Source: Sabulicella rubraurantiaca | Lineage (GTDB): Bacteria; Pseudomonadota; Alphaproteobacteria; Acetobacterales; Acetobacteraceae | Direction: 5' to 3' | Length of the DNA: 64,000 bases | Assembly (NCBI RefSeq): GCF_017355885.1 | Contig: NZ_JAFEUU010000002.1 | Location: 434,001-498,000, forward strand | Shown here: positions 1-64,000 of the stretch, one piece after another | How positions within the stretch are numbered: position 1 is the first letter of the stretch | How the letters are laid out: each line of letters begins with the position of its first letter | Position numbers and translations under genes: made by a program | The notes under the pieces: generated by a model | Seen by the model: only the letters and a program-made list of their open reading frames with translations | Told to the model about the DNA's origin: nothing | Database searches by the model: none

Positions 1-1
1 G

Positions 2-1303
2 TGGGCCCTGGAGGTCGCTTCGAGCTTCTGGCTGCGGCCTTCGGCGATGGTGGTCGCCGCGGTGGTGCTGGCCGAGCTGCTGGTGCGCCACGAGAACAGC
101 ATCTCCCTGCCCGGCTGGATGGAAGCATGGATCTATGCCGGCGGGATTTCCGGCGCGCGCGGCGTGCTGGCCGCCGTCGCGGGGGCGATGATCGGGGTGG
201 CGGGAACCACCTTCTCCATCACCGTCGCGGCGCTCAGCCTCGCCTCCGACCAGATGGGGCCGCGGCTGCTGGGCAATTTCACGCGCGACCCGGGCAACCA
301 GTATGCGCTCGGAGCGCTGCTCGCGACCTTCGCCTTCTCGCTCGTCACGCTGCGCGCAGTGCGCGAGGTGGGCGAGGAGGTGTTCGTGCCGCAGCTGGCC
401 GTCTCGGTCGCCCTGCTCCTGGCGGGTATCTGCGTGGGCGTGGTGATCTGGTTCATCCACCACGTCGCCTCTTCCATCAACATGGACAATGTCGTGGCGC
501 TGGTGCGGGAGGACCTGACCCGCGCGCTGCGCGCCCTGCCCCGGCGCGCGGATGGCGACGAGCTGGCGCAGCGCCCCCAGCCGCATGCCGATGCCGGCGG
601 CGGGAAACTGCGCCTGAAGGAGAGCGGCTACCTGCGCCTGCTGGATGACGAGGCGCTGGCCGATTGGGCGGAGAAGCGAAATGCGCGGCTGCGCCTGCTC
701 ATCCGGCCGGGCGACTTCGTCTTCCCGGGCCGCCTGGTGGGGGAGGTGCAGCCGCCGGAACTCCAGGAGGAGGCGGAGAAGGCGCTGAGCGATGCGGCTT
801 CAGTCGGGCGTTCGCGCATCGTGAACCAGGACCTGGAATTCGCGGTGAACCAGATGGTCGAGATCGCGGCCCGCGCCCTTCCGCCCGGCGTGAATGATTC
901 CTTCACCGCCATTGCCGTGCTGGACCAGTTCGGCGCCGTGCTGTGCGAGATGGAAGAGCGGCTTCTGCCGGATGGCGTGACGTGGCGGGGCGAAGTGCCA
1001 CGGCTGTGGCGATCCGCCTCCGACTATGCGGGGATCGTGGACGCGATGTTCCACATGATCCGGCAATCCGGCGCGATGCAGCCACCGGTCATGATCCGGC
1101 TGATGGAAGTGCTGGGCGCGGTGGCGGAGGTGGAACGCGATGCCGGGCGGCTGGAGGTGCTGCGGCACCATCTGGAGCTTGCGCATGGCGCGGCCTGCGC
1201 GGCGACGGAGGACCCTTCCGCCCAGGCGGCCTATGCGGAGCGGCGCGAGGCGGCGCTGCGGGCGATCGCGGGGGAAGAAGGGAAGCGCAAGGGAGGCGGA
1301 TGA
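2..1303 (+). CDS. DUF2254 family membrane protein (5' end outside window)
   Basis: Predicted inner-membrane protein of the DUF2254 family; the family's function is not established. The frame is open from base 2, reading WALEVASSFWLRPSAM before the first internal ATG at 47, so the real start is probably upstream of the window. Four hydrophobic segments are visible in the first 170 codons, the last ending with an IHHV motif. A soluble C-terminal half of about 250 residues follows and includes an FVFPGRLVGEV stretch. The gene ends 19 bases before the convergent FkbM methyltransferase. The family call rests on overall pattern, including the LASDQMGPRLL loop. I cannot suggest a substrate. Confidence 0.75.
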   Translation, partial: WALEVASSFWLRPSAMVVAAVVLAELLVRHENSISLPGWMEAWIYAGGISGARGVLAAVAGAMIGVAGTTFSITVAALSLASDQMGPRLLGNFTRDPGNQYALGALLATFAFSLVTLRAVREVGEEVFVPQLAVSVALLLAGICVGVVIWFIHHVASSINMDNVVALVREDLTRALRALPRRADGDELAQRPQPHADAGGGKLRLKESGYLRLLDDEALADWAEKRNARLRLLIRPGDFVFPGRLVGEVQPPELQEEAEKALSDAASVGRSRIVNQDLEFAVNQMVEIAARALPPGVNDSFTAIAVLDQFGAVLCEMEERLLPDGVTWRGEVPRLWRSASDYAGIVDAMFHMIRQSGAMQPPVMIRLMEVLGAVAEVERDAGRLEVLRHHLELAHGAACAATEDPSAQAAYAERREAALRAIAGEEGKRKGGG

Positions 1304-1322
1304 CCGCCTTCCTGAACGGGGC

Positions 1323-2042
1323 CTAGGCGGGTTGGAACACGAAGTTGTTCGCGTAGCCGCCTGCCCGGTCCGGCCGCTGATGCTTCTCCAGGGAGAAGGC
1401 GGCGATCGGCACGTTCTCGCCGCGCCAGAGAAACCACCCCTGGTAGCCGCGCTGCAGGAGATGGCGAAACAGCTCGAAGGGTTGGCCGGGCTGGTGCGCG
1501 GCTTCGGACTCGATGAGGAGCGTGGGCCGGTCGCGACGGAGTATGTGCTCCGCGCCGCGCAGCACTTCCATCTCGTGGCCTTCCACGTCGATCTTCACGA
1601 AGCCCACCGGCTCGGACACGACGTCGTCGAGGCGCCGCAGCGGAACGCGCAGCGTCTCGCCCTGGACGGGGCTGCCGGGATGGAGCGACGCACGCCCATC
1701 ATCCTCCGGCGGGATGCGAAGCTCGGCGGAGCCTTCTCGATCCGAGAGAGCCATGGAGTGGATCGTGACGTTCCGTGGGAGCTTTTCCTGCAGCTCCATC
1801 GCGAGGGCAGGTTGCGGTTCGAAGCAGTGCACGCGCGGGCAGATGCGGGCCAGACGCCCCGCGTAAAGCCCATGGTTGCCGCCGACATCCACGGCAGCGC
1901 GGGCCGGATCGGTCAATTCGGGAAGAAGCAGCCACTCGGGCTCGGTGCTTCGCCAGCGTTGCAGCCGCATCTGCTCCACCCTGAAGGCGATTCGCGGCGG
2001 AGCAACGCGCAGGACGAGATTGATCAGAGGTGAAAGAAACAC
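1323..2042 (-). CDS. FkbM family SAM-dependent methyltransferase
   Basis: A 239-residue protein with the FkbM-type methyltransferase pattern: SAM-binding motif I VDVGGNHGLYA at residues 51-61, FEPQP at 74-78 where the acidic residue contacts the SAM ribose, and FVKIDVEGHE at 148-157, a family hallmark. FkbM proteins O-methylate small molecules or sugars; the substrate here is unknown. The start is GTG at 2042. The gene is flanked by the convergent DUF2254 gene and by a 253-base gap (2043-2295) in which I see no gene or clear signal. There are no glycan-biosynthesis neighbours, so this looks like an isolated gene. Confidence 0.85.
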   Translation of the reverse strand: MFLSPLINLVLRVAPPRIAFRVEQMRLQRWRSTEPEWLLLPELTDPARAAVDVGGNHGLYAGRLARICPRVHCFEPQPALAMELQEKLPRNVTIHSMALSDREGSAELRIPPEDDGRASLHPGSPVQGETLRVPLRRLDDVVSEPVGFVKIDVEGHEMEVLRGAEHILRRDRPTLLIESEAAHQPGQPFELFRHLLQRGYQGWFLWRGENVPIAAFSLEKHQRPDRAGGYANNFVFQPA

Positions 2043-2295
2043 AGCTTGAGATCCCTCTGAGCCAAACCCGCAAGATCTCGGATGGTTTTGCGGCGAGCGC
2101 TTGATGCAACGCTCCCTTGGACAATGGCCTCGACCGAGGAAGGTTACCCGAAGCTGGGGCCCGTTGGGTCCTGAGCCTGAGACGGATCAGGCGCGCGGAC
2201 GCCATCCGCTGCGACACGACCGCAGATTCTTCCTTGGCCTGCTCTCCCTCGCCGCTGCGCTCGGCTGGTTCGAGCGAAGCCCTGCGGAGCTGAAC

Positions 2296-3243
2296 CTAAG
2301 CGCCTGCCAGCCTGCCGGCATCGCGGCGTGCCTCATAGGCCTTGGCGTGGATATAGGCGGCCTCGTGCAGCTCCTCCGGCACGCCGGCGCGCTTTGCGGC
2401 CTCCAGCAGGAAGCGCAGCACATGGTCGGCCTCGATCCGCCGCCCGGCCTCGACATCGCGCGACATGGAGGAGGTCGCCTGCGGGGTCCCGCGGAGGAAG
2501 GGAAGGAATTGTCCCTCCAACACTTCGTCGCGCACCGGGTGGCCATGCGCGGCCGCGATCGCGGCGTTGCGGTGGAGCAGGCGCTCCAGCCAGGCCGCGC
2601 CGCCTGGAGCGGCGACGACTTCGCCGAGGTTTCCACGCATCAGAACGGTCGCGGTCGCGAAGGTGCCGAAGATCACCAGCTTCTCCCACATCCGCCGAAC
2701 CACGTCAGGCGCCGCCTCGGCATGCACGACAGTGCCGGCGAACGCCGCCTGGAAGGCGAGCACGCGGGGGCTCATCCGCCCGTCGAGTTCGCCGAACTCG
2801 AGCAGTTGCGGGGGTGCGACCTGCCGCACCACGCCCTCCGGCGTCAGCAGGATGACGACCTTGGTCAGCCCACCGAGCACGTGCCCCCGCCCGAACGCCG
2901 CTTCGAGCCGTCCAAGGTGGTCGATACCGTTCAGCAGCGGCAGCACCGCCGTTCCCTCGCCGACCACGGGGTGGAGCGTCTCGATCGCGTCATCGAGGTC
3001 GTAGGCCTTGCAGGCCAGCAGCACGATGTCCCAGCCCGGGCCGGCCTCGCCGGGGAGCAGTGCCGACACGGGATGGCGGCGGAAGTCGCCCGCGGGGCTC
3101 TCGATCACCAAGCCATCGCGCTCGAGCTGGGCCTTGCGGCCGGGCCGCACGAGGAAGGCGACCTCCTTGGCCACGCCGGCCTCGAGCAGCCGTCCGCCGA
3201 AATATCCGCCGACCGCACCGGCACCGAGGACGAGGACGCGCAT
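2296..3243 (-). CDS. 2-dehydropantoate 2-reductase (PanE/ApbA) family protein
   Basis: A 315-residue NADPH-dependent ketoreductase of the ketopantoate reductase fold. The N-terminal Rossmann motif is VLGAGAVGGYFGG (GxGxxG at residues 7-12) and LLACKAYD with K79 lines the cofactor cleft. The C-terminal helical domain contains the WEKL motif with the catalytic lysine and SSMSRDVEAGRRIEADH, equivalent to the family SSMxxDxxxGRxTE segment. The family reduces ketopantoate to pantoate for CoA synthesis, but many paralogues act on other 2-ketoacids. Pantothenate genes are not adjacent, so I leave the symbol empty. The 213 bases between this start and the next gene (3244-3456) show nothing recognisable. 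Confidence 0.85.
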   Translation of the reverse strand: MRVLVLGAGAVGGYFGGRLLEAGVAKEVAFLVRPGRKAQLERDGLVIESPAGDFRRHPVSALLPGEAGPGWDIVLLACKAYDLDDAIETLHPVVGEGTAVLPLLNGIDHLGRLEAAFGRGHVLGGLTKVVILLTPEGVVRQVAPPQLLEFGELDGRMSPRVLAFQAAFAGTVVHAEAAPDVVRRMWEKLVIFGTFATATVLMRGNLGEVVAAPGGAAWLERLLHRNAAIAAAHGHPVRDEVLEGQFLPFLRGTPQATSSMSRDVEAGRRIEADHVLRFLLEAAKRAGVPEELHEAAYIHAKAYEARRDAGRLAGA

Positions 3244-3456
3244 GGCAGCCTCCCGCTCACTGTGGTCGCCGGCAACCAGACGGCCAAGGAAGCCGCCGCT
3301 CAGGGCGCCGGAGCGGCTTGAGCCTGCTCCAGAACCGATTGGGAGGAACAGCGAAATCGGGGCGGGTCGGCCTCCTTCCCGGTACGCCGAGGGCGGCGAG
3401 GCGGCTGAAGCAGGCCCCGCGCCGCCGACAGCCCTGGGTTCAGGCGGTGATGGGAA

Positions 3457-4410
3457 TTAGCCCAGCTTCGCGATGCGGAGCGCCGTCTGGCCGGGGCGCG
3501 GCAGCAGGTTCGGGATCACCAGCAGGCAGCCTTCCTCCGGCGCGCGGATTTCCAGCGCACCGTCGCGGGCCAGCAGCGTACCGCCGGGCACCGTCTCGCC
3601 GCTGCACCAGGGGCGGGTGAAGCGGAAGGCGGGGCTGCGCGCGGTGACGGTGCGAACCACGCGGGCGAGTCGCGGCGTCTCCATGCGCGGCTCCTCCGGC
3701 GCGCCGGGCAGCAGGCCGGTGAGGGCGAGGAGGCGTCGCGCCACGCGGTCCATGCGCTGCACGGTTTCTTCCTCCCAATGCCATCCCGCCTCCAGCAGGA
3801 GGCCGCGCCGTGCGGTGACGCCGGGCGGGAGGTAGTCGATCAGGCGCAACCCTTCCTCGTGCCCGTGATCGGCGACGGTGAGGGGCGGGGCGCCGATCTG
3901 CATGGCGAGGTCGGCGGCCTCGGGCGAGGCGCCGACCAGGAAGAGCGGGTCGCCCGGCCAGAGCATGGAATGGAGGTCCAGCACCACGTCGGCCGAGTCG
4001 AGAACCGGGCGCAGGGCGCGGGCGCGGCGCAGCTCGGAGGAGCGGCGCGGTCCTTCCAGCTGTTCGCGGTCCCAGAGGCGATTCAGATCCTCCTCCAGGA
4101 AGCGGGAGGCGGTGGGGTCTTCCGGGTTGAAGCGGCTGAAGGCGTCGAGATTGGCGAAGACCAGGGTCAGGCGACCGGCTAGCGGCCGCAGCCCGGCGCG
4201 CAGCCAGCGGTCGAGCAGCACGGCGCCCGCGATCTCGTTGCCATGGGTGAGGGCGACGACGCAGACATGCAGGCCGGGCTCCACGCCCTCGAAGCTCCAC
4301 ACGCCGGGAAGGACATTGCCGTCGCGCCAGGGTCCGATCTCCGGCGCCGCGAGAGCCGGGCGGCGCGGCGGGGCGCCGACGCTTTCCAGCAGCGTGGCGA
4401 CGTCCCGCAT
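3457..4410 (-). CDS. succinylglutamate desuccinylase/aspartoacylase-type zinc deacylase (M14 fold)
   Basis: A 317-residue zinc deacylase of the AstE/AspA group. Zinc ligands are visible as H56 and E59 in ALTHGNE and H147 in DLHSML; the DLNR segment (about 108-111) carries the substrate-binding arginine. The family hydrolyses N-acyl amino acids such as N-succinylglutamate or N-acetylaspartate. I chose ATG 4410 because the protein resembles the family from there; a longer frame reaches 4632 but runs antisense into the neighbouring M81 gene and looks non-coding. It is divergent from the M81 hydrolase starting at 4506, so the two probably share a promoter region of 95 bases and act on related amide substrates (inference). 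Confidence 0.82.
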   Translation of the reverse strand: MRDVATLLESVGAPPRRPALAAPEIGPWRDGNVLPGVWSFEGVEPGLHVCVVALTHGNEIAGAVLLDRWLRAGLRPLAGRLTLVFANLDAFSRFNPEDPTASRFLEEDLNRLWDREQLEGPRRSSELRRARALRPVLDSADVVLDLHSMLWPGDPLFLVGASPEAADLAMQIGAPPLTVADHGHEEGLRLIDYLPPGVTARRGLLLEAGWHWEEETVQRMDRVARRLLALTGLLPGAPEEPRMETPRLARVVRTVTARSPAFRFTRPWCSGETVPGGTLLARDGALEIRAPEEGCLLVIPNLLPRPGQTALRIAKLG

Positions 4411-4505
4411 CACGCGGCGCGCCCTCCGGCGCGGCGCGCGCCCCTCTCCACGGCGCGTCGGATCCCCTCCATGGTGAGAGCATATCGCCGCGCCGGAGGG
4501 AGTCC

Positions 4506-6032
4506 ATGTCACCACCCCGTATCGCCGTCCTGGGCCTGCACCTGGAGGCCAATGCCTTCGCCCCGCCCACCACCCTGGCGGATTTCGCCGCGCAATGCCT
4601 GGTGCGCGGGGAGGAGATCTCGGCGCAGGCACGGGCGCCCTCCTCCGCCCTGCCGGCGGAGCTGCCGGGCTTCTATCGCCGCATGGACGAGACGGGGCCC
4701 TGGGTGCCCTGCCCGGTGCTGGTGGCGAACTCGCCGCCCGGCGGGCCGATCGAGCAGGGTGTGTTCCTGTCCTTCCTGGACGAGATGCGGCGCGGCCTGC
4801 TGGCTTCGCTGCCGCTGGACGGGGTCTATGTCGCGAATCACGGGGCCAGCAGCGCCACGGGCGACGAGGACAGCGACGGCACCATGCTGGCGATGATCCG
4901 CGAGGTGGTGGGGCCGGCCGTGCCGGTCGTCGTGACGCACGACCTGCACTGCAACGTGAGCGAAAGGCTGGTCGCGCTGTCGGATGCGCTGATCGTCTAT
5001 CGCACCAACCCGCACGTGGACATGGCGGCGCGGGCCGCGGAAGCGGCGGATGCGCTGCGCGAGATGCTGGCCGGGATGCGCACGGCCAAGTCCTTCATCC
5101 GCCTGCCGCTGATCCCGCCCACCGTGACGCTGCTGACCGATAACGGCCCCTATGCCGATCTGATCCGCGAGGCGGAGGCGATGATGGCGCGCGACCGGCG
5201 CCTGCTGAACGTCAGCGTCGCGGGTGGCTTCGTGTTCAGCGACCTGCCCAAATGCGGGATCACCGTGACGGTGACCGCGCGTGACCGCGACCAGGCGGCG
5301 GCGGACGAGGCGGCGCGGATTCTGGCGGAGCGCGGCTGGGCCGACCGGCACCGGCACACAAGGCGGCTGCTGAGCCTGGAGGAGGCCGCCGCCCTAGCCG
5401 TCGCCGCCGGCGAAGGGCGTGAGAAACCGGTCATCTTCTCCGATGCGGGGGATAATCCGGGCGGCGGCGGGCGCGGCTCGACCACCTACACGCTGCGGGC
5501 ACTGCACGAGGCGGGGGCGAAGGGCGTGGTGCTGGGGCTGTTCGTGGATCCGGCCCTCGCCGAGGAGGCGCACAAGCTGGGCGAGGGCGCGCATTTCCAC
5601 GCCGTGTTCAACCGGGTGGAGAGCGAGTTCTCCCGCCGCTTCGAGAGCGGGGCGCGGGTGGTGAAGCTGACGGATGGCAAGGGCACCGGGCGGCGCGGGA
5701 CCATGGCCGGGCGCGACTTCGAGCTGGGGCGGACGGCGCTGCTGGAGCTCGACGGCTCGGGGATGCAGGTCGTGGTGATCTCGCTGCGGCGGCAATGCCA
5801 CGAGCCGCGTACGCTGGAGATGCACGGCATCGACATCGCGCAGGCGCGCACGGTGGTGGTGAAGTCGCGCGGGCATTTCCGCGCCGGCTTCGACGAGTTC
5901 TTCCCGCCCGACCGCATCTTCGAGGTGGACAGCGCCGGGCTGACCTCGCCCGTGCTGAAGAACTTCAACTGGCGGCGTCTGCCACGTCCGAGCTTCCCGC
6001 TGGATGCGGAGGCGGAGTTCGCCCTGGGCTGA
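4506..6032 (+). CDS. M81 family metallohydrolase (MlrC-like), copy 1
   Basis: A 508-residue protein of peptidase family M81, whose best-known member MlrC degrades linearised microcystin peptides. Diagnostic segments are LEANAFAPP near the N-terminus, DETGPW at about residue 61, VTHDLHCNVS at about 143, RTNPHVDM at about 163, the glycine-rich DAGDNPGGGGRG near 317, and GIDIAQARTVVVKSRGHFR in the C-terminal DUF1485-type domain. A good Shine-Dalgarno sequence (GGAGG, 4494-4498) supports ATG 4506. It is paired divergently with a zinc deacylase and followed convergently by a LysR regulator. A second M81 protein with the same landmarks lies at 46650-48149. The physiological substrate is unknown; peptides or N-acylated amino acids are plausible. 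Confidence 0.88.
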   Translation: MSPPRIAVLGLHLEANAFAPPTTLADFAAQCLVRGEEISAQARAPSSALPAELPGFYRRMDETGPWVPCPVLVANSPPGGPIEQGVFLSFLDEMRRGLLASLPLDGVYVANHGASSATGDEDSDGTMLAMIREVVGPAVPVVVTHDLHCNVSERLVALSDALIVYRTNPHVDMAARAAEAADALREMLAGMRTAKSFIRLPLIPPTVTLLTDNGPYADLIREAEAMMARDRRLLNVSVAGGFVFSDLPKCGITVTVTARDRDQAAADEAARILAERGWADRHRHTRRLLSLEEAAALAVAAGEGREKPVIFSDAGDNPGGGGRGSTTYTLRALHEAGAKGVVLGLFVDPALAEEAHKLGEGAHFHAVFNRVESEFSRRFESGARVVKLTDGKGTGRRGTMAGRDFELGRTALLELDGSGMQVVVISLRRQCHEPRTLEMHGIDIAQARTVVVKSRGHFRAGFDEFFPPDRIFEVDSAGLTSPVLKNFNWRRLPRPSFPLDAEAEFALG

Positions 6033-6044
6033 GGCACGGGCCGG

Positions 6045-6983
6045 CTACGCGCCTTCCTTGGCCTCCCGCGAGACGAGGTGGGCCGTTTCCGCGAAGAGGC
6101 GGGACGCGGGTGTCAGGCTGCGGCCGCCGAGCGTCACCAGCGCGATGGGCCGCCGGGTCTCGGGGAGTTCCACGGGCAAGGCTGCGAGGAACGGGTAGTG
6201 GACGGGGAAGCGCAGCATCGCCGAGGGGCCGATGCCCAGAAACCGCCCCGTCCGCAGCATCGCCACCCACATCTGCACGGACCGGGAGAAGACCGTGGCG
6301 CGCGGCGGCTCCAATCCCCGGTTCTGGAAGGCCTTCAGGATGAATTGCCCGAGGAAGCTGTCATAGGGCGGCAGTGCCCAGGCTTCGCCTAGCAGTTCGG
6401 CAAGCGTCGTGGCGCCCTGCTGGACCAGCGGATTGCTCCGGTCGGCCACCACCCTCAGCGCGTCGTCGAACAGGATTTCCGCATGCAGATCCGGCTCCGC
6501 GCGTGCATCCGCGATCCGCGTAATGGCGAGGTCGAGGTCGCGGTCGCGAAGCCTTTGCAGCAATTCGGTCGTGTGGGCGACCTCGACGCGGAAGCGAAGC
6601 CGGGAGTGGCGGCGGGACAGGTGGTCGATGACGGCGGACACCACGGCGGTCATCGGTTCCGTCGCACCGACGCGCACCTCGCCCTGCGACGGGTCGGCCA
6701 GGTAGCGAAGCTCCTCCATTCCCTGCCGCAGCTCGTCGAGCATGGCGGCGCTGCGCGCGAGCAGGACGCGGCCGTAATCGGTCGCCACGACTCCGCGCGG
6801 CGACCGGTCGAGCAACGGGACACCGAGGGTGCGCTCCATCTCGGCGATGGCCTTCGAGATGGCCGATTGGGACAGGGCAAGCCGTTCCGCCGCCTGGGCC
6901 ATGCTGCCGAGATCGGCCACCACGCGAAGCGTGTGGAGGTCGCGGATCCGGAGGCGTCGCGCGACGCCCTCATCTGCCTGCAT
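6045..6983 (-). CDS. LysR family transcriptional regulator
   Basis: A 312-residue LysR-type regulator. The N-terminal winged helix-turn-helix spans about residues 10-68 (LRVVADLGSMAQAAERL, LSQSAISKAIAEME, LGVPLLDRSPRG), followed by the linker helix and a periplasmic-binding-protein-like effector domain. It is divergent from the Bug-type solute receptor at 7105 with 121 bases between the starts. That gap contains a perfect 8-bp inverted repeat at 6998-7019, only 15 bases from this start codon, which suggests autoregulation together with control of the receptor gene. The coinducer is unknown, possibly a carboxylate carried by the receptor. It ends 12 bases from the convergent M81 gene. Confidence 0.93.
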   Translation of the reverse strand: MQADEGVARRLRIRDLHTLRVVADLGSMAQAAERLALSQSAISKAIAEMERTLGVPLLDRSPRGVVATDYGRVLLARSAAMLDELRQGMEELRYLADPSQGEVRVGATEPMTAVVSAVIDHLSRRHSRLRFRVEVAHTTELLQRLRDRDLDLAITRIADARAEPDLHAEILFDDALRVVADRSNPLVQQGATTLAELLGEAWALPPYDSFLGQFILKAFQNRGLEPPRATVFSRSVQMWVAMLRTGRFLGIGPSAMLRFPVHYPFLAALPVELPETRRPIALVTLGGRSLTPASRLFAETAHLVSREAKEGA

Positions 6984-6997
6984 GAGGCCTATTCCCG

Positions 6998-7019
6998 CTG
7001 GTCATCCCGATATGACCAG
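6998..7019. promoter_or_regulatory. perfect inverted repeat, candidate LysR operator
   Basis: CTGGTCAT (6998-7005) and its exact reverse complement ATGACCAG (7012-7019) are separated by six bases (CCCGAT). The site lies between the divergent lysR-type gene (start 6983) and the Bug receptor gene (start 7105). LysR proteins bind interrupted dyads of this size, so this is the obvious operator candidate. The thymine/adenine spacing (7002 and 7015) is T-N12-A, one base off the textbook T-N11-A. Confidence 0.6.
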
Positions 7020-7104
7020 ATACCACTTCCGTTCATAGCCTCTGGGGTCGTCTGCTTCCTGGGCCGCTTCCCGCGAAAGCACGGCGCCCAGCAGCGAGGA
7101 CGAT

Positions 7105-8115
7105 ATGCCCGGTCAGCAGAGCATGGCGGCGCCCGGTCGCCGCACGATCCTCGCCCTGCTGCCCGGGCTCGGAGCGGCGCCACCCCGCGGCGCGGCGCAA
7201 GCGGACGGCGCTTCCGCCTGGCCGCAGCGCCGCGTGCGCATCATCACGCCCGCCCCACCCGGCTCTTCCCTCGACTTGGTCGCGCGGCTAATGGCCGAGC
7301 GACTGGGCGCGCGCTGGGTCCAGCCGGTCACCGTGGAAGGGCGGCCGGGCGTCGATGGCATCCCCGCCCTGGAAGCCATGATCGCCGCTGCGCCGGGGGA
7401 TGCGCTGTTTCTCGCCAATCACGGCGCCGTCACGGTGACACCCCTCCTCAACCCGCGCCTCGGCTTCGATCCCATGGCCGCGCTCTCGCCCATCTTGGAT
7501 CTCAGCACCGACCTTTTCGGCGTCGCCGTGCCGGCGGCACTTCCCGTGCGGGACCTGCCGGGCCTCGTCGGCCATGCCCGTGAGAATCCGGGGCGGCTCA
7601 ACTACGCGGCCGCGCCTGGGCCGCCTTACCTCGCGATGCGCGCCTTTCTGCGCGACGCGGAGCTCGACATGGTCCATGTCGGGTTCCGCGGCATCGGCGC
7701 GGCCACGGTGGCGGAGATGCTGGCCGGGCGGCTCCATGTGGTGCTGGCGCCCCTGACGCCCCTCGCGGGGGTGGCGCGCGAGGGGCGGCTGCGCGTGGTC
7801 GCCGTCACGGGAGGGGAGCGCGCCCCCGCCCTGCCCGACGTGCCCACCAGCGCCGAGCAAGGCTTTCCGGGCTTCCGCCAGGAGGGAATCCACGGGCTGT
7901 TCGGCTGGAAGGACATGCCGGAGGCCTTGCGGGAGCGCATCGCCAACGAGGCCAATTCTGTCCTGGCCGATACGCTCCTGGCGGAACGGCTGCGTGGGAT
8001 GGGACTGCTGGCCCGCTCCGGCGGCACGCCCGCGAGTTTCGCCGCCCTCCTCGCGGAGCAGCGAGAGCGCTGGGCCGGGCTGGCGCGGGAATTCGGCGCG
8101 GCGCCACCCTCATAG
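7105..8115 (+). CDS. Bug-type tripartite tricarboxylate transporter substrate-binding protein (TctC family)
   Basis: A 336-residue periplasmic solute receptor of the Bug/TctC family. An N-terminal export signal (RRTILALLPGLGAA) is followed by the typical mature start WPQRRVRIITPAPPGSSLD, the EGRPGVDGIPA loop and the C-terminal LPDVPTSAEQGFPGF motif. Bug proteins capture carboxylates or amino-acid-like ligands for TTT transporters; no tctA/tctB membrane components are adjacent, which is common for orphan Bug receptors. Shine-Dalgarno CGAGGA at 7095-7100 supports ATG 7105. The divergent LysR regulator probably controls it. The ligand could be a product of the neighbouring M81/deacylase pair (inference). 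Confidence 0.9.
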   Translation: MPGQQSMAAPGRRTILALLPGLGAAPPRGAAQADGASAWPQRRVRIITPAPPGSSLDLVARLMAERLGARWVQPVTVEGRPGVDGIPALEAMIAAAPGDALFLANHGAVTVTPLLNPRLGFDPMAALSPILDLSTDLFGVAVPAALPVRDLPGLVGHARENPGRLNYAAAPGPPYLAMRAFLRDAELDMVHVGFRGIGAATVAEMLAGRLHVVLAPLTPLAGVAREGRLRVVAVTGGERAPALPDVPTSAEQGFPGFRQEGIHGLFGWKDMPEALRERIANEANSVLADTLLAERLRGMGLLARSGGTPASFAALLAEQRERWAGLAREFGAAPPS

Positions 8116-8135
8116 GATGGCGCCGGGCGGGTGTT

Positions 8136-8867
8136 TCAGCCTCGCGCCCGGCTGACCAGGGATTGCAGCGTCGGAAGGTCCACGGCGCCGGGGATCAGCG
8201 ACTCGCCGATCACCAGGGCCGGGGTGCCCTGGATTTCCAGGGCGCGGGCCAGGGCGACGTTGCGCTCGATGCGGCGGCCGATGGCGGGGTCGTCCATGTC
8301 GCGGCGCAGGCGCGGCCAGTCGAGGCGCAGCCGATCGGCCTCGCGGCGGATGACGGGCTCGGTCGGCTCCTCGCGCAGGCGCAGCAGCGCGTCCTGCAGC
8401 GGGGCGTAGCGCTCCTGGCGCTGGGCGGCGAGCAGGGCGCGGGAGGCCAGCACCGAGTTGGGGCCGAGGATGGGCAGGTCGATCATGACCACCTTCACGT
8501 CCCGGTCGCTGGCGAGGAGCTGCTCCATCACCGGATGCAGCTGCTTGCAGTAGCCGCAGCGCGCATCGAAGAACTCGGCGATGGTGACGCTTCCCTGGGG
8601 GTTGCCCTTCACCGGCAGGGTGGGGTCGCGGAACAACGCCTCGGCATTCCCGGCGATGGCGCGGCGCTGGGCGGCCTCGCGGTCGCGCATCTCCGCCTGC
8701 TCCAGCCCGGAGAGGGCGTCGCGCAGGATGGAGGGGTCGGTGCGCAGCGCCTCGCGCAGGATGCTCAGCACCTCCTCCCGCTGGGCGGGGGAAAGGGCCT
8801 GGGCCAGGGCGCCCGTGGGGGCGAGGGCGGCAAGGGCGAGGAGGGCGCGGCGGTTCATGCGGCGCAT
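8136..8867 (-). CDS. DsbA family thiol-disulfide oxidoreductase, exported
   Basis: From ATG 8867 the protein is 243 residues: a signal peptide (MRRMNRRALLALAALAPTGALA), an N-terminal helical region, then a thioredoxin-like domain with active site CGYC (C104, C107) in FFDARCGYCKQLHP and the cis-proline loop GTPALVIG about 110 residues later. It resembles the DsbA/DsbG-like proteins with an N-terminal extension found in alphaproteobacteria (ScsC/Com1 type), which oxidise or isomerise periplasmic disulfides. ATG 8858 is an equally plausible start; a longer frame to 8939 adds a poorly credible leader. It is divergent from the lipoprotein gene at 8945. Confidence 0.87.
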   Translation of the reverse strand: MRRMNRRALLALAALAPTGALAQALSPAQREEVLSILREALRTDPSILRDALSGLEQAEMRDREAAQRRAIAGNAEALFRDPTLPVKGNPQGSVTIAEFFDARCGYCKQLHPVMEQLLASDRDVKVVMIDLPILGPNSVLASRALLAAQRQERYAPLQDALLRLREEPTEPVIRREADRLRLDWPRLRRDMDDPAIGRRIERNVALARALEIQGTPALVIGESLIPGAVDLPTLQSLVSRARG

Positions 8868-8944
8868 GTGGCCGGGCTTCGGCATCCGGACAAGGGAGGG
8901 ACGCGGTTGCCGGGCGGGGCGCTTCGGGGCAAGAACCACGGGCC

Positions 8945-10288
8945 ATGATCTCCCGCTTCCCGCGACTCGCCATCCTCCTTTCCTCCGGCCTCGCCCTCGC
9001 CGGGTGCGAGACGGCGCGATCGGTCACCGCCGGCGTCTTCGGCCCCTCGGCGCAGGCGGGGCAGCCGGGCTTCGTGCGCGGCTTCCTGGGCGGCATCGCG
9101 TCCGAGGACCCGATGGCCGCGGCGGCGGGGCGCGAGGTGCTGGCCGCCGGCGGATCGGCCGTGGATGCGGCGGTGGCGGCGAGCTTCGTGATGGCGGTGA
9201 CCCTGCCCTCGCGCGCCGGGCTGGGCGGCGGCGGGGCCTGCGTGGTGTTCGACCCGCGCCGCAACGACGCCGAGGCGGTGATGTTCGAGGCGCGCGGACG
9301 CGCGGGCGGGCTGTCCGGCGCGGATCGTCCGGCGGCGGTGCCGATGATGGCGCGCGGCCTCTTCGCCCTGCACACCCGCCAGCGCACCGGCCGCCCCTTC
9401 GAGGAGCTGATCGCCCCGGCGGAGCAGCTGGCGCGATTCGGCGCGCCGATGACGCGGGCGCTGCATGCCGATCTTTCCGCCGTGCAGGGGCCGCTCTTCG
9501 CCGATCCGGAGTCGCGGGCAATCTTCAGCCGCAACGGCGTGCCCATCGCGGTGGGCGAGCGGTTCCAGAACCCGGCGCTGGGCGCGACGCTGACGGCGCT
9601 GCGCGTCTCGGGCGTGGGCGACCTGCACCAGGGCACGCTGGCGCGGCGGCTGGAGGAGGCGATGCCCCTGGCGGGCGGCGGCACCTATGCCCAGGGCGAG
9701 CTGCGGGCGGCGCTGCCGCGCGTGGTGCCGGCCGTGACCCTGGCGGCGCGCGGCGGCGACCGCGCCTCCTTCCTGCCGGAGGCGGGGCTGCCCGCCGCCC
9801 AGGCCTTCCAGGCGCTGCTGGCGGGTCAGCAGCCCGGCCCCCTGCCCGGCGCGCTGCCGGCCAGCGCCGGGCTGATCGTCTATGACCGCACCGGGCTGGC
9901 GGTGAGCTGCGCCTTCAGCCTGAACAATTTGTTCGGCACCGGGCGCATGGTGCCGGGCATGGGCTTCCTGGCGGCGGCGGCGCCCGGGATCGGGCGGGTC
10001 ACCGCCGCGCCGCTTTCCGCCGCGATCGGCTGGAACCCCAATCTGCGCGCCTTCCGCGCGGTGGCTGCCGGCTCGGGCCAGGAATGGGCGCCGCTGGCGG
10101 TGGCGGCGCCGCTGGCGGCGGCGATGGGGCGCGACGCGGACGCGGCCTCGGCCATCGCGCAGGTGCCGCAGGGCGGGCGGGCGCAGCTCGGCCATTGCCC
10201 GCGCTACCTGCCGGGCTGGGAGCAGCTTTGTGCAACGGCGACCGACCCGCGCGGCGCGGGGGTGGCGCTCGGGGCGACGGATCGTTGA
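8945..10288 (+). CDS. gamma-glutamyltransferase-like lipoprotein, probably catalytically altered
   Basis: A 447-residue protein with a lipoprotein signal (LALAGC, C21) and the gamma-glutamyltransferase fold pattern: EDPMAAAAGREVLAAGGSAVDAAVAA, then AGLGGGGACVVFD, and GLAVSCAFSLNNLFGTGRM. In active enzymes the chain self-cleaves before a threonine in a TTH motif; the aligned position here reads S307-A308-G309 (PASAGLIVYD), so the nucleophilic Thr is Ser and its Thr/His neighbours are gone. It is also shorter than the usual 520-580 residues. The protein may be a non-cleaving ligand-binding or structural relative. A canonical paralogue with TTH lies at 28578-30245. The stop overlaps the start of the following aminotransferase. 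Confidence 0.82.
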   Translation: MISRFPRLAILLSSGLALAGCETARSVTAGVFGPSAQAGQPGFVRGFLGGIASEDPMAAAAGREVLAAGGSAVDAAVAASFVMAVTLPSRAGLGGGGACVVFDPRRNDAEAVMFEARGRAGGLSGADRPAAVPMMARGLFALHTRQRTGRPFEELIAPAEQLARFGAPMTRALHADLSAVQGPLFADPESRAIFSRNGVPIAVGERFQNPALGATLTALRVSGVGDLHQGTLARRLEEAMPLAGGGTYAQGELRAALPRVVPAVTLAARGGDRASFLPEAGLPAAQAFQALLAGQQPGPLPGALPASAGLIVYDRTGLAVSCAFSLNNLFGTGRMVPGMGFLAAAAPGIGRVTAAPLSAAIGWNPNLRAFRAVAAGSGQEWAPLAVAAPLAAAMGRDADAASAIAQVPQGGRAQLGHCPRYLPGWEQLCATATDPRGAGVALGATDR

Positions 10289-11451
10289 TCAAGACCGGAC
10301 GGGGCGCGGAGGCGCCGCCTTTCCTGGTCATGGACGTGATCGCGGCGGCGAATGCGCGCGAGGCCGCGTTGCCGCCGGGCGCGCCGCGCATCCTGCGCAT
10401 GGAGGTGGGGCAGCCGGGCTTCGGCGCGCCGGAAGGCGCGGTGCAGGCGGCGGAGCGGGCGCTGCGCTCGGGCAGCGCGCTGGGCTACACCGAGGCCTTC
10501 GGGCTGCCTTCGCTGCGCGCGCGCATCGCGCGGCATTACCGCGAGCATTACGGGGTGGCGGTGCCGGAGCGGCGCATCGCGGTGACGGTGGGGGCATCGG
10601 GGGCATTTCCCCTCGCCTTCCTGGCGGCCTTCGACCGCGGCGACCGCGTGGCGATGGCGGCGCCCTTCTACCCGCCCTATGCCAACATCCTCGCCGCGCT
10701 GGGGATGGAGCCGGTGCTGCTGGAATGCGACGCGCAGACGCGCTTCCAGCCGACGCTGGCGATGCTGGAGAAACTGGACCCGCTGCCCGACGGGCTGATC
10801 GTCGCCAGCCCGTGCAACCCGGCCGGGACGATGCTGGCGCCGGAGGAGCTGCGCGCCATCGCGCGCTGGTGCCACGAGAAGGGCGTCCGGCTGGTGTCGG
10901 ACGAGATCTATCACGGCCTGTCCTGGGGCACGGTCGAGGAGAGCACGGCGGCCGCGTTCAGCGAGAGCGCGGTGGTGGTGAACAGCTTCTCGAAATACTG
11001 GTGCATGACGGGGTGGCGCATCGGCTGGCTGGTGCTGCCGGAGGATCTGGTGCGGCCCGTCGAGTGCCTGGCGCAGAACATGTTCATCTCCGCCCCGCAC
11101 GTGGCGCAGGTGGCGGCCGAGGCAGCGATGGATTGCGGGGAGGAGCTGGAGGCGCGCAAGGCGTCCTATGCCCGGTCCCGCGCCGCCCTGTTGGCGGGGC
11201 TGCCGGAGGCGGGGTTCGGGCGCATCGCGGCGGCGGATGGCGCCTTCTACCTGTGGTGCGACCTGCATGGGCTGAGCAATGACAGCCTGGATTTCGCCGC
11301 ACGGATGCTGAACGGCGCGGGGATCGCGGCGACGCCGGGGGTGGATTTCGACCGGACGCGCGGGCACCGGTTCCTGCGGTTTTCGTATTGCGGAGATGAG
11401 GGGGCGATGCGGGAGGCGCCGGGGCGGTTGCGGGGGTGGTTGGGGCGGTAA
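10285..11451 (+). CDS. PLP-dependent aminotransferase, class I/II
   Basis: A 388-residue fold-type I aminotransferase. Visible features are the N-terminal APPFLVMDV and LRMEVGQPGF segments, SPCNPAGTML (substrate and PLP contact), SDEIYHGL with the PLP-binding Asp and Tyr, and the Schiff-base lysine in NSFSKYWCMTGWRIGW. I chose TTG 10285, which overlaps the upstream stop (TTGA), because the conserved PFLVMDV segment precedes the next ATG at 10330, so that ATG would truncate the protein. The gene is translationally coupled to the gamma-glutamyltransferase-like lipoprotein. The amino-acid substrate cannot be told from the sequence. Confidence 0.9.
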   Translation: MIKTGRGAEAPPFLVMDVIAAANAREAALPPGAPRILRMEVGQPGFGAPEGAVQAAERALRSGSALGYTEAFGLPSLRARIARHYREHYGVAVPERRIAVTVGASGAFPLAFLAAFDRGDRVAMAAPFYPPYANILAALGMEPVLLECDAQTRFQPTLAMLEKLDPLPDGLIVASPCNPAGTMLAPEELRAIARWCHEKGVRLVSDEIYHGLSWGTVEESTAAAFSESAVVVNSFSKYWCMTGWRIGWLVLPEDLVRPVECLAQNMFISAPHVAQVAAEAAMDCGEELEARKASYARSRAALLAGLPEAGFGRIAAADGAFYLWCDLHGLSNDSLDFAARMLNGAGIAATPGVDFDRTRGHRFLRFSYCGDEGAMREAPGRLRGWLGR

Positions 11452-11503
11452 GGGAACGGGCAGGGGGCGGTTTGATGGCTCTCGAAGGGCCCCAAGCTGA
11501 GGG

Positions 11504-12351
11504 CTAGATTTCCTCTCTCGACATGGAGGATGCGCGCGTCAGGTGGGCCGCAATTGCGGCGCTCACCGGCCCTGGATGCGTGATCGGGGACATGTGGCTG
11601 GCGCCAGGGATTTCCATGATGCGCGCGTCCGGGATCGCTGAATGCAGGAGGTCGAGAATGCGCCGCGTCGTCGCCCGCGTCCTTTCGCCGCGGATGAGAA
11701 GCGTCGGTATCCGCAGGCGTTCGCAATCGGCCAATGGAGCGCCGACATCGATGTCGCCCAGGGCGACTGCCCAGCGGGATTTCCCGGCGGCGGCGAGGGC
11801 GTGCTTCTTCACCGGCTCCGGCAGGGCCTCCCAGGCGCCCGGCCCGTTCCAGTAATCGATGATGGGCGCTGCGGTGCCCACAACATCGCCGGCCTCGAAC
11901 GCCGCCATGGCGCCTTCGGCAACGGCGCGGATTTCCGCGTAGAGGTCGCGCTCGCCCGCATCGCGCAGGAGCCAGAAGGCCACCGGCTCGATGAGGGTCA
12001 GGCTGCGCAGTTGGAAGGCGCGATCAGACAGCACGAGCCGCAGGGCGATCATCCCGCCGTAGGAGTGCCCACCAAGTGCAACGGCCCGCCCCCGGCCTGG
12101 GCGATGAGGGCGCGAAGGGGCGCAAGCTCGTCCTCAAGCCGGAGGACGGTGTGTGGGTCCCAGGGGCTGCTGCCGCCATAGCCCTGGAGGTCGGGCGCCA
12201 GCACGCGCAGGCCGCCTTGGGCGAGGAGCAGTTCGCTGAGAGTGCGCCACTGGCCGGAGGAGCTGGAGGCGGCGTGCAGGAGCAGGACCGGCTCGCCCGA
12301 GCCGGCATCCGTGAAGCGCAGCTTGCGGCCGTTGACCTCGATCTCGGGCAC
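11504..12351 (-). pseudogene. alpha/beta hydrolase disrupted by a one-base frameshift
   Basis: Two adjacent minus-strand frames together make one alpha/beta hydrolase of about 282 residues. The N-terminal part starts at 12351 (MPEIEVNGRKLRF) and contains the oxyanion-side LLLHAASSS and APDLQGYGGSSPW. It runs to GPLHLVG and then breaks to TPTAG-stop at 12049. The C-terminal part continues in another frame as GHSYGGMIAL and ends with the catalytic His region GASHMSP. Restoring one base between 12068 and 12067 rejoins them as GPLHLVGHSYGGMIAL. The break therefore falls in the GxSxG nucleophile elbow and removes the catalytic serine from the first product. All other family features are intact, so the mutation is recent or a sequencing error. 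Confidence 0.85.
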
Positions 12352-12510
12352 GGCGTTGCCTCCGCAGAGGGTTCAGCTTGCTCCCTCCCGCTGGTGGGAG
12401 GCAACGCAAACTGATCTGCGGCTTGTCCGGCACCGACGGTGCGCAAGTCCGTCATTCCCGAAGCGGGCTCCGAAAGTCTGCAAGGAAGAAATCCTTGACC
12501 ATGCCGGTAT

Positions 12511-12525
12511 GTTCTTGCTTTGTTC
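12511..12525 (+). promoter_or_regulatory. LexA-type SOS box (GTTC-N7-GTTC)
   Basis: GTTC (12511-12514), seven bases (TTGCTTT), then GTTC (12522-12525). This exactly matches the direct-repeat operator GTTC-N7-GTTC described for alphaproteobacterial LexA. It lies 27 bases before the ATG of the downstream gene at 12553, within the expected promoter. By base composition about one exact match is expected by chance in a window of this size, so position rather than occurrence is the argument. Confidence 0.5.
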
Positions 12526-12552
12526 GGACGTTTGATGTGGGCGGAGGCATGC

Positions 12553-13248
12553 ATGGCGGGGCAGTGCAAGGCGGAGCGGGAAGGTCGAGCGAAAAGCCTC
12601 GCGCGCATGCACCGCGTCATGGCGCGGCTCCGCCCCCGGCATCGCCATGCGCCGCGCCTTTCGACGCCGCATGAGTGGCGCCCGCTGACGGAAGCGGAGC
12701 TGCGCTTCGTGTGGCCGGTGCTGGAGATGGTGTGCGCGCATGAGGTGGGGCGGCCTTCGGGGCTGCCGCTGCTCGCGCGGTTCGAGGCGGTGCTGGAGGC
12801 GGCGATGCACAGGCGACCCTGGCGGGAGGTCTCCGTGGGCGCGGCGCCGGGGGTGAAGGGCGACACGCTGCACCGGACGTTTCGCCGCTGGACGCAGCGC
12901 AAGCTGTGGATGATGCTGCTGATCAAGCTGGCGGAGGAGAAGCCGGGCCTGCCGGCGCTCGAATACTTCGTCTGCCGCGCCTATCGGCGGGCGTGGCGCG
13001 GCCAGGGGCTGCGCGGGGTGCTGGTGGCGCGGGCGACGGGGCTGGCTTCGGCGCTGCGGGCGCCGTTCTCGCGCTTCCCGGACCCGGATTTGTCCGCGCG
13101 CTGCCATCGCCGGATCATCCTGCCCGGGATGCGCCGCGTGCCGGACTGGCCGGACGCGGTCGCCACCGGGTTCTTCCGGCTGTGCCGGGCCTTGTTCCGC
13201 CTGTTCAGCGGGACGCGGCGCATCCGCCGCGCCTGGGAGCCGGCGTGA
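12553..13248 (+). CDS. uncharacterised basic protein with a DUF4096/IS5-like N-terminal region
   Basis: A 231-residue, strongly arginine-rich protein that I do not recognise as any characterised family. Residues about 40-125 (WRPLTEAELRFVWPVLEM, then DTLHRTFRRWTQRKLWMMLL) resemble the DUF4096 DNA-binding region that begins IS5-group transposases (LT..EW..i.PLL ... tvyRRFRRW...W). The rest carries no DDE catalytic triad and no partner transposase frame or terminal repeats are visible, so it is not a working insertion element. ATG 12553 is preceded by a good Shine-Dalgarno (GGCGGAGG, 12540-12547); ATG 12535 is possible. A perfect SOS-box match lies just upstream. A domesticated transposase-derived DNA-binding protein under SOS control is my inference. 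Confidence 0.6.
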   Translation: MAGQCKAEREGRAKSLARMHRVMARLRPRHRHAPRLSTPHEWRPLTEAELRFVWPVLEMVCAHEVGRPSGLPLLARFEAVLEAAMHRRPWREVSVGAAPGVKGDTLHRTFRRWTQRKLWMMLLIKLAEEKPGLPALEYFVCRAYRRAWRGQGLRGVLVARATGLASALRAPFSRFPDPDLSARCHRRIILPGMRRVPDWPDAVATGFFRLCRALFRLFSGTRRIRRAWEPA

Positions 13249-13257
13249 GTGGCGCCG

Positions 13258-13881
13258 TCAGCGCGACAGCTGCGCGATCTGCTGCCGCATGGCGTTCAGC
13301 AGCGCGGCCACCTGGTTGCCGCCGCGCTGGATCACGGCGGAATACTCGCTGCGCTGGGTGAGGCGGAGCGAGGCGCCCTCCGCCACCAGATCCACGATGC
13401 GCGGCTGGCCGTTCACGTCGGCCACGCGCCAGTCGAGGGTGAAGGCGGCGCTGCCGGGCCGCTGAACGATGGTGGTGACCAGCGCATCGTCCTCCGTGCG
13501 CTGCTGCGCGCGGCCGAGGGCGAATTGCACGCCCTGGTACTCGCCGAAGCGGGAGGCGAGGTTGCGGATCAGCACCTCCTCGAAGAGGCGCAGGAACTCG
13601 GCCTGCTCGGCCGGGGAGGCGGCGCGCCACCAGCGGCCGAGGATGAAGCGGCCCGTGCCCTCAATGTCCACGGAGCGGCGCAGGATGTCGGCCACGGCGG
13701 CGCGGCGGCGCTCGACCGGCGCGTTGGAGTTCAGCACGCCCACCAGCTCCTGGCCCGTCGCCTGGATGAAGGCGGCGGCGCGGGCGGGGTCCATCTGCGC
13801 TAGAGCGGGCAGGGCGGGAAGCGACAGGAGCGCGGCGCCGAACAGGGTCCGGCGGGACAGGCGGGGGGTGGTCACTGGCAT
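13258..13881 (-). CDS. mlaC: MlaC/Ttg2D family phospholipid-binding protein
   Basis: A 207-residue periplasmic protein with a twin-arginine-like signal (RRTLFGAALLSLPALPALA), followed by the MlaC fold: DIEGTGRFILGRWWRAASPAEQAEF and FTLDWRVADVNGQPRIVDLVAEGASL. MlaC carries phospholipid between the outer-membrane MlaA complex and the inner-membrane MlaFEDB ABC transporter, maintaining outer-membrane lipid asymmetry. It lies 39 bases downstream of mlaA on the same strand, which supports the assignment; the mlaFED genes are not in this window. The gene ends 9 bases from the convergent uncharacterised gene at 13248. Confidence 0.9.
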   Translation of the reverse strand: MPVTTPRLSRRTLFGAALLSLPALPALAQMDPARAAAFIQATGQELVGVLNSNAPVERRRAAVADILRRSVDIEGTGRFILGRWWRAASPAEQAEFLRLFEEVLIRNLASRFGEYQGVQFALGRAQQRTEDDALVTTIVQRPGSAAFTLDWRVADVNGQPRIVDLVAEGASLRLTQRSEYSAVIQRGGNQVAALLNAMRQQIAQLSR

Positions 13882-13920
13882 GTTCCTCGAAACGCGGCCC
13901 GCTTCCCCTCGGGGGAAGGG

Positions 13921-14718
13921 TCAGCGGGGGTTGGGGTCGGACGGGGTCTGTCCGACGGAGCCGAAGCCGGTGCTGGGCACGGGCATCTCCGCTCCGGTGC
14001 GGTTGGCGATCTCCGTCTGGCGGCGCTGGCGATAGCCGGAGCGGATGGTGGTGTAGGGGTCGAGCGAGGTGCGGCGCACCTCGTCCAGCACGTCCAGCAC
14101 CTCCTCGCGCGTGTCGAGGATGGTGAGGCCGAAGCGCGCCCAGCGCAACGCTTCCACCACCTCACCCTGGCCGATCCAGTTCCAGGGGGAGGCGACGGCG
14201 TCCACTGCCAGCCCGGCGAGGTCACGCGGGTTGGAGGGGCCGATGACGGGCAGGAAGAGGTACGGGCCTTCGCCCAGGCCCCAGACCGCCAGGGTCTGGC
14301 CGAAATCCTCCGTGTGGCCGGGCATGCCGAACTGCCATTCCGCCACGTCGATCAGCCCGCCGAGGCCGAGGGTGGAGTTGATGACGAAGCGGGCGGCCGT
14401 GCGGAAGGCGCGCTCCGGCTGGGCCTGGAGGATGTCGTTGGCGAGGACGGTGGGCGCGCGCAGGTTGGACAGCGCGTTGCGGATGCCGGTGCGCAGCGGC
14501 GGCGGCACCACGGTGCGGTACACCACCGCGGCGGGGCGCAGCGCCACCGTGTCGATCGCGTCGTTCACCTGGAACATCGCACGGTTGAACGGTTCCAGCG
14601 GGTCGTTGTTCGCCCGGAACTCCTGCAGCGCCTCGCGGTCCGTGGCGGGGGGCGGCGTGGCGCATCCGGCCAGGCCCATGAGGAAGGCTGCCGAGAGGAG
14701 GGCGGACCGGAGGCGCAT
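13921..14718 (-). CDS. mlaA: MlaA (VacJ) outer-membrane lipid-asymmetry lipoprotein
   Basis: A 265-residue lipoprotein: signal ending in the lipobox GLAGC, then the VacJ domain with DPLEPFNRAMFQVND, RNALSNLRAPTVLANDILQ, RFVINSTLGLGGLIDVAE, EDFGQTLAVWGLGEGPYLFLPV and SNPRDLAGLAVD. These are the conserved landmarks of MlaA, which removes mislocalised phospholipid from the outer leaflet of the outer membrane and passes it to MlaC, encoded just downstream. I chose ATG 14718 because the signal peptide begins there. The open frame extends far upstream to 16764, but that part is antisense to metF and is a composition artefact. Confidence 0.93.
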   Translation of the reverse strand: MRLRSALLSAAFLMGLAGCATPPPATDREALQEFRANNDPLEPFNRAMFQVNDAIDTVALRPAAVVYRTVVPPPLRTGIRNALSNLRAPTVLANDILQAQPERAFRTAARFVINSTLGLGGLIDVAEWQFGMPGHTEDFGQTLAVWGLGEGPYLFLPVIGPSNPRDLAGLAVDAVASPWNWIGQGEVVEALRWARFGLTILDTREEVLDVLDEVRRTSLDPYTTIRSGYRQRRQTEIANRTGAEMPVPSTGFGSVGQTPSDPNPR

Positions 14719-14868
14719 GGGGGCTGGCTGTCCTTCAGGGCTGGAGCCCGGTTGGGCGGAGGGCTTCGCGTGATTAACTTGGGCGAACACGGCAGGTTTA
14801 CCGCCGCGGCACGGTTCCGTGCAAACCCTCTTGCGCCGGGACGCGGCGGACGCCATTGCTGCCGAGCC

Positions 14869-15816
14869 ATGGACACCGCCCCCAACACCCTCGAGCGCTG
14901 GCTGACCGGCCCGCGAATTGGCACCCTGCCCTCGCCGACCGCCCTGCCGGTGCCGAAGCTGTCCTTCGAGTTCTTCCCTCCGAAGAACGAGAAGATGGAG
15001 GCCGATCTCTGGGCGGCGATCCGGCGGCTGGAGCCGCTGGGGCCGCGCTTCGTATCCGTCACCTATGGCGCCGGCGGCTCCACCCGGTCGCGCACGCATG
15101 ACACGGTGGCACGGCTGGTGCAGGAAACCAGCCTGACGCCGGCGGCGCACCTCACCTGCGTCGGCGCGACGCGCGAGGAGGTGGACGAGGTGGCGCGCGC
15201 CTATTGGGAGGCCGGGGTGCGGCACATCGTCGCGCTGCGCGGCGACCCGCCGGCCGGGGCGGAGAAGTATGAGCCGCATCCAGGCGGCTATGCCCAGGCC
15301 GAGGACCTGGTGCGGGGTCTGCGCCGGATCGGCGATTTCGACATCAGCGTCGGCGCCTATCCGGAGACGCATCCGGCGGCGCTTTCCGCCGATGCCGACC
15401 TGGACTTCCTGAAGCGCAAGATCGATGCCGGGGCGAACCGGGCGATCACCCAGTATTTCTTCGACACGGACGTGTATCTGCGCTTCCTGGACCGCTGCCA
15501 CGCGGCCGGGATCACCCTGCCCATCGTGCCGGGCATCCTGCCGGTGGCGAACTTCACTCAGGTGAAGCGTTTCTCCGGCATGTGCGGGGCGTCGGTGCCC
15601 GGCTGGCTGGAGGCGCTGTTCGAGGGGCTGGAGGAGGATGCGGGGACGCGTCACCTGATTGCCGCCACGGTGGCGGCGGAGCAGGTGCGGATCCTGCAGG
15701 CGAACGGGGTGGACGAGTTCCACTTCTACACGCTGAACCGGGCCGACCTGACCTATGCCATCGCGCATATCCTGGGGGCGCGGCCGCAGAAGAACGCGCC
15801 TCAGGAGGCGGGCTGA
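14869..15816 (+). CDS. metF: 5,10-methylenetetrahydrofolate reductase
   Basis: A 315-residue MTHFR with the family landmarks SFEFFPPKNE (catalytic Glu), VTYGAGGSTR, HLTCVGAT, IVALRGDPP (FAD/folate contacts), GAYPETHP, KIDAGANRAITQYFFD and EFHFYTLNR. It reduces 5,10-methylene-THF to 5-methyl-THF for methionine synthesis, using FAD and NADH. ATG 14869 is chosen because the family N-terminus begins there; upstream codons in frame are antisense to mlaA. The last 16 bases overlap, tail to tail, with the transporter gene on the minus strand. The methionine importer metNIQ lies elsewhere in the window (40-42.6 kb). Confidence 0.96.
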   Translation: MDTAPNTLERWLTGPRIGTLPSPTALPVPKLSFEFFPPKNEKMEADLWAAIRRLEPLGPRFVSVTYGAGGSTRSRTHDTVARLVQETSLTPAAHLTCVGATREEVDEVARAYWEAGVRHIVALRGDPPAGAEKYEPHPGGYAQAEDLVRGLRRIGDFDISVGAYPETHPAALSADADLDFLKRKIDAGANRAITQYFFDTDVYLRFLDRCHAAGITLPIVPGILPVANFTQVKRFSGMCGASVPGWLEALFEGLEEDAGTRHLIAATVAAEQVRILQANGVDEFHFYTLNRADLTYAIAHILGARPQKNAPQEAG

Positions 15817-16751
15817 GCCTCTGGCACTAGCCGCGCATAGACCGTGCGCAGCAAGAATGGGCTGAGAAACAGGGGAAACTGGCAGAGCGCGAAGAACATC
15901 AGGATTCGCGCATCCGTCGCGGCGGGCAGCACGGCGAGGTAGAGGGCCATGTTGCGGTTGCCGGAGAGCAGCCCGGCCGACAGGGCGACCTGCCGGCCGA
16001 AGGCGCCGAAGGCCAGCACCGTGGCGAGGTTGAGGGCAAAGGAGCCGGCGAAGGCCAGGGCGATGCCGGCCAGGACGAATTGCGGCTCGGCCAGGAGGCG
16101 GGCAAGGATGCCGTCCATCACCCCGAAGCCGTAGAGCACGACCAGCAGCACGGAGGCGCCATCCACCGCCCTGCCCCATTCCGCGAGGCGCCGGGGGCCG
16201 AGGATGCGGCGGATGGCGATGGAGAGCAGCAGCGGCAGCCCCACCACCAGCGCCAGGCGCAGCATCAGCCCTTCCAGCGAGATGGCGAGGTCGATCCCCA
16301 TCAGCCCCAGCGCCAGGGGCGGCGCGGTGAAGGGCACCAGCAGGGTGGAGAGCACGGCGGCAACGAGCGAGATCTCGCCATCCAGCCCGACGAGGCGGGC
16401 AAAGGCGGGGGAGGAGGTGGCGGCGCAGCCCGTGGCCATGATGACCAGCGCGGCGGCGAGCGGCCCCTCGAAGCCCAGCGCGGCGCAGACCGCCCAGGCC
16501 AGGACCGGCGAGGCGACCAGCAGCCAGATCAGCAGGGCCAGCACCAGCAGCGGCCGGCGCAGGTAGCCCAGCACCTGCACCGGGTCCACCCGCAGCAGCA
16601 CCAGCGTCATCAGGGAGAAGACCACCGGCGTGACCACGTCGCGCAGCAGCGCGGCGAGGGGCGGGGTGAAGAGTCCGACAAAGATTCCCACGGCCAGAAG
16701 CGCAGCGCCCTTGCGGGCCGACCATTCGAGGAAGTGCCGGATTTCCTGCAA
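15801..16751 (-). CDS. bile acid:sodium symporter (BASS/SBF) superfamily transporter
   Basis: About 316 residues with nine to ten hydrophobic helices. Landmarks include VFSLMTLVLLRVDP, LVIMATGCAATSSPAFARLVG, and LSAGLLSGNRNMALYLAVLP near the C-terminus, which matches the conserved crossover region of the BASS fold (GnRNmaL). Related proteins move organic anions with sodium; the substrate here is unknown. No ATG begins the membrane domain; TTG 16751 (LQEIRHFLEWSARKG) is the best start, and the longer frame to 16976 is antisense to uvrD and unlikely. It is divergent from uvrD with 48 bases between starts and overlaps metF tail to tail. Confidence 0.72.
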   Translation of the reverse strand: MQEIRHFLEWSARKGAALLAVGIFVGLFTPPLAALLRDVVTPVVFSLMTLVLLRVDPVQVLGYLRRPLLVLALLIWLLVASPVLAWAVCAALGFEGPLAAALVIMATGCAATSSPAFARLVGLDGEISLVAAVLSTLLVPFTAPPLALGLMGIDLAISLEGLMLRLALVVGLPLLLSIAIRRILGPRRLAEWGRAVDGASVLLVVLYGFGVMDGILARLLAEPQFVLAGIALAFAGSFALNLATVLAFGAFGRQVALSAGLLSGNRNMALYLAVLPAATDARILMFFALCQFPLFLSPFLLRTVYARLVPEAQPAS

Positions 16752-16799
16752 TGCGCTTCGCCATTGGTGGTGTTGGCCGGATGTTCTATAGCCCCGGCC

Positions 16800-18994
<2,195 letters not shown>

Positions 18995-18998
<4 letters not shown>

Positions 18999-19888
18999 AG
19001 CGCCACCCCCAGCCTCTGGAGACCCTCGTGCTAGACGGGCTGCCGGAGGAGGCGGTGCCAGCCTTCGAGGCGGCGCTGCTGTCGGTCAGTGCCACGGTGG
19101 CGCTGTTCCGGGACGAGCCGACGGATACCTGGCGGATCGAGGCGGTGCGCGAGGCGACGGCCGATCCCGCCGCGCTGCAGGCGGCGCTCGCCCTCGCCTC
19201 CGGGCTGACGGGGCATGAGGCGGCGCTGGAGCGGCACGACACCGAGGCGGATGGCTGGCTGGCCCGCACGGTGGAGGCCTTTCCGGTCATGGCGGTGGGG
19301 CTGCGCTTCCTGCTTCGCCCGACCCATGTGCCGCAAGACCCCGTCTATGGGCGCATCGCGCTGACGCTGGATGCCGGGCTCGCCTTCGGCTCGGGTGAGC
19401 ACAACTCGACGCGCGGCTGCTTGATGGCGCTGGAGGCTCTGCCCCGGCGTGGGCGGCAGCGGGCGCGGGTGCTCGACCTCGGCTCCGGCAGCGGCATCCT
19501 GGCCATGGCGGCGGCGAAGCTCTGGGGCTGCAAGGTGCTGGCCACGGATATCGAGCCGTGGTCGGTGCGGGTCGCGCAGGACAACGCGGTAATGAACGGG
19601 CTGCGCGGGCGGGTCCGCGCCATCCTGGCCGATGGCTGGCGCGCCGCCGCAGTGCGGAGGCCCGCGCCCTATGACCTCGTCTTCGCCAACATCCTGGCGC
19701 GGCCGCTCTGCGCCATGGCGAAGGACCTCGCGGATCATCTGGCGCCGGGCGGCACGGCGATCCTGGCCGGGCTGCTCGGGACGCAGGTGCCGATGGTGCT
19801 GGCAGCGCACCGGCGCCAGGGTCTGGTGCTGGAGCGGCGGCTGGACCTGGCGCCCTGGGCGACGCTGGTGCTGCGGAAGCGGGGCTGA
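18995..19888 (+). CDS. prmA: ribosomal protein L11 methyltransferase
   Basis: A 297-residue class I methyltransferase that trimethylates ribosomal protein L11. The N-terminal substrate-recognition domain is followed by the PrmA signatures LTLDAGLAFGSGEHNSTRGCL, SAM motif I VLDLGSGSGILAMAA, ATDIEPWSV, and the active-site motif FANILARPL (DLVFANI). The start is TTG 18995, overlapping the uvrD stop as TTGA; no ATG or GTG is available before the conserved domain, so the TTG is well supported. Translational coupling to uvrD is implied. The glycine riboswitch begins about 60 bases after its stop. Confidence 0.94.
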
Positions 19889-19947
19889 GCGCCGCGTTTC
19901 CGCCTTGCATCTGCCTCCCATAGCAGGCATTACCACGCGGTCCGCGC

Positions 19948-20146
19948 ACCGCGCGCGGGAGAGAATCCTCGCCCTCGGGCGGAGGGTCGCCGAAGGCGCA
20001 ACCGGCCCCCGGAAACGCTCAGGCAAAAGGGCCGCGCGCGGACACCAGGACACTCTGGAAAGCCCGGAGCCAGCGATGGCGCCGGCACCGACGGAGTAAG
20101 GGAAGCTTGGCTTCCTGAATCTCTCAGGTCCATGGACAGAGGGGGG
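19948..20146 (+). promoter_or_regulatory. tandem glycine riboswitch upstream of gcvT
   Basis: Two consecutive glycine aptamers are recognisable by conserved segments. Aptamer 1: GGGAGAGA (19957-19964), CGCCGAAGGCGCAA (19989-20002), GCTCAGGCAAAAGG (20017-20030) and the linker-side ACTCTGGAAAGC (20052-20063). Aptamer 2: CACCGACGGAGTAAG (20086-20100), a GGAAGC/GCTTCC hairpin, CTCTCAGG (20121-20128) and GGACAGAGGGG (20134-20144). Glycine riboswitches switch on glycine-cleavage genes when glycine is in excess. gcvT starts 41 bases further on. I see no obvious intrinsic terminator between the switch and the start, so control may act on translation initiation (inference). Confidence 0.93.
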
Positions 20147-20186
20147 CCACGACCTCGAACCGCCGCGTGCGCGGCAGGGAGAATGC

Positions 20187-21269
20187 GTGGCCGACGAAGT
20201 CCTGCTCGAAACCCCGCTGGCGGGTCTGCACCGTGAACTGGGCGGCCGCATGGTGCCCTTCGCGGGTTATTCCATGCCCGTGCAGTACCCGGCCGGCATC
20301 ATGGCCGAGCACCTGCATTGCCGCGCCCATGCTGCCCTGTTCGACGTCTCCCATATGGGCCAGGCGGAGCTGGTGGGCGAAGGCGCCGCGGCGGCGCTGG
20401 AGCGCCTGACCCCCGCCGAGGTGCAGGCGCTGAAGCCGGGCCGCCAGCGCTACGGCCTGCTGCTGAACGAGCGCGGCGGCATCGTGGACGACTTCATGGT
20501 CGCCAATCTGGGTGACCGGCTCTTCCTGGTGGCGAACGCCTCGCGCAAGCACGTGGACTTCCCGCTGATCGAATCCGTGCTGCCCGCCGGGGTGCGGCTG
20601 CGTCCCCTGCCCGAACGTGCCCTGCTGGCGCTGCAAGGGCCGGCGGTGGCGTCAATCATCCCCACCGAGATGGGCTTCATGGGCATCAGCGCGATGGAGA
20701 TCGCCGGCATCCCGGTCATCACCTCCCGCTCCGGCTATACGGGCGAGGACGGGCTGGAGATCAGCGTGGCGGCCGACAAGGCCGAAGCGCTGGCACGGCA
20801 TCTCCTTTCCCTGCCCGGCGTCATGCCCGCCGGGCTTGGCGCGCGTGACTCGCTGCGGCTGGAGGCAGGGCTCTGCCTCTACGGCAATGACCTCGATGAG
20901 AACACAAACCCGGTCGAGGCCGCGCTGGTCTGGTCCATGGGCAAGCGCCGCCGCATGGCCTGGGACTTCGCCGGCGCCGAGCCGGTGCGCGAGGCGCTGG
21001 ACAATGGCCCGAAGCGCCTGCGCGTCGGCATCCGTCCCGAGGGTCGCCAGCCCGCCCGCGCCCACACCGCGATCGAGAGCGGCGGCGCGACGGTGGGCGA
21101 GGTGACCTCCGGCGGGTTTGGCCCCTCGGTCGGGGCGCCGGTCGCCATGGGCTATGTCCGACGCGACCTCGCCGCCGACGGCACGCCGCTTGAGCTTCGC
21201 GTGCGTGACAAGGCCCTGCCGGCCCGCGTCGCCCCCACGCCCTTCCAACCCCATCGCTACGCCCGCTGA
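20187..21269 (+). CDS. gcvT: aminomethyltransferase, glycine cleavage T protein
   Basis: A 360-residue T protein of the glycine cleavage system, which transfers the methylene group from the H-protein aminomethyl-lipoyl arm to tetrahydrofolate and releases ammonia. Landmarks are [43 protein letters not shown] (folate-binding region) and [20 protein letters not shown] 20187 follows a Shine-Dalgarno-like GGGAGA. It lies directly behind the glycine riboswitch and is the first gene of gcvT-gcvH-gcvP. Confidence 0.97.
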
Positions 21270-21282
21270 AAGGATCGCACCC

Positions 21283-21654
21283 ATGACCATGAAGTTCACC
21301 AAGGACCATGAGTGGCTCCGCATCGAGGGCGACGCGGCGACGGTCGGCATCACCGACCATGCGCAGAACGCGCTGGGCGACGTGGTCTTCGTGGACCTGC
21401 CGGAGCCGGGCCGCGAGGTGCAGGCCGGCGAGGCCATCGCGGTGGTGGAGAGCGTCAAGGCGGCGAGCGACGTCTATGCCCCGATCACCGGCAAGATCGT
21501 CGAGGTGAACGCCGCGCTGGTGGACAATCCGGGCCTCGTGAACCAGGCCCCGACCGGCGAGGGCTGGTTCTTCCGCATCGCCCCCGAGGGTGAGCTGCCG
21601 GACGACCTCATGGACGCCGACGCCTACGCCTCCCACGTGGAGAGCCTGGCATGA
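21283..21654 (+). CDS. gcvH: glycine cleavage H protein
   Basis: A 123-residue lipoyl carrier that shuttles the aminomethyl group between the P, T and L proteins. The lipoylated lysine is K59 in [14 protein letters not shown], and the N-terminus [11 protein letters not shown] is typical. ATG 21283 is used; ATG 21289, two codons on, is an alternative. It follows gcvT by 13 bases and its stop overlaps the gcvP start as ATGA, so H and P are translationally coupled. Confidence 0.97.
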
Positions 21655-24524
21655 GTGACCTCGCCACGCTGGCGGCGCTGGAGGACCAGGGCGAGTTCAT
21701 CCGCCGCCACATCGGCCCCTCCGAGGCCGAGATCACGGAGATGCTGCGCGTCGTCGGCGCGGCGAGCCTGGAGGATCTAGTCTCCCGCACCGTGCCCGGT
21801 CCGATCCGCGGCGCCGACCTGTCCGCACTCCCCGCCCCGGTGAACGAGGCGGGTGCCCTGGCCGAGCTGCGCGCCCTTGCGGGACGCAATCAGGTGAAGC
21901 GCTCGCTGATCGGCATGGGGTATCACGGCACCCGCACCCCGCCGGTCATCCTGCGCAACGTGCTGGAGAACCCGGGCTGGTACACCGCCTACACCCCCTA
22001 TCAGGCGGAGATCGCCCAGGGCCGGCTGGAGGCGCTGGTCAACTTCCAGACCATGGTGACCGACCTGACCGGGCTGCCAGTCGCCAATGCCTCCCTGCTC
22101 GACGAGGGCACGGCGGCGGCGGAGGCGGTGACGCTGGCGCATGGGCAGCACAAGGGCCGCTCCGCGGTTCTGGTGGTGGCGGATGACCTGCATCCGCAGA
22201 CCCTCGCCGTCGTGCGCGTGCGCGCGGAGCCGGTCGGCATCCGCGTCGTGGTGGCGTCGGTCTCCGGCCTCGCGGATGCCATCGCGGTGGAGAGGCCTTT
22301 CGCGGTGCTGACCCAGTATCCGGGCACGGAAGGCGCGCTGCGCGACATCGCACCCGAGATCGCGGCGGCGCAGGCGGCAGGCGCCCTCTCCATTGTCGCG
22401 ACGGACCTGCTGGCGCTGACGCTGCTCACCCCGCCCGGCGAGATGGGGGCGGACATCGTCGTCGGTTCCTCGCAGCGTTTCGGTGTGCCGATGGGCTATG
22501 GCGGGCCGCACGCCGCCTTCATGGCGGTGAAGGACGGGCTGAAGCGCTCCCTGCCCGGTCGCCTCGTCGGCGTGTCGGTGGATGCAATGGGCGCGCCGGC
22601 CATGCGCCTCGCCCTGCAGACGCGCGAGCAGCACATCCGGCGAGAGAAGGCGACGAGCAACATCTGCACCGCGCAGGTGCTGCTGGCCGTCATGGCCTCC
22701 ATGTACGCGGTGTGGCACGGGCCGGAGGGGCTGAAGCGCATCGCCCGCCGGGTGAACCTGCTGGCGCGGCTGCTGGCCAGCGCCTCCCGTTTCCCGCTGC
22801 GGCATGAGGCCTTCTTCGACACCGTCACCTTCGAGACGGGCGCCGAGACCGACGCGGTGATGGCGGCGGCGCTGGAGGCCGGGTTCAACCTGCGCCGCCT
22901 GGACGGCGCCGTGTCCGTCGCGCTGGACGAGACGGTGACGCGCGAGGAGCTGGACGCGCTCGCCCGCGTTCTGGGCGGCGCACCGGGCACAGCCAAGGGC
23001 GGCATCCCGCAGGTGCTGGAGCGGCGCTCCCCCTTCCTGCAGGCGGAGGTGTTCAACACCCACCACGCCGAGCACGCGATGCTGCGCTACCTGAAGCGGC
23101 TCGAGGACAAGGACGTGGCGCTCAATCGCTCCATGATCCCGCTCGGCTCCTGCACCATGAAGCTGAACTCCACGGCGGAGATGATCCCCATCACCTGGCC
23201 GGGCTTCAGCGACCTGCATCCCTTCGCGCCTGCCTCCCAGGCCGAGGGCTACATCGCCCTGATCCGCCAGCTGGAGGCGTGGCTCTGTGCCGTGACCGGC
23301 TTCGCCGCCGTGTCGCTGCAGCCCAATGCCGGATCGCAGGGGGAATATGCCGGGCTGCTCGCCATCCGTGCCTGGCACCTTTCGCGCGGCGACACGCAGC
23401 GCGATGTCTGCCTCATCCCTTCCAGCGCGCATGGCACCAACCCCGCCTCGGCCGTCATGGCCGGGATGAAGGTGGTGGTCGTGGCCTGCGACCGCGACGG
23501 CAACGTGGACCTCGATGACCTGCGCGCAAAGGCGGAGCAGCATAAGGACCGGCTCGCCGCGTTGATGGTGACCTACCCCTCCACCCATGGCGTGTACGAG
23601 GAGGCAATCCGCGAGATCTGCGCCACGGTGCATGAGCGGGGCGGGCAGGTCTACATGGACGGCGCGAACATGAACGCGCAGCTCGGCCTCACCTCGCCGG
23701 CCGCGATCGGCGCCGACGTGTGCCACCTGAACCTGCACAAGACCTTCTGCATCCCGCATGGCGGCGGCGGGCCGGGCGTCGGCCCGGTGGGGGTGGCGGC
23801 GCATCTCGCGCCCTTCCTGCCCAACCACCCGCTGCTGGCCGAGGCGGGGCCCGAGACGGGCGTCGGCCCCGTCAGCGCCGCGCCCTTCGGCTCGGCCGCC
23901 ATCCTGCCAATCTCCTACGCCTATATCCGCATGATGGGAGCGGAGGGGATGCGGCGCGCGACGGAGATCGCCATCCTCAATGCCAACTACATGGCGGCGC
24001 AGCTGCGCGACCATTTCCCGGTGCTGTATCGCGGCGCCAAGGGCATGGTGGCGCATGAGTGCATCCTGGATTGCCGGGGCTTCGGCCAGGGCGGCGGGGT
24101 GCTGGTGGAGGACATTGCCAAGCGCCTGCAGGATTATGGCTTCCACGCCCCCACCATGTCCTGGCCGGTCAATGGCACGCTGATGGTGGAGCCGACGGAA
24201 AGCGAGCCCAAGGCCGAGATGGACCGGTTCATCGAGGCGATGGTGAGCATCCGCGCCGAGATCCGCGCCGTCGAGCAGGGCCGGGCCGACCGCAAGGACA
24301 ATCCCCTGAAGAACGCCCCGCACACGGCGGCGGAGGTGATGTCCAGCGACTGGTCCCACCCCTATACCCGCGAGCAGGCCGCCTTCCCCCTGCCCTGGGT
24401 CCGCGCTGCCAAGTACTGGCCGCCGGTGAAGCGCGTGGACAACGTCCATGGCGACCGCAACCTGGTCTGCACCTGCGCACCGCTGGAAGCCTACGCCGAG
24501 CGGCAGTTGCAGGCCGCCGAGTAG
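21651..24524 (+). CDS. gcvP: glycine dehydrogenase (decarboxylating), glycine cleavage P protein, full length
   Basis: A 957-residue single-chain P protein, so both halves are fused rather than split as gcvPA/gcvPB. The N-terminus [13 protein letters not shown] and the [12 protein letters not shown] region mark the first half. The PLP-binding lysine is K697 in [18 protein letters not shown] of the second half. The enzyme decarboxylates glycine and loads the aminomethyl group on GcvH. It overlaps gcvH by four bases (ATGA). The fourth system component, lipoamide dehydrogenase, is not in this window. Control is presumably through the upstream glycine riboswitch. Confidence 0.97.
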
Positions 24525-24557
24525 CCGGAAGGGGCGGGACGCGTTACGTTCCACCCC

Positions 24558-25964
24558 ATGCGCTATGTTTCCACCCGTGGCGAAGCCGCCCCCCGCGGCT
24601 TCGAGGATGTCCTGCTTGCCGGGCTGGCGGAGGATGGTGGGCTGTTCCTGCCCGCATCCTGGCCCAGCTTCTCGGCCGCCGAATGGCGCGAGATGCGCGG
24701 CCTGCCCTATGCGGAGTTGGCCGCCCGGGTGATCCATCCCTTCACCGGCGGGTCCATCCCATTCGAGACGCTGCTGGGTCTGTGCCGGGATTCCTATGCC
24801 GGGTTCCGCCACCCCGCCGTGGCGCCGCTGGTGCAGCTGGACTCGCGCTCCTTCGCGCTGGAGCTGTTCCACGGCCCTACCCTGGCCTTCAAGGACATGG
24901 CCTTGCAGCTGCTTGGGCGGCTCTTCGACCACGTGCTGGCGAAGCGGGGCGAGCGCATCACCATTGTCGGCGCCACCTCGGGCGACACTGGCTCTGCCGC
25001 CATCGAGGCGTGCCGGGACCGCGCCTCGGTGGACATCGTGATCCTGCACCCGCTGGGCCGCACCTCGGAGGTGCAGCGGCGGCAGATGACCACGGTGCTG
25101 TCGCCCAATGTCGCCAACCTCGCCATCGAAGGCAGCTTCGACGACTGCCAGGATCTGGTGAAGGCGATGTTCGTGGATGCGCCCTTCCGGGAGGAGATGC
25201 GCCTCGCCGCGGTGAACAGCATCAACTGGGCGCGCATCGCGGCGCAGATCCCCTACTATGCCGCCGCTGCCCTGGCCCTCGGCGCGCCGGAGCGCGAGGT
25301 GGCGGTCAGCGTGCCCACTGGGAATTTCGGCAACGTGCTGGCGGCCTGGGCGGCGAAGCGCATGGGTCTGCCCATCGCCCGCTTCATCGTCGGCTCCAAC
25401 CGCAACGATATCCTGGTGCGCTTCCTCGCCTCCAACGACATGAGCGCGAAGCCGGTGGAGCCCTCGCTCTCGCCCTCCATGGACATCCAGGTCTCCTCCA
25501 ATTTCGAGCGGCTGCTTTACGGCCTGCTGGGCGACGACCCGGCCGCCACCGCGCGGGTGATGCGGGAATTCCGTGCCACCGGCCGGATGCCGGTGCCCGA
25601 TGCCGCCTGGCGCGCCGCCTCGGCGCAGTTCCAGGGCTTCACCCTGGATGATGCCGGCACGCTGGAGGAAATCCGCCGCGTGCACCGCGCCTCCGGCTAC
25701 CTGCTGGACCCGCACACTGCCATCGGCACCGCCGCCGCCCGCGCCTTGGCGCCGGAAGACAAGGGGATGCCGGTGATCGTCGCCGCCACTGCCCACCCGG
25801 CCAAGTTCCCCGACGCGGTGGAACAGGCCACCGGGCTGCGCCCCGCCCTGCCCCCCGCCCTTGCCGACCTCTACGAGCGGGAGGAGCGCCTCGCCGTGCT
25901 GCCGAACGACTTGCGTGAGACGCAGGGCTTTGTGCGTAGTCATGCACTGCGCAACGCCGCCTGA
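24558..25964 (+). CDS. thrC: threonine synthase
   Basis: A 468-residue PLP enzyme of the long threonine synthase type (MRYVSTRGEA... start, as in proteobacterial ThrC), converting O-phosphohomoserine to threonine. The PLP lysine is K112 in HGPTLAFKDMALQLLG; the phosphate loop is GATSGDTGSAA; NSINWARI and VSVPTGNFGNVLA are further landmarks. The gene is 33 bases after gcvP and 17 bases before the M16 peptidase, an order seen widely next to thrC in alphaproteobacteria. A second, distant ThrC-like protein at 48146-49261 is shorter and probably does a different reaction. Confidence 0.96.
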   Translation: MRYVSTRGEAAPRGFEDVLLAGLAEDGGLFLPASWPSFSAAEWREMRGLPYAELAARVIHPFTGGSIPFETLLGLCRDSYAGFRHPAVAPLVQLDSRSFALELFHGPTLAFKDMALQLLGRLFDHVLAKRGERITIVGATSGDTGSAAIEACRDRASVDIVILHPLGRTSEVQRRQMTTVLSPNVANLAIEGSFDDCQDLVKAMFVDAPFREEMRLAAVNSINWARIAAQIPYYAAAALALGAPEREVAVSVPTGNFGNVLAAWAAKRMGLPIARFIVGSNRNDILVRFLASNDMSAKPVEPSLSPSMDIQVSSNFERLLYGLLGDDPAATARVMREFRATGRMPVPDAAWRAASAQFQGFTLDDAGTLEEIRRVHRASGYLLDPHTAIGTAAARALAPEDKGMPVIVAATAHPAKFPDAVEQATGLRPALPPALADLYEREERLAVLPNDLRETQGFVRSHALRNAA

Positions 25965-25981
25965 AGGGCCATATCCCGAAT

Positions 25982-27238
25982 ATGCTGAACATCACCACCC
26001 TGCCCAGCGGCCTGATCGTCGCCTCCGAGCACATGCCGCGGGTCGAGACCGTCTCCATCGGCGCCTATGTCCATGCCGGCACGCGCAACGAGAGCGCGGA
26101 GGAGAACGGCGCCTCCCACTTCCTGGAGCACATGGCCTTCAAGGGCACGGGCAAGCGTGACGCCGCCGCCATCGCGCGGGAGATCGAGAATGTCGGCGGG
26201 CATATCAACGCCTACACGGCGCGGGAGCAGACCGCCTATTACTGCAAGGTGCTGAAGGAGGATGCCGGGCTGGCCGCCGACATCATCGGCGACATACTTT
26301 GCCACTCCACCCTGGTTCCGGACGAGCTGGAGCGCGAGCGCGGCGTCATCCTGCAGGAGATCGGCCAGGCCAACGACACGCCGGACGATATCGTCTTCGA
26401 CCATTTCCAGGAGACGTGCTTCCCCGACCAGCCCATGGGCCGGCCCACTCTGGGCCGCGCCGAGATCATCGAGCGCATGCCGCGCGAGGCGCTGACGGGG
26501 TACATGCGGCGCCACTACGGCCAGTCCCGCATGCTGGTCGCCGCCGCCGGCGCCATCGAGCACGAGGCGCTGCTGGAGATGGTCCGCACCCATTTCCAGG
26601 ATCTGCCCGAAGTCGCGCCCCCCGCGCCCGAGCCCGCGCGCTACCGGGGCGGCGAGTTCCGCGAGGAGCGGGAGCTCGATCAGGTCCACCTCGTCCTTGG
26701 CTTCCCCGGCACGCGCTACGGCGACGAGGACCACCACGCCTCGCTGCTGCTCTCCACCCTGCTCGGCGGCGGCATGTCCTCGCGGCTCTTCCAGGAAATC
26801 CGTGAGAAGCGCGGGCTGGTCTATTCCATCTACTCCTTCGCCCACCCTTACGAGGATAGCGGCGTCTTCGCCTTCTATGCCGGGACGGGCGAGGACCAGG
26901 CAGCCGAGCTGGTGCCCGTGGCGGTGGAGGAGCTGAAGCGCGTCCAGCGCGACGTGACGGAGGAGGAGCTGCGCCGGGCCAAGGCGCAGCTTCGCGCCTC
27001 GCTGCTCATGTCGCTGGAAAGCACCGGCTCCCGCTGCGAGCAGATCGCGCGGCAGATCCAGGTGCACGGGAGGGTGATCCCGGTGGAGGAGACTAAGGCC
27101 AAGATCGCCGCAGTCTCCGTGGAGGATGTGCAGCGCGTCGCGGCGAAGCTGTTCCGCAGCACGCCCTCCCTGGCGACGCTGGGCCCGGTCTCCCGCGTGC
27201 CTTCCCTCGCCAGCATCGCCGAAAGCCTGGCGGCGTGA
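25982..27238 (+). CDS. M16 family zinc peptidase (processing peptidase type)
   Basis: A 418-residue M16B peptidase related to the mitochondrial processing peptidase beta subunit. The inverted zinc motif HFLEH (H46, E49, H50) and the distal ligand E126 in RGVILQEI are present, so this copy should be active. GGGMSSRLFQEIREKRGLVYSIYSF is the conserved C-terminal domain signature. It probably degrades small peptides or processes exported proteins in the periplasm or cytosol, although no signal peptide is evident. The stop overlaps the GTG start of pmbA (GTGA). Its place immediately after thrC is a conserved alphaproteobacterial arrangement. Confidence 0.92.
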   Translation: MLNITTLPSGLIVASEHMPRVETVSIGAYVHAGTRNESAEENGASHFLEHMAFKGTGKRDAAAIAREIENVGGHINAYTAREQTAYYCKVLKEDAGLAADIIGDILCHSTLVPDELERERGVILQEIGQANDTPDDIVFDHFQETCFPDQPMGRPTLGRAEIIERMPREALTGYMRRHYGQSRMLVAAAGAIEHEALLEMVRTHFQDLPEVAPPAPEPARYRGGEFREERELDQVHLVLGFPGTRYGDEDHHASLLLSTLLGGGMSSRLFQEIREKRGLVYSIYSFAHPYEDSGVFAFYAGTGEDQAAELVPVAVEELKRVQRDVTEEELRRAKAQLRASLLMSLESTGSRCEQIARQIQVHGRVIPVEETKAKIAAVSVEDVQRVAAKLFRSTPSLATLGPVSRVPSLASIAESLAA

Positions 27239-28563
27239 ACCGGCAGGACCGCCTCGCCGCCCTGCTGGATGCGGCCCGCCGCGCCGGAGCGGACCAAGCC
27301 GATGCGCTGCTGATCGAATCCGCCTCGCTGGCCGTGCAGCGCCGGCTCGGCCAGATCGAGCAGCTGGAGCGGTCGGAATCAGTGGATTTCGGCCTGCGCG
27401 TCTTTCTGGGCCGCCGCGTCGCGACGGTGAGCGGCACCGATGCCTCGCCCGAGGGCTTCGCCGCCCTGGCCGAGCGTGCCGTCGCCATGGCCCGCGTGGT
27501 TCCCGAGGACCCGCATGCCGAGATCCCGGAGGTGCCCCACGCGCCGGATGCCCTGGCCCTCGACCTCGATGACCGCGAGGAACCCTCGGCCGAGGCGCTG
27601 TTGGAGCGCGCTGCCGCGGCCGAGGAAGCAGCCCTGGCCGTTTCCGGCGTATCCAACAGCGAAGGCGCCTCGGCCGGCTGGGCGCGCGGCACCCGCGCCC
27701 TCGCCACCTCGCGCGGCTTCTTCGGCGAATACGTCCGCGGCTCCCACTCCCTCTCCGCCACCGCCCTGGCCGGCGAGGGGACGGGAATGCAGCGCGACTA
27801 CGACTACAGCGCCGCCACCCACCTCGCCGACCTCGACGCGCCGGAGGTGATCGGCCGCAAGGCTGGGGAGCAGGCCGTGGCCCGGCTGAACCCAAGCCGC
27901 CCGCGCTCCGGCACCGTGCCGGTGGTGTACCACCCGCGCGTAGCGAATTCGCTCCTGTCCCACCTCGCCAACGCCATCAACGGCGCCTCCATCGCGCGCG
28001 GCACCTCCTTCCTGCGCGATGCCATGGGCAAGCAGATCCTGCCCGTCGGGATGACGGTGTGGGACGACCCGCTGCGCCCGCGCGGCCTGCGCTCCCGCCC
28101 CTTCGATGGGGAAGGCGTGCCAGGACGCCGCCTCGCCTTGGTCGAGGGTGGGATGCTGCGTTCCTGGCTGCTCGATTCGCGCTCCGCCCGCCAGCTGGGC
28201 CTCGCCTCCACCGGTCATGCCGCGCGCGGTACCGGCGGCCCGCCCGCGCCCTCCCCCAGCAATCTCTGGATCGAGGCCGGCGCCCCCACGCCGGAGGCGC
28301 TGATGGCCGATATCCGCGAGGGGCTCTTCGTGACCGAACTGATCGGCATGGGGGTGAACCCGGTGACCGGCGACTACTCCCGCGGGGCCGCGGGCTTCAT
28401 GATCCGCGAGGGCAGGATCGCCGAGCCGGTGAGCGAGATCACCATCGCCGGCCGCCTCCCCGATATGTTCCTCGCGCTTTCCGCTGCCTCCGACCTCGTC
28501 TTCCGGCGGGGAACGGATGCGCCGACTCTGCGCGTGGACGGGATGACGCTGGCCGGCGCCTGA
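27235..28563 (+). CDS. pmbA: PmbA/TldE-type metallopeptidase subunit
   Basis: A 442-residue member of the TldD/PmbA (TldE) family. It lacks a HExxxH zinc motif, which distinguishes PmbA/TldE from the catalytic TldD subunit. Recognisable segments are SVDFGLRVFLGRRVATVSGTD, TVWDDPLRPRGL, PFDGEGVPGRRLALVEGGML, LASTGHAARG and IGMGVNPVTGDYSRGAAGFMI. TldD/TldE heterodimers degrade unfolded peptides and take part in maturation of some modified peptides. No tldD partner is in the window. The start is GTG 27235, overlapping the M16 peptidase stop. Confidence 0.9.
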   Translation: MNRQDRLAALLDAARRAGADQADALLIESASLAVQRRLGQIEQLERSESVDFGLRVFLGRRVATVSGTDASPEGFAALAERAVAMARVVPEDPHAEIPEVPHAPDALALDLDDREEPSAEALLERAAAAEEAALAVSGVSNSEGASAGWARGTRALATSRGFFGEYVRGSHSLSATALAGEGTGMQRDYDYSAATHLADLDAPEVIGRKAGEQAVARLNPSRPRSGTVPVVYHPRVANSLLSHLANAINGASIARGTSFLRDAMGKQILPVGMTVWDDPLRPRGLRSRPFDGEGVPGRRLALVEGGMLRSWLLDSRSARQLGLASTGHAARGTGGPPAPSPSNLWIEAGAPTPEALMADIREGLFVTELIGMGVNPVTGDYSRGAAGFMIREGRIAEPVSEITIAGRLPDMFLALSAASDLVFRRGTDAPTLRVDGMTLAGA

Positions 28564-28577
28564 GGCAAGCTGGCGTC

Positions 28578-30245
28578 ATGGCAAGCTGGCGCGACCGGGC
28601 AGGCAGCCCGTTTTTCCCCGAGAAGCACCCGGCGACCGGGCGGCGGGGGATGGTGGTCACCAACCATCCGGCCGCCAGCGCCGCTGGGGCGCAGATGCTG
28701 GCCGAGGGCGGCACGGCGACGGACGCGGCGGTTGCCGCCCTGCTCGCCCTTTCGGTCTGCGAGCCGATGATGGTGGGGCTGTTCGGCGGCGGGATGATGC
28801 ACCTCGCCGGGTCGGACGGGCGCCACGCCATCCTGGACGGCATGGCCTCCGCCCCCTTCTCCGCGCGGCCGGAGATGTTCGAGGACCACCCGCCGACGCG
28901 GCGTACCGTGGGCGCGCTGTCGGTCTGCGTGCCGCGCAACCTCCTCGCCTGGGAGGAGGCGCTCCGGCGCTTCGGGCGCTTCACCCTGGCCGATTGCGCA
29001 GAGCCGGCGATCCGCCTCGCCGAGCGCGGCTTCCGCACCGGCGGCTACCTCGCCGAATGCGTTGCCGAGACGGCGCCCGACCTCGCGAGGGACCGTGCCA
29101 TCGCCGCCCTGTTCATGCCGGGCGGTACGCCGCTTCCGGCCGGCAGCCTGCTCCGCAACCCGGCCTTGGGCGAGACGCTGCGCGCCGTTGCCAAGGAGGG
29201 GGCCGCCACGCTGCACGGGGGCGATGTCGGCTCCTCCGCCGTGCTGCAGCTGGCGCGACGCGGCGGGATTGTTTCCACGGACGACCTCGCCGCCGTGCGC
29301 GCCGGGTGGCGGGACCCGGTGCGCGGCACCTATCGCGGCGCCGAGGTGATCGGCCCGCCGCCCCCCTCCGCGGGCGGCGTCCACCTCCTGCAGATGCTGA
29401 AGGTGATGGAGGGGTTCGACGTGGCGCGGCTCGGCTTCGGCACCGCGGCGTCGCTGCACCTCGTTGCCGAATGCCTGAAGATCGCCTTTGCCGACCGCGC
29501 TGCCGCGACGGCCGACCCGGACTTCATCCCGGTCCCCGTCACGCGCCTGCTGGACCAGGCCTATGCAGCGGACCGACGTGCCCTGATCGACCCGGCCGCC
29601 GCGCGGCGCTGGACGGCGGGGGTGGAGCCGTCACGGGAAGGGGCGAACACGACCCATGTCACCGTGGCGGATGGCGAGGGCGGCATTGCGTGCTGCACCC
29701 ACACCATCAACAGCCTGTTCGGCGCCCGCCTCCTTCTCCCCGAGACGGGGCTGATCCCCAACAACTACATGGCGCTGTTCGACCCCGTGCCCGGGCGCGC
29801 CCAGTCGGTCGAGGCTTGCAAGCGCGTCACCACCTCCATGGCACCCACGGTGATCCGCCGCGACGGCGCGCCCTGGGCCGCGCTCGGCCTGCCGGGGGGG
29901 CTGCGCATCTTCGGCTCCGTGTTCCAGGCGGTGATGAACCTGCTCGACCACAAGATGTCCTTGCAGGAGGCCGTGGAAGCGCCGCGCATCTGGACCGACG
30001 GCGGCAAGGTCGAGGTAGAGGCGGGCATCGCCCCCGCCGCGCGCTCCGCCCTCGCCGCGCTGGGTCACGAGGTGCAGGCCGTGCCGCATGTCGCGGGCGG
30101 CATGTGCGGCATCCGCTTCGAGGAGGATGGAATGCTGGAAGGCGCAGCGTGCTGGCGGGCCGATGGGGCGCCCCTCGGCCTTGGCGGCGGCCCCGCCCGG
30201 CAGGGCGTGCGCTTCTGGCCCGATGCCGGGACGCCGAAGGCTTGA
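28578..30245 (+). CDS. ggt: gamma-glutamyltransferase, canonical catalytic motif
   Basis: A 555-residue gamma-glutamyltranspeptidase-family protein with the intact autoprocessing and catalytic motif NTTHVTVAD (N357, T358, T359, H360) and the SLFGARLLLPETGLIPNN loop; LFGGGMMHLA is the equivalent of the conserved glycine-rich segment near the N-terminus. The chain should self-cleave before T358, which becomes the nucleophile. No signal peptide is visible, so it may act in the cytosol on gamma-glutamyl compounds or, like related acylases, on other amides. It lies 14 bases after pmbA and ends 6 bases before the convergent permease. The paralogue at 8945 lacks this motif. Confidence 0.88.
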   Translation: MASWRDRAGSPFFPEKHPATGRRGMVVTNHPAASAAGAQMLAEGGTATDAAVAALLALSVCEPMMVGLFGGGMMHLAGSDGRHAILDGMASAPFSARPEMFEDHPPTRRTVGALSVCVPRNLLAWEEALRRFGRFTLADCAEPAIRLAERGFRTGGYLAECVAETAPDLARDRAIAALFMPGGTPLPAGSLLRNPALGETLRAVAKEGAATLHGGDVGSSAVLQLARRGGIVSTDDLAAVRAGWRDPVRGTYRGAEVIGPPPPSAGGVHLLQMLKVMEGFDVARLGFGTAASLHLVAECLKIAFADRAAATADPDFIPVPVTRLLDQAYAADRRALIDPAAARRWTAGVEPSREGANTTHVTVADGEGGIACCTHTINSLFGARLLLPETGLIPNNYMALFDPVPGRAQSVEACKRVTTSMAPTVIRRDGAPWAALGLPGGLRIFGSVFQAVMNLLDHKMSLQEAVEAPRIWTDGGKVEVEAGIAPAARSALAALGHEVQAVPHVAGGMCGIRFEEDGMLEGAACWRADGAPLGLGGGPARQGVRFWPDAGTPKA

Positions 30246-30251
30246 TCCGCC

Positions 30252-32012
30252 CTATTCGCTGAAGACGAGTTCCAGCACCGCATCCTCGCCATGGGTGCGG
30301 ACTGAGCAGGTATCCGCCTCTCGCGCCGCCAGCCACATGGCGAAGCCTTCCTGCGCCGCCGCGCCACCGATCAGGTCCTCCACACGCGGGGTCCGGGCAG
30401 GCAGAGGCAACTTAGCCCCCCGGTAGCGAACCAGAAGGACGAGGCGCCCATCGGCATGGCGCATCTCCGCCTCGATGCGCGCGACGCCTCGCACGGCCAG
30501 GATCTCAGCCACTTCAATGGTGGCGTGGGCGGCGGCATCGGCCGTGGTCCGGCGCAGGCCGAACCCGCCCGAGGCACGTTCCACGAAGCGCTCGATCTCC
30601 CGGTTCGCCTCCGCGTCGAGGGCGATGGAGATGCGCTCCCGCTGCCGGACCAGTGGCAGGGTCAGCAAATGGACCCCCATGGAGGCGAGAAAGCCCAGCG
30701 TCACCGGCCCCAGCAATGCCTCCGGCAGCACCGTTGCCAAGCGATCCGGCGCCAGCAGGGCCAGCAGCGCGGCGGCGAGGCCCAGCCCGACGCAGGCGGT
30801 GCGGCGCCGGTCCAGCACCCGGCTGGCGATCTGCTGCGCGCCGGAGGCGAGGATGAAGCAGGTGATGTGCAGCAGCAGTGCCGCCGCAACTGGCGCAGGC
30901 AGGAGGAGCATCTGCGCCAGCAGCCAGGGCGAGCAGGCAAGCAGCAGCAGGAGCACGCAGTTTAGCCAGATCACCGCCCGCGCCAGCACCCGCGTCGCGA
31001 CCGCCAACCCGACCCCGCCGGAGGAGGTGGTGGCGGTCATCGCGCCCAGAGTCGCCGTCGCGGCCATGCCGAGCATCGCCGCGACCAGGGAGCGCTGCAG
31101 CGGCCCTGGGTCGGGCTTCACCCAATGCGCGTTGCCCTCGCGCTGCAGAACCAGCGCGTTGCCCAGCACGCCGGGGATCAGGCACAGCCCCGCGACCAGG
31201 AAGGGCAGCACGAGGCCCCAGTCGAAGGCGGTGAAATCCGGCCAGCGCGGCACGGGCAGGGCAAGGAAGGGCTGCGCGGCGACCTCGGCCAGCGCCGCTT
31301 GGTCGGGCGGCCAGATCAGGAGGCCCAGCACGGTCCCGACGCCGCCCCCCAGCAGCAGGGCGAAGGGGGCAAGCCGCCAGCGCAGCACGGAAAGCAGCAC
31401 GATCAGCCCCAGCGCCGCCAAGAGGAACCCTTCTTCCGCCATGCCCTCATCGGTGCCGAGGCCGAGCTCGGCCACGCGCGGCAGGAGGCTGACGCCCAGC
31501 GAGAAGGACACGACCCCTGCCACCTCAACAGGCATCAGGCGCAGCAGGCCCGGCAGGAGCAGCACAAGGCCCAGCCCGATCAGCGCCGCCACGAGGATGG
31601 CAGGCCCGGCCTGCGCCATGCCGAGCCCCATCCCGGCCGCGGTGAGATGCGCCCCCAGGCTCACCGGCGAGGGGATGCAGGACAGCGCATAGCCCGACCC
31701 CACCGGCCCGCGCGGCAGGAGGTGAAGCGCCGCGTTCACCGCCATCCCGACCAGGGTCAAGGACAGCAGCGCCACTGTCTCGCCCGGGCCGAGGGCAAGG
31801 GCCCGCGCCAGGACGAGGGGCAGCAGCAGATACACCGCCTGGACCGCAAGGTGCTGCAGGGCGAAGCCAAGTGCCGCTCCGGGCGGGACCGGGTCTGCCA
31901 CATCCAGGGCAATGTCGGCGGGCGGGCGGGTGCGGTGGTCCCGTCGGCGGTCGGCCCAACCCGGCAGCGCCAGTCGGGAAGCGGCGACCGGCTGAGGCGT
32001 CGAATCGGGCAT
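30252..32012 (-). CDS. NCS2/SLC23-type nucleobase permease with cytoplasmic ATPase-like tail
   Basis: A 586-residue protein. Residues about 45-465 form a polytopic transporter with roughly 12 helices and NCS2 landmarks: [31 protein letters not shown] and [11 protein letters not shown]. The family imports uracil, xanthine, uric acid and similar bases by proton or sodium symport. The last 115 or so residues are soluble and not part of the usual family. They resemble a degraded HATPase/RsbW-like domain ([10 protein letters not shown] in the N-box position, [13 protein letters not shown] in the G1-box position) without convincing ATP-binding residues. The gene is divergent from glyQ with 107 bases between starts. 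Confidence 0.78.
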
Positions 32013-32119
32013 CGGCGCAATCTTTCATGCCCTGGCTGCATGCCGCAACGCGCGTGCAACTTCCCGGCTTGGACAGGCTTGGGTATGCTGCGCCGCAACG
32101 ACGCCCAGCCCGGAAGACT

Positions 32120-32986
32120 ATGAGCCAGACACGCCCGCCCTCCTTCCAGGAGATGATCCTGCGCCTGCACGCGTTCTGGGCCGAGCAGGGCTGCCTGATC
32201 CTCCAGCCCTACGACATGGAAATGGGCGCCGGCACCTTTCATCCGGCGACGACGCTGCGCGCCCTGGGTCCGCAACCATGGCGCGCCGCCTATGTCCAGC
32301 CGTCCCGCCGCCCCACCGACGGGCGCTATGGCGAGAACCCGAACCGGCTGCAGCATTACTACCAATACCAGGTCATCCTGAAGCCGAGCCCGCCCGACCC
32401 GCAATCGCTGCTGATCGAGAGCTACCGCGCCATCGGCATCGACCCGAAGCTGCACGACATCCGCTTCGTGGAGGATGACTGGGAAAGCCCGACCCTCGGC
32501 GCCTGGGGCCTGGGGTGGGAGGTGTGGTGCGACGGGATGGAGGTGACGCAGTTCACCTATTTCCAGCAAGTGGGCGGCATTGCCTGCGAGGTGCCAAGCT
32601 GCGAGCTGACCTACGGGCTGGAACGCTTGGCCATGTACATCCAGGGCGTCGAGAATGTTTATGACCTCGACTTCAATGGAAAGGGCGTCACCTATGGCGA
32701 CGTCTTCCTGCGCGCCGAGCGCGAATACAGCGCCCACAACTTCGAGCACGCCGATATCGACCTCCTGAAGCGCCAGTTCGAGGAAGCCGAGCAGGAGTGC
32801 AAGGCGCTGGCCAAGCAGGGCCTCGCCATGCCGGCCTATGACCACTGCATCAAGGCCAGCCACCGCTTCAACCTGCTGGATGCGCGCGGCGCCATCTCCG
32901 TGACCGAGCGTGCCGCCTATATTGGGCGGGTCCGCGACCTGGCGAAGCGCTGCTGCGAAACGTGGCTCGCCAAGGACGCGGCGTGA
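32120..32986 (+). CDS. glyQ: glycyl-tRNA synthetase alpha subunit
   Basis: A 288-residue alpha subunit of the bacterial alpha2-beta2 glycyl-tRNA synthetase; it contains the class II catalytic core. Landmarks are [61 protein letters not shown] and [23 protein letters not shown] Shine-Dalgarno-like GGAAG at 32112-32116 supports ATG 32120. glyS follows after 117 bases. A TATGCT hexamer near 32080 could be the -10 element of this operon, though the matching -35 is poor. Confidence 0.97.
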
Positions 32987-33103
32987 CTCCTCCCTGCTCG
33001 GGCCCTAGCATGGGCGTGACGTTGGCCTGGGGGCCGTTCGCGCCCGCCACTCCCTCTCATTGGGCGAAGCCGTCGCCCGCAGCGATGTGAAGCCCGCCAC
33101 CTG

Positions 33104-35155
33104 ATGCCCGAATTGCTGCTTGAGCTGTTCTCCGAGGAAATTCCCGCGCGCATGCAGGCCCGCGCGGCGGAAGATATCGCGCGCCTCCTCGCCGATGCTC
33201 TGAAGCCCGCCGGGTTGGCGCCCGGGGATGTCCGCACCGTCCATGGCCCGCGTCGCATCGCCCTGTCCTGCACCCTGCCCGCCGCGACCGCAGCGGTGGA
33301 GGAAGAGCGCCGCGGTCCCCGCGCCGACGCCACCGGCCCTGCCCTGGACGGGTTCCTGCGCGCCACCGGCCTGTCGCGCGAGCAGCTGGAGGAACGCGAC
33401 ACCGGCAAGGGCGTATATCTCTACGCCGTGATCCGCCGCCCCGGCCGCCCGACGTCCGAGGTGCTGGCGGAAGCCCTGCCCGCGTTGCTGCGCCGCTTCC
33501 CTTGGCCAAAATCCATGCGCTGGGGTGACGGCTCCGCCTTCACCTGGGTGCGGCCCTTGCAGCGCATCCTTTGCGTCTTCGACGGCGCGGTTGTGCCCTT
33601 CGCCCTCGCCACGGAAGGCGATGACGGGCACTGCCTCCGGGCGGGCGAGGAAACCGAAGGGCACCGCATCCTGTCGCCCGGCGCCTTCGCCGCGCGCGAC
33701 GCCGCATCTTGGGAAGCAGGGCTGCGCGAGCGCCACGTCATCGCCGACGCGGCAGAGCGCGAGGCGTTGATCGAGCGCGGCGTCGCCGAACTGGCGAGTG
33801 CCGAGGGGCTGGAGGTCGTGCCCGATCGCGGCCTGCTGGCCGAGGTGGCAGGGCTGGTGGAATGGCCCGTGCCGCTGCTCGGCCGCATCGACGATGCCTT
33901 CATGGACCTGCCGGCCGAGGTAATGCGCACCTCCATGCGGGTGAACCAGCGCTACTTTGCGCTGCGCCACCCCGACGGCCGCGCCGCCAACCGCTTCGCC
34001 CTGGTGGCCAACATTCCGGCGACGGATGGCGGCGCGGCCATCATCGCGGGGAATGAGCGCGTCCTGCGCGCCCGCCTCTCCGATGCGCGTTTCTTCTGGG
34101 ACAATGACCGCAAGGCCGGGCTGGAAAGCTTCCTGCCGAAGCTGGAAGGCGTGACCTTCCACGCCAAGCTCGGCACCCAGGCGCAGCGCGTGGCGCGGAT
34201 CGAGGCGCTGGCGCGTCACCTCGCGCCGCTGGTGGGCGCCGACGCCGCGCTGGCAGCGCGCGCGGCGAGGCTGTGCAAGGCCGACCTCGCCTCCGGCATG
34301 GTGGGCGAGTTCCCGGAGCTGCAGGGCGTCATGGGCGGCTACTACGCCCGCGAGGCCGGCGAGGATGCGCGCGTGGCCGACGCCATCGCACAGCATTACC
34401 GCCCGCTCGGCCCGACGGATGCGGTTCCCTCCGAGCCCGTGGCGATCGCGGTGGCGCTGGCTGATAAGTTGGACACGCTCGCCGGCTTCTTTGCGGTGGG
34501 CGAGAAGCCGACCGGCTCGGGCGATCCCTTCGCGCTGCGCCGCGCCGCGCTGGGCGTGATCCGCATCATCCGGGAGAACGGGCTGCGGCTGCCATTGCGG
34601 CAGATCTTCGCCGCGGCGCGGTCCGACGCACCGGTCGCGGATCTGCTGGATTTCATGCTGGAGCGGCTGCGCGTCCAGTTGCGCTCCGAAGGCCAGCGCC
34701 ACGACGTGGTCGCCGCCTCCATCGGCGGCGATGACGACCTCGCGCGCATCCTCGCGCGCGGGGACGCGCTGAAGGCGATGCTGGAAACCGAGGACGGCGC
34801 CAACCTCTTGGCCGCCTACAAGCGCGCCGCCAACATCCTCCGCATCGAGGAGAAGAAGGACGGGTGCGCCTATTCCGGCCCGGTCAATGCCGGGCTGCTC
34901 GAGGCGCCGGAGGAGGCCGCGCTCGATGCCGCCATCGCGGAGGTCTGGCCACTCACGCGCCAGCGCCTCGACGCCGAGGATTTCGCGGGTGCCACCAATG
35001 CGCTGGCGAGGCTGCGCGCCCCGGTGGACGCGTTCTTCGACAAGGTGGTGGTGAACGCCGACCATCCGCAGCTTCGGGTCAACCGGCTGCTCCTTCTTTC
35101 CAGCCTCCGCGCTGCCGCCGACCAGGTGGCAGAGCTTTCCAAGATCGAAGCCTGA
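33104..35155 (+). CDS. glyS: glycyl-tRNA synthetase beta subunit
   Basis: A 683-residue beta subunit that recognises tRNA-Gly and is required for activity of GlyQ. The N-terminus MPELLLELFSEEIPARMQ is diagnostic; further landmarks are PKSMRWGDGSAFTWVRPL, RTSMRVNQRYFALRHPDG, RFFWDNDRK, KLGTQAQRVARIEAL and KADLASGMVGEFPELQGVMG. The C-terminal DALR-like helical region ends at 35155. It lies between glyQ (117 bases upstream) and ppdK (11 bases downstream). Confidence 0.97.
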   Translation: MPELLLELFSEEIPARMQARAAEDIARLLADALKPAGLAPGDVRTVHGPRRIALSCTLPAATAAVEEERRGPRADATGPALDGFLRATGLSREQLEERDTGKGVYLYAVIRRPGRPTSEVLAEALPALLRRFPWPKSMRWGDGSAFTWVRPLQRILCVFDGAVVPFALATEGDDGHCLRAGEETEGHRILSPGAFAARDAASWEAGLRERHVIADAAEREALIERGVAELASAEGLEVVPDRGLLAEVAGLVEWPVPLLGRIDDAFMDLPAEVMRTSMRVNQRYFALRHPDGRAANRFALVANIPATDGGAAIIAGNERVLRARLSDARFFWDNDRKAGLESFLPKLEGVTFHAKLGTQAQRVARIEALARHLAPLVGADAALAARAARLCKADLASGMVGEFPELQGVMGGYYAREAGEDARVADAIAQHYRPLGPTDAVPSEPVAIAVALADKLDTLAGFFAVGEKPTGSGDPFALRRAALGVIRIIRENGLRLPLRQIFAAARSDAPVADLLDFMLERLRVQLRSEGQRHDVVAASIGGDDDLARILARGDALKAMLETEDGANLLAAYKRAANILRIEEKKDGCAYSGPVNAGLLEAPEEAALDAAIAEVWPLTRQRLDAEDFAGATNALARLRAPVDAFFDKVVVNADHPQLRVNRLLLLSSLRAAADQVAELSKIEA

Positions 35156-35166
35156 GGAACAGCCTG

Positions 35167-37839
35167 ATGACGCAATGGGTGTACAGCTTCGGCGCCGGCC
35201 ACAACGAAGGCCGCGCGGACATGCGCAACCTCCTGGGGGGCAAGGGCGCCAACCTGGCGGAGATGGCGAGCATCGGCCTTCCCGTGCCCCCCGGCTTCAC
35301 CATCACCACCGAGGTCTGCACCCATTTCTACGCCAACGGGAAGCAATACCCCGCGGCGCTGAAGGCCGACGTGAAAACCGCCCTGGCGCGGGTGGAGGAG
35401 GCAGTCGGCCTCAAGTTCGGCGATGCCACGAAGCCGCTGCTGGTCTCGGTCCGCTCGGGCGCCCGCGTCTCCATGCCCGGCATGATGGACACGGTGCTGA
35501 ACCTGGGCCTCAACGACACGACGGTGGAGGGGCTGTCCGCCGCTTCCGGCGATGCGCGCTTCGCCTGGGATTCCTACCGCCGCTTCATCCAGATGTATGG
35601 CTCCGTCGTGCTCGGCGTGGACCATCACCGCTTCGAGGAGATCATCGAGGAGGTGAAGCTCTCGCGCGGCGTGGTGGAGGACACGGCCCTCACCGCCGCC
35701 GACTGGCGCGAGGTGACGCAGGGCTACCAGGAGATGGTGGCCGATGTGACGGGCGCCCCCTTCCCGCAGGAACCCGAGGCGCAGCTTTGGGGCGCGATCG
35801 GCGCGGTCTTCGAATCCTGGATGAACCAGCGCGCGATCACCTATCGCCGCCTGAACGACATCCCGGCCGAATGGGGCACGGCGGTGAACGTGCAGGCCAT
35901 GGTCTTCGGCAACATGGGCGAGGATTGCGCCACCGGCGTCTGCTTCACCCGCGACCCCTCGACCGGCGAGGACATCTTCTACGGCGAGTACCTGGTGAAC
36001 GCGCAGGGCGAGGACGTGGTGGCCGGCATCCGCACGCCGCAGCCCATGTCGGCGGCCCGCGCAAAGCCCGGCGAGAAGCCGATGGAAGAGGTGATGCCCG
36101 AGGCCTATGCCGAGCTCGTCCGCGTCCGCGAGGTGCTGGAGAAGCACTACAAGGATATGCAGGACATCGAGTTCACGGTGCAGCAGAACAAGCTCTACAT
36201 GCTGCAGACCCGCAACGGGAAGCGCACCGCCGCCGCCTCGCTGAAGATCGCCGTGGATATGGCGCGCGAGGGGCTGATCGATGAGCGGGAGGCGGTGACC
36301 CGTGTGCATCCCGCCTCGCTCGACCAGTTGCTGCACCCGACGCTTGATCCAAAGGCGCCGCGCAAAACGCTGTCCAAGGGCCTGCCCGCCTCGCCGGGCG
36401 CGGCCTGCGGCGCGGTGGTGTTCTCGGCCGACGAGGCGGAGGCGCGCGCGCAGAAGGGCGAGAGCGTGATCCTGGTCCGCATCGAGACCTCGCCGGAGGA
36501 CATCCACGGGATGCACGCGGCGCGCGGCATCCTGACGACGCGCGGCGGCATGACCAGCCACGCCGCCGTGGTGGCGCGCGGCATGGGCCGCCCCTGCGTG
36601 GCAGGCGCGGGCAGCATCACCGTGGACTACGCTGCCCAGGCGCTGATGGCCGGAGGCAACATCATCCGCGCCGGCGAGACCATCACCCTCGATGGGGCGA
36701 CGGGTGAGGTATTCATCGGCGCCGTCCCGATGATCGAGCCGCAGCTTTCCGGCGACTTCGCCACGCTGATGGAATGGGCCGACGGCGTGCGCCGCATGCG
36801 CGTGCGCGCCAATGCCGAGACGCCGCTGGACGCCGAGACGGCGCGCAAGTTCGGCGCCGAGGGCATCGGGCTGTGCCGCACCGAGCACATGTTCTTCGAT
36901 CCCGAGCGCATCGGCGCCGTGCGGCAGATGATCGTGAGCGAGACGGAAGGAGGCCGCCGCACCGCCCTGGCGAAGCTGCTGCCCTTCCAGCGCGACGACT
37001 TTACCGCGCTGTTCCGCATCATGGCGGGGCTGCCGGTGACGATCCGCCTGCTCGACCCGCCGCTGCACGAATTCCTGCCGCATGGCGACGAGGAGATCGC
37101 GGAACTCGCCGCCTCGCTGGGCGTGGACGCGCTCTCCATGCAGCGCCGCGCCAGCGACCTTGCGGAAGCCAACCCCATGCTCGGCCACCGCGGCTGCCGC
37201 CTGGGCATCACCTTCCCCGAGATCTACGAGATGCAGGCCCGTGCCATCTTTGAGGCAGCGGTGGCCGTGGCGAAGGAAACCGGCAAGGCCCCGGTGCCCG
37301 AGATCATGATCCCGCTGGTCATGGTGAAGAAGGAGCTGGAGATCACCCGCGCCCAGGTGGAGAAGGTGGCGCAGGAAGTGTTCAGCGAGACGGGCACGAC
37401 CATCGAATACATGATCGGCACCATGATCGAGCTGCCGCGCGCCGCGCTGACTGCCGACAAGATCGCCGAGAGCGCCGACTTCTTCTCCTTCGGCACCAAC
37501 GACCTGACGCAGACCACCTTCGGCCTGTCGCGCGACGACGCGGGCAAGTTCCTGCCCCACTATGTCGAGCGCAACATCCTGCCGAAGGACCCCTTCGTTT
37601 CCATCGACCCGGAAGGGGTGGGCGCGCTGGTGGAGATCGCCTCGGAGAAGGGGCGCGGCGTGAAGAATGGGCTGAAGCTCGGCATTTGCGGCGAGCATGG
37701 CGGTGACCCCGCCTCCGTCCAGTTCTGTGAGACGGTCGGGCTCGACTACGTGTCCTGCTCGCCCTACCGCGTGCCGGTGGCGCGGCTGGCGGCGGCGCAG
37801 GCGGCGCTCTCCTCCGGCACGATGGACCGCAACGCCTGA
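35167..37839 (+). CDS. ppdK: pyruvate, phosphate dikinase
   Basis: An 890-residue PPDK that interconverts pyruvate, ATP and phosphate with phosphoenolpyruvate, AMP and diphosphate. The N-terminal ATP-grasp domain starts VYSFGAGHNEGRADMRNLLGGKGANLAEM. The swivelling phosphohistidine domain carries H465 in TTRGGMTSHAAVVARGMGRP. The C-terminal PEP/pyruvate barrel carries the catalytic C841 in LKLGICGEHGG. All key residues are present and the length is normal. ATG 35167 lies 11 bases after glyS; the two are co-oriented and probably co-transcribed. PPDK supports gluconeogenic growth on acids. Confidence 0.97.
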   Translation: MTQWVYSFGAGHNEGRADMRNLLGGKGANLAEMASIGLPVPPGFTITTEVCTHFYANGKQYPAALKADVKTALARVEEAVGLKFGDATKPLLVSVRSGARVSMPGMMDTVLNLGLNDTTVEGLSAASGDARFAWDSYRRFIQMYGSVVLGVDHHRFEEIIEEVKLSRGVVEDTALTAADWREVTQGYQEMVADVTGAPFPQEPEAQLWGAIGAVFESWMNQRAITYRRLNDIPAEWGTAVNVQAMVFGNMGEDCATGVCFTRDPSTGEDIFYGEYLVNAQGEDVVAGIRTPQPMSAARAKPGEKPMEEVMPEAYAELVRVREVLEKHYKDMQDIEFTVQQNKLYMLQTRNGKRTAAASLKIAVDMAREGLIDEREAVTRVHPASLDQLLHPTLDPKAPRKTLSKGLPASPGAACGAVVFSADEAEARAQKGESVILVRIETSPEDIHGMHAARGILTTRGGMTSHAAVVARGMGRPCVAGAGSITVDYAAQALMAGGNIIRAGETITLDGATGEVFIGAVPMIEPQLSGDFATLMEWADGVRRMRVRANAETPLDAETARKFGAEGIGLCRTEHMFFDPERIGAVRQMIVSETEGGRRTALAKLLPFQRDDFTALFRIMAGLPVTIRLLDPPLHEFLPHGDEEIAELAASLGVDALSMQRRASDLAEANPMLGHRGCRLGITFPEIYEMQARAIFEAAVAVAKETGKAPVPEIMIPLVMVKKELEITRAQVEKVAQEVFSETGTTIEYMIGTMIELPRAALTADKIAESADFFSFGTNDLTQTTFGLSRDDAGKFLPHYVERNILPKDPFVSIDPEGVGALVEIASEKGRGVKNGLKLGICGEHGGDPASVQFCETVGLDYVSCSPYRVPVARLAAAQAALSSGTMDRNA

Positions 37840-37865
37840 TCCTGCGCCCCCTGCGCGCGGAGGAG

Positions 37866-38294
37866 ATGGCGGCGCTGCGGGCGCTGCACGATGCCTCCTT
37901 TGCCGGCCTCGCCCGCGCCTATGATGCGCGGGCGATCGTCGCCCACGCGGCGCTGGTGGCTCAGCCGGATTATGCCGAGGACGTGCTGGGCTCCGACCTC
38001 TGGGTGGCCGAGCGGGACGGGCTTCTGCTCGGCAGCGCCGGATGGCTGGCGCAGCCGGACGGCGCGGCGCGCATCCGCAAGGTCTTCGTGCATCCCGATG
38101 CTGCACGCCAGGGCGTCGCGACCGCGCTGGTCACGGCGGCGGAGCGGCGCTCGGGCCGGAACCGCTTCGTCCTGCGCGCCTATCTCGATGCCGTGCCGCT
38201 GTATCGCCGCCTCGGCTACGTAGAGGAGGCGCCGGGCACGATGGAGCTGCCGGGCGGCGTGTCCATGCCCGTGCTGCTCATGCGGAAGGGGTGA
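37866..38294 (+). CDS. GNAT family N-acetyltransferase
   Basis: At least 142 residues with a GNAT core: beta4/motif A IRKVFVHPDAARQGVATALV (acetyl-CoA pyrophosphate loop R/Q-x-x-G-x-A) and the motif B segment LYRRLGYVE. The substrate is unknown. The first ATG in frame is 37866, but in-frame codons just upstream read LILRPLRAEE, the usual first beta strand of GNAT proteins. The real start may therefore be a CTG at 37836 or 37842, the former overlapping the ppdK stop as CTGA. No ATG, GTG or TTG is available there. Confidence 0.82.
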   Translation: MAALRALHDASFAGLARAYDARAIVAHAALVAQPDYAEDVLGSDLWVAERDGLLLGSAGWLAQPDGAARIRKVFVHPDAARQGVATALVTAAERRSGRNRFVLRAYLDAVPLYRRLGYVEEAPGTMELPGGVSMPVLLMRKG

Positions 38295-38333
38295 CAAACG
38301 CCGCGCCCTGCCTTCCAATGGAGGGAGGGAGAG

Positions 38334-38612
38334 GTGAGGCGAATGCGTCTTCAGGTCATGGCCGTCTTGCTGGTCACAGGCTGCGCGGCCGAGCCGCCCG
38401 CCGCGCCCGTCCCGCCCCCTGGCGACCCGCGCTGGAAGCCGGCCCCGGTATCCAGGCTGCCGGACTCATCGCAACGGATCGAACACGTTCGCGGCAACAC
38501 CTACCGCGTCTGGGGGCCGGTGCAGACCACGCGGGGCGCTTATGGCTGGCCCAGCCGCGCCGGAAGCGTCCCCACCGGGACTTTCGGCGACCTAACGCCG
38601 GTTCGCCGCTGA
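38334..38612 (+). CDS. small hypothetical lipoprotein
   Basis: A 92-residue protein with a lipoprotein signal: hydrophobic LQVMAVLLVT followed by the lipobox TGC at about residues 15-17. The mature part is proline-rich near the N-terminus and contains a short segment around YRVWGPVQTTRGAYGWPSRAG. I recognise no family. GTG 38334 follows a purine-rich GGAGGGAGGGAGA; ATG 38343 is a possible alternative start with the same spacing problem reversed. It stands alone between the GNAT gene and another small exported protein. Confidence 0.6.
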   Translation: MRRMRLQVMAVLLVTGCAAEPPAAPVPPPGDPRWKPAPVSRLPDSSQRIEHVRGNTYRVWGPVQTTRGAYGWPSRAGSVPTGTFGDLTPVRR

Positions 38613-38717
38613 CCCGCCTCATCGGCGACACCGATTGCGCGCAAAGATCAAGCGGATTGGTACCGGCGCGGTGGGGCCAGTAGGGTTCCCTCATCCAGAA
38701 GCAAGAGACTTCCTCGA

Positions 38718-39107
38718 ATGAAACTGCGTCCCTTCCTCCTCGCTGCCTTCGGGCTTGGCCTTCTTGGCGCGAACCCGGCTTTCGCGCAGGGCGAGACACT
38801 GCGGCTGTGCATCGTCAACAACACCAACGTGTCCCTCCAGGCGGATTTCCGCTTCCAGCCGCCACGCCCCGGCCAGGACGTCGCCACGGGCTGGACGCGG
38901 AACGTGGTACAGGACGCCATCGCCGCCGGGCAGCAGCGCTGCCTGAACGTGGTGCCGGGCAGCCGGGCGGCGCTCTCCGTGTCGGCCCTGCTGCCAACGG
39001 GACCGAGCCGCGTCTGCCGCCGCGAATGGACGCAGTTCTCCGGCAACCAGAGCTACACGGCGCGCGGGAATGCCGGAGGCATCACCTGCATCGAGTCCTG
39101 GTCCTGA
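38718..39107 (+). CDS. small exported hypothetical protein with four cysteines
   Basis: A 129-residue protein with a clear Sec signal peptide (LRPFLLAAFGLGLLGANPAFA, cleavage after AFA). The mature chain is about 106 residues with four cysteines (C31, C75, and one each in RVCRRE and GITCIES near the C-terminus), an even number that would allow two disulfides in the periplasm. I recognise no family. The LCIVNNTNVSLQADF start suggests a beta-sandwich of a kind seen in small secreted proteins, but this is only an impression. A strong hairpin follows at 39132-39178. Confidence 0.65.
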   Translation: MKLRPFLLAAFGLGLLGANPAFAQGETLRLCIVNNTNVSLQADFRFQPPRPGQDVATGWTRNVVQDAIAAGQQRCLNVVPGSRAALSVSALLPTGPSRVCRREWTQFSGNQSYTARGNAGGITCIESWS

Positions 39108-39131
39108 CAGGATAGACGCCTCCAAAGGGGC

Positions 39132-39178
39132 CGCGGAGCATGGGGGGTTTCACGAAACCCGCCGCCCCGGGCTCCGCG
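39132..39178. other. nested hairpin between the small exported protein and an SDR gene
   Basis: CGCGGAGC (39132-39139) pairs perfectly with GCTCCGCG (39171-39178). Inside, GGGTTT and AAACCC flank a CACG tetraloop, giving a two-storey stem of about 47 bases. There is no T-tract, so it is not a standard intrinsic terminator. It ends just before the GGGGG ribosome-binding stretch of the SDR gene (start 39189). It could stop transcription from upstream by another mechanism, protect an mRNA end, or modulate SDR translation. Confidence 0.5.
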
Positions 39179-39188
39179 TTGGGGGCGC

Positions 39189-40052
39189 ATGGCCAAAGAA
39201 CTCCAACCCCCGCAGAAGCAGGACCATCAGCCCGGCAGCGAAGCGGAGATGACGCCCCAGCCGCGCTCTTTCATGGAGGGCTGGAAACCTGCCGGGAAGC
39301 TGAAGGGCAAGCGCGCCATCGTGACGGGCGGCGATTCCGGCATCGGGCGTGCGGTCGCCATCGGCTTCGCCAAGGAAGGCGCCGATGTGGTCATCCTCTA
39401 CAAGGATGAGGAGGAGGACGCGCAGGAAACGGTGCGGCGCATCGAGGCGGAGGGGCGCAAGGCGCTGGCCATCGCCGGCGACGTGGGCGACCCGGAATTC
39501 TGTCAGCAGGCAGTGACGAAGGCGAAATCGCACCTGGATGGCTTGATCGACATCCTGGTGAACAACGCGGCCGAGCAGCACGAAACCAAGGACTTCACCG
39601 AGATCCCGACCGAGCAGGTGGAGCGCACCTTCCGCACCAACATCTTCGGCTACATCTGGATGATCCGCTCCGCCTTGCCGCACATACCGGCCGGGGGAAG
39701 CATCATCAACACCACCTCCATCACCGCCTATCGCGGCAGCCCGGAACTGCCGGACTACGCCGCCACCAAGGGCGCGATCGTGGCCCTGACCCGCTCCCTG
39801 TCGCAGAAGCTGTGGAAGGACCGGAAGATCCGGGTGAACGCTGTCGCCCCCGGCCCGATCTGGACGCCGCTCATCCCCGCCTCCTTCGACGAGCAGCGGA
39901 CGGCGAGCCATGGCAGCAGCGCCCCCATGGAGCGCGCCGGCCAGCCGGACGAGGTGGCGCCCTCCTACATCTTCCTGGCCAGCGAGGCGGACAGCTCCTA
40001 CATCAACGGCCAGGTGCTGCACCCGAACGGGGGCACGGTCATCAACGGGTGA
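39189..40052 (+). CDS. SDR family oxidoreductase (GSP39/YghA-like group)
   Basis: A 287-residue short-chain dehydrogenase with an N-terminal extension of about 35 residues (PPQKQDHQPGSEAEMTPQPR), as in the YghA/GSP39 stress-related group. Motifs: TGGDSGIGRA cofactor loop, NNAAE, catalytic Ser in NTTSITAYRGS, YAATK (Tyr and Lys) and VNAVAPGPIWTPL. Probably NAD(P)-dependent; the substrate is unknown. ATG 39189 follows a GGGGG ribosome-binding stretch. Proteins of this group are often induced by general or osmotic stress (family knowledge, not shown here). Confidence 0.9.
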   Translation: MAKELQPPQKQDHQPGSEAEMTPQPRSFMEGWKPAGKLKGKRAIVTGGDSGIGRAVAIGFAKEGADVVILYKDEEEDAQETVRRIEAEGRKALAIAGDVGDPEFCQQAVTKAKSHLDGLIDILVNNAAEQHETKDFTEIPTEQVERTFRTNIFGYIWMIRSALPHIPAGGSIINTTSITAYRGSPELPDYAATKGAIVALTRSLSQKLWKDRKIRVNAVAPGPIWTPLIPASFDEQRTASHGSSAPMERAGQPDEVAPSYIFLASEADSSYINGQVLHPNGGTVING

Positions 40053-40110
40053 TGGCGGGTATTCCGTCCCGTCACTTCCGCTGAGGGCAGGGCTTCCGCA
40101 TATCCTTGCC

Positions 40111-41145
40111 ATGGCTGCCATCGCCCTGTCCCGGCTCTCCAAGCGTTTCGCCCCCGGCGCGCCCCCCGCGCTGGAGGAGGTTTCGCTCGACATCGCCCCT
40201 GGCGAGGTGTTCGGCATCGTCGGTCGTTCCGGCGCCGGGAAGTCCACCCTCATCCGCTGCGTGAACCTGCTGGAGCGGCCGGATTCCGGCCGGGTCGAGG
40301 TGCTGGGCCAGGATCTGATGGCCCTGGACGAGCCGGCCTTGCGCGCGGCGCGGCGCGGGATGGGCATGGTGTTCCAACACTTCAACCTCCATGCCCGCCG
40401 CACCGTGGCCGAGAACGTCGCCTTCCCGCTGGAAGTGGCGGGCATGGCGCGGGCGGAGCGGGAGCGGCGCGTGGCTGAACTCCTGCCGCTGGTGGGGCTG
40501 GAGGCCAAGCGCGACGCCTATCCGGCGCAGCTATCCGGCGGGCAGAAGCAGCGCGTGGGCATTGCCCGGGCGCTGGCCAGCGGCCCGCGCATCCTGCTTT
40601 GCGACGAGGCGACCAGCGCCCTCGACCCCGAGACGACCGCCGAGATCCTGGCGCTGATCCGCGACCTGCGGGCGCGGCTCGACCTCACCGTGCTGCTCAT
40701 CACCCATGAGATGGCGGTGGTGAAGTCGGTCTGCGACCGTGTGGCGGTGATGGAGGCAGGACGCGTGATCGAGGAAGGCCCGGTCTTCGGCGTCTTCACC
40801 CGGCCGCGCCAGCCCACTACGCGCCGCTTCGTGGCCGAGGTGATCGGCCATTCCGTCCCGCCCGGCACTCTCTCCCGCCTGCCGCAGCCCAATCCCGGCG
40901 AGGCGCGGCGCCTCGTGCAGGTGCTCTTCGCCGGGCCCAACTCCACCCGCGCGGTGGTGAGCGAGGCCAGCCGTGACTTCGGCGTGGACATGAACATCGT
41001 CAGTGGCCGCGTGGACGAGATCGCGGGCGAGCCCTTCGGCGTCATGGCCCTCGCCGCCTATGGCGCGCCGGACAAGCTGGAAGGCGCGCTGGGCTGGATG
41101 CGCTCCCTCGGCCTCCACGTCACCGAGCTGGGAGAAGCGGCATGA
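40111..41145 (+). CDS. metN: methionine ABC transporter ATP-binding protein
   Basis: A 344-residue ABC ATPase. Walker A GRSGAGKST (residues 38-46), the Q-loop MVFQHFNL, signature LSGGQKQRVGIARAL, Walker B ILLCDEATSALDP and switch His in LLITHEM are all present. The C-terminal NIL domain (about 265-340, beginning LVQVLFAGPNS) is specific to MetN and senses intracellular methionine. It overlaps metI (ATGA) and is followed by metQ, which together form a D/L-methionine importer. A TATCCT hexamer just before the ATG is a possible -10 element. Confidence 0.95.
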   Translation: MAAIALSRLSKRFAPGAPPALEEVSLDIAPGEVFGIVGRSGAGKSTLIRCVNLLERPDSGRVEVLGQDLMALDEPALRAARRGMGMVFQHFNLHARRTVAENVAFPLEVAGMARAERERRVAELLPLVGLEAKRDAYPAQLSGGQKQRVGIARALASGPRILLCDEATSALDPETTAEILALIRDLRARLDLTVLLITHEMAVVKSVCDRVAVMEAGRVIEEGPVFGVFTRPRQPTTRRFVAEVIGHSVPPGTLSRLPQPNPGEARRLVQVLFAGPNSTRAVVSEASRDFGVDMNIVSGRVDEIAGEPFGVMALAAYGAPDKLEGALGWMRSLGLHVTELGEAA

Positions 41146-41804
41146 ACTGGCTGACCCCCGCCATGGTGGACCTCCTCGTCGAGGGATTCTGGGAGACGCT
41201 GGTGATGGTCGGCATCTCCGCCGCTATCGCCGTCGCGCTTGGTCTGCCGCTGGCGCTGCTGCTCCACGCCACCGGGCCGGGCGGGCTGTCGCCGCGGCCC
41301 TGGATGAACCGGCCGCTCGGCCTGCTGGTCAATGCGGTGCGCTCCACCCCCTTCATCATCCTGATGGTGGCGATCGTGCCCTTCACCCGCCTCGTCGCCG
41401 GGACCTCCATCGGCACAGGGGCGGCGGTGGTGCCGCTGGCCCTGGCCGCCACCGCCTTCCTGGCGCGGCTTTTCGAGAACGCGCTGCGCGAGGTGGACCG
41501 AGGCGTGATCGAGGCGGCGCGCGCCATGGGCGCGACCCGGATGCAGATCGTCACCAAGGTGCTGGTGCCGGAGGCCCTGCCGGGGCTGATCGCCGCCACC
41601 ACCGTGGCCCTCGTCTCGCTGGTCGGCTTCTCGGCCATGGCGGGGGCGGTCGGGGGCGGCGGGCTCGGCGACCTGGGCATCCGCTTCGGCTACCAGCGCT
41701 TCATGCCCGAGGTGATGCTCACCGTCGTGCTCGTGCTGATCCTGTTCGTGCAGGGCCTGCAATCCCTGGGGGATTGGCTGGTCCGCCGGCTTTCGCGTCG
41801 CTGA
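41142..41804 (+). CDS. metI: methionine ABC transporter permease
   Basis: A 220-residue inner-membrane permease with about five hydrophobic helices. RSTPFIILMVAIVPFTRLVAGTSIG and the EAA loop VIEAARAMGATRMQIVTKVLVPEALPGL, which docks onto MetN, are diagnostic of MetI. The start ATG overlaps the metN stop as ATGA, so the two subunits are translationally coupled. Confidence 0.96.
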   Translation: MNWLTPAMVDLLVEGFWETLVMVGISAAIAVALGLPLALLLHATGPGGLSPRPWMNRPLGLLVNAVRSTPFIILMVAIVPFTRLVAGTSIGTGAAVVPLALAATAFLARLFENALREVDRGVIEAARAMGATRMQIVTKVLVPEALPGLIAATTVALVSLVGFSAMAGAVGGGGLGDLGIRFGYQRFMPEVMLTVVLVLILFVQGLQSLGDWLVRRLSRR

Positions 41805-41824
41805 ACCCACAAGGAAACACCCCC

Positions 41825-42628
41825 ATGACCGCTCGCCGTCCCCTCCTGCTCGCGGGCCTTGCCCTGCCCTTCGCAGCGGCCGCCCAGTCCCCCGCCATCG
41901 GCACACAGGGGCGCCCGCTGCGCATCGGCGTCACCGCCGGGCCACACGCGCAGATCATGGAGAAGGTGCGCGAGGTGGCGGGGCGCGACGGGCTCGTGCT
42001 GCGCATCACCGAGTTCAGTGACTACATCCAGCCCAACGCAGCGCTGGCCGCGGGCGACCTGGACGCCAATTCCTACCAGCACCAGCCCTTCCTCGATCAG
42101 CAGGTGCGCGACCGCCGCCTGCCGCTGGTTGCCGTGGCTCGCACCGTCATCTTCCCGATGGGCGTGTATTCGCGCCGCCATCGCCGCTTGGCCGACATCC
42201 CGCAGGGCGGCCGCGTCGCCATCCCCAACGATCCCACCAATGGCGGCCGGGCCCTGGTGCTGCTCGCCTCAAACGGCGCCTTCCGCCTGCGCGGCGAGGG
42301 GGATTTCCGCTCCACCGTCGCCGACATCACGGAGAACCCGAAGCGCATCCGCGTCGTGGAGCTTGAAGCGGCCCAGCTGCCCCGCGCGCTGGACGAGGTG
42401 GAGGCCGCAGCGATCAACAGCAACTTCGCCATCCAGGCGGGGCTGAACCCGGTGCGCGACGCCATCGCCATCGAGGGCGCGGACAACCCTTACAGCAACC
42501 TGATCGCCGTGCGGCAGGCGGATCGCGAGGCGGAGTGGGTGCGCCGCCTCGTCGCCGCCTATCACTCGGCGGAAGTGAAGGAGTTCGTCACCGCCACCTT
42601 CCAGGGCGCGGTGGTGCCAGCCTTCTGA
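41825..42628 (+). CDS. metQ: methionine ABC transporter substrate-binding protein (MetQ/NlpA family)
   Basis: A 267-residue periplasmic receptor. A signal peptide (RRPLLLAGLALPFAAAAQ) precedes the NlpA-family mature domain with LRIGVTAGPHAQIMEKV, DYIQPNAALAAGDLDANSYQH, and NSNFAIQAGLNP. No lipobox cysteine follows the signal, unlike enterobacterial MetQ, so this copy is probably soluble in the periplasm. It completes the metN-metI-metQ importer, 20 bases behind metI with AAGGAA as a ribosome-binding site. Confidence 0.93.
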   Translation: MTARRPLLLAGLALPFAAAAQSPAIGTQGRPLRIGVTAGPHAQIMEKVREVAGRDGLVLRITEFSDYIQPNAALAAGDLDANSYQHQPFLDQQVRDRRLPLVAVARTVIFPMGVYSRRHRRLADIPQGGRVAIPNDPTNGGRALVLLASNGAFRLRGEGDFRSTVADITENPKRIRVVELEAAQLPRALDEVEAAAINSNFAIQAGLNPVRDAIAIEGADNPYSNLIAVRQADREAEWVRRLVAAYHSAEVKEFVTATFQGAVVPAF

Positions 42629-42698
42629 GGCCGCGCGGGCGTTGCCATTCCGCATCGACCATGGCCCAATCCGGCCAAGTCGAAGGAATAGAAACGCC

Positions 42699-43493
42699 AT
42701 GGAACGTCGCACGATGCTGGCCGCCGGGGCACTCGCCCTTGCGGCCACCCCTTCCCTCGCCCAGCAGCAGGCCGCCACGCCCAAGACCTATGTGCTGGTG
42801 CATGGCGCATGGGGCGGCGGCTGGATCTGGAAGCACACGGCCGAAGGGCTGCGCGCCAAGGGCCATCGCGTCTTCACCCCCACCCAGACCGGGCTGGGCG
42901 AGCGCAAGCACCTCATGGCGCGCTCCATCACCATCGACACCTTCGTGGAGGACATCGCCGCCGTCCTGCTTGCGGAGGACCTGCGCGACGTGATCCTGGT
43001 CGGCCATTCCTTTGGCGGCTTCGCCGTCACCGGGGTGGCGGACCGCATGCCCGACCGCATTCGGCACCTGGTCTATCTGGACGCGCTGCTGCCGGAGAAT
43101 GGCGACACCGCCTTCGCCGTGCTGCCGCCCGGCATTGAGGAGGCGCGCCGCCGCACCGTGGCCGAGCAGGGTGGCGGCGTCGCCCTTCCCGTCCCTCCGC
43201 TTTCCGCCTTTCCCTTGCCCGATGACGTGCGCGCCTGGTTCGGCCGGCAGCTCGCGCCGCATCCCTTCGGCACCTACGACACGCCGCTCCGGCTGAAGGC
43301 GCCGCCGGGCGCCGGCCGGCCCGTCACCTACGTCTCCTACACCAACCCGCCCCTCGCCTCGATCGAGCCGAGCCGGGTGCGGGCACGGGCCAAGCAGGCG
43401 CAGGGCTGGCGCTTCATGGAGATGGACGTGCCGCACGACGCCCAGGCCGCGGTGCCCGAGCGGATCATCGCCCTGCTGGACGGCATCAACTAG
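42699..43493 (+). CDS. exported alpha/beta hydrolase
   Basis: A 264-residue alpha/beta hydrolase of the EstC/salicylate-esterase-like group. A signal peptide (RRTMLAAGALALAATPSLA) is followed by YVLVHGAWGGGWIW (oxyanion loop), TQTGLGERKHL, and the nucleophile elbow VGHSFGG. The catalytic histidine is probably in MDVPHDAQ near the C-terminus, and LDALLPENGD is typical of the group. The substrate is unknown. It follows metQ by 70 bases with no clear terminator and precedes the aldolase gene by 32 bases. Confidence 0.85.
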   Translation: MERRTMLAAGALALAATPSLAQQQAATPKTYVLVHGAWGGGWIWKHTAEGLRAKGHRVFTPTQTGLGERKHLMARSITIDTFVEDIAAVLLAEDLRDVILVGHSFGGFAVTGVADRMPDRIRHLVYLDALLPENGDTAFAVLPPGIEEARRRTVAEQGGGVALPVPPLSAFPLPDDVRAWFGRQLAPHPFGTYDTPLRLKAPPGAGRPVTYVSYTNPPLASIEPSRVRARAKQAQGWRFMEMDVPHDAQAAVPERIIALLDGIN

Positions 43494-43525
43494 CGACCGC
43501 TGGCCCTTCAAGGGAGAAATCGGGG

Positions 43526-44302
43526 ATGCCCCATGCCACCTGGCGCCAGCGCCTGCTCGCGCCCGGCCTGAAGCTCGGCCTCTTTGCCATGGAGTTCGCG
43601 ACGCCTGGCCTGCCACTGATCGTGCGGCAAGCCGGAGCGGATTTCATGGTGCTCGACATGGAGCATTCGGGCTTCGGCTTCGAGACGGTGAAGACGGTTT
43701 GCGTGGGCGGAAGGGCCGCCGACCTGCCCGTCATCGTCCGTGTCGCGCATCGCCATCCGAATGAGGTGTCGCGCGCCCTGGACATGGGGGCGGACGGGCT
43801 GATGGCGCCCCTCGTCTCCTCCGCTGCCGAGGCGCGGGACTTCGTCGCCTGGGCCACCTATCCGCCATCGGGCGGCACGCGCGGCGCGGCGATGGGCATC
43901 GCGCATGACGGCTACCGCCCCGGCCCCGCCGTCGTGAAGATGGCGGAGGCGGATGCGCGCAAGGCCATCATCATCCAAATCGAGACGCGCGCGGGCGCGG
44001 AGGATGCGGACGCCATCGCGGCCGTGGAGGGGGTGGATTGCCTCTGGATCGGCCACAACGACCTGTCCTGCTCGCTCGGAATTCCCGGCCAGTTCGACCA
44101 CCCCGATTTCCACGCGGTCGAAGCGCGGGTGCGCGAGGCGGCGAAGCGGCACGGCAAGGCCTTTGGCCGTCTCGCCACCTCGGCCGGTGAGGCGAAGGCG
44201 CTGGCGGCGCGCGGCTACGACACGCTGGGCCTGTGTTCCGACATCATGGCGCTGCACTCGCGCATCGCGGAGGGCGTGTCGCTGGTGCGTGAGGGCGGCT
44301 AG
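43526..44302 (+). CDS. HpcH/HpaI aldolase/citrate lyase family protein
   Basis: A 258-residue TIM-barrel lyase. Landmarks: FMVLDMEHSGFGFETV, VRVAHRHPNEVSRALDMGADGLMAPLV (metal-binding region of class II pyruvate aldolases), IIQIETRAGAEDADAI with the metal-ligand Glu, and VDCLWIGHNDLSCSLG. Such enzymes cleave 2-keto-3-deoxy or 4-hydroxy-2-keto acids to pyruvate and an aldehyde. It sits at the edge of the catabolic island and could act on a product made there (inference). The tail overlaps an inverted repeat at 44301. Confidence 0.88.
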   Translation: MPHATWRQRLLAPGLKLGLFAMEFATPGLPLIVRQAGADFMVLDMEHSGFGFETVKTVCVGGRAADLPVIVRVAHRHPNEVSRALDMGADGLMAPLVSSAAEARDFVAWATYPPSGGTRGAAMGIAHDGYRPGPAVVKMAEADARKAIIIQIETRAGAEDADAIAAVEGVDCLWIGHNDLSCSLGIPGQFDHPDFHAVEARVREAAKRHGKAFGRLATSAGEAKALAARGYDTLGLCSDIMALHSRIAEGVSLVREGG

Positions 44303-44348
44303 CGCATTCCAAGCCGAGCGGGATCGCCCGGCGGCTCGGGAATGCGCT
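44301..44348. terminator. inverted repeat between convergent genes, possible bidirectional terminator
   Basis: AGCGCATTCC (44301-44310) and its exact reverse complement GGAATGCGCT (44339-44348) flank an inner CCGAGC/GCTCGG pair (44314-44319, 44334-44339). The repeat lies between the convergent aldolase (ends 44302) and HdrB-like gene (ends 44361). No T-run follows on either strand, so if it terminates transcription it is not of the classic type. It could also be one copy of a dispersed intergenic palindrome. Confidence 0.45.
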
Positions 44349-44360
44349 TAAGCACTGGAT

Positions 44361-45185
44361 CTACCGCGGGCGGGTGAGTTCCGGCAGGGCGAGGCGCTTC
44401 ACCGCCTCCTCCCCGGCCGCCGCCATGCGCGCGGGGCCGATCGCCGCAGTCGGGTCCTCGGCGTTGCGCCATTCCTTGTATTCGTCGCGGTAGTCCCAGC
44501 CCGCGCCCTCGGCCAGCAGGTGGACCCAGTTCACGACGCGGATGCCATGGTCGCGCTCCAGCGCCACCATCTCGCGGTGACAGGAATGGAAGATGGTCAC
44601 GATGGTGTCCGCCCCCGCTTCCCGCGCCGCCGCCAGCAGCCGCGCCTTGTGGGCGGGCAGCGCACCCGGCACGTTGGCCAAGCCGAAGCACATGTAGGAC
44701 GCGCCGCGATACGGGTGGTCCAGCATCTCCACCCCGGGCACGAGGCGCAGCAACTCCGGAATCAGCGTGTTCACGTCCACGCGATCGCCGAAGCCCACAT
44801 GCGCATCCAGCAACACCCGCGCCGGGATGTGCTGCGTCATCAGCTTCGCCAGCGCGCCGCGGCCTTCGTGCAGCGCCTCGCAGAGATGTGCGTGGCGGAA
44901 ACCCTGGCCCTTCACCGGGGCCATGAAATCCTCGAGGTTCATGTGGCAAGAGGGGCACCAGGTCATCACCCGCTCCGCCTCACGCGCCGCGAACCCATCC
45001 ATGGTGCGCGCGGCCATCGCCTCGTTGATGCGGGGCTCGCTCTCCTTGGGGCTGCCGCAGCAGGCGCCCGGCCCGCCGACGGGTTGCGCCGGCGTGCCGA
45101 CGCATTCCAGCAGCCGTTCCGACAGGCGGATGATCTCCGCATGGCGGGTCATGTTGCAGCCGTACCAGAACAGGTTCACAGCCAT
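44361..45185 (-). CDS. HdrB/LutA-like CCG-domain iron-sulfur protein
   Basis: A 274-residue protein with two cysteine-rich CCG-type domains, as in heterodisulfide reductase HdrB, GlpC and LutA. The first is complete: FWYGCNMTRH, GACCGSPKES and WCPSCHMN. The second is degenerate: YMCFGLAN replaces the CCG triplet, although FHSCHREM remains. Such proteins hold a special 4Fe-4S centre and pass electrons between a dehydrogenase and the quinone pool or disulfides. ATG 45185 overlaps the HdrC-like gene by 10 bases. No HdrA or flavoprotein partner is adjacent, so the electron donor is unknown. Confidence 0.82.
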   Translation of the reverse strand: MAVNLFWYGCNMTRHAEIIRLSERLLECVGTPAQPVGGPGACCGSPKESEPRINEAMAARTMDGFAAREAERVMTWCPSCHMNLEDFMAPVKGQGFRHAHLCEALHEGRGALAKLMTQHIPARVLLDAHVGFGDRVDVNTLIPELLRLVPGVEMLDHPYRGASYMCFGLANVPGALPAHKARLLAAAREAGADTIVTIFHSCHREMVALERDHGIRVVNWVHLLAEGAGWDYRDEYKEWRNAEDPTAAIGPARMAAAGEEAVKRLALPELTRPR

Positions 45186-45571
45186 CGCGCCTGCTCCTCC
45201 TCCGTCATGGTCAGCCGCGCGAAGGCCTTGACCCGGGCCATCGCGTCGCGCGCGTCGCGCTTGGGCAGGGCGCCCGTCTCGTTGGCCCGCCACTTGGCGA
45301 GGCGCAGCATCAGCATCGGGTTCACCGCCTCCGGGCAGGCGGCGTTGCAGGAGCCGGAGCGGGTGCAGGCGGCGACCCAGGCGCGCGAGGCCTCGTCGCC
45401 CGGCCCGCCATTGAGCAGGTCCAGCACGCCCTCCACCACGGCGCCGCCCTGGGCGCCCTCGGCGCCCGGCGCGAATGGCACCATGGGGCAGGCGGCGAAG
45501 CAGGCGCCGCAACGCAGGCAGGCGGCGGTGATGCGCGCCGTCTCCGCCTCGCGCAGCGCCGAGAGGCTCAC
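45176..45571 (-). CDS. HdrC-like 4Fe-4S ferredoxin protein
   Basis: A 131-residue ferredoxin-like protein with two iron-sulfur motifs. The first, CLRCGACFAACP, is a complete C-x2-C-x2-C-x3-CP cluster. The second, CTRSGSCNAACP, has serine where the second cysteine would be, so it has only three canonical ligands. The partner HdrB-like gene overlaps its end. I prefer GTG 45571, which overlaps the D-threonine-aldolase-family stop as GTGA, in line with the neighbouring gene junctions; ATG 45592 would add seven residues. It presumably feeds electrons between the HdrB-like subunit and an unidentified dehydrogenase. Confidence 0.8.
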   Translation of the reverse strand: MSLSALREAETARITAACLRCGACFAACPMVPFAPGAEGAQGGAVVEGVLDLLNGGPGDEASRAWVAACTRSGSCNAACPEAVNPMLMLRLAKWRANETGALPKRDARDAMARVKAFARLTMTEEEQARWL

Positions 45572-46653
45572 CAGTGGTTCACCCGGTCCCATGTGGCGAT
45601 CACCTCGCGCGATCCGTCCACCACATGATAGCGGTCAAAGGCCGCCGCTGTCAGGCATGTGTGGTTGGGGGCGACGCGCAGCTTGGTGCCCACCGGCATG
45701 TCGGGCATGGGATGCGCCTCGCCGTGCTCCTGGTGGACACGGGTCAGAACCGCGTGGCCGAAGGCGCGCTTCCCATCCAGATCCAGCACGAGGCCGAACC
45801 CGTCGTCGCGCGGCGCCTTCTCGGTGGATCGGTCCTTGCTCATCGCCAGGGCGCCGCTGTCCAGCAGCAGCGCGTCCCGTGCCGGCTTGCGGCCGATGAC
45901 GCTGGCCAGCACCGTCACGGCGATCTCGCCCTCCGGATGCGTGCCGAGCTGCTCCTGGAACAGGTCGCCGAACATGTAGACGCCGGCGCGCACCTCGGTG
46001 ATGCCCTCCAGGCTCTTCGCATGCAGCGCGGTCGGGGAGGAGCCGAGCGAGACGATGCGCAGCTGGTGCCCGGCCTCGCGCAGCGCGGCGGCGGCGCGGG
46101 TGACGCCCAGCCGTTCCTCCTCCGCGATGCGGGCCATCTCCTCCAGGGAGCGGCCGCCATAGGAATGACCGGCATGGGTGAAGACGCCGGCCAGGCGCGA
46201 ACCGAGCGCTGCCGCGACCGCCTTGGCCTCCTCGGGCGGGACGCCGCCGCGCCCCTCGCCCACATCCACCTCCACCAGCGCCTCGACCGCGCCGGGATGG
46301 GCGGCGACCGCGCGCGCCGCCTCGGCATCGTCGGTGATGACCTTCACCTGCGCGCCTTCCGCGTTCAGCGCCGCGACCGCATCCAGCTTCCCCGGCGTGA
46401 TGCCCACGGCATAGATCTGGTCACGCCAGCCCGCCTTCGCGAAGTACCGCGCCTCGGCCAGGGTGGAGACGGTGATGGGGCCGCCATCCGGCGCGGCCAG
46501 CTTTGCCACCTCGATGCTCTTGGCGGTCTTGAGGTGAGGGCGCAGCACCACGCCCGGATGGCGCTCAAGCGCGCGGCGCATCATGGCAAGGTTGCGCCGG
46601 AGCACACCGAGGTCCAGCACGAGGGCGGGGGTGAGCAGGTCGTCGAGGGTCAT
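45568..46653 (-). CDS. D-threonine aldolase/D-serine dehydratase-like PLP enzyme (fold type III)
   Basis: A 361-residue fold-type III PLP enzyme of the D-TA/DSD1 family. The Schiff-base lysine is in LRPHLKTAKS near residue 42. SLGSSPTALHA, VRAGVYMFGD and the metal-binding C-terminal segment APNHTCLTAA (His and Cys ligands) are present. Family members split or dehydrate D-beta-hydroxy amino acids (D-threonine, D-serine, beta-hydroxyaspartate), using a divalent metal. It overlaps the M81 gene upstream (ATGA) and the HdrC-like gene downstream (GTGA), so the products are made together. The exact substrate is open. Confidence 0.87.
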   Translation of the reverse strand: MTLDDLLTPALVLDLGVLRRNLAMMRRALERHPGVVLRPHLKTAKSIEVAKLAAPDGGPITVSTLAEARYFAKAGWRDQIYAVGITPGKLDAVAALNAEGAQVKVITDDAEAARAVAAHPGAVEALVEVDVGEGRGGVPPEEAKAVAAALGSRLAGVFTHAGHSYGGRSLEEMARIAEEERLGVTRAAAALREAGHQLRIVSLGSSPTALHAKSLEGITEVRAGVYMFGDLFQEQLGTHPEGEIAVTVLASVIGRKPARDALLLDSGALAMSKDRSTEKAPRDDGFGLVLDLDGKRAFGHAVLTRVHQEHGEAHPMPDMPVGTKLRVAPNHTCLTAAAFDRYHVVDGSREVIATWDRVNHW

Positions 46654-48149
46654 CGCGTGGTCTCGGAATCCAGGGGCAGCACGGGGCGCGGCAGCTTCTG
46701 CCAGTCGAAGCGGGACAGGATGGGCGAAGTGAGGCCCGGCGCGTCCACCTCCACGATGCGCTCGTGGTCAAAGAACTCGTCGAAGCCGCCGCGGAAATGC
46801 CCGCGCGACTTCACCACCACGCAGCGCGCCTGGGCGATGTCGATGCCCAGATGCTCCAGGAAGGCAGGGTCGGCGCATTGGGTGCGGCCCTCGATCACCA
46901 CCACCTCGATCCCGCCCAAGCGCAGCCGTGCCGTACGGCCCATCTGCATGGCCGTGCCCTTGAAGATGCCGCGCCGCCCGGTGACGCGTCCGTCGGAAAG
47001 CGCCACCACCTCCGCTTGCGCCGCGAAGGGGCGGGCAAAGGGGTCCTGGCCGGAATCACGGTTGAACCGCGCCTCGAACCGCGCACCGATCCCGAGGCGA
47101 TGCGCCTCGACCGCCAGTTCGGGATCGTGGATCACGCCGAACACCGCGCCCTTCACGCCGGCGCGATGGAAGGATTCCAGTATCCACATGGTGTTGCCGC
47201 GGCCGCCGCCGCCGGGGTTGTCGGCGACATCGGCGAAGGCGAGTGGCACGTCGCTGGTCAGGGCGCGCTGCGTCGCTTCCTCCAGCTCCGTCAGCGCGGC
47301 GACGAAGCGGTGGCGCCGCTCCCATGCCGCCTCGGCCAGCTCATCGGCCAGCGCATCCGCCGCGCCCTGGTGCGTCGCCGTCACCACGGCGCACATGCCG
47401 TTGAAGGGCGTGTCGCCATAGGCGAAGCCCGCCATCACCGAGACATTGACGATGCGCGGATCGGTGGCGGCGCGCTCCTGGCCCAAATTGATGACCTCGG
47501 CATAGGGGCCCTGCGCCGTCAGCAGAGACACGGTGGGCGCCACGATGGGCAGGCGGCGATGCGCGCGCACGAAGCGCTCGCCGGCCAGCAATCGGCGCAT
47601 CAGGTCAGCGGATTCCGCGCCACGCTCGCGCATGTCGAGATGCGGATTGGTCCGGTAGCCCACGAAGGCATCGTTCAGCGCCACGTTGGCGTCGGACACA
47701 TTGGCATGCAGGTCGTAGGAGCAAATGAAGGGCACCTCGCCCAGCTCGCTCCGCACCAGCGCCTGCAAGGCACCTTCCGGGTCGTCCAGAACGGTCGTCA
47801 GTCCTGCGCCGTGCAGCACCGCATAGGCGCCTTCCACCTCGCCGCGCAGGACGCGCAGCCCCTCGCGCCATTCCTCCATCATCGAGAGGAACAGCGCGTG
47901 GTCCACCGGGCCGTTCGGCTCGGCCATGGCGAGCATGATCGGGCGCGGCTGCCAGGGGCCGGTCTCGTCCATGCGGGTGACGAAGCCCGGCATCTCGCCC
48001 AGGGCCTGCGGCGCGGCGGAGCGCGCGTCGGAAACGATGGCATCGCCGCGCAGCCAGCAGCGCGTGCTGAAATCCTCCAGCCCGGCGGGAGGCGCGAAAC
48101 GGTTGCACTCGATGGAGAAGCCCAGCAGGGCGATGCGCGGGCCGCTCAT
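46650..48149 (-). CDS. M81 family metallohydrolase (MlrC-like), copy 2
   Basis: A 499-residue M81 protein with the same landmarks as the copy at 4506: ALLGFSIECNRFAPP, RMDETGPWQPRP, SYDLHANVSDANVAL, YRTNPHLDMRERGAESADL, DVADNPGGGGRGNT and GIDIAQARCVVVKSRGHFRGGFDEFF. It is embedded in a tight minus-strand operon, overlapping both the ThrC-like gene before it and the D-TA-like gene after it by four bases (ATGA). ATG 48149 is chosen from that overlap and from family alignment; the frame extending to 48398 is antisense artefact. It probably hydrolyses an amide or peptide bond in the compound that the island degrades. Confidence 0.88.
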   Translation of the reverse strand: MSGPRIALLGFSIECNRFAPPAGLEDFSTRCWLRGDAIVSDARSAAPQALGEMPGFVTRMDETGPWQPRPIMLAMAEPNGPVDHALFLSMMEEWREGLRVLRGEVEGAYAVLHGAGLTTVLDDPEGALQALVRSELGEVPFICSYDLHANVSDANVALNDAFVGYRTNPHLDMRERGAESADLMRRLLAGERFVRAHRRLPIVAPTVSLLTAQGPYAEVINLGQERAATDPRIVNVSVMAGFAYGDTPFNGMCAVVTATHQGAADALADELAEAAWERRHRFVAALTELEEATQRALTSDVPLAFADVADNPGGGGRGNTMWILESFHRAGVKGAVFGVIHDPELAVEAHRLGIGARFEARFNRDSGQDPFARPFAAQAEVVALSDGRVTGRRGIFKGTAMQMGRTARLRLGGIEVVVIEGRTQCADPAFLEHLGIDIAQARCVVVKSRGHFRGGFDEFFDHERIVEVDAPGLTSPILSRFDWQKLPRPVLPLDSETTR

Positions 48150-49261
48150 ATCTCCACCCCCAGCATCTCGGCGAAGCGGGGCGTCGCCTTCAGCCCGGTC
48201 CCGGTCAGCAGCACCACCGTGGTCTCGCGCGCGGCGATGCGCCCCTGGTCCAGCAGCTTGGTGAAGGCGGCGGCGGCCTGAGCACAGGTGGGTTCCACAT
48301 AGACGCCACGCCGGGCCAGGGCCAAAGCGGCCTCGGCGATCTCGCTCTCCTCGGTGAGCACGGCACCGCCTTCCGACTCGCGCAGGGCGCGCAGGCATTC
48401 AGGCAGGCGCAGCGGCTTGGCGATGGCCGTGCCCTCGGCGATGGTGGGCCGCGCCTCCTGCTCCGGCAGGCCGAGCGCGGCGCGGGCGATGGGCCCGCAA
48501 TTCGCCGGCTGCGACGCCCAGATGCGCGGCAGCTTCGCCACCTGTCCGGCGCGCAGCAATTCGGTGAAGCCGAGCCACAGGCCGAGCACATTGGAGCCGG
48601 CGCCGCAGGGCACGATGACGTTGTCCGGCGCGCGGAAGCCCAGATCCTCCCAGAGCTCATAGGCCAGGGTCTTGGTACCTTCCAGGAAGAAGGGGTGCCA
48701 GTTGTGGCTGGCGTAGAAGATGCGCTCCGCCGCCGCCTCGGCCGCTTCGGCGCAATCCTGCCGGCTGCCCGGCACCAGGGTGATGGATGCCCCTGCCGCG
48801 CGGCTCTGCACCGTCTTGGCCGGGGAGGTTGAGGCAGGCACGTAGATCTCCGCCTGCATGCCGCCTGCTGCCGCATAGGCGCTGACCGCCGCGCCGCCAT
48901 TGCCGGAGGAATCCTCCAGCACCGCCCGCACCCCCTGCTCGCGCAGGAGGGAGAGCATCACGGAGGCGCCGCGATCCTTGAAGGAGCCGGTGGGCATGAA
49001 CCACTCGCACTTGGCGAGGGCCGTCCCCTCGCCCAGCCGCATCTCCACCAGCGGCGTGCAGCCCTCACCCATGGTGATGGGCGCAGCGGGCAGGAAGGGC
49101 AGCGCGGCGGCGTAGCGCCAGATGGAGCGGACGGGCGCGATGTCGTCGCGGGAGATGCCGGGAAGCGGGGTCAGCAGCAGCGGTTCGCGCGCATCGCCGC
49201 ACCAGCGGGGCGTGTCCAGCGGCCAGGTGCGGCCGCTGCGTGGGTCGAGATAGGAAGCCAT
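48146..49261 (-). CDS. threonine synthase-like PLP enzyme (fold type II)
   Basis: A 371-residue fold-type II PLP enzyme. The Schiff-base lysine is in PTGSFKDRGA (about residue 95), the cofactor phosphate loop is SSGNGGAAVSAYAA, and CGAGSNVLGLW follows. It is closest in style to threonine synthase/threonine dehydratase, but it is nearly 100 residues shorter than the biosynthetic ThrC at 24558 and starts differently (MASYLDPRSGRTWPLDTPRWCG). A beta-elimination or lyase role on a hydroxy or substituted amino acid fits the operon better than threonine synthesis (inference). Its stop overlaps the M81 start, and it is divergent from the M20 gene with 50 bases between starts. Confidence 0.82.
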   Translation of the reverse strand: MASYLDPRSGRTWPLDTPRWCGDAREPLLLTPLPGISRDDIAPVRSIWRYAAALPFLPAAPITMGEGCTPLVEMRLGEGTALAKCEWFMPTGSFKDRGASVMLSLLREQGVRAVLEDSSGNGGAAVSAYAAAGGMQAEIYVPASTSPAKTVQSRAAGASITLVPGSRQDCAEAAEAAAERIFYASHNWHPFFLEGTKTLAYELWEDLGFRAPDNVIVPCGAGSNVLGLWLGFTELLRAGQVAKLPRIWASQPANCGPIARAALGLPEQEARPTIAEGTAIAKPLRLPECLRALRESEGGAVLTEESEIAEAALALARRGVYVEPTCAQAAAAFTKLLDQGRIAARETTVVLLTGTGLKATPRFAEMLGVEI

Positions 49262-49311
49262 GCGTCCGGCAGGGTTGCCCTTCCGACCGCTTCGGGCAAG
49301 CCTCCGACCCC

Positions 49312-50409
49312 ATGGAAACCAGCCTCGCCGGCCTCGCCGCGGAACTTGTGCGGCTCGACAGCCGATCCTCCGTCTCCAACCTGTCCGTCGCCGAGCGCAT
49401 CGAGGCCGAGTTGCATGGTTTCGAGGTGGAGCGCCTCGACTACACCGACGCGCAGGGCGTCCCGAAGCGTGCCCTGGTGGCGCATCGCGGCGGGCCGGGC
49501 GGCATCGCCCTGTCGGGCCACATGGACACGGTGCCCGAGACAGGCTGGACCGACGACCCATGGTCGGGCGCGGTGCGGGATGGCGTGCTGCACGGGCTCG
49601 GCTCCTGCGACATGAAGGGGCCGGTCGCCGCCTGCATCCTGGCCGCCCAGGCCGCGCCCCGCGCCACGCTGCTGATCACCGCGGATGAGGAGACGACCAA
49701 GGGCGGCGCACGCGTCATCGCCGAGCGCTCCGAACTGGCCCGCGCCGCGAAGCTGCGCGGCATCGTGGTGGCGGAGCCGACGGAGCTGGTGCCGGTGCGC
49801 GGCCATCGCTCGCACATCGCCTTCACCGCCACCGCGCGCGGGGTGCAGGCGCATTCCTCGACCGGGCGCGGGGTGAACGCCAACTGGGCGCTGATCCCCT
49901 TCCTGGCGGAGCTGCGCGAGATCCACGCGATGCTGCGCGAGGATCCGGCGTGGCACGACGAGGCCTACGACCCGCCCTTCTCGGATTTCAACCTTGTCGT
50001 CGACAACCATGGCACGGCGGTGAACGTCTCCGTGCCCCTGGCCACGGCGCGGGTGAAGTTCCGCTACTCCCACCGGCTGGACCCGAGCCCGCTCCTGTCA
50101 CGCATGGAGGCGGCGGCGCGGAGCGCCGGGGTGGAGCTGGAAATAGCGCGCGAAGGCCTGCCGCCGGAGCTTCCGGTCGAGCACCCGCTGGTGCGCCAAG
50201 CCGTCCGCCTCACCGGCCGTGCCCCGTCCACCGTGCCCTTTGGCACCGATGCCTCCATCCTGCAGGATGTCGCGCCCTGCGTGATCCTGGGGCCGGGCTC
50301 CATCGCCCTGGCGCACACGCCGCGCGAGCACGTGCCCCTTGCGGCGCTGGAAGCGGCGCGGGAGCTGTATCTGCGCCTTCTCAACGACAACGATACGGAA
50401 ACGGCCTGA
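49312..50409 (+). CDS. M20 family zinc deacylase/peptidase (ArgE/DapE/LysK type)
   Basis: A 365-residue M20 hydrolase. Metal and catalytic residues are visible in ALSGHMDTVPE (metal His and bridging Asp), GSCDMKGPVAA, and TADEETTKGGAR (catalytic Glu pair); HTPREHVPL carries the last metal His. The group includes acetylornithine deacetylase, succinyl-diaminopimelate desuccinylase and LysK, all removing acyl groups from amino-acid nitrogens. It is divergent from the ThrC-like/M81/D-TA operon and 3 bases from the acyl-CoA synthetase gene, so release and activation of an acid from an N-acyl amino acid is plausible (inference). Confidence 0.86.
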   Translation: METSLAGLAAELVRLDSRSSVSNLSVAERIEAELHGFEVERLDYTDAQGVPKRALVAHRGGPGGIALSGHMDTVPETGWTDDPWSGAVRDGVLHGLGSCDMKGPVAACILAAQAAPRATLLITADEETTKGGARVIAERSELARAAKLRGIVVAEPTELVPVRGHRSHIAFTATARGVQAHSSTGRGVNANWALIPFLAELREIHAMLREDPAWHDEAYDPPFSDFNLVVDNHGTAVNVSVPLATARVKFRYSHRLDPSPLLSRMEAAARSAGVELEIAREGLPPELPVEHPLVRQAVRLTGRAPSTVPFGTDASILQDVAPCVILGPGSIALAHTPREHVPLAALEAARELYLRLLNDNDTETA

Positions 50410-50412
50410 ACC

Positions 50413-52506
50413 ATGGATTTCTCCACGCTCGACCCGATGATCCGCCCCCGCTCCCTCGCCGTGATCGGCGCGAGCGACGATGCGACGCGCATCGGCGGCC
50501 GTCCCATCGCCTACATGAAGACGCGCGGCTTCCGGGGCGAGCTGTGGCCGGTGAACCCGAAGCGCGACACCGTGCAGGGCATCAAGTGCTTCAGCGGCGT
50601 AGAATCTCTGCCGGGCGTACCGGATGTCGGCCTCATCGCGGTGCCGGGCAGCGCCGCGCTCGATGCCGTGGAGGCGCTGGGCGAGAAGGGCTGCAAGGCC
50701 GCCATCATGTTCACCGCCGGCTTCGCCGAGACGGGCGACGAGGGCGCGCTGATGCAGGACAAGCTGGTGGCGGCGGCGCGGCGCAACGGCATGCGGCTGC
50801 TCGGCCCCAACTGCCTCGGCCTGTTCAACGACGCGATCGGCTTCTACCCGATCTTCTCCTCCTCCTTCGAGCAGGGCTGGCCGGTGCCGGGGCGCATCGG
50901 CATCGCCTCGCAATCCGGCGCCTATGGCACGCACCTGTTCTCGCTGGCACGCATCCGCAACATCGGCACGCCGATCTGCGTCACCACGGGCAACGAGGCC
51001 GAGGTGGCGCTGGGCGACGTGCTCGGCTGGATGGCCGAGGCGCCGGAGGTGGACGTGATCTGCGCCTATGCGGAAGGCATCCGCGAGAGCGAGAAGTTCC
51101 TCGCCGCGCTGGACCTCGCGCGGCGCAACCGCAAGCCCATCGTCATGATGAAGGTCGGCCGCTCGGCGCTGGGTGGCCTCGCCGCGCAATCACACACTGC
51201 CTCCATCGCCGGCGACGACGCGGTGACGGATGCGGTGCTGGCGGAATACGGCGTGGTCCGCGCCCGCAACACGGAGGAGCTGCTGGACATCGCCTATGCC
51301 GCAACGCGCCGCGTGTACCCGGCGCGCAACTCGCTGGGCGTCATCACCGTCTCCGGCGGCGCCGGCGTGCTGATCTCCGACGTCGCGGAATCGCTCGACT
51401 TCCCGATGCCGCCCATGCCGGAGGAGGCGCAGAAGAAGCTGCTCGGCTTCGTGCCCTTCTGCGCACCGCGCAACCCGGTAGACTGCACCGCCCAGGCCTT
51501 CAACCAGATCGAGCTGGTGGGCGAGTTCGCGCGCGCCACGGCGGCGGAGGGCGGGTATTCGTCGCTGCTCGGCTTCTTCACCCAGGTCGGCGGCTCGCCC
51601 ACCGTGGGGCCGAAGGTGCGGGCCCAGATGAAGGCGGTGGCGGAGGAGCATCCGGACCGGCTCTGGGCCGTCTCCATCATCGCCCCGCCCGAGACGGCGC
51701 AGGAATGGGAGAAGGACGGGTTCCTGGTCTTCGAGGACCCGACCCGCGCCGTCGTCGCGCTCCACGCCATGGGCCGCTTCGGGGAGGCCTTCGCGCGCGG
51801 CGGCGAGGCCGCGCCCCAGCCCGCCCCGGTCGCCTTGCCCGCCACGGCGCCCAGCGAAGCGAAGGCGAAGCAGATCCTCGACGCGGCGGGCGTGCCCGCC
51901 GTGCCGGAGGAAGCCTGCGCGGATGCGGAGGCCGCGGTCGCGGCGGCGCGGCGCTTCGGCTTCCCCGTGGTGATGAAGATCCTCTCGCCCGACATCCTGC
52001 ACAAATCCGAGATCGGCGGCGTGCTGCTGGACGTCGGGGACGAGGAGGCCGTGCGGGCCGGCTTCGCCACGCTGATGCAGCGCGCGAAGCAGCACGCGCC
52101 CGGGGCGCGCATCGAGGGCGCGCTGGTGGCGAAGCAGATCAAGGGCGCGGTGGAGATGGCCATGGGGATCCTGCGCGACCCCGTCTTCGGGCCGGTCGCC
52201 ATGGTCGGGCTTGGCGGCGTGTTCATCGAGGTGCTGAAGGATGTCGCCTTCCGCCGCTGCCCCTTCGACGCGGCCGAGGCGGAGCGGCTGATCCGCTCGC
52301 TCAAGGGCTTCCCCCTGCTCGACGGCGCGCGCGGCCGGCCCAAGGCTGACGTGCCGGCCCTGGCGCAGGCGCTCTCCGCCCTGTCGCTCTTCGCTGCGGG
52401 CGCGGGGCCACGCCTGCTGTCGGTGGACGTGAACCCGGTGCTTGTCCTGCCCGAGGGCGCCTATGCCGCCGATGCGGTGATCGAGCTGGACGCGGCCGAA
52501 AGCTGA
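50413..52506 (+). CDS. ADP-forming acyl-CoA synthetase (acetate--CoA ligase family), fused subunits
   Basis: A 697-residue fusion: CoA-binding domain (about 8-130, RPRSLAVIGASDD, then RGELWPVNPK), two succinyl-CoA-ligase-like domains with the phosphohistidine in AQSHTASIAGDDAV, and a C-terminal ATP-grasp domain (about 480-690, PVVMKILSPDILHKSEIGGV and MVGLGGVFIEVLKD). This is the NDP-forming acyl-CoA synthetase type, which interconverts an acid, CoA and ATP with acyl-CoA, ADP and phosphate. The start lies 3 bases after the M20 deacylase, so the two are one operon. The acid is unknown. Confidence 0.88.
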   Translation: MDFSTLDPMIRPRSLAVIGASDDATRIGGRPIAYMKTRGFRGELWPVNPKRDTVQGIKCFSGVESLPGVPDVGLIAVPGSAALDAVEALGEKGCKAAIMFTAGFAETGDEGALMQDKLVAAARRNGMRLLGPNCLGLFNDAIGFYPIFSSSFEQGWPVPGRIGIASQSGAYGTHLFSLARIRNIGTPICVTTGNEAEVALGDVLGWMAEAPEVDVICAYAEGIRESEKFLAALDLARRNRKPIVMMKVGRSALGGLAAQSHTASIAGDDAVTDAVLAEYGVVRARNTEELLDIAYAATRRVYPARNSLGVITVSGGAGVLISDVAESLDFPMPPMPEEAQKKLLGFVPFCAPRNPVDCTAQAFNQIELVGEFARATAAEGGYSSLLGFFTQVGGSPTVGPKVRAQMKAVAEEHPDRLWAVSIIAPPETAQEWEKDGFLVFEDPTRAVVALHAMGRFGEAFARGGEAAPQPAPVALPATAPSEAKAKQILDAAGVPAVPEEACADAEAAVAAARRFGFPVVMKILSPDILHKSEIGGVLLDVGDEEAVRAGFATLMQRAKQHAPGARIEGALVAKQIKGAVEMAMGILRDPVFGPVAMVGLGGVFIEVLKDVAFRRCPFDAAEAERLIRSLKGFPLLDGARGRPKADVPALAQALSALSLFAAGAGPRLLSVDVNPVLVLPEGAYAADAVIELDAAES

Positions 52507-52510
52507 GCCT

Positions 52511-53149
52511 CTACGGCTCGTGGGTCCTGCCGGGGCGCGGCTTGTAGCCCGGCAGGGACCAGCCGCGCAGCAGCGAAGCCGCGCGGAGGAGGAAGCAGGC
52601 CAGCGCGCCCGCCAGGAAGGCGGGCTCCCGCCACACGCCTTCCAGCCGCAGCGCGACAAAGGTGGCGGCGCCCAGCGCCGCCGCGGTCAGGTAGATCTCC
52701 CGCCGCAGCAGCAGCGGAACCTCGTTGCAGATCACGTCGCGCAGGATGCCGCCGAAGCTGGCCGTCATCACGCCGAGCAGCACGGCGGCCCAGGGGTCGG
52801 CGCCCGCCATCAGTGCGATCTCGGCGCCCAGCACGGCATAGAGCGAAAGCCCCACCGCATCGGCCCAGAGCAGCGCGCGGTAGCGATTCTCCACACGGTG
52901 CGCCGCGACGAAGACGAGCACCGCCACGGCGGCCGCGACGCCGAGGAGTTCCGGCGCCCGCAGCCAGAAGACCGGCGTGCGGCCAAGCAGCAGGTCTCGC
53001 AAAGTTCCGCCGCCGATGCCGGTGATGCAGGCGATCACCACGAACCCCACCACGTCCATCTGCTTGCGCGAGGCGACCAGGGCGCCGGAGGCCGCGAAGA
53101 CTGCGATGCCCGCGAGGTCCAGCCAGCGCAGCGTGGCGTCGAACAGCAT
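52511..53149 (-). CDS. TRIC/UPF0126 family membrane protein
   Basis: A 212-residue polytopic protein made of two UPF0126 repeats. Each repeat carries the family hallmark: GIGGGTLRDLLLGRTPVFW in the first and GGILRDVICNEVPLLLR in the second. About seven hydrophobic helices are visible. Bacterial relatives form trimeric potassium-permeable channels; other members have been linked to glycine or amino-acid transport. ATG 53149 gives the usual N-terminus LDLAGIAVFAASGALVASR. It follows the MFS gene by 7 bases on the same strand and ends 4 bases from the convergent acyl-CoA synthetase. Confidence 0.9.
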   Translation of the reverse strand: MLFDATLRWLDLAGIAVFAASGALVASRKQMDVVGFVVIACITGIGGGTLRDLLLGRTPVFWLRAPELLGVAAAVAVLVFVAAHRVENRYRALLWADAVGLSLYAVLGAEIALMAGADPWAAVLLGVMTASFGGILRDVICNEVPLLLRREIYLTAAALGAATFVALRLEGVWREPAFLAGALACFLLRAASLLRGWSLPGYKPRPGRTHEP

Positions 53150-53156
53150 GAAGAGG

Positions 53157-54377
53157 CTACTCGGCGGGCTGCATCCGCATCCGCGCCGGGAGGGAGAGCG
53201 CCCGTGCCCCGCTGGCGCAAAGCAGCGACAGGCCGAGCAGCAGCGCCACCACCGGCAGCACCAGCGCCTCGTGCCCCATGTCCAGCAGGAAGCCCAGCGG
53301 AACGGGGGTGATGGCGGAGCCGAGCGGCAGTCCGGAGGAAACGAAGCCGAAGATCTTGCCCACCTCGCCGGGGGGGCAGGCATCCTTCAGCATCACGTCC
53401 CGCGGCGTGCGCGAGGCGCCGAGGCAGCCGCCGGCCACCAGCGCCACGGCGGGCAGGAGGTACTCCGGCCAGGGCACGAAGCCGAGCGAGAGCAGCAGCC
53501 CCATGGAGACCAGCGTCAGCGCAATCACGAAGCCCAGCAGGTTGCCGCCGCGCTTGTCGGCCACCCAGCCGCCCACCAGCGTTCCCGCCGTCGCGCCTGC
53601 CATGTAGCCGGTGAGCGCCAGCGAGGCGACGGCGACCGGGGTGGACCACAGCTTGCCCAGCACGGTGATGAGGAAGGCCGAGACGCCGGACCCCGCCATG
53701 GCGGAAAGCAGGAAGAAGGCGAAGAAGGCCAGGATGGGCTTGGAGGTGAGGAGCCGCGCCCCGCCCTTCGCTGCCTCGCCGCGCTTCTTCGGCTGTTCCT
53801 TCAGGATGCGGCTCTGCCACAGGATCGCGCCCACCACCGGCACGCCGAGCAGGCCGACCAGCAGCAGCGCGTCGCGCCACCCCATCATCAGCAGCAGCGC
53901 CGCGATCACCGGCGGGCCGAGCGCGAAGCCGAGATTGCCGGTGAAGGTGTGCAAGGCAAAGGCGCGGCCCATGAACTCCTTGCGGATGGAGCCGGCGAGA
54001 ATGGCGTAGTCCGCCGGGTGGATGACGCTGTTGCCCACGCCCGACAGCACGGCCAGCACGAGGATCAGCCGGAAGTCGTGCACGAAGGCCATGGCGGAGA
54101 TGGACAGCGCCATCAGCAACGTCCCGCCGACCAGGAAGGGCCGCGCCCCGTGCCGGTCCACCAGGAACCCCACCGGCGTCTGCAGCAGCGCCGTCGTCCC
54201 GCTCATCAGCGCGACGGCGAGGCCCAGCATGGCGAAGGACACCCCGAACTCGTCCCGCCACACCAGAAAGAGCGGCGGCAGGCAGAGCACGTAGAAATGC
54301 GACAGGAAGTGTCCCGTGCCGATCAGGGCGCAGGTCTGGTAGTCGCGCTTGGGAGAAGGCATGGCGGCGTCTGGCAT
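53157..54377 (-). CDS. MFS transporter
   Basis: A 406-residue major facilitator with about 12 hydrophobic helices. The motif A region after helix 2 reads GFLVDRHGARPFLVGG, and VGGWVADKRGGNLLGF is the pseudo-symmetric copy in the second half. The N-terminus (GTGHFLSHFYVLCLPPLFLVWRDEFG) and RTPRDVMLKDACP loop resemble the fosmidomycin-resistance/NNP-like MFS group, but I cannot name the substrate. ATG 54362 (MPSPKRDYQ) is an alternative start five codons on. It is 33 bases behind tsaD and 7 bases ahead of the UPF0126 gene. Confidence 0.88.
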   Translation of the reverse strand: MPDAAMPSPKRDYQTCALIGTGHFLSHFYVLCLPPLFLVWRDEFGVSFAMLGLAVALMSGTTALLQTPVGFLVDRHGARPFLVGGTLLMALSISAMAFVHDFRLILVLAVLSGVGNSVIHPADYAILAGSIRKEFMGRAFALHTFTGNLGFALGPPVIAALLLMMGWRDALLLVGLLGVPVVGAILWQSRILKEQPKKRGEAAKGGARLLTSKPILAFFAFFLLSAMAGSGVSAFLITVLGKLWSTPVAVASLALTGYMAGATAGTLVGGWVADKRGGNLLGFVIALTLVSMGLLLSLGFVPWPEYLLPAVALVAGGCLGASRTPRDVMLKDACPPGEVGKIFGFVSSGLPLGSAITPVPLGFLLDMGHEALVLPVVALLLGLSLLCASGARALSLPARMRMQPAE

Positions 54378-54410
54378 GGCGGCGCATGGTGGTGCCGCCC
54401 CGCCGCCCGA

Positions 54411-55451
54411 TCAACCGGCGGGAGGTTGCAATTCCGCCATGGGCCAGCGCGGGCGCGGCGCCAGCGCCATGGCGTCGCGCTGCCCGGCGCGCCAGCGCTC
54501 CAGCCCCGCCCAGGCCACCATCACCGCATTATCCGTGCAGAGCCGTATGGGCGGTGCCAGCAGCGGCAGGGGTGTCGCCGCCTCCAGCGCCGCGCGCACC
54601 GCCTTGTTGGCGGCGACGCCCCCCGCCACCACCAGCGCCGTCGCGCCGGGCAGCATGGCATGGGCGCGGCGCGCGCGGTCGGCCAGCACCGAAGCCACGC
54701 TGGCCTGGAAGGCGGCGGCGATGTCGGCATGGCGGTGCCCCCGCCCGACTGCCTGCGCCACCGCCGTCTTGAGGCCGGAAAAGGAGAAGTCGCACCCTTC
54801 CCGCCCCAGCATGGGGCGCGGCAGGGAAACGGCGTGCGGGTCGCCCTCGGCGGCAAGGCGTTCGAGGTGGGGGCCGCCGGGCCAGGGCAGGCCCATCAGC
54901 TTGGCCGACTTGTCGAAAGCTTCGCCCACCGCGTCGTCCAGCGTCGTGCCCAGGCGCTCGTAGCGGCCCAGCCCATGCACCGCGACGCATTGGCAATGCC
55001 CGCCGGAAAGCAGCAGCAGCAGATAGGGAAATTCGGGCGGCTCGGGGAAGAGCCCTGGCAGGCGCGCGGTCAGCGCATGCGCCTCCAGGTGATTGATGCC
55101 AAGAAAAGGAATCCCTGCCCCCAGCGCCAACCCCTTGGCGAAGGTGGCGCCGACCACCAGCCCGCCGATCAGCCCCGGCCCCGAGGTGGCCGCGACTCCC
55201 ACGAGGTCGCGCGGCTCCACCCCCGCCTCCCGCAGCACGCCACGCACCAGATGGGGCAGGCGGCCCAGATGGGCGCGGGCCGCGATCTCGGGCACAACGC
55301 CGCCGAAGCGGGCATGGCTCTCAGTCTGGCTGAACACCGCCTCGGCCAGGATGCGGCCCTCGCCGTCCAGCAGGGCCGCCGCCGTCTCGTCGCAGCTTGA
55401 TTCGACGCCCAGGAAGGGCTGCGTTGCGAGGCCTCGGCTTTCGTTCGTCAC
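54411..55451 (-). CDS. tsaD: tRNA threonylcarbamoyladenosine transferase subunit TsaD
   Basis: A 346-residue Kae1/TsaD ATPase-fold protein that, with TsaB, TsaC and TsaE, makes t6A37 in ANN-decoding tRNAs. Landmarks: [40 protein letters not shown], the metal-binding HxxxH in [28 protein letters not shown] and [15 protein letters not shown] 55451 is the start. Only 23 bases separate it from the divergent hemC start; the pair appears to share a single TA-rich promoter element. Confidence 0.96.
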
Positions 55452-55458
55452 GCGCTTG

Positions 55459-55466
55459 CCTATAAG
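55459..55466. promoter_or_regulatory. shared TA-rich -10 candidate between tsaD and hemC
   Basis: Plus strand TATAAG at 55461-55466 lies 8 bases before the hemC ATG; read on the minus strand the same bases give TATAGG (55464-55459), 7 bases before the tsaD GTG. Both are good -10 matches at distances that would put transcription start at or within a few bases of each initiation codon. No strong -35 is visible on either side, where any such element would lie inside the opposite coding region. Confidence 0.45.
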
Positions 55467-55474
55467 ACGCGCTC

Positions 55475-56458
55475 ATGTCCTCCGCCACCGCCAAGCCGCA
55501 CAAGGGGGTGCGTCCCCTGCCCCTGCGCGTGGGCACGCGCCAGTCCCCGCTCGCCCTTTGGCAGACGCGGCACTTCCTCGACATCGTGTCCCGCTTCTGC
55601 CCGGTGCTGCGCGGCGCCAAGGCCTTCGAGGAACACGCCATCGCCACCACGGGCGACCGGGTGCAGGACCGCCGCTTGGCCGATATCGGCGGCAAGGGCC
55701 TCTTCGCGAAGGAGATCCACGAGGCGCTGCTGGACCGGCGGGTGGATTTCGCCGTCCATTCGCTGAAGGACCTGGAAACGGAGCTTCCGCCCGGCATCGT
55801 CCTGGCCTGCACGCTGAAGCGCGAGGATGCGCGCGACGTGCTGGTGGTGCCCGAAGGCTCTGAGACCGGCGACGCCGCCGACCCCTTTGGCTGCTTCCCG
55901 GCCGGGGCGGTGATCGGCACCGCCTCCCTGCGCCGCCAGGCCCAGCTGCTTGCCGCGCGGCCCGACCTCCATTGCGTCACCATCCGGGGCAACGTGCAGA
56001 CGCGCCTCGCCAAGATCGCGGCGGGCGAGGTGGCCGGATCGCTCCTGGCCCTCGCCGGGCTGCGGCGCCTGGGGCTGGAGGACAAGGCGGCGGTGGTGCT
56101 GGACCCGGAGGCGATGGTCCCGGCCGCCGGCCAGGGCATCGTCGGCGTCACGGTGCGGGAAGAGGACACGGAGCTCCACGAACTCCTTGCCGGGATCGAG
56201 GATCGCGAGGCGGCGGCGGTGAGCAAGGCGGAGCGCGGTCTGCTCGCCGCGCTGGACGGGTCGTGCCGCACGCCGATCGGCGGCCATGCGCGCCTCCTGC
56301 CCGACGGGACGCTGCACCTCACCGGCCTCGTGGCGCGTGCCGACGGCTCCTTCCTGCTCAAGCGCTCGGTGCGCGGCGCGGCGGCCGACGCCGCGCTCAT
56401 CGGCCGCGAGCTGGGCGAGGAACTCCGCGCCGACAGCCCCGCCGACATCTTTGGCTAG
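55475..56458 (+). CDS. hemC: hydroxymethylbilane synthase (porphobilinogen deaminase)
   Basis: A 327-residue enzyme that polymerises four porphobilinogens to hydroxymethylbilane in haem synthesis. Landmarks: LRVGTRQSPLALWQT, DRRLADIGGKGLFAKEI, DFAVHSLKDLETELP, GTASLRRQAQLLAARPDL, IRGNVQTRLAK and the dipyrromethane-cofactor cysteine C264 in DGSCRTPIGGHA. It begins a plus-strand operon with hemD, a Mic60-like gene and hemY. The promoter lies in the very short gap to tsaD, and the transcript may be leaderless. Confidence 0.97.
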   Translation: MSSATAKPHKGVRPLPLRVGTRQSPLALWQTRHFLDIVSRFCPVLRGAKAFEEHAIATTGDRVQDRRLADIGGKGLFAKEIHEALLDRRVDFAVHSLKDLETELPPGIVLACTLKREDARDVLVVPEGSETGDAADPFGCFPAGAVIGTASLRRQAQLLAARPDLHCVTIRGNVQTRLAKIAAGEVAGSLLALAGLRRLGLEDKAAVVLDPEAMVPAAGQGIVGVTVREEDTELHELLAGIEDREAAAVSKAERGLLAALDGSCRTPIGGHARLLPDGTLHLTGLVARADGSFLLKRSVRGAAADAALIGRELGEELRADSPADIFG

Positions 56459-57155
56459 CTCTGCCGGTGCCGTGCTCGTGACGCGCCCGGAGCCGGGCGC
56501 GGCCGAGACGGCACGGCGCGTCTTCGCCCTGGGGCTGGAGCCGGTCCTGGCCCCGGCGCTGGTACTGCGCTCCCTGCCCGTCGCGCCCTTCCCGCCCGTC
56601 CAAGCGGTGCTGCTGCCCTCGCGCGCCTCCGCCCGCGCCCTCCCCCTCTCGGACACTCCGATCTGGGCGGTAGGCGAGGCGACGGCGGAGGAGGCGCGGC
56701 GCCGGGGCTTCCGGCAGGTCCGGGCCGCCGATGGCGATGCCGCCTCCCTCGCCGCCGCGGTCGCCGCCACGCTGGACCCCGCGGCGGGGCCGCTGCTGCT
56801 CGCTTCCGGGCGGGGCTATGGGCGCGACCTCCTCGCCGCCCTGCGCGGGGCCGGGTTCCGGGTGATCCGCCGCGCCGTCTATGCCGCGGGCGATGCCGAC
56901 GCCCTGCCGGAGGAGGCACGCGCGGCGCTGACCTCGGGGCGGGTGGGGCAGGCGCTGTTCTTCTCTCCCCGCTCTGCCTCGTGTATCCTCCGGCTGCTGG
57001 AGGGGGCCGGCCTCGCCTCGCGGGTGGCAGGAATTTCTGCCATCGCCATCAGCCCGCGCGTGGCTGCCGTGTTGTCACCCTTGCCCTGGCGGGAGGTGCT
57101 GGTCGCCCCCCGTCCCCATCAGGACCCGATGCTGGAGCTGCTGCGCAGGCCATGA
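56451..57155 (+). CDS. hemD: uroporphyrinogen-III synthase
   Basis: About 234 residues; HemD proteins diverge greatly, and the call rests on VLVTRPEPGAAETARRV at the N-terminus, LPSRASARAL, WAVGEATAEEARRRGF, YAAGDADALPEE, FFSPRSASCILRLLE and position between hemC and the Mic60-like gene. It cyclises hydroxymethylbilane with inversion of ring D. TTG 56451, overlapping the hemC end by 8 bases, gives the full first strand; GTG 56472 is a shorter alternative. The stop overlaps the next ATG (ATGA). Confidence 0.88.
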   Translation: MASSAGAVLVTRPEPGAAETARRVFALGLEPVLAPALVLRSLPVAPFPPVQAVLLPSRASARALPLSDTPIWAVGEATAEEARRRGFRQVRAADGDAASLAAAVAATLDPAAGPLLLASGRGYGRDLLAALRGAGFRVIRRAVYAAGDADALPEEARAALTSGRVGQALFFSPRSASCILRLLEGAGLASRVAGISAIAISPRVAAVLSPLPWREVLVAPRPHQDPMLELLRRP

Positions 57156-58486
57156 ACGCCCCCCGCAAGAACCTGCCTTTCGACCCTGCCTGGATTGCGC
57201 TCGGCTTCGCCGCCGCGGTGCTGATCGGCGCGGCGGTCTGGTTGATCGCCGCACGCGGCGGGCTGGAACCGCGCGAGGCCGGGCAGCCTGCCCCGGTCGC
57301 CGGCGCGCCCGCCACCCCGGCCGTTCCGGGCGAGCCCGCGCCCGTCGCCGCGATCCCCACGCCAGACCCGGTGACGGAGCGGCTGGCGGCGCTGGAGCGC
57401 CGGCTGGAGGAGCTCGCTGCCCGCCCGGTCGGGGACCCCGGCCTAGCATCGCGCGTCACCGAGCTGAGCCGCCAGGACGGCGAAACCCAGCGCGCCATCG
57501 CGGAGCTTCGCGCCGCCACCGGCGCCGTCCTGCGCGAGGCGGGCCAGGCCGTGGACACGCGCTTCAACCAGATCGAGGCCGGCATCGGCGCGGCGCTGAG
57601 GGAGGCCGAGCGCCGCCTCGCCGCGCAGGAGCAGGCTCTGGCGGCGGTCACCGCCCAGCTTCCCCCCGCCGTCGCGGCGCTGGAGCAGGCGGCGGCGCGG
57701 CGCGAGGCCGCGCTGCGCGAGGCGATCGACACGGCACGGCGCGAATCGACGAACGCGCTGGAAGCGGCGCGGCGCGAGTCGGAGGCCCGGATCCAGGCCC
57801 TGACCGCAGAGACCGCCCGCCGGGCCGAGGAAGGGCGCCGCGCCACCGAGCAGGCAGTCGCCCAGGCCCGTCAGGCTGCGGAGCAGGCGGCGGCCGAATT
57901 CCGCCGCCGCCAGGAGGAGGCGGTGGCCGAGGCTGCGCGCCGGGCCGAGGAGTTCTCCGCCGCCGTCCGCAATGCCCAGGCCGAATCGGCCCGCATCCTC
58001 GGCGCCCTGCAGGAGCGCCTGACCCGGGCCGAGCAGAGCGGCGCCCGCGCCGCGGCGGTGGAAGCGCTGCGGGCCGAAATGGCCTCGGGCCGCCCGCTGC
58101 GCCCGGCCCTGTCGCGGCTTGGCGGGGAGGCGCCGCCGGAACTGGCCCGCTTCGCCGACCGTGCCCCGCCCACCGAGGCGCAGCTTCGCGCCTCCTTCGA
58201 GGAGGCGGTCCGCAACGCGCGCAACGCTGCGCCGCCGGCCGACACCCTCACCCGCCTGGGCACCATGCTGACCATCCGGCGTGGCGAGGAGGTGGTGGTG
58301 GGCGATGCCGCCGAGGCGGTGATCGAGCGCGCCCGCCGCGCCCTGGAAGCCGGGGAGCTGGAAGCGGCCCTCGACCATCTGCGCGGCCTGCCGGAGGCGA
58401 CACGCAACGCAATGCGCCCCTGGATGGAGGAGGCACAGGCCGTTGCCTCCGCCCGCGCCACGCTGCGCCGACTGGGCCAGGGCTGA
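57152..58486 (+). CDS. mitofilin/Mic60-like inner-membrane protein
   Basis: A 444-residue protein with one N-terminal membrane anchor (AWIALGFAAAVLIGAAVWLIAA, about residues 13-34), a proline/alanine-rich linker, a long charged coiled coil (about 75-330, rich in ARREAALREAI, ARRAEEGRRATEQ) and a C-terminal helical domain (about 335-444). That plan, and location between hemD and hemY, matches the alphaproteobacterial homologue of mitochondrial Mic60, which shapes inner-membrane invaginations. Sequence alone could also suggest a HemX-like role, but the C-terminal LERARRALEAGELEAALDHL-type helices favour mitofilin. It overlaps hemD by four bases and precedes hemY by 7. Confidence 0.78.
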   Translation: MNAPRKNLPFDPAWIALGFAAAVLIGAAVWLIAARGGLEPREAGQPAPVAGAPATPAVPGEPAPVAAIPTPDPVTERLAALERRLEELAARPVGDPGLASRVTELSRQDGETQRAIAELRAATGAVLREAGQAVDTRFNQIEAGIGAALREAERRLAAQEQALAAVTAQLPPAVAALEQAAARREAALREAIDTARRESTNALEAARRESEARIQALTAETARRAEEGRRATEQAVAQARQAAEQAAAEFRRRQEEAVAEAARRAEEFSAAVRNAQAESARILGALQERLTRAEQSGARAAAVEALRAEMASGRPLRPALSRLGGEAPPELARFADRAPPTEAQLRASFEEAVRNARNAAPPADTLTRLGTMLTIRRGEEVVVGDAAEAVIERARRALEAGELEAALDHLRGLPEATRNAMRPWMEEAQAVASARATLRRLGQG

Positions 58487-58493
58487 TCCCGCC

Positions 58494-59768
58494 GTGCGCA
58501 TCGCGATCAAGACCCTTCTCGTCGTCGGCCTCGTCGTCGCCGCCATCCTCTGGCTCGCCGGGCTGGGCGGGACGGTGGATGTGCGGGTGGGCGAGTGGTT
58601 CATTGGCATCTCCCTGCCTGCCGCCATCGTCGCGCTGATCCTGCTTTTCGGCACGGTGCATGGCTTCCTGCGCATCGTTTCCTGGCTGCGGGGCTGGCCG
58701 GCGCGCCGCCGCCTGAAGCGCGAGGCGCGCAACCGGGCCGAGGCGGATCGCTCCCTCACCCGCGCCTTGGTTGCCCTGGCCGCCGGCCGGGCCGAGCAGG
58801 CGCGGATCGAGGTGGACCGCGCCCGCACCCTGGCCGGGGATACGCCGCACCTCCTGCTGCTATCCGCCGAGGCGGCGCGGGCGCGCGGCGATGAGGAGGC
58901 CGCGACGGACGCCTTCGAGAAGCTGGCCGAGCGCGAGGATTCGCGCTTCCTCGGGCTGCGCGGCCTGCTTCGCCAGGCGGAGGCGCGCGGCGACTGGGCA
59001 GAGGCTCGCCGCATCGCCGCCGAGGCCCATAAGGCCGAGCCGAACGCCGAATGGCTCAAGAGCGCCCGCGCCGCCGCGGCGTTGCGCGAGCGCGACTGGG
59101 GCGAAGCCCTGGCCTTGTCTGGCCCGGAGGCGCCGCGCGCCGCCCTTTCGCTGGCCGCCGCCGCGCAAGCGGAGGACCCGCTCAAGGCGGCGGAACTGGA
59201 ACGCCAGGCCTTCATGGCCGACCCTTCCTTCTCGCCGGCCGTGGTGGCGCATGCGCGGCGGCTGGTGGATACGGGCAGCCCGCGACGCGGCCGCGCCGTG
59301 CTGCGCGAAGGCTGGGCGGCCGCGCCGCACCCCGACATCGGCGCCGCCTACGTTGCAGAGGAGCCGGACCCCACGACGCGCATCAAGCTGGTGGACGAGC
59401 TGACTCGCGACACGGCAAGCCATCCGGAAAGCCGCCTGCTACGCGCCCAGGTGGCCCTGCAGGCCGGACTGACCGGCCGCGCCCGCCAGGACCTCCAGGC
59501 CTGGATGGAGACGGGCGCCGCCGATCGCCGCTGCTACGACCTGATGGTGCAGGTGGAGCGCGCCGATCTGGGCGACGAGGCAGCGCGGGAGAAGGAGCCG
59601 GAACTGCTGCGCCTCGCCGCTGATGCCCCGGCCGCACCCACTTGGCGCTGCCGCCGCTGCGGCGCCGAGCACAATCGATGGAAACCGCTGTGCCAAGCCT
59701 GCGACACGGCGGGCGAGATCGGCTGGTCGGGCGAGGCGCTGCGGCCGAACGAGGCGCGAGCTGGTTGA
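58494..59768 (+). CDS. hemY: HemY-like tetratricopeptide membrane protein
   Basis: A 424-residue protein of the proteobacterial HemY (not protoporphyrinogen oxidase) family. Two N-terminal hydrophobic helices (IKTLLVVGLVVAAILWLAG and LPAAIVALILLFGTVHGFL) precede TPR-like helical repeats. The C-terminus holds a small zinc-ribbon-like motif WRCRRCGAEH ... PLCQACDTAGEIGW with four cysteines, typical of alphaproteobacterial members. The family is linked to late haem synthesis, but its exact role is unknown. GTG 58494 is used since the membrane helix begins at once. An intrinsic terminator follows at 59795. Confidence 0.9.
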   Translation: MRIAIKTLLVVGLVVAAILWLAGLGGTVDVRVGEWFIGISLPAAIVALILLFGTVHGFLRIVSWLRGWPARRRLKREARNRAEADRSLTRALVALAAGRAEQARIEVDRARTLAGDTPHLLLLSAEAARARGDEEAATDAFEKLAEREDSRFLGLRGLLRQAEARGDWAEARRIAAEAHKAEPNAEWLKSARAAAALRERDWGEALALSGPEAPRAALSLAAAAQAEDPLKAAELERQAFMADPSFSPAVVAHARRLVDTGSPRRGRAVLREGWAAAPHPDIGAAYVAEEPDPTTRIKLVDELTRDTASHPESRLLRAQVALQAGLTGRARQDLQAWMETGAADRRCYDLMVQVERADLGDEAAREKEPELLRLAADAPAAPTWRCRRCGAEHNRWKPLCQACDTAGEIGWSGEALRPNEARAG

Positions 59769-59794
59769 GACCGTTGGCCTTCGGATATCCGCGC

Positions 59795-59825
59795 AAGGGG
59801 CTGGCGAGTGGTCAGCCCCTTTTTT
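59795..59825 (+). terminator. rho-independent terminator after hemY
   Basis: AAGGGGCTG (59795-59803) and CAGCCCCTT (59813-59821) form a perfect 9-bp GC-rich stem with a 9-base loop. It is followed on the plus strand by a run of T residues ending at 59825. It closes the hemC-hemD-mic60-hemY operon and separates it from the convergent gpsA gene, which starts its coding end at 59854. This is the only textbook intrinsic terminator I found in the window. Confidence 0.92.
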
Positions 59826-59853
59826 GCTGGCGCGCATCTTTCGTCGAGGAAGT

Positions 59854-60825
59854 CTATTCCTCCCCGACCGGCCGCTCCATCAAAGCCCGGAGCGCACCCT
59901 GCACGTCCAGACGCCCTTCCAGCAGCGCCGCCACGGTGGCGCAGACCGGCAGCTCCACCCCGACCGTGGCCGCGCGGGCCAGCAGGGCGGGCGCCGTCGC
60001 CACCCCCTCCGTCACGGAAGAGCGTCCCTTGAGCACCTCGTCGAGCGTGGCGCCGCGCCCGAGTGCGAGGCCGAGCGAGGTGTTGCGGCTGCTCTCGCCG
60101 GTCGCCGTCAGCAGCAGGTCGCCCAGGCCGGACAGCCCCGCCGCCGTCGCGGCCTCCCCTCCGAAGGCCACGACCAGGCGCGACAATTCCGCGAGGCCGC
60201 GCGTGACCAGGGCGGCGCGCGCATTCTCGCCGAGGCCGGCCCCCATAGCGACGCCCGCCGCGATGGCCAGCACGTTCTTCGCCGCACCGCCCAGCTGCAC
60301 GCCGACCGGGTCCTGGCTCAGGTAAAGGCGGAGCCGGCCGCCGGAGAGCAGCGCCTGCGCCGCCCGCGCCAGGGGGAGGTCGCGGCTGGCGACGACGCTG
60401 GCGGCGGGCAGCCCGGCCGCGACCTCATGCGCGAAATTCGGCCCGGACAGGATGGCAGCCGGGTGGCCGGGCCTTGCTTCCTCCAGCACCTCCAGCGGCA
60501 GGCGGTGGCTGCCACCCTCCAGCCCCTTGCACAGCAGGACGAGCGGCGGCAGCTGCTCCGGCCAGGTAGCGAGGGTGGCACGCAAGGGCTGCATCGGCAC
60601 GCCCACTACCGCCAGCGATGCTCCTTCCGGCCACTCCGCCGTCACGCGCAGCGAGGCCGGGAATGCGTGACCCGGCAGGCGGCGCCGATTCTCGCGCGCC
60701 TCCGCCATCTCGGCCGCGTGGCGCGGATCGCGCGCCCAGAGCGTGACATTCCGGCCCTGCCGCGCCGCGTGGATGGCGAGGGCCGTGCCCCAGGCCCCCG
60801 CGCCGAGTATGGCGAGGCTACTCAT
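59854..60825 (-). CDS. gpsA: NAD(P)-dependent glycerol-3-phosphate dehydrogenase
   Basis: A 323-residue enzyme reducing dihydroxyacetone phosphate to sn-glycerol-3-phosphate for phospholipid synthesis. Landmarks: LAILGAGAWGTALA (Rossmann motif), TLWARDP, LSGPNFAHEVAAGLP, the catalytic lysine in GGAAKNVLAIAAGV, and GLGDLLLTATGESSRN. ATG 60825 is the family start and overlaps the rlmJ end by 8 bases; the longer frame to 60924 is out of register with the family and lies inside rlmJ. Confidence 0.95.
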   Translation of the reverse strand: MSSLAILGAGAWGTALAIHAARQGRNVTLWARDPRHAAEMAEARENRRRLPGHAFPASLRVTAEWPEGASLAVVGVPMQPLRATLATWPEQLPPLVLLCKGLEGGSHRLPLEVLEEARPGHPAAILSGPNFAHEVAAGLPAASVVASRDLPLARAAQALLSGGRLRLYLSQDPVGVQLGGAAKNVLAIAAGVAMGAGLGENARAALVTRGLAELSRLVVAFGGEAATAAGLSGLGDLLLTATGESSRNTSLGLALGRGATLDEVLKGRSSVTEGVATAPALLARAATVGVELPVCATVAALLEGRLDVQGALRALMERPVGEE

Positions 60826-61639
60826 CCGCGATCCGCTCCAGCGACCAGCCGCCGCCCGCCTCCCCGGTGGCGAGGGCGGCGTGCAGCGCGGCGAGGATGT
60901 CGCGCGCCTCTCCCTCGAAGCCAAAGGGCGGATTGACGATAATGAGGCCGCTCCCGTTCAGCCGCGCCGCATCGGTCGGCTCGCGCAGGTGAAGCTCGGC
61001 GGCGACGACGTCGCGGATGCCGCTGTCGCGCAGCGCCGCGTGGAAGGCACGCGCGGGGGCGCGGCCCTTGATCGGATACCAAGCGGCCTGGATCAGCCCT
61101 CTCGCGCGGCGCCACGCCTCGACCATGGCGGCGACGAGACGCTCGTACTCGCCCGGCTGCTCGAAAGGCGGGTCCAGCAGGACGAGTCCGCGCTTCTCGG
61201 TGAAGGGAAGCAGGGCACGCACCGCCTCGGCCGCGTCGCGCCGGTGGACGGAAACGCGCTTGTCGCGGCGGAATGCGGCGCGCAGCGTGGCATGGTCCGC
61301 CTCGTGCAGTTCGACGAGGGTCAGGCGGTCCGCCTCGCGCAGCATCGCCGCCGCGAGCGCCGGGGAGCCGGGATAGGCGCCTCCCTCTGCACGGACGAGG
61401 TCCAGCCACGGCGCCAGCGGTCCCTCCGTGATGCCGAGCAGCTTGCCGATGCCGGCGCGCCATTCGCCGGTCCGCTCCGCCTCGGAGGATCGGAGGTCGT
61501 AACGGCCGATGCCGGCATGGGTGTCGAGGACGTGAAAGGGCGCGGCCTTTCGCCGCAGCGCGAGGAGGAGGGCATGAAGCAGCGCGTGCTTCATGCAGTC
61601 GGCGAAATTTCCCGCGTGAAAGGCGTGGCGGTAGTTCAA
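60818..61639 (-). CDS. rlmJ: 23S rRNA (adenine-2030-N6)-methyltransferase
   Basis: A 273-residue RlmJ. The N-terminus NYRHAFHAGNFADCMKHALL is diagnostic, followed by LDTHAGIGRYDL (SAM motif), GSPALAAAMLREADRL, the catalytic LLDPPFEQPGEYERL (DPPF in place of the usual DPPY) and GLIIVNPPFGFE. It methylates A2030 of 23S rRNA. The start is TTG 61639, overlapping the stop of the upstream SDR as TTGA; no ATG is available and the TTG codes the first residue of the conserved MNYRHAFHAGN block, so it is secure. Confidence 0.94.
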   Translation of the reverse strand: MNYRHAFHAGNFADCMKHALLHALLLALRRKAAPFHVLDTHAGIGRYDLRSSEAERTGEWRAGIGKLLGITEGPLAPWLDLVRAEGGAYPGSPALAAAMLREADRLTLVELHEADHATLRAAFRRDKRVSVHRRDAAEAVRALLPFTEKRGLVLLDPPFEQPGEYERLVAAMVEAWRRARGLIQAAWYPIKGRAPARAFHAALRDSGIRDVVAAELHLREPTDAARLNGSGLIIVNPPFGFEGEARDILAALHAALATGEAGGGWSLERIADE

Positions 61640-62337
61640 GCCCGCAGGACGGCGCCGTTGCCGAAGCCGGCCTCCATCTGCGCGGCCAGCCACTCGCCGA
61701 CCTGCTCCGACTGGCGCAGCGACTTCGGGTCCTCCCCTGGCATTGCCACCTGACGGAGGTTGGTGGCGGTCGGGCCGGGGTCGGCCAGGGCGACGCGCAG
61801 GGGGGTGCTCGCCACCTCGCGCGCCCAGGCGAGGACGAGGTGGTGCTGCCCCGCCTTGGCAGCGCCGTAGAGGCCCCAATAGGCCTCCGGTTCCTCGGTG
61901 CGGCGATCCGTCAGCATCAGGGCGCGACCGGCGGGGGCAGCGCGCAGCAGCGGGTCAGCGGTGCGGATCAGCCGCCAGCAGGCGGAGAGATTGACCGCGA
62001 GGCTCTCATTCCAGTCGCGCGGCATGATATGCGCGACAGGCGTCAGCTTGGCCAGCAGCCCCGCCGCGTGGACCAGGAGGTCCAGCCGCCCGAAGCGCTG
62101 CAGCAGCGTGGGGCCGAGCGCGTCGAGCTGCTCTGCTTCCTTCACGAGGTCGAGCGGCAGCAGCGTCGCGCCCTGGCCGGTGGCAGCACGGATGGCATCG
62201 TCCAGCTCCTCCAGCCCACCCTGGGAGCGGGCGGTGGCGACGACATGCGCGCCGCGCTTCGCAAGTGCCAGCGCCGTGGCCCGCCCAATCCCGCGCGACG
62301 CCCCGGTGACGAGCGCGACCTGCCCGGCGAGGGTCAT
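61636..62337 (-). CDS. YciK-like SDR family oxidoreductase with altered catalytic serine
   Basis: A 233-residue Rossmann-fold SDR: TGASRGIGRATALALAKRG cofactor loop, NLSACWRLIRTADPLL, and YGAAKA with the Tyr and Lys of the catalytic pair. The residue 13 positions before the Tyr, where SDRs have the catalytic Ser, reads Asp (LTDRRTEEPEAYWGLY). The WGxYxxxK spacing is that of E. coli YciK, whose function is not defined. ATG 62337 (MTLAGQ) is preferred to 62349. It overlaps rlmJ (TTGA). The 157 bases before it, up to purF, show a few short repeats of CGAGCCGCGC type but no gene. Confidence 0.85.
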   Translation of the reverse strand: MTLAGQVALVTGASRGIGRATALALAKRGAHVVATARSQGGLEELDDAIRAATGQGATLLPLDLVKEAEQLDALGPTLLQRFGRLDLLVHAAGLLAKLTPVAHIMPRDWNESLAVNLSACWRLIRTADPLLRAAPAGRALMLTDRRTEEPEAYWGLYGAAKAGQHHLVLAWAREVASTPLRVALADPGPTATNLRQVAMPGEDPKSLRQSEQVGEWLAAQMEAGFGNGAVLRA

Positions 62338-62494
62338 GCAGGGCTCCAAGTGGAATGGGAGGGGAAGCGGCTCGCATCGCGAGCCGAGCCGCGCGAAGCG
62401 CGAGCCGCGCCAAGACGAACCTGCCGGTCAGCACACCCGCAGCGGCGCGAAGCCAAGCGGTCGGAGGCCGCGCCCGGCGTCTGAGGGCGCAAAA

Positions 62495-63946
62495 TCACAA
62501 ATTCACCTGGAGCTGCTTGGCCCTTTGCTCCTCATTCGTAGGCCAGTCTGTGAGAGGAATGGCGTAGTCGCCGGTGAAGCAGGCGTCGCAATAGCCGGGA
62601 TTGGCGGCGTTGCGCCCCGGTCGGCCCAGCGCCCGGTACAGCCCGTCCAGCGAGATGAAGGCGAGGCTGTCCACGCCGATCAGCTTCGCCATCGCCTCCA
62701 CGTCGTTCTGCGCGGCGAGCAGGTGCGCGCGGTCCGGCGTGTCGATGCCGTAGTAGCAGGAATGCGTCGTGGGCGGCGAGGAGATGCGCATGTGCACCTC
62801 CGCCGCGCCGGCCTGGCGCACCATCTCGACGATCTTCTTGGAGGTGGTGCCGCGCACGATGGAATCGTCCACCAGGATGACGCGCTTGCCTTCGAGCGCC
62901 GCACGGTTGGCGCTGTGCTTCAGCTTCACGCCGAGGTGGCGGATCTGGTCCGTCGGCTCGATGAAGGTGCGGCCCACGTAGTGGTTGCGGATGATGCCCA
63001 GCTCGAAGGGGATTCCCGCCTCCGTCGCGTAGCCCATCGCGGCCGGGACGCCGGAATCGGGCACCGGCACGACGAGGTCGGCGGCAACGTGGCTTTCCCG
63101 CGCCAGCTCCGCGCCGATGCGCTTGCGCGTGTCGTAGACCGGCGTGCCCTCGACCACGGAGTCCGGCCGGGCGAAGTAGATGTATTCGAAGATGCAGAAA
63201 CGCTCGGGTGCAGCGGTGAAGGGCTTCACGCTCTGCACGCCGTTGTCGTCGATCACGACGATCTCGCCCGGCTCCACGTCGCGCACGAAATCCGCGCCGA
63301 CGATGTCGAGGGCGCAGGTCTCCGAGGCCAGCACCCAGCCATCATGGACGCGGCCGAGCACGAGCGGCCGCACCCCCAGCGGGTCGCGCGCACCGATCAG
63401 CGCGCCATTGTGCAGGGCGACAAGGGAATAGGCGCCCTGGACCTGCTTCAGCGCGTCGATCAGCCGGTCCAGCACCGTCGAATAGAGGCTGATGGCGATA
63501 AGGTGGACAAAGACCTCGCTATCCGTCGAGCTCTGGAACAGGCAGCCGCGGCGCACCAGGGCGCGGCGAAGCTGCGCGGCGTTGGTGAGGTTGCCGTTAT
63601 GGGCGACGGCGAAGCCGCCGAACTCGAAATCGGCGAAGAGCGGCTGGACGTTGCGGATCGCCGTCTCGCCCGTGGTGGCGTAGCGGTTGTGGCCCACCGC
63701 GGCACGTCCGGGCAGACCGGCCATCACCTTGGCATCGCCGAAGATGTCGCCGACGAGGCCCAGCCCCTTGTGGGTGCGGAACTGCCCGCCCTCTCCCATG
63801 GCGACGATGCCCGACGCCTCCTGGCCCCGGTGCTGCAGGGCATGGAGGCCGAGCGCGACCAGGGCCGCCGCGTCCTTGGCGTTCCATACGCCGAGGACGC
63901 CGCACTCCTCGTGGAACTTGTCGTCGTCGGACAACGGAAGAGACAT
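62495..63946 (-). CDS. purF: amidophosphoribosyltransferase
   Basis: A 483-residue glutamine-dependent enzyme catalysing the first committed step of purine synthesis. The N-terminal nucleophile is C15 in HEECGVLGVW, so a 14-residue propeptide must be removed, as in Bacillus PurF. The PRPP motif is VILVDDSIVRGTTS. Cysteines in RFCIFEY, SCYYGID and CDACFTG match the ligands of the 4Fe-4S cluster in the clostridial/Bacillus type. The gene is complete; the start at 63946 follows directly after the upstream gene's stop. Confidence 0.96.
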   Translation of the reverse strand: MSLPLSDDDKFHEECGVLGVWNAKDAAALVALGLHALQHRGQEASGIVAMGEGGQFRTHKGLGLVGDIFGDAKVMAGLPGRAAVGHNRYATTGETAIRNVQPLFADFEFGGFAVAHNGNLTNAAQLRRALVRRGCLFQSSTDSEVFVHLIAISLYSTVLDRLIDALKQVQGAYSLVALHNGALIGARDPLGVRPLVLGRVHDGWVLASETCALDIVGADFVRDVEPGEIVVIDDNGVQSVKPFTAAPERFCIFEYIYFARPDSVVEGTPVYDTRKRIGAELARESHVAADLVVPVPDSGVPAAMGYATEAGIPFELGIIRNHYVGRTFIEPTDQIRHLGVKLKHSANRAALEGKRVILVDDSIVRGTTSKKIVEMVRQAGAAEVHMRISSPPTTHSCYYGIDTPDRAHLLAAQNDVEAMAKLIGVDSLAFISLDGLYRALGRPGRNAANPGYCDACFTGDYAIPLTDWPTNEEQRAKQLQVNL

Positions 63947-63952
63947 GGCGAC

Positions 63953-64000
63953 CTAGCCCTTTACGTTCGGTTCCGGGCGGGCGGGCGCAGCAGGTCTTCC
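63953..64000 (-). CDS. C-terminal tail of an unidentified gene upstream of purF (perhaps cvpA)
   Basis: A minus-strand frame enters from the right edge and reads RPAAPARPEPNVKG before a TAG stop at 63953-63955, 6 bases before the purF start. cvpA commonly precedes purF in proteobacteria and has a variable proline/alanine-rich tail, so this may be its end. Sixteen codons are too few to identify it. Confidence 0.3.
   Translation of the reverse strand, partial: GRPAAPARPEPNVKG

What the first reader, a model, noticed from the sequence alone, without database searches (positions are those of the whole stretch)
44361..52506. Divergent catabolic island with no pathway I can name
The minus arm, ThrC-like PLP enzyme, M81 hydrolase, D-TA-family enzyme, HdrC-like and HdrB-like proteins, is stitched together by four-base stop/start overlaps at most junctions. 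The plus arm is an M20 deacylase and an ADP-forming acyl-CoA synthetase, three bases apart. Amide hydrolysis, deacylation, PLP-dependent cleavage or elimination of a beta-hydroxy amino acid, an electron-transfer pair and acid activation could form one degradation route for an N-acylated or peptide-linked hydroxy amino acid. The D-TA plus fold-II PLP pair recalls the beta-hydroxyaspartate cycle, but the BhcA and BhcD partners are missing.
Basis: inference. Interest (0 to 1): 0.72.

Follow-up and report, generated by a model that had tools for sequence, protein, structure and literature searches.

The report
Conserved hydroxy-amino-acid breakdown operon
Bacteria related to Roseomonas keep a set of neighbouring genes that most likely breaks down a modified form of a rare amino acid such as 3-hydroxyaspartate; the gene set is real and shared, but its exact food molecule still has to be shown by experiment.

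Summary
In detail: seven intact genes at 44361-52506 with the overlaps described. They are not a chance assembly. PALP enzyme, DSD-type enzyme and M20 sit together in 32 of 53 HdrB loci with enough flanking DNA. In the 5 near-complete genomes searched where HdrC-HdrB lies elsewhere, all 5 still carry PALP, DSD and M20. The two arms share a short gap with an inverted repeat found in 35 of 40 loci checked, so co-regulation is likely.

The interpretation changes. The 'D-TA' protein belongs to the zinc dehydratase branch (D-threo-3-hydroxyaspartate dehydratase, D-serine dehydratase), not the aldolases. The 'ThrC-like' enzyme is not threonine synthase. The CoA ligase is a lineage-limited add-on. 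Relatives add a C4-dicarboxylate transporter, a Rid-family protein and, in another family, a BhcD-like iminosuccinate reductase beside M81-DSD. Best guess: release and dehydration of a beta-hydroxy dicarboxylic amino acid such as 3-hydroxyaspartate.

The role of HdrC-HdrB (altered second Fe-S sites, no linked flavoprotein seen) and the PALP substrate stay open. Eight searches of the held library showed no description of this gene set. Probably a new variant of a known kind.

The parts
44361..45185 (-). HdrB-like CCG-domain protein; first CCG motif intact, second degenerate
   Evidence: Pfam CCG; fold matches HdrB 8rwn TM 0.65 and LutA 9a6l TM 0.55; alignment of 20 orthologs; motif counts
45176..45571 (-). 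HdrC-like ferredoxin-type protein; cluster 1 CxxCxxCxxxCP, cluster 2 C-x2-S-x2-C-x3-CP
   Evidence: Pfam Fer4_10/Fer4_8; alignment of 17 orthologs; Ser/Thr-type motif 2 in 50 of 52
45568..46653 (-).
   Evidence: best PDB 3wqc, 245 bits over residues 3-361; PNHxC in 42 of 42 relatives
46650..48149 (-). M81-family metallohydrolase (MlrC-like)
   Evidence: Pfam M81 229 bits, MlrC_C 154 bits; Zn ligands of MlrC aligned; conserved motifs
48146..49261 (-). Fold-II PLP enzyme of the threonine-synthase branch that is not threonine synthase
   Evidence: PALP 231 bits; NCBIfam threonine-synthase cut-offs missed; Phe at the column of the ThrC Arg
49262..49311 (.). 50-bp divergent control region shared by both arms
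   Evidence: gap 45-50 bp in 22 of 31 relatives measured
49274..49300 (.). 27-bp inverted repeat (CTTGC...GCAAC); possible overlapping divergent promoters or operator
   Evidence: pattern in 27 of 27 short gaps, shuffle mean 0.006, and in 35 of 40 loci when all were checked; single match in the window
49312..50409 (+). M20 metallohydrolase, ArgE/DapE-like deacylase
   Evidence: Pfam M20; best PDB acetylornithine deacetylase 7rsf, 124 bits; conserved motifs in 34 sequences
50413..52506 (+). NDP(ADP)-forming acyl-CoA synthetase; lineage-limited addition
   Evidence: Pfam CoA_binding_2, Succ_CoA_lig, ATP-grasp_5; in 15 of 32 full loci

Best explanation
A conserved catabolic operon of Roseomonas-type Acetobacteraceae that releases and deaminates a beta-hydroxy dicarboxylic amino acid, most likely a 3-hydroxyaspartate isomer, from an amide-linked or N-acylated form. 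Proposed steps: (1) uptake, by DctA in some relatives (inferred); (2) M81 and M20 hydrolases free the amino acid (families shown, substrate inferred); (3) the PLP/Zn DSD-type enzyme dehydrates the hydroxy amino acid to an enamine/iminosuccinate (family and metal motif shown, reaction inferred); (4) the imine hydrolyses to oxaloacetate + NH4+, perhaps helped by the Rid-family protein of relatives, or is reduced to aspartate by a BhcD-like enzyme in another family (inferred); (5) the fold-II PALP enzyme handles a second substrate or isomer by elimination (inferred); (6) HdrC-HdrB carries electrons from an oxidation step, in the manner of LutA/LutB or GlcF, to the quinone pool (inferred); (7) in Roseococcus/Rubritepida/Rhodovarius-type genomes a released acid is activated by the acyl-CoA synthetase (inferred). 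Both arms are driven from one symmetric divergent control region (sequence shown, function inferred).
For: Co-occurrence in 32 of 53 loci, and in all 5 near-complete genomes searched in which HdrC-HdrB is unlinked. DSD-type enzyme closest to D-threo-3-hydroxyaspartate dehydratase (245 bits) against 57-82 bits for D-threonine aldolases; His/Cys metal pair of the dehydratases, not His/Asp (for the published pairs, for 42 of 42). One representative DctA passes its cut-off (626 vs 513); DctA is in 6 of 7 full loci without M81 and 3 of 25 with M81. BhcD-like protein (best NCBIfam BhcD 371 bits, next 245; best PDB iminosuccinate reductase 6rqa 274 bits, next 211) beside M81-DSD in G500, with a near-copy in G423. 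Rid-family gene near HdrC in 11 of 32 full loci. Inverted repeat in 35 of 40 divergent gaps.
Against: No substrate is shown. BhcB, BhcC and BhcD cut-offs are missed. The window genome has no BhcD over cut-off (118 of 500 bits), and DctA and Rid genes are absent from the window locus. All 27 Rid proteins read have Ser where E. coli RidA has its catalytic Arg (recalled), so they may not be enamine hydrolases. DSD homologues are common without this set: 60 of 385 class genomes, and of 29 short neighbourhoods read 2 have M81 and none PALP next to DSD. Outside the family, of 15 PALP loci 1 has M81 and M20, 1 has a DSD-family neighbour (35 %, closer to the BhcC model) and 13 have no close member of the set. 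Of the 19 HdrCB-only loci, the genomes of only 5 were searched for PALP/DSD. L070 and L145 hold M81-DSD-HdrC-HdrB without PALP or M20 nearby; G129 (73 % complete) has no PALP found. The DctA/M81 exclusion is not corrected for kinship (5 of the 7 M81-less loci are Belnapia). D-serine remains possible on sequence alone.
Confidence: 0.42

Rival explanations
1. The same operon degrades D-serine, D-threonine or another monocarboxylic D-beta-hydroxy amino acid (free or N-acylated) to a 2-oxo acid; dicarboxylates are incidental.
For: Zn D-serine dehydratase 3anu is the next characterised relative (147 bits); the same His/Cys pair is published for it; an M20 deacylase lies next door.
Against: 245 bits to D-threo-3-hydroxyaspartate dehydratase; a DctA rather than an SstT in relatives (626 vs 101 bits, one representative); BhcD-like neighbour in another family.
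Confidence: 0.25
2. The operon degrades an N-substituted diamino or amino-polycarboxylic compound (diaminopropionate-type or aminopolycarboxylate conjugates), the PALP enzyme doing the main beta-elimination.
For: PALP + M20 pairing recalls E. coli ygeX/ygeY (recalled); HdrC-HdrB stands beside a Lyase_1 protein in L043/L045 and a luciferase-like monooxygenase in L049/L050 (one of each pair scanned).
Against: M20 scores 214 bits to ArgE and at most 86 to YgeY models; those lyase and monooxygenase neighbours lie in genomes where the PALP-DSD unit is elsewhere.
Confidence: 0.15
3. Two separate functions share a neighbourhood: a PALP-M81-DSD-M20 amino-acid unit and an independent Rid-HdrC-HdrB redox unit.
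For: 19 of 53 loci have HdrC-HdrB without PALP/DSD nearby, and the genomes of 14 of these were not searched; M81-PALP-M20 without HdrCB nearby in L162.
Against: All 5 near-complete genomes searched with unlinked HdrCB still carry PALP, DSD and M20; overlapping genes across the joint in the window and Rid>HdrC 4 bp in 11 of 13.
Confidence: 0.15

Closest known systems
D-threo-3-hydroxyaspartate dehydratase (Delftia sp. HT23) and Zn-dependent D-serine dehydratase
   Same: Fold-III PLP enzyme, whole-length match, His-x-Cys metal pair
   Different: Here one part of a seven-gene set; activity untested
Beta-hydroxyaspartate cycle (bhcABCD)
   Same: A fold-II and a fold-III PLP enzyme; a BhcD-like protein beside M81-DSD in one other family
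   Different: BhcB and BhcC models missed by far (72 of 550, 104 of 690 bits); dehydratase branch, not aldolase; BhcA not searched
Microcystinase MlrC (M81)
   Same: M81 family, Zn ligands aligned
   Different: 107 of 999 bits to the MlrC model; mlrA/B/D not searched for
LutA/LutB, GlcF and heterodisulfide reductase HdrB/HdrC
   Same: CCG fold plus two-cluster ferredoxin-type protein
   Different: Second site without a CCG motif in 65 of 65, second Fe-S motif with Ser/Thr for one Cys in 50 of 52; no flavoprotein among the neighbours scanned
Threonine synthase
   Same: Fold-II PALP, GSFKDRG lysine motif
   Different: Cut-offs missed; Arg replaced by Phe; a true ThrC lies elsewhere in the window

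Membership tests
Zn-dependent D-serine / D-threo-3-hydroxyaspartate dehydratase family | Ala_racemase_N plus D-ser_dehydrat domains | tested here: met
   90 and 64 bits, both over cut-off
Zn-dependent D-serine / D-threo-3-hydroxyaspartate dehydratase family | His and Cys metal ligands | tested here: met
   PNHTC aligned to PNHAC of 3wqc, while chains 4pb3 and 3wqg differ exactly at that His or Cys; 42 of 42 relatives
Zn-dependent D-serine / D-threo-3-hydroxyaspartate dehydratase family | Dehydratase activity on 3-hydroxyaspartate | not testable with these tools
   needs purified enzyme
D-threonine aldolase | His and Asp metal ligands | tested here: not met
   published pair His347/Asp349; Cys here; 57-82 bits
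Beta-hydroxyaspartate cycle | BhcB and BhcC over NCBIfam cut-off in this locus | tested here: not met
   72 of 550 and 104 of 690 bits
Beta-hydroxyaspartate cycle | BhcD in the genome | tested here: not met
   best 118 of 500 bits
Beta-hydroxyaspartate cycle | BhcA aminotransferase | not tested
   no search made
Threonine synthase | NCBIfam equivalog cut-off | tested here: not met
   225.7 of 301 and 126.6 of 167.1 bits
Threonine synthase | Arg that binds the substrate phosphate (role recalled) | tested here: not met
   Phe at that column in the window and all 20 rows of A3
M81 metallopeptidases | Domain and Zn ligands E, D, H, H | tested here: met
   ligands aligned
Heterodisulfide reductase HdrB | Two intact CCG cluster motifs | tested here: not met
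   second CCG motif in 0 of 65
Heterodisulfide reductase | Linked HdrA-type flavoprotein | tested here: not met
   none among the neighbours scanned; a PF12831 protein lies about 68 kb away and its orthologues occur in only 11 of 21 HdrB genomes
RidA enamine/imine deaminase (relatives only) | Catalytic Arg (recalled) | tested here: not met
   PAS(T/A/S)C motif in 27 of 27; TIGR00004 38 of 106 bits for one representative
DctA C4-dicarboxylate transporter (relatives only) | NCBIfam DctA cut-off | tested here: met
   NF002461 626 of 513 bits; the second DctA model is just missed, 559 of 570 (one representative)

The most novel reading that the evidence does not exclude
An undescribed route for assimilating amide-bound or N-acylated 3-hydroxyaspartate by dehydration rather than aldol cleavage, with entry either through an M81 hydrolase or through DctA, coupled to a flavin-free, LutA-like HdrC-HdrB pair whose second cluster sites have been rebuilt, and using a non-ThrC member of the threonine-synthase branch with a new elimination activity.
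Probability: 0.25. Interest if true: 0.72.

Novelty: new variant of a known kind. Interest (0 to 1): 0.52.

Why it matters
This genome alone has six M81 genes, yet the only M81 activity I know is the breakdown of linearised microcystin and nodularin. A conserved partnership with a 3-hydroxyaspartate-dehydratase-type enzyme, an M20 deacylase and an HdrC-HdrB pair makes the natural role of M81 hydrolases and of stand-alone HdrCB proteins directly testable, and could add a second bacterial route for 3-hydroxyaspartate beside the beta-hydroxyaspartate cycle.

Tried and rejected
Rejected: D-threonine aldolase (metal motif, scores). Rejected: PALP enzyme as the cell's threonine synthase (window:24558-25964 passes TIGR00260 with 256 of 167 bits). 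Weakened: FAD_oxidored (PF12831) as the obligatory partner of HdrC-HdrB. It stands beside HdrCB in L139 and beside M81-PALP-M20 in L162 and co-occurs more than expected (21 genomes with HdrB, 22 with FADox, 11 with both among 150, Fisher p 8e-6; kinship not corrected; 5 distant FADox matches of 35-37 % and 10 distant HdrB matches were dropped before the count), but both same-genus genomes lack it. Weakened: Rid protein as a certain enamine hydrolase (Arg lost). Led nowhere: neighbours of PALP homologues in other families (tartrate dehydrogenase, RraA, FMN dehydrogenase, class V aminotransferase, AMP ligase, GTP-cyclohydrolase-like) are too mixed to name its substrate; dTDP-rhamnose genes after the unit in L257 look incidental; the plasmid search gave one weak hit; the search for the ThrC phosphate-binding Arg gave nothing usable.
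Full report
What is there. The seven genes are intact and placed as described. Pfam places each above a cut-off. Among the named contigs the closest HdrB relative is in Roseococcus sp. MDT2-1-1 (94 %, L067). Against L067 dN/dS is 0.07-0.17 for all seven genes; against the more distant L069 and L071 it is 0.20-0.42, except 0.70 for HdrC/L071.

It is one unit. HdrB was found at E <= 1e-20 in 31 of 150 family genomes, the window's included. Of these 21 are close orthologues (51 % identity or more) and 10 are distant (28-33 %), with HdrC and HdrB fused in one frame and GlcF-like in length (not scanned). A pattern scan of GTDB genomes gave 79 loci; 77 carry titles naming Acetobacteraceae or its genera, Rhodospirillales or Alphaproteobacteria, and 2 Hyphomicrobiales. 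L144, a fragment, was dropped. Of the other 78, 53 hold at least 7.4 kb upstream of HdrB. Of these 53, 32 have PALP, DSD and M20 within 9 kb, 2 (L070, L145) have M81-DSD-HdrC-HdrB without PALP and M20, and 19 have neither PALP nor DSD. Of the 32, M81 is in 25, ACD in 15, the Rid gene in 11 and DctA in 9. The 15 with ACD have titles Roseococcus, Rubritepida, Rhodovarius or unnamed Acetobacteraceae. L068 (shorter flank, not counted) has PALP, DSD, M20 and ACD but neither M81 nor DctA.

Unlinked cases. Seven of the genomes first fetched have HdrB apart from PALP; all seven were searched for PALP and DSD, with five others. Five of the seven are at least 90 % complete (G024, G112, G047, G127, G077): all 5 carry PALP (69-76 %) and DSD (60-74 %), and all 5 have M20 beside PALP; 3 of 5 have M81 beside DSD and 2 of 5 DctA. 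In G077 PALP-M20 and M81-DSD are on different contigs. G129 (73 % complete) has M81-DSD but no PALP found. G120 looks unlinked only because of a contig end: L258 begins with HdrC-Rid-DSD-M81-PALP-M20.

Outside the family. PALP at E <= 1e-90 is in 15 other of 385 class genomes. Of these 15 loci, L162 has M81-PALP-M20 (M81 75 %, M20 67 %), L170 has a DSD-family neighbour (35 %, BhcC model 180 of 690 bits), and 13 have no close member of the set; L164 and L167 hold only distant M81 homologues of 28-29 %. DSD is in 60 of 385 class genomes at E <= 1e-50; of 29 short neighbourhoods read, 2 (L216, L218) have M81 next to it.

Coupling and control. Overlaps are conserved: PALP>M81 4 bp in 19 of 27, M81>DSD 4 bp in 20 of 27, Rid>HdrC 4 bp in 11 of 13, HdrC>HdrB 10 bp in 24 of 35 (starts from my own gene caller). 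The gap between PALP and M20 is 45-50 bp in 22 of 31. In 27 gaps of 36-57 bp (window and 26 relatives) CTTG(C/T)...GCAA(C/G) spans 27 bp in 25 and 28 bp in 2; composition shuffles give a mean of 0.006 of 27. A later check of further loci found it also in L076, L079 and L111 (27 bp), L255 and L256 (27 bp), L262 (28 bp) and, shortened to 23 bp, in L254 and L257, but not in L084, L089, L258 and L259 (gaps over 600 bp) or L162: 35 of 40. In L069, L080, L085 and L103 M20 was not called above 60 % and the gap was not read. The sequences are related, so this is conservation, not independent evidence. The pattern occurs once in the window, in this gap; chance expectation is 0.43. It can be read as two facing -35 boxes of overlapping, nearly leaderless promoters, or as an operator; either way both arms are probably controlled together (inference).

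The fold-III enzyme. Its closest solved relatives are D-threo-3-hydroxyaspartate dehydratase (245 bits, 3wqc), the uncharacterised 3llx (227) and chicken D-serine dehydratase (147); D-threonine aldolases score 57-82 and the hydroxyaspartate aldolase 72 bits. PMC4401734 (passages read) states that the aldolase binds its metal by His347 and Asp349, while the serine dehydratase and 3LLX use a His and a Cys. The window has PNHTC there; 42 of 42 relatives keep PNHxC, and 28 of 29 class homologues NHxC. PMC8071972 (passages read) reports that the Delftia enzyme degrades D-threo-3-hydroxyaspartate and L-erythro-3-hydroxyaspartate. So 'dehydratase of a beta-hydroxy amino acid' is well supported; the exact substrate is not.

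Why a dicarboxylate. Some relatives carry a DctA between DSD and HdrC; the one scanned passes one DctA cut-off (626 vs 513), just misses a second (559 vs 570), and scores 323 of 638 as GltP and 101 of 308 as SstT. DctA is in 6 of 7 full loci that lack M81 and in 3 of 25 that have it (Fisher p 6e-4; 5 of the 7 are Belnapia, so kinship may explain it). The unlinked loci follow the same pattern: G024 and G112 DctA without M81, G047 and G127 M81 without DctA. In G423 and G500, another family, M81 and DSD (4-bp overlap) converge with a protein whose best NCBIfam model is iminosuccinate reductase BhcD (371 bits; cut-off 500 not met; next 245) and whose best solved relative is iminosuccinate reductase 6rqa (274 bits, next 211); it was scanned in G500 only, G423 having a near-copy. 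Genes of a peptide-type ABC importer (its binding protein scanned, GsiB model 133 of 594 bits) and a LysR-family regulator lie beside it. An imine reductase of that kind beside a hydroxyaspartate-dehydratase-type enzyme is the best single pointer to iminosuccinate.

The other proteins. The PALP protein misses every threonine-synthase cut-off. Its relatives keep GSFKDRG in 49 of 49, and the 20 of A3 have Phe where solved threonine synthases align an Arg, an Arg I recall as binding the substrate phosphate. M81 keeps the published MlrC zinc ligands in alignment (PMC9982164, passages read); among 31 relatives NPHxD is in 31, DLHAN in 26 and the N-terminal Glu motif in 28. M20 is closest to ArgE-type deacylases and its motifs are conserved in 34 sequences. 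The HdrB model (mean pLDDT 88) matches HdrB (TM 0.65) and LutA (0.55). The first CCG site matches my pattern in 60 of 65 relatives; the second has no CCG in 65 of 65 but HSCH in 65 of 65; HdrC has Ser or Thr in place of one Cys of cluster 2 in 50 of 52. An electron-transfer role is likely, but with altered clusters. No flavoprotein was seen among the neighbours scanned; the FAD_oxidored candidate is only partly co-inherited.

Print record. Eight searches of the held PMC library did not show a description of this gene set; from these I saw listings and starts of abstracts, and passages only of PMC4401734, PMC8071972, PMC9982164 and PMC11323563. Most subscription papers are not held.

Verdict. 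The best reading is release and dehydration of a hydroxy dicarboxylic amino acid, at moderate confidence.

Noticed in passing
window 4506-6032 (+): A second M81 protein in the same window, 50 % identical to the cluster M81 of L143; the genome has six M81 genes.
   Followed up: partly
L242:7020-11004 and L204:6329-9740 (window genome, other places): Other M81 paralogues stand beside an AllC/HyuC-type amidase and an M20 deacylase, or beside another M20 hydrolase, suggesting that M81 often works with deacylases.
   Followed up: partly
window 24558-25964 (+): Genuine threonine synthase (TIGR00260 over cut-off).
   Followed up: yes
window 40111-44302 (+): Genes that look like a MetNIQ-type ABC importer (from sequence, not scanned), an alpha/beta hydrolase and an HpcH/HpaI-family aldolase, convergent with HdrB; kept in L067.
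   Followed up: no
L203:8888-10399 (-): FAD_oxidored protein of the window genome, 60 % identical to one that sits beside HdrC-HdrB in a Hyphomicrobiaceae contig.
   Followed up: partly
L039, L040 (Rhodovarius-type loci): CoA-transferase, acyl-CoA dehydrogenase and enoyl-CoA hydratase genes near the unit: after HdrB in L040, on the ACD side in L039; MaoC follows ACD in L037 and L038 (one representative of each scanned).
   Followed up: partly
L168, L237-L241: The PALP homologue (about 60 %) is present in six genomes of one genus of another family, with a GTP-cyclohydrolase-like gene beside it in five of the six stretches read and no M81 or DSD next to it.
   Followed up: no
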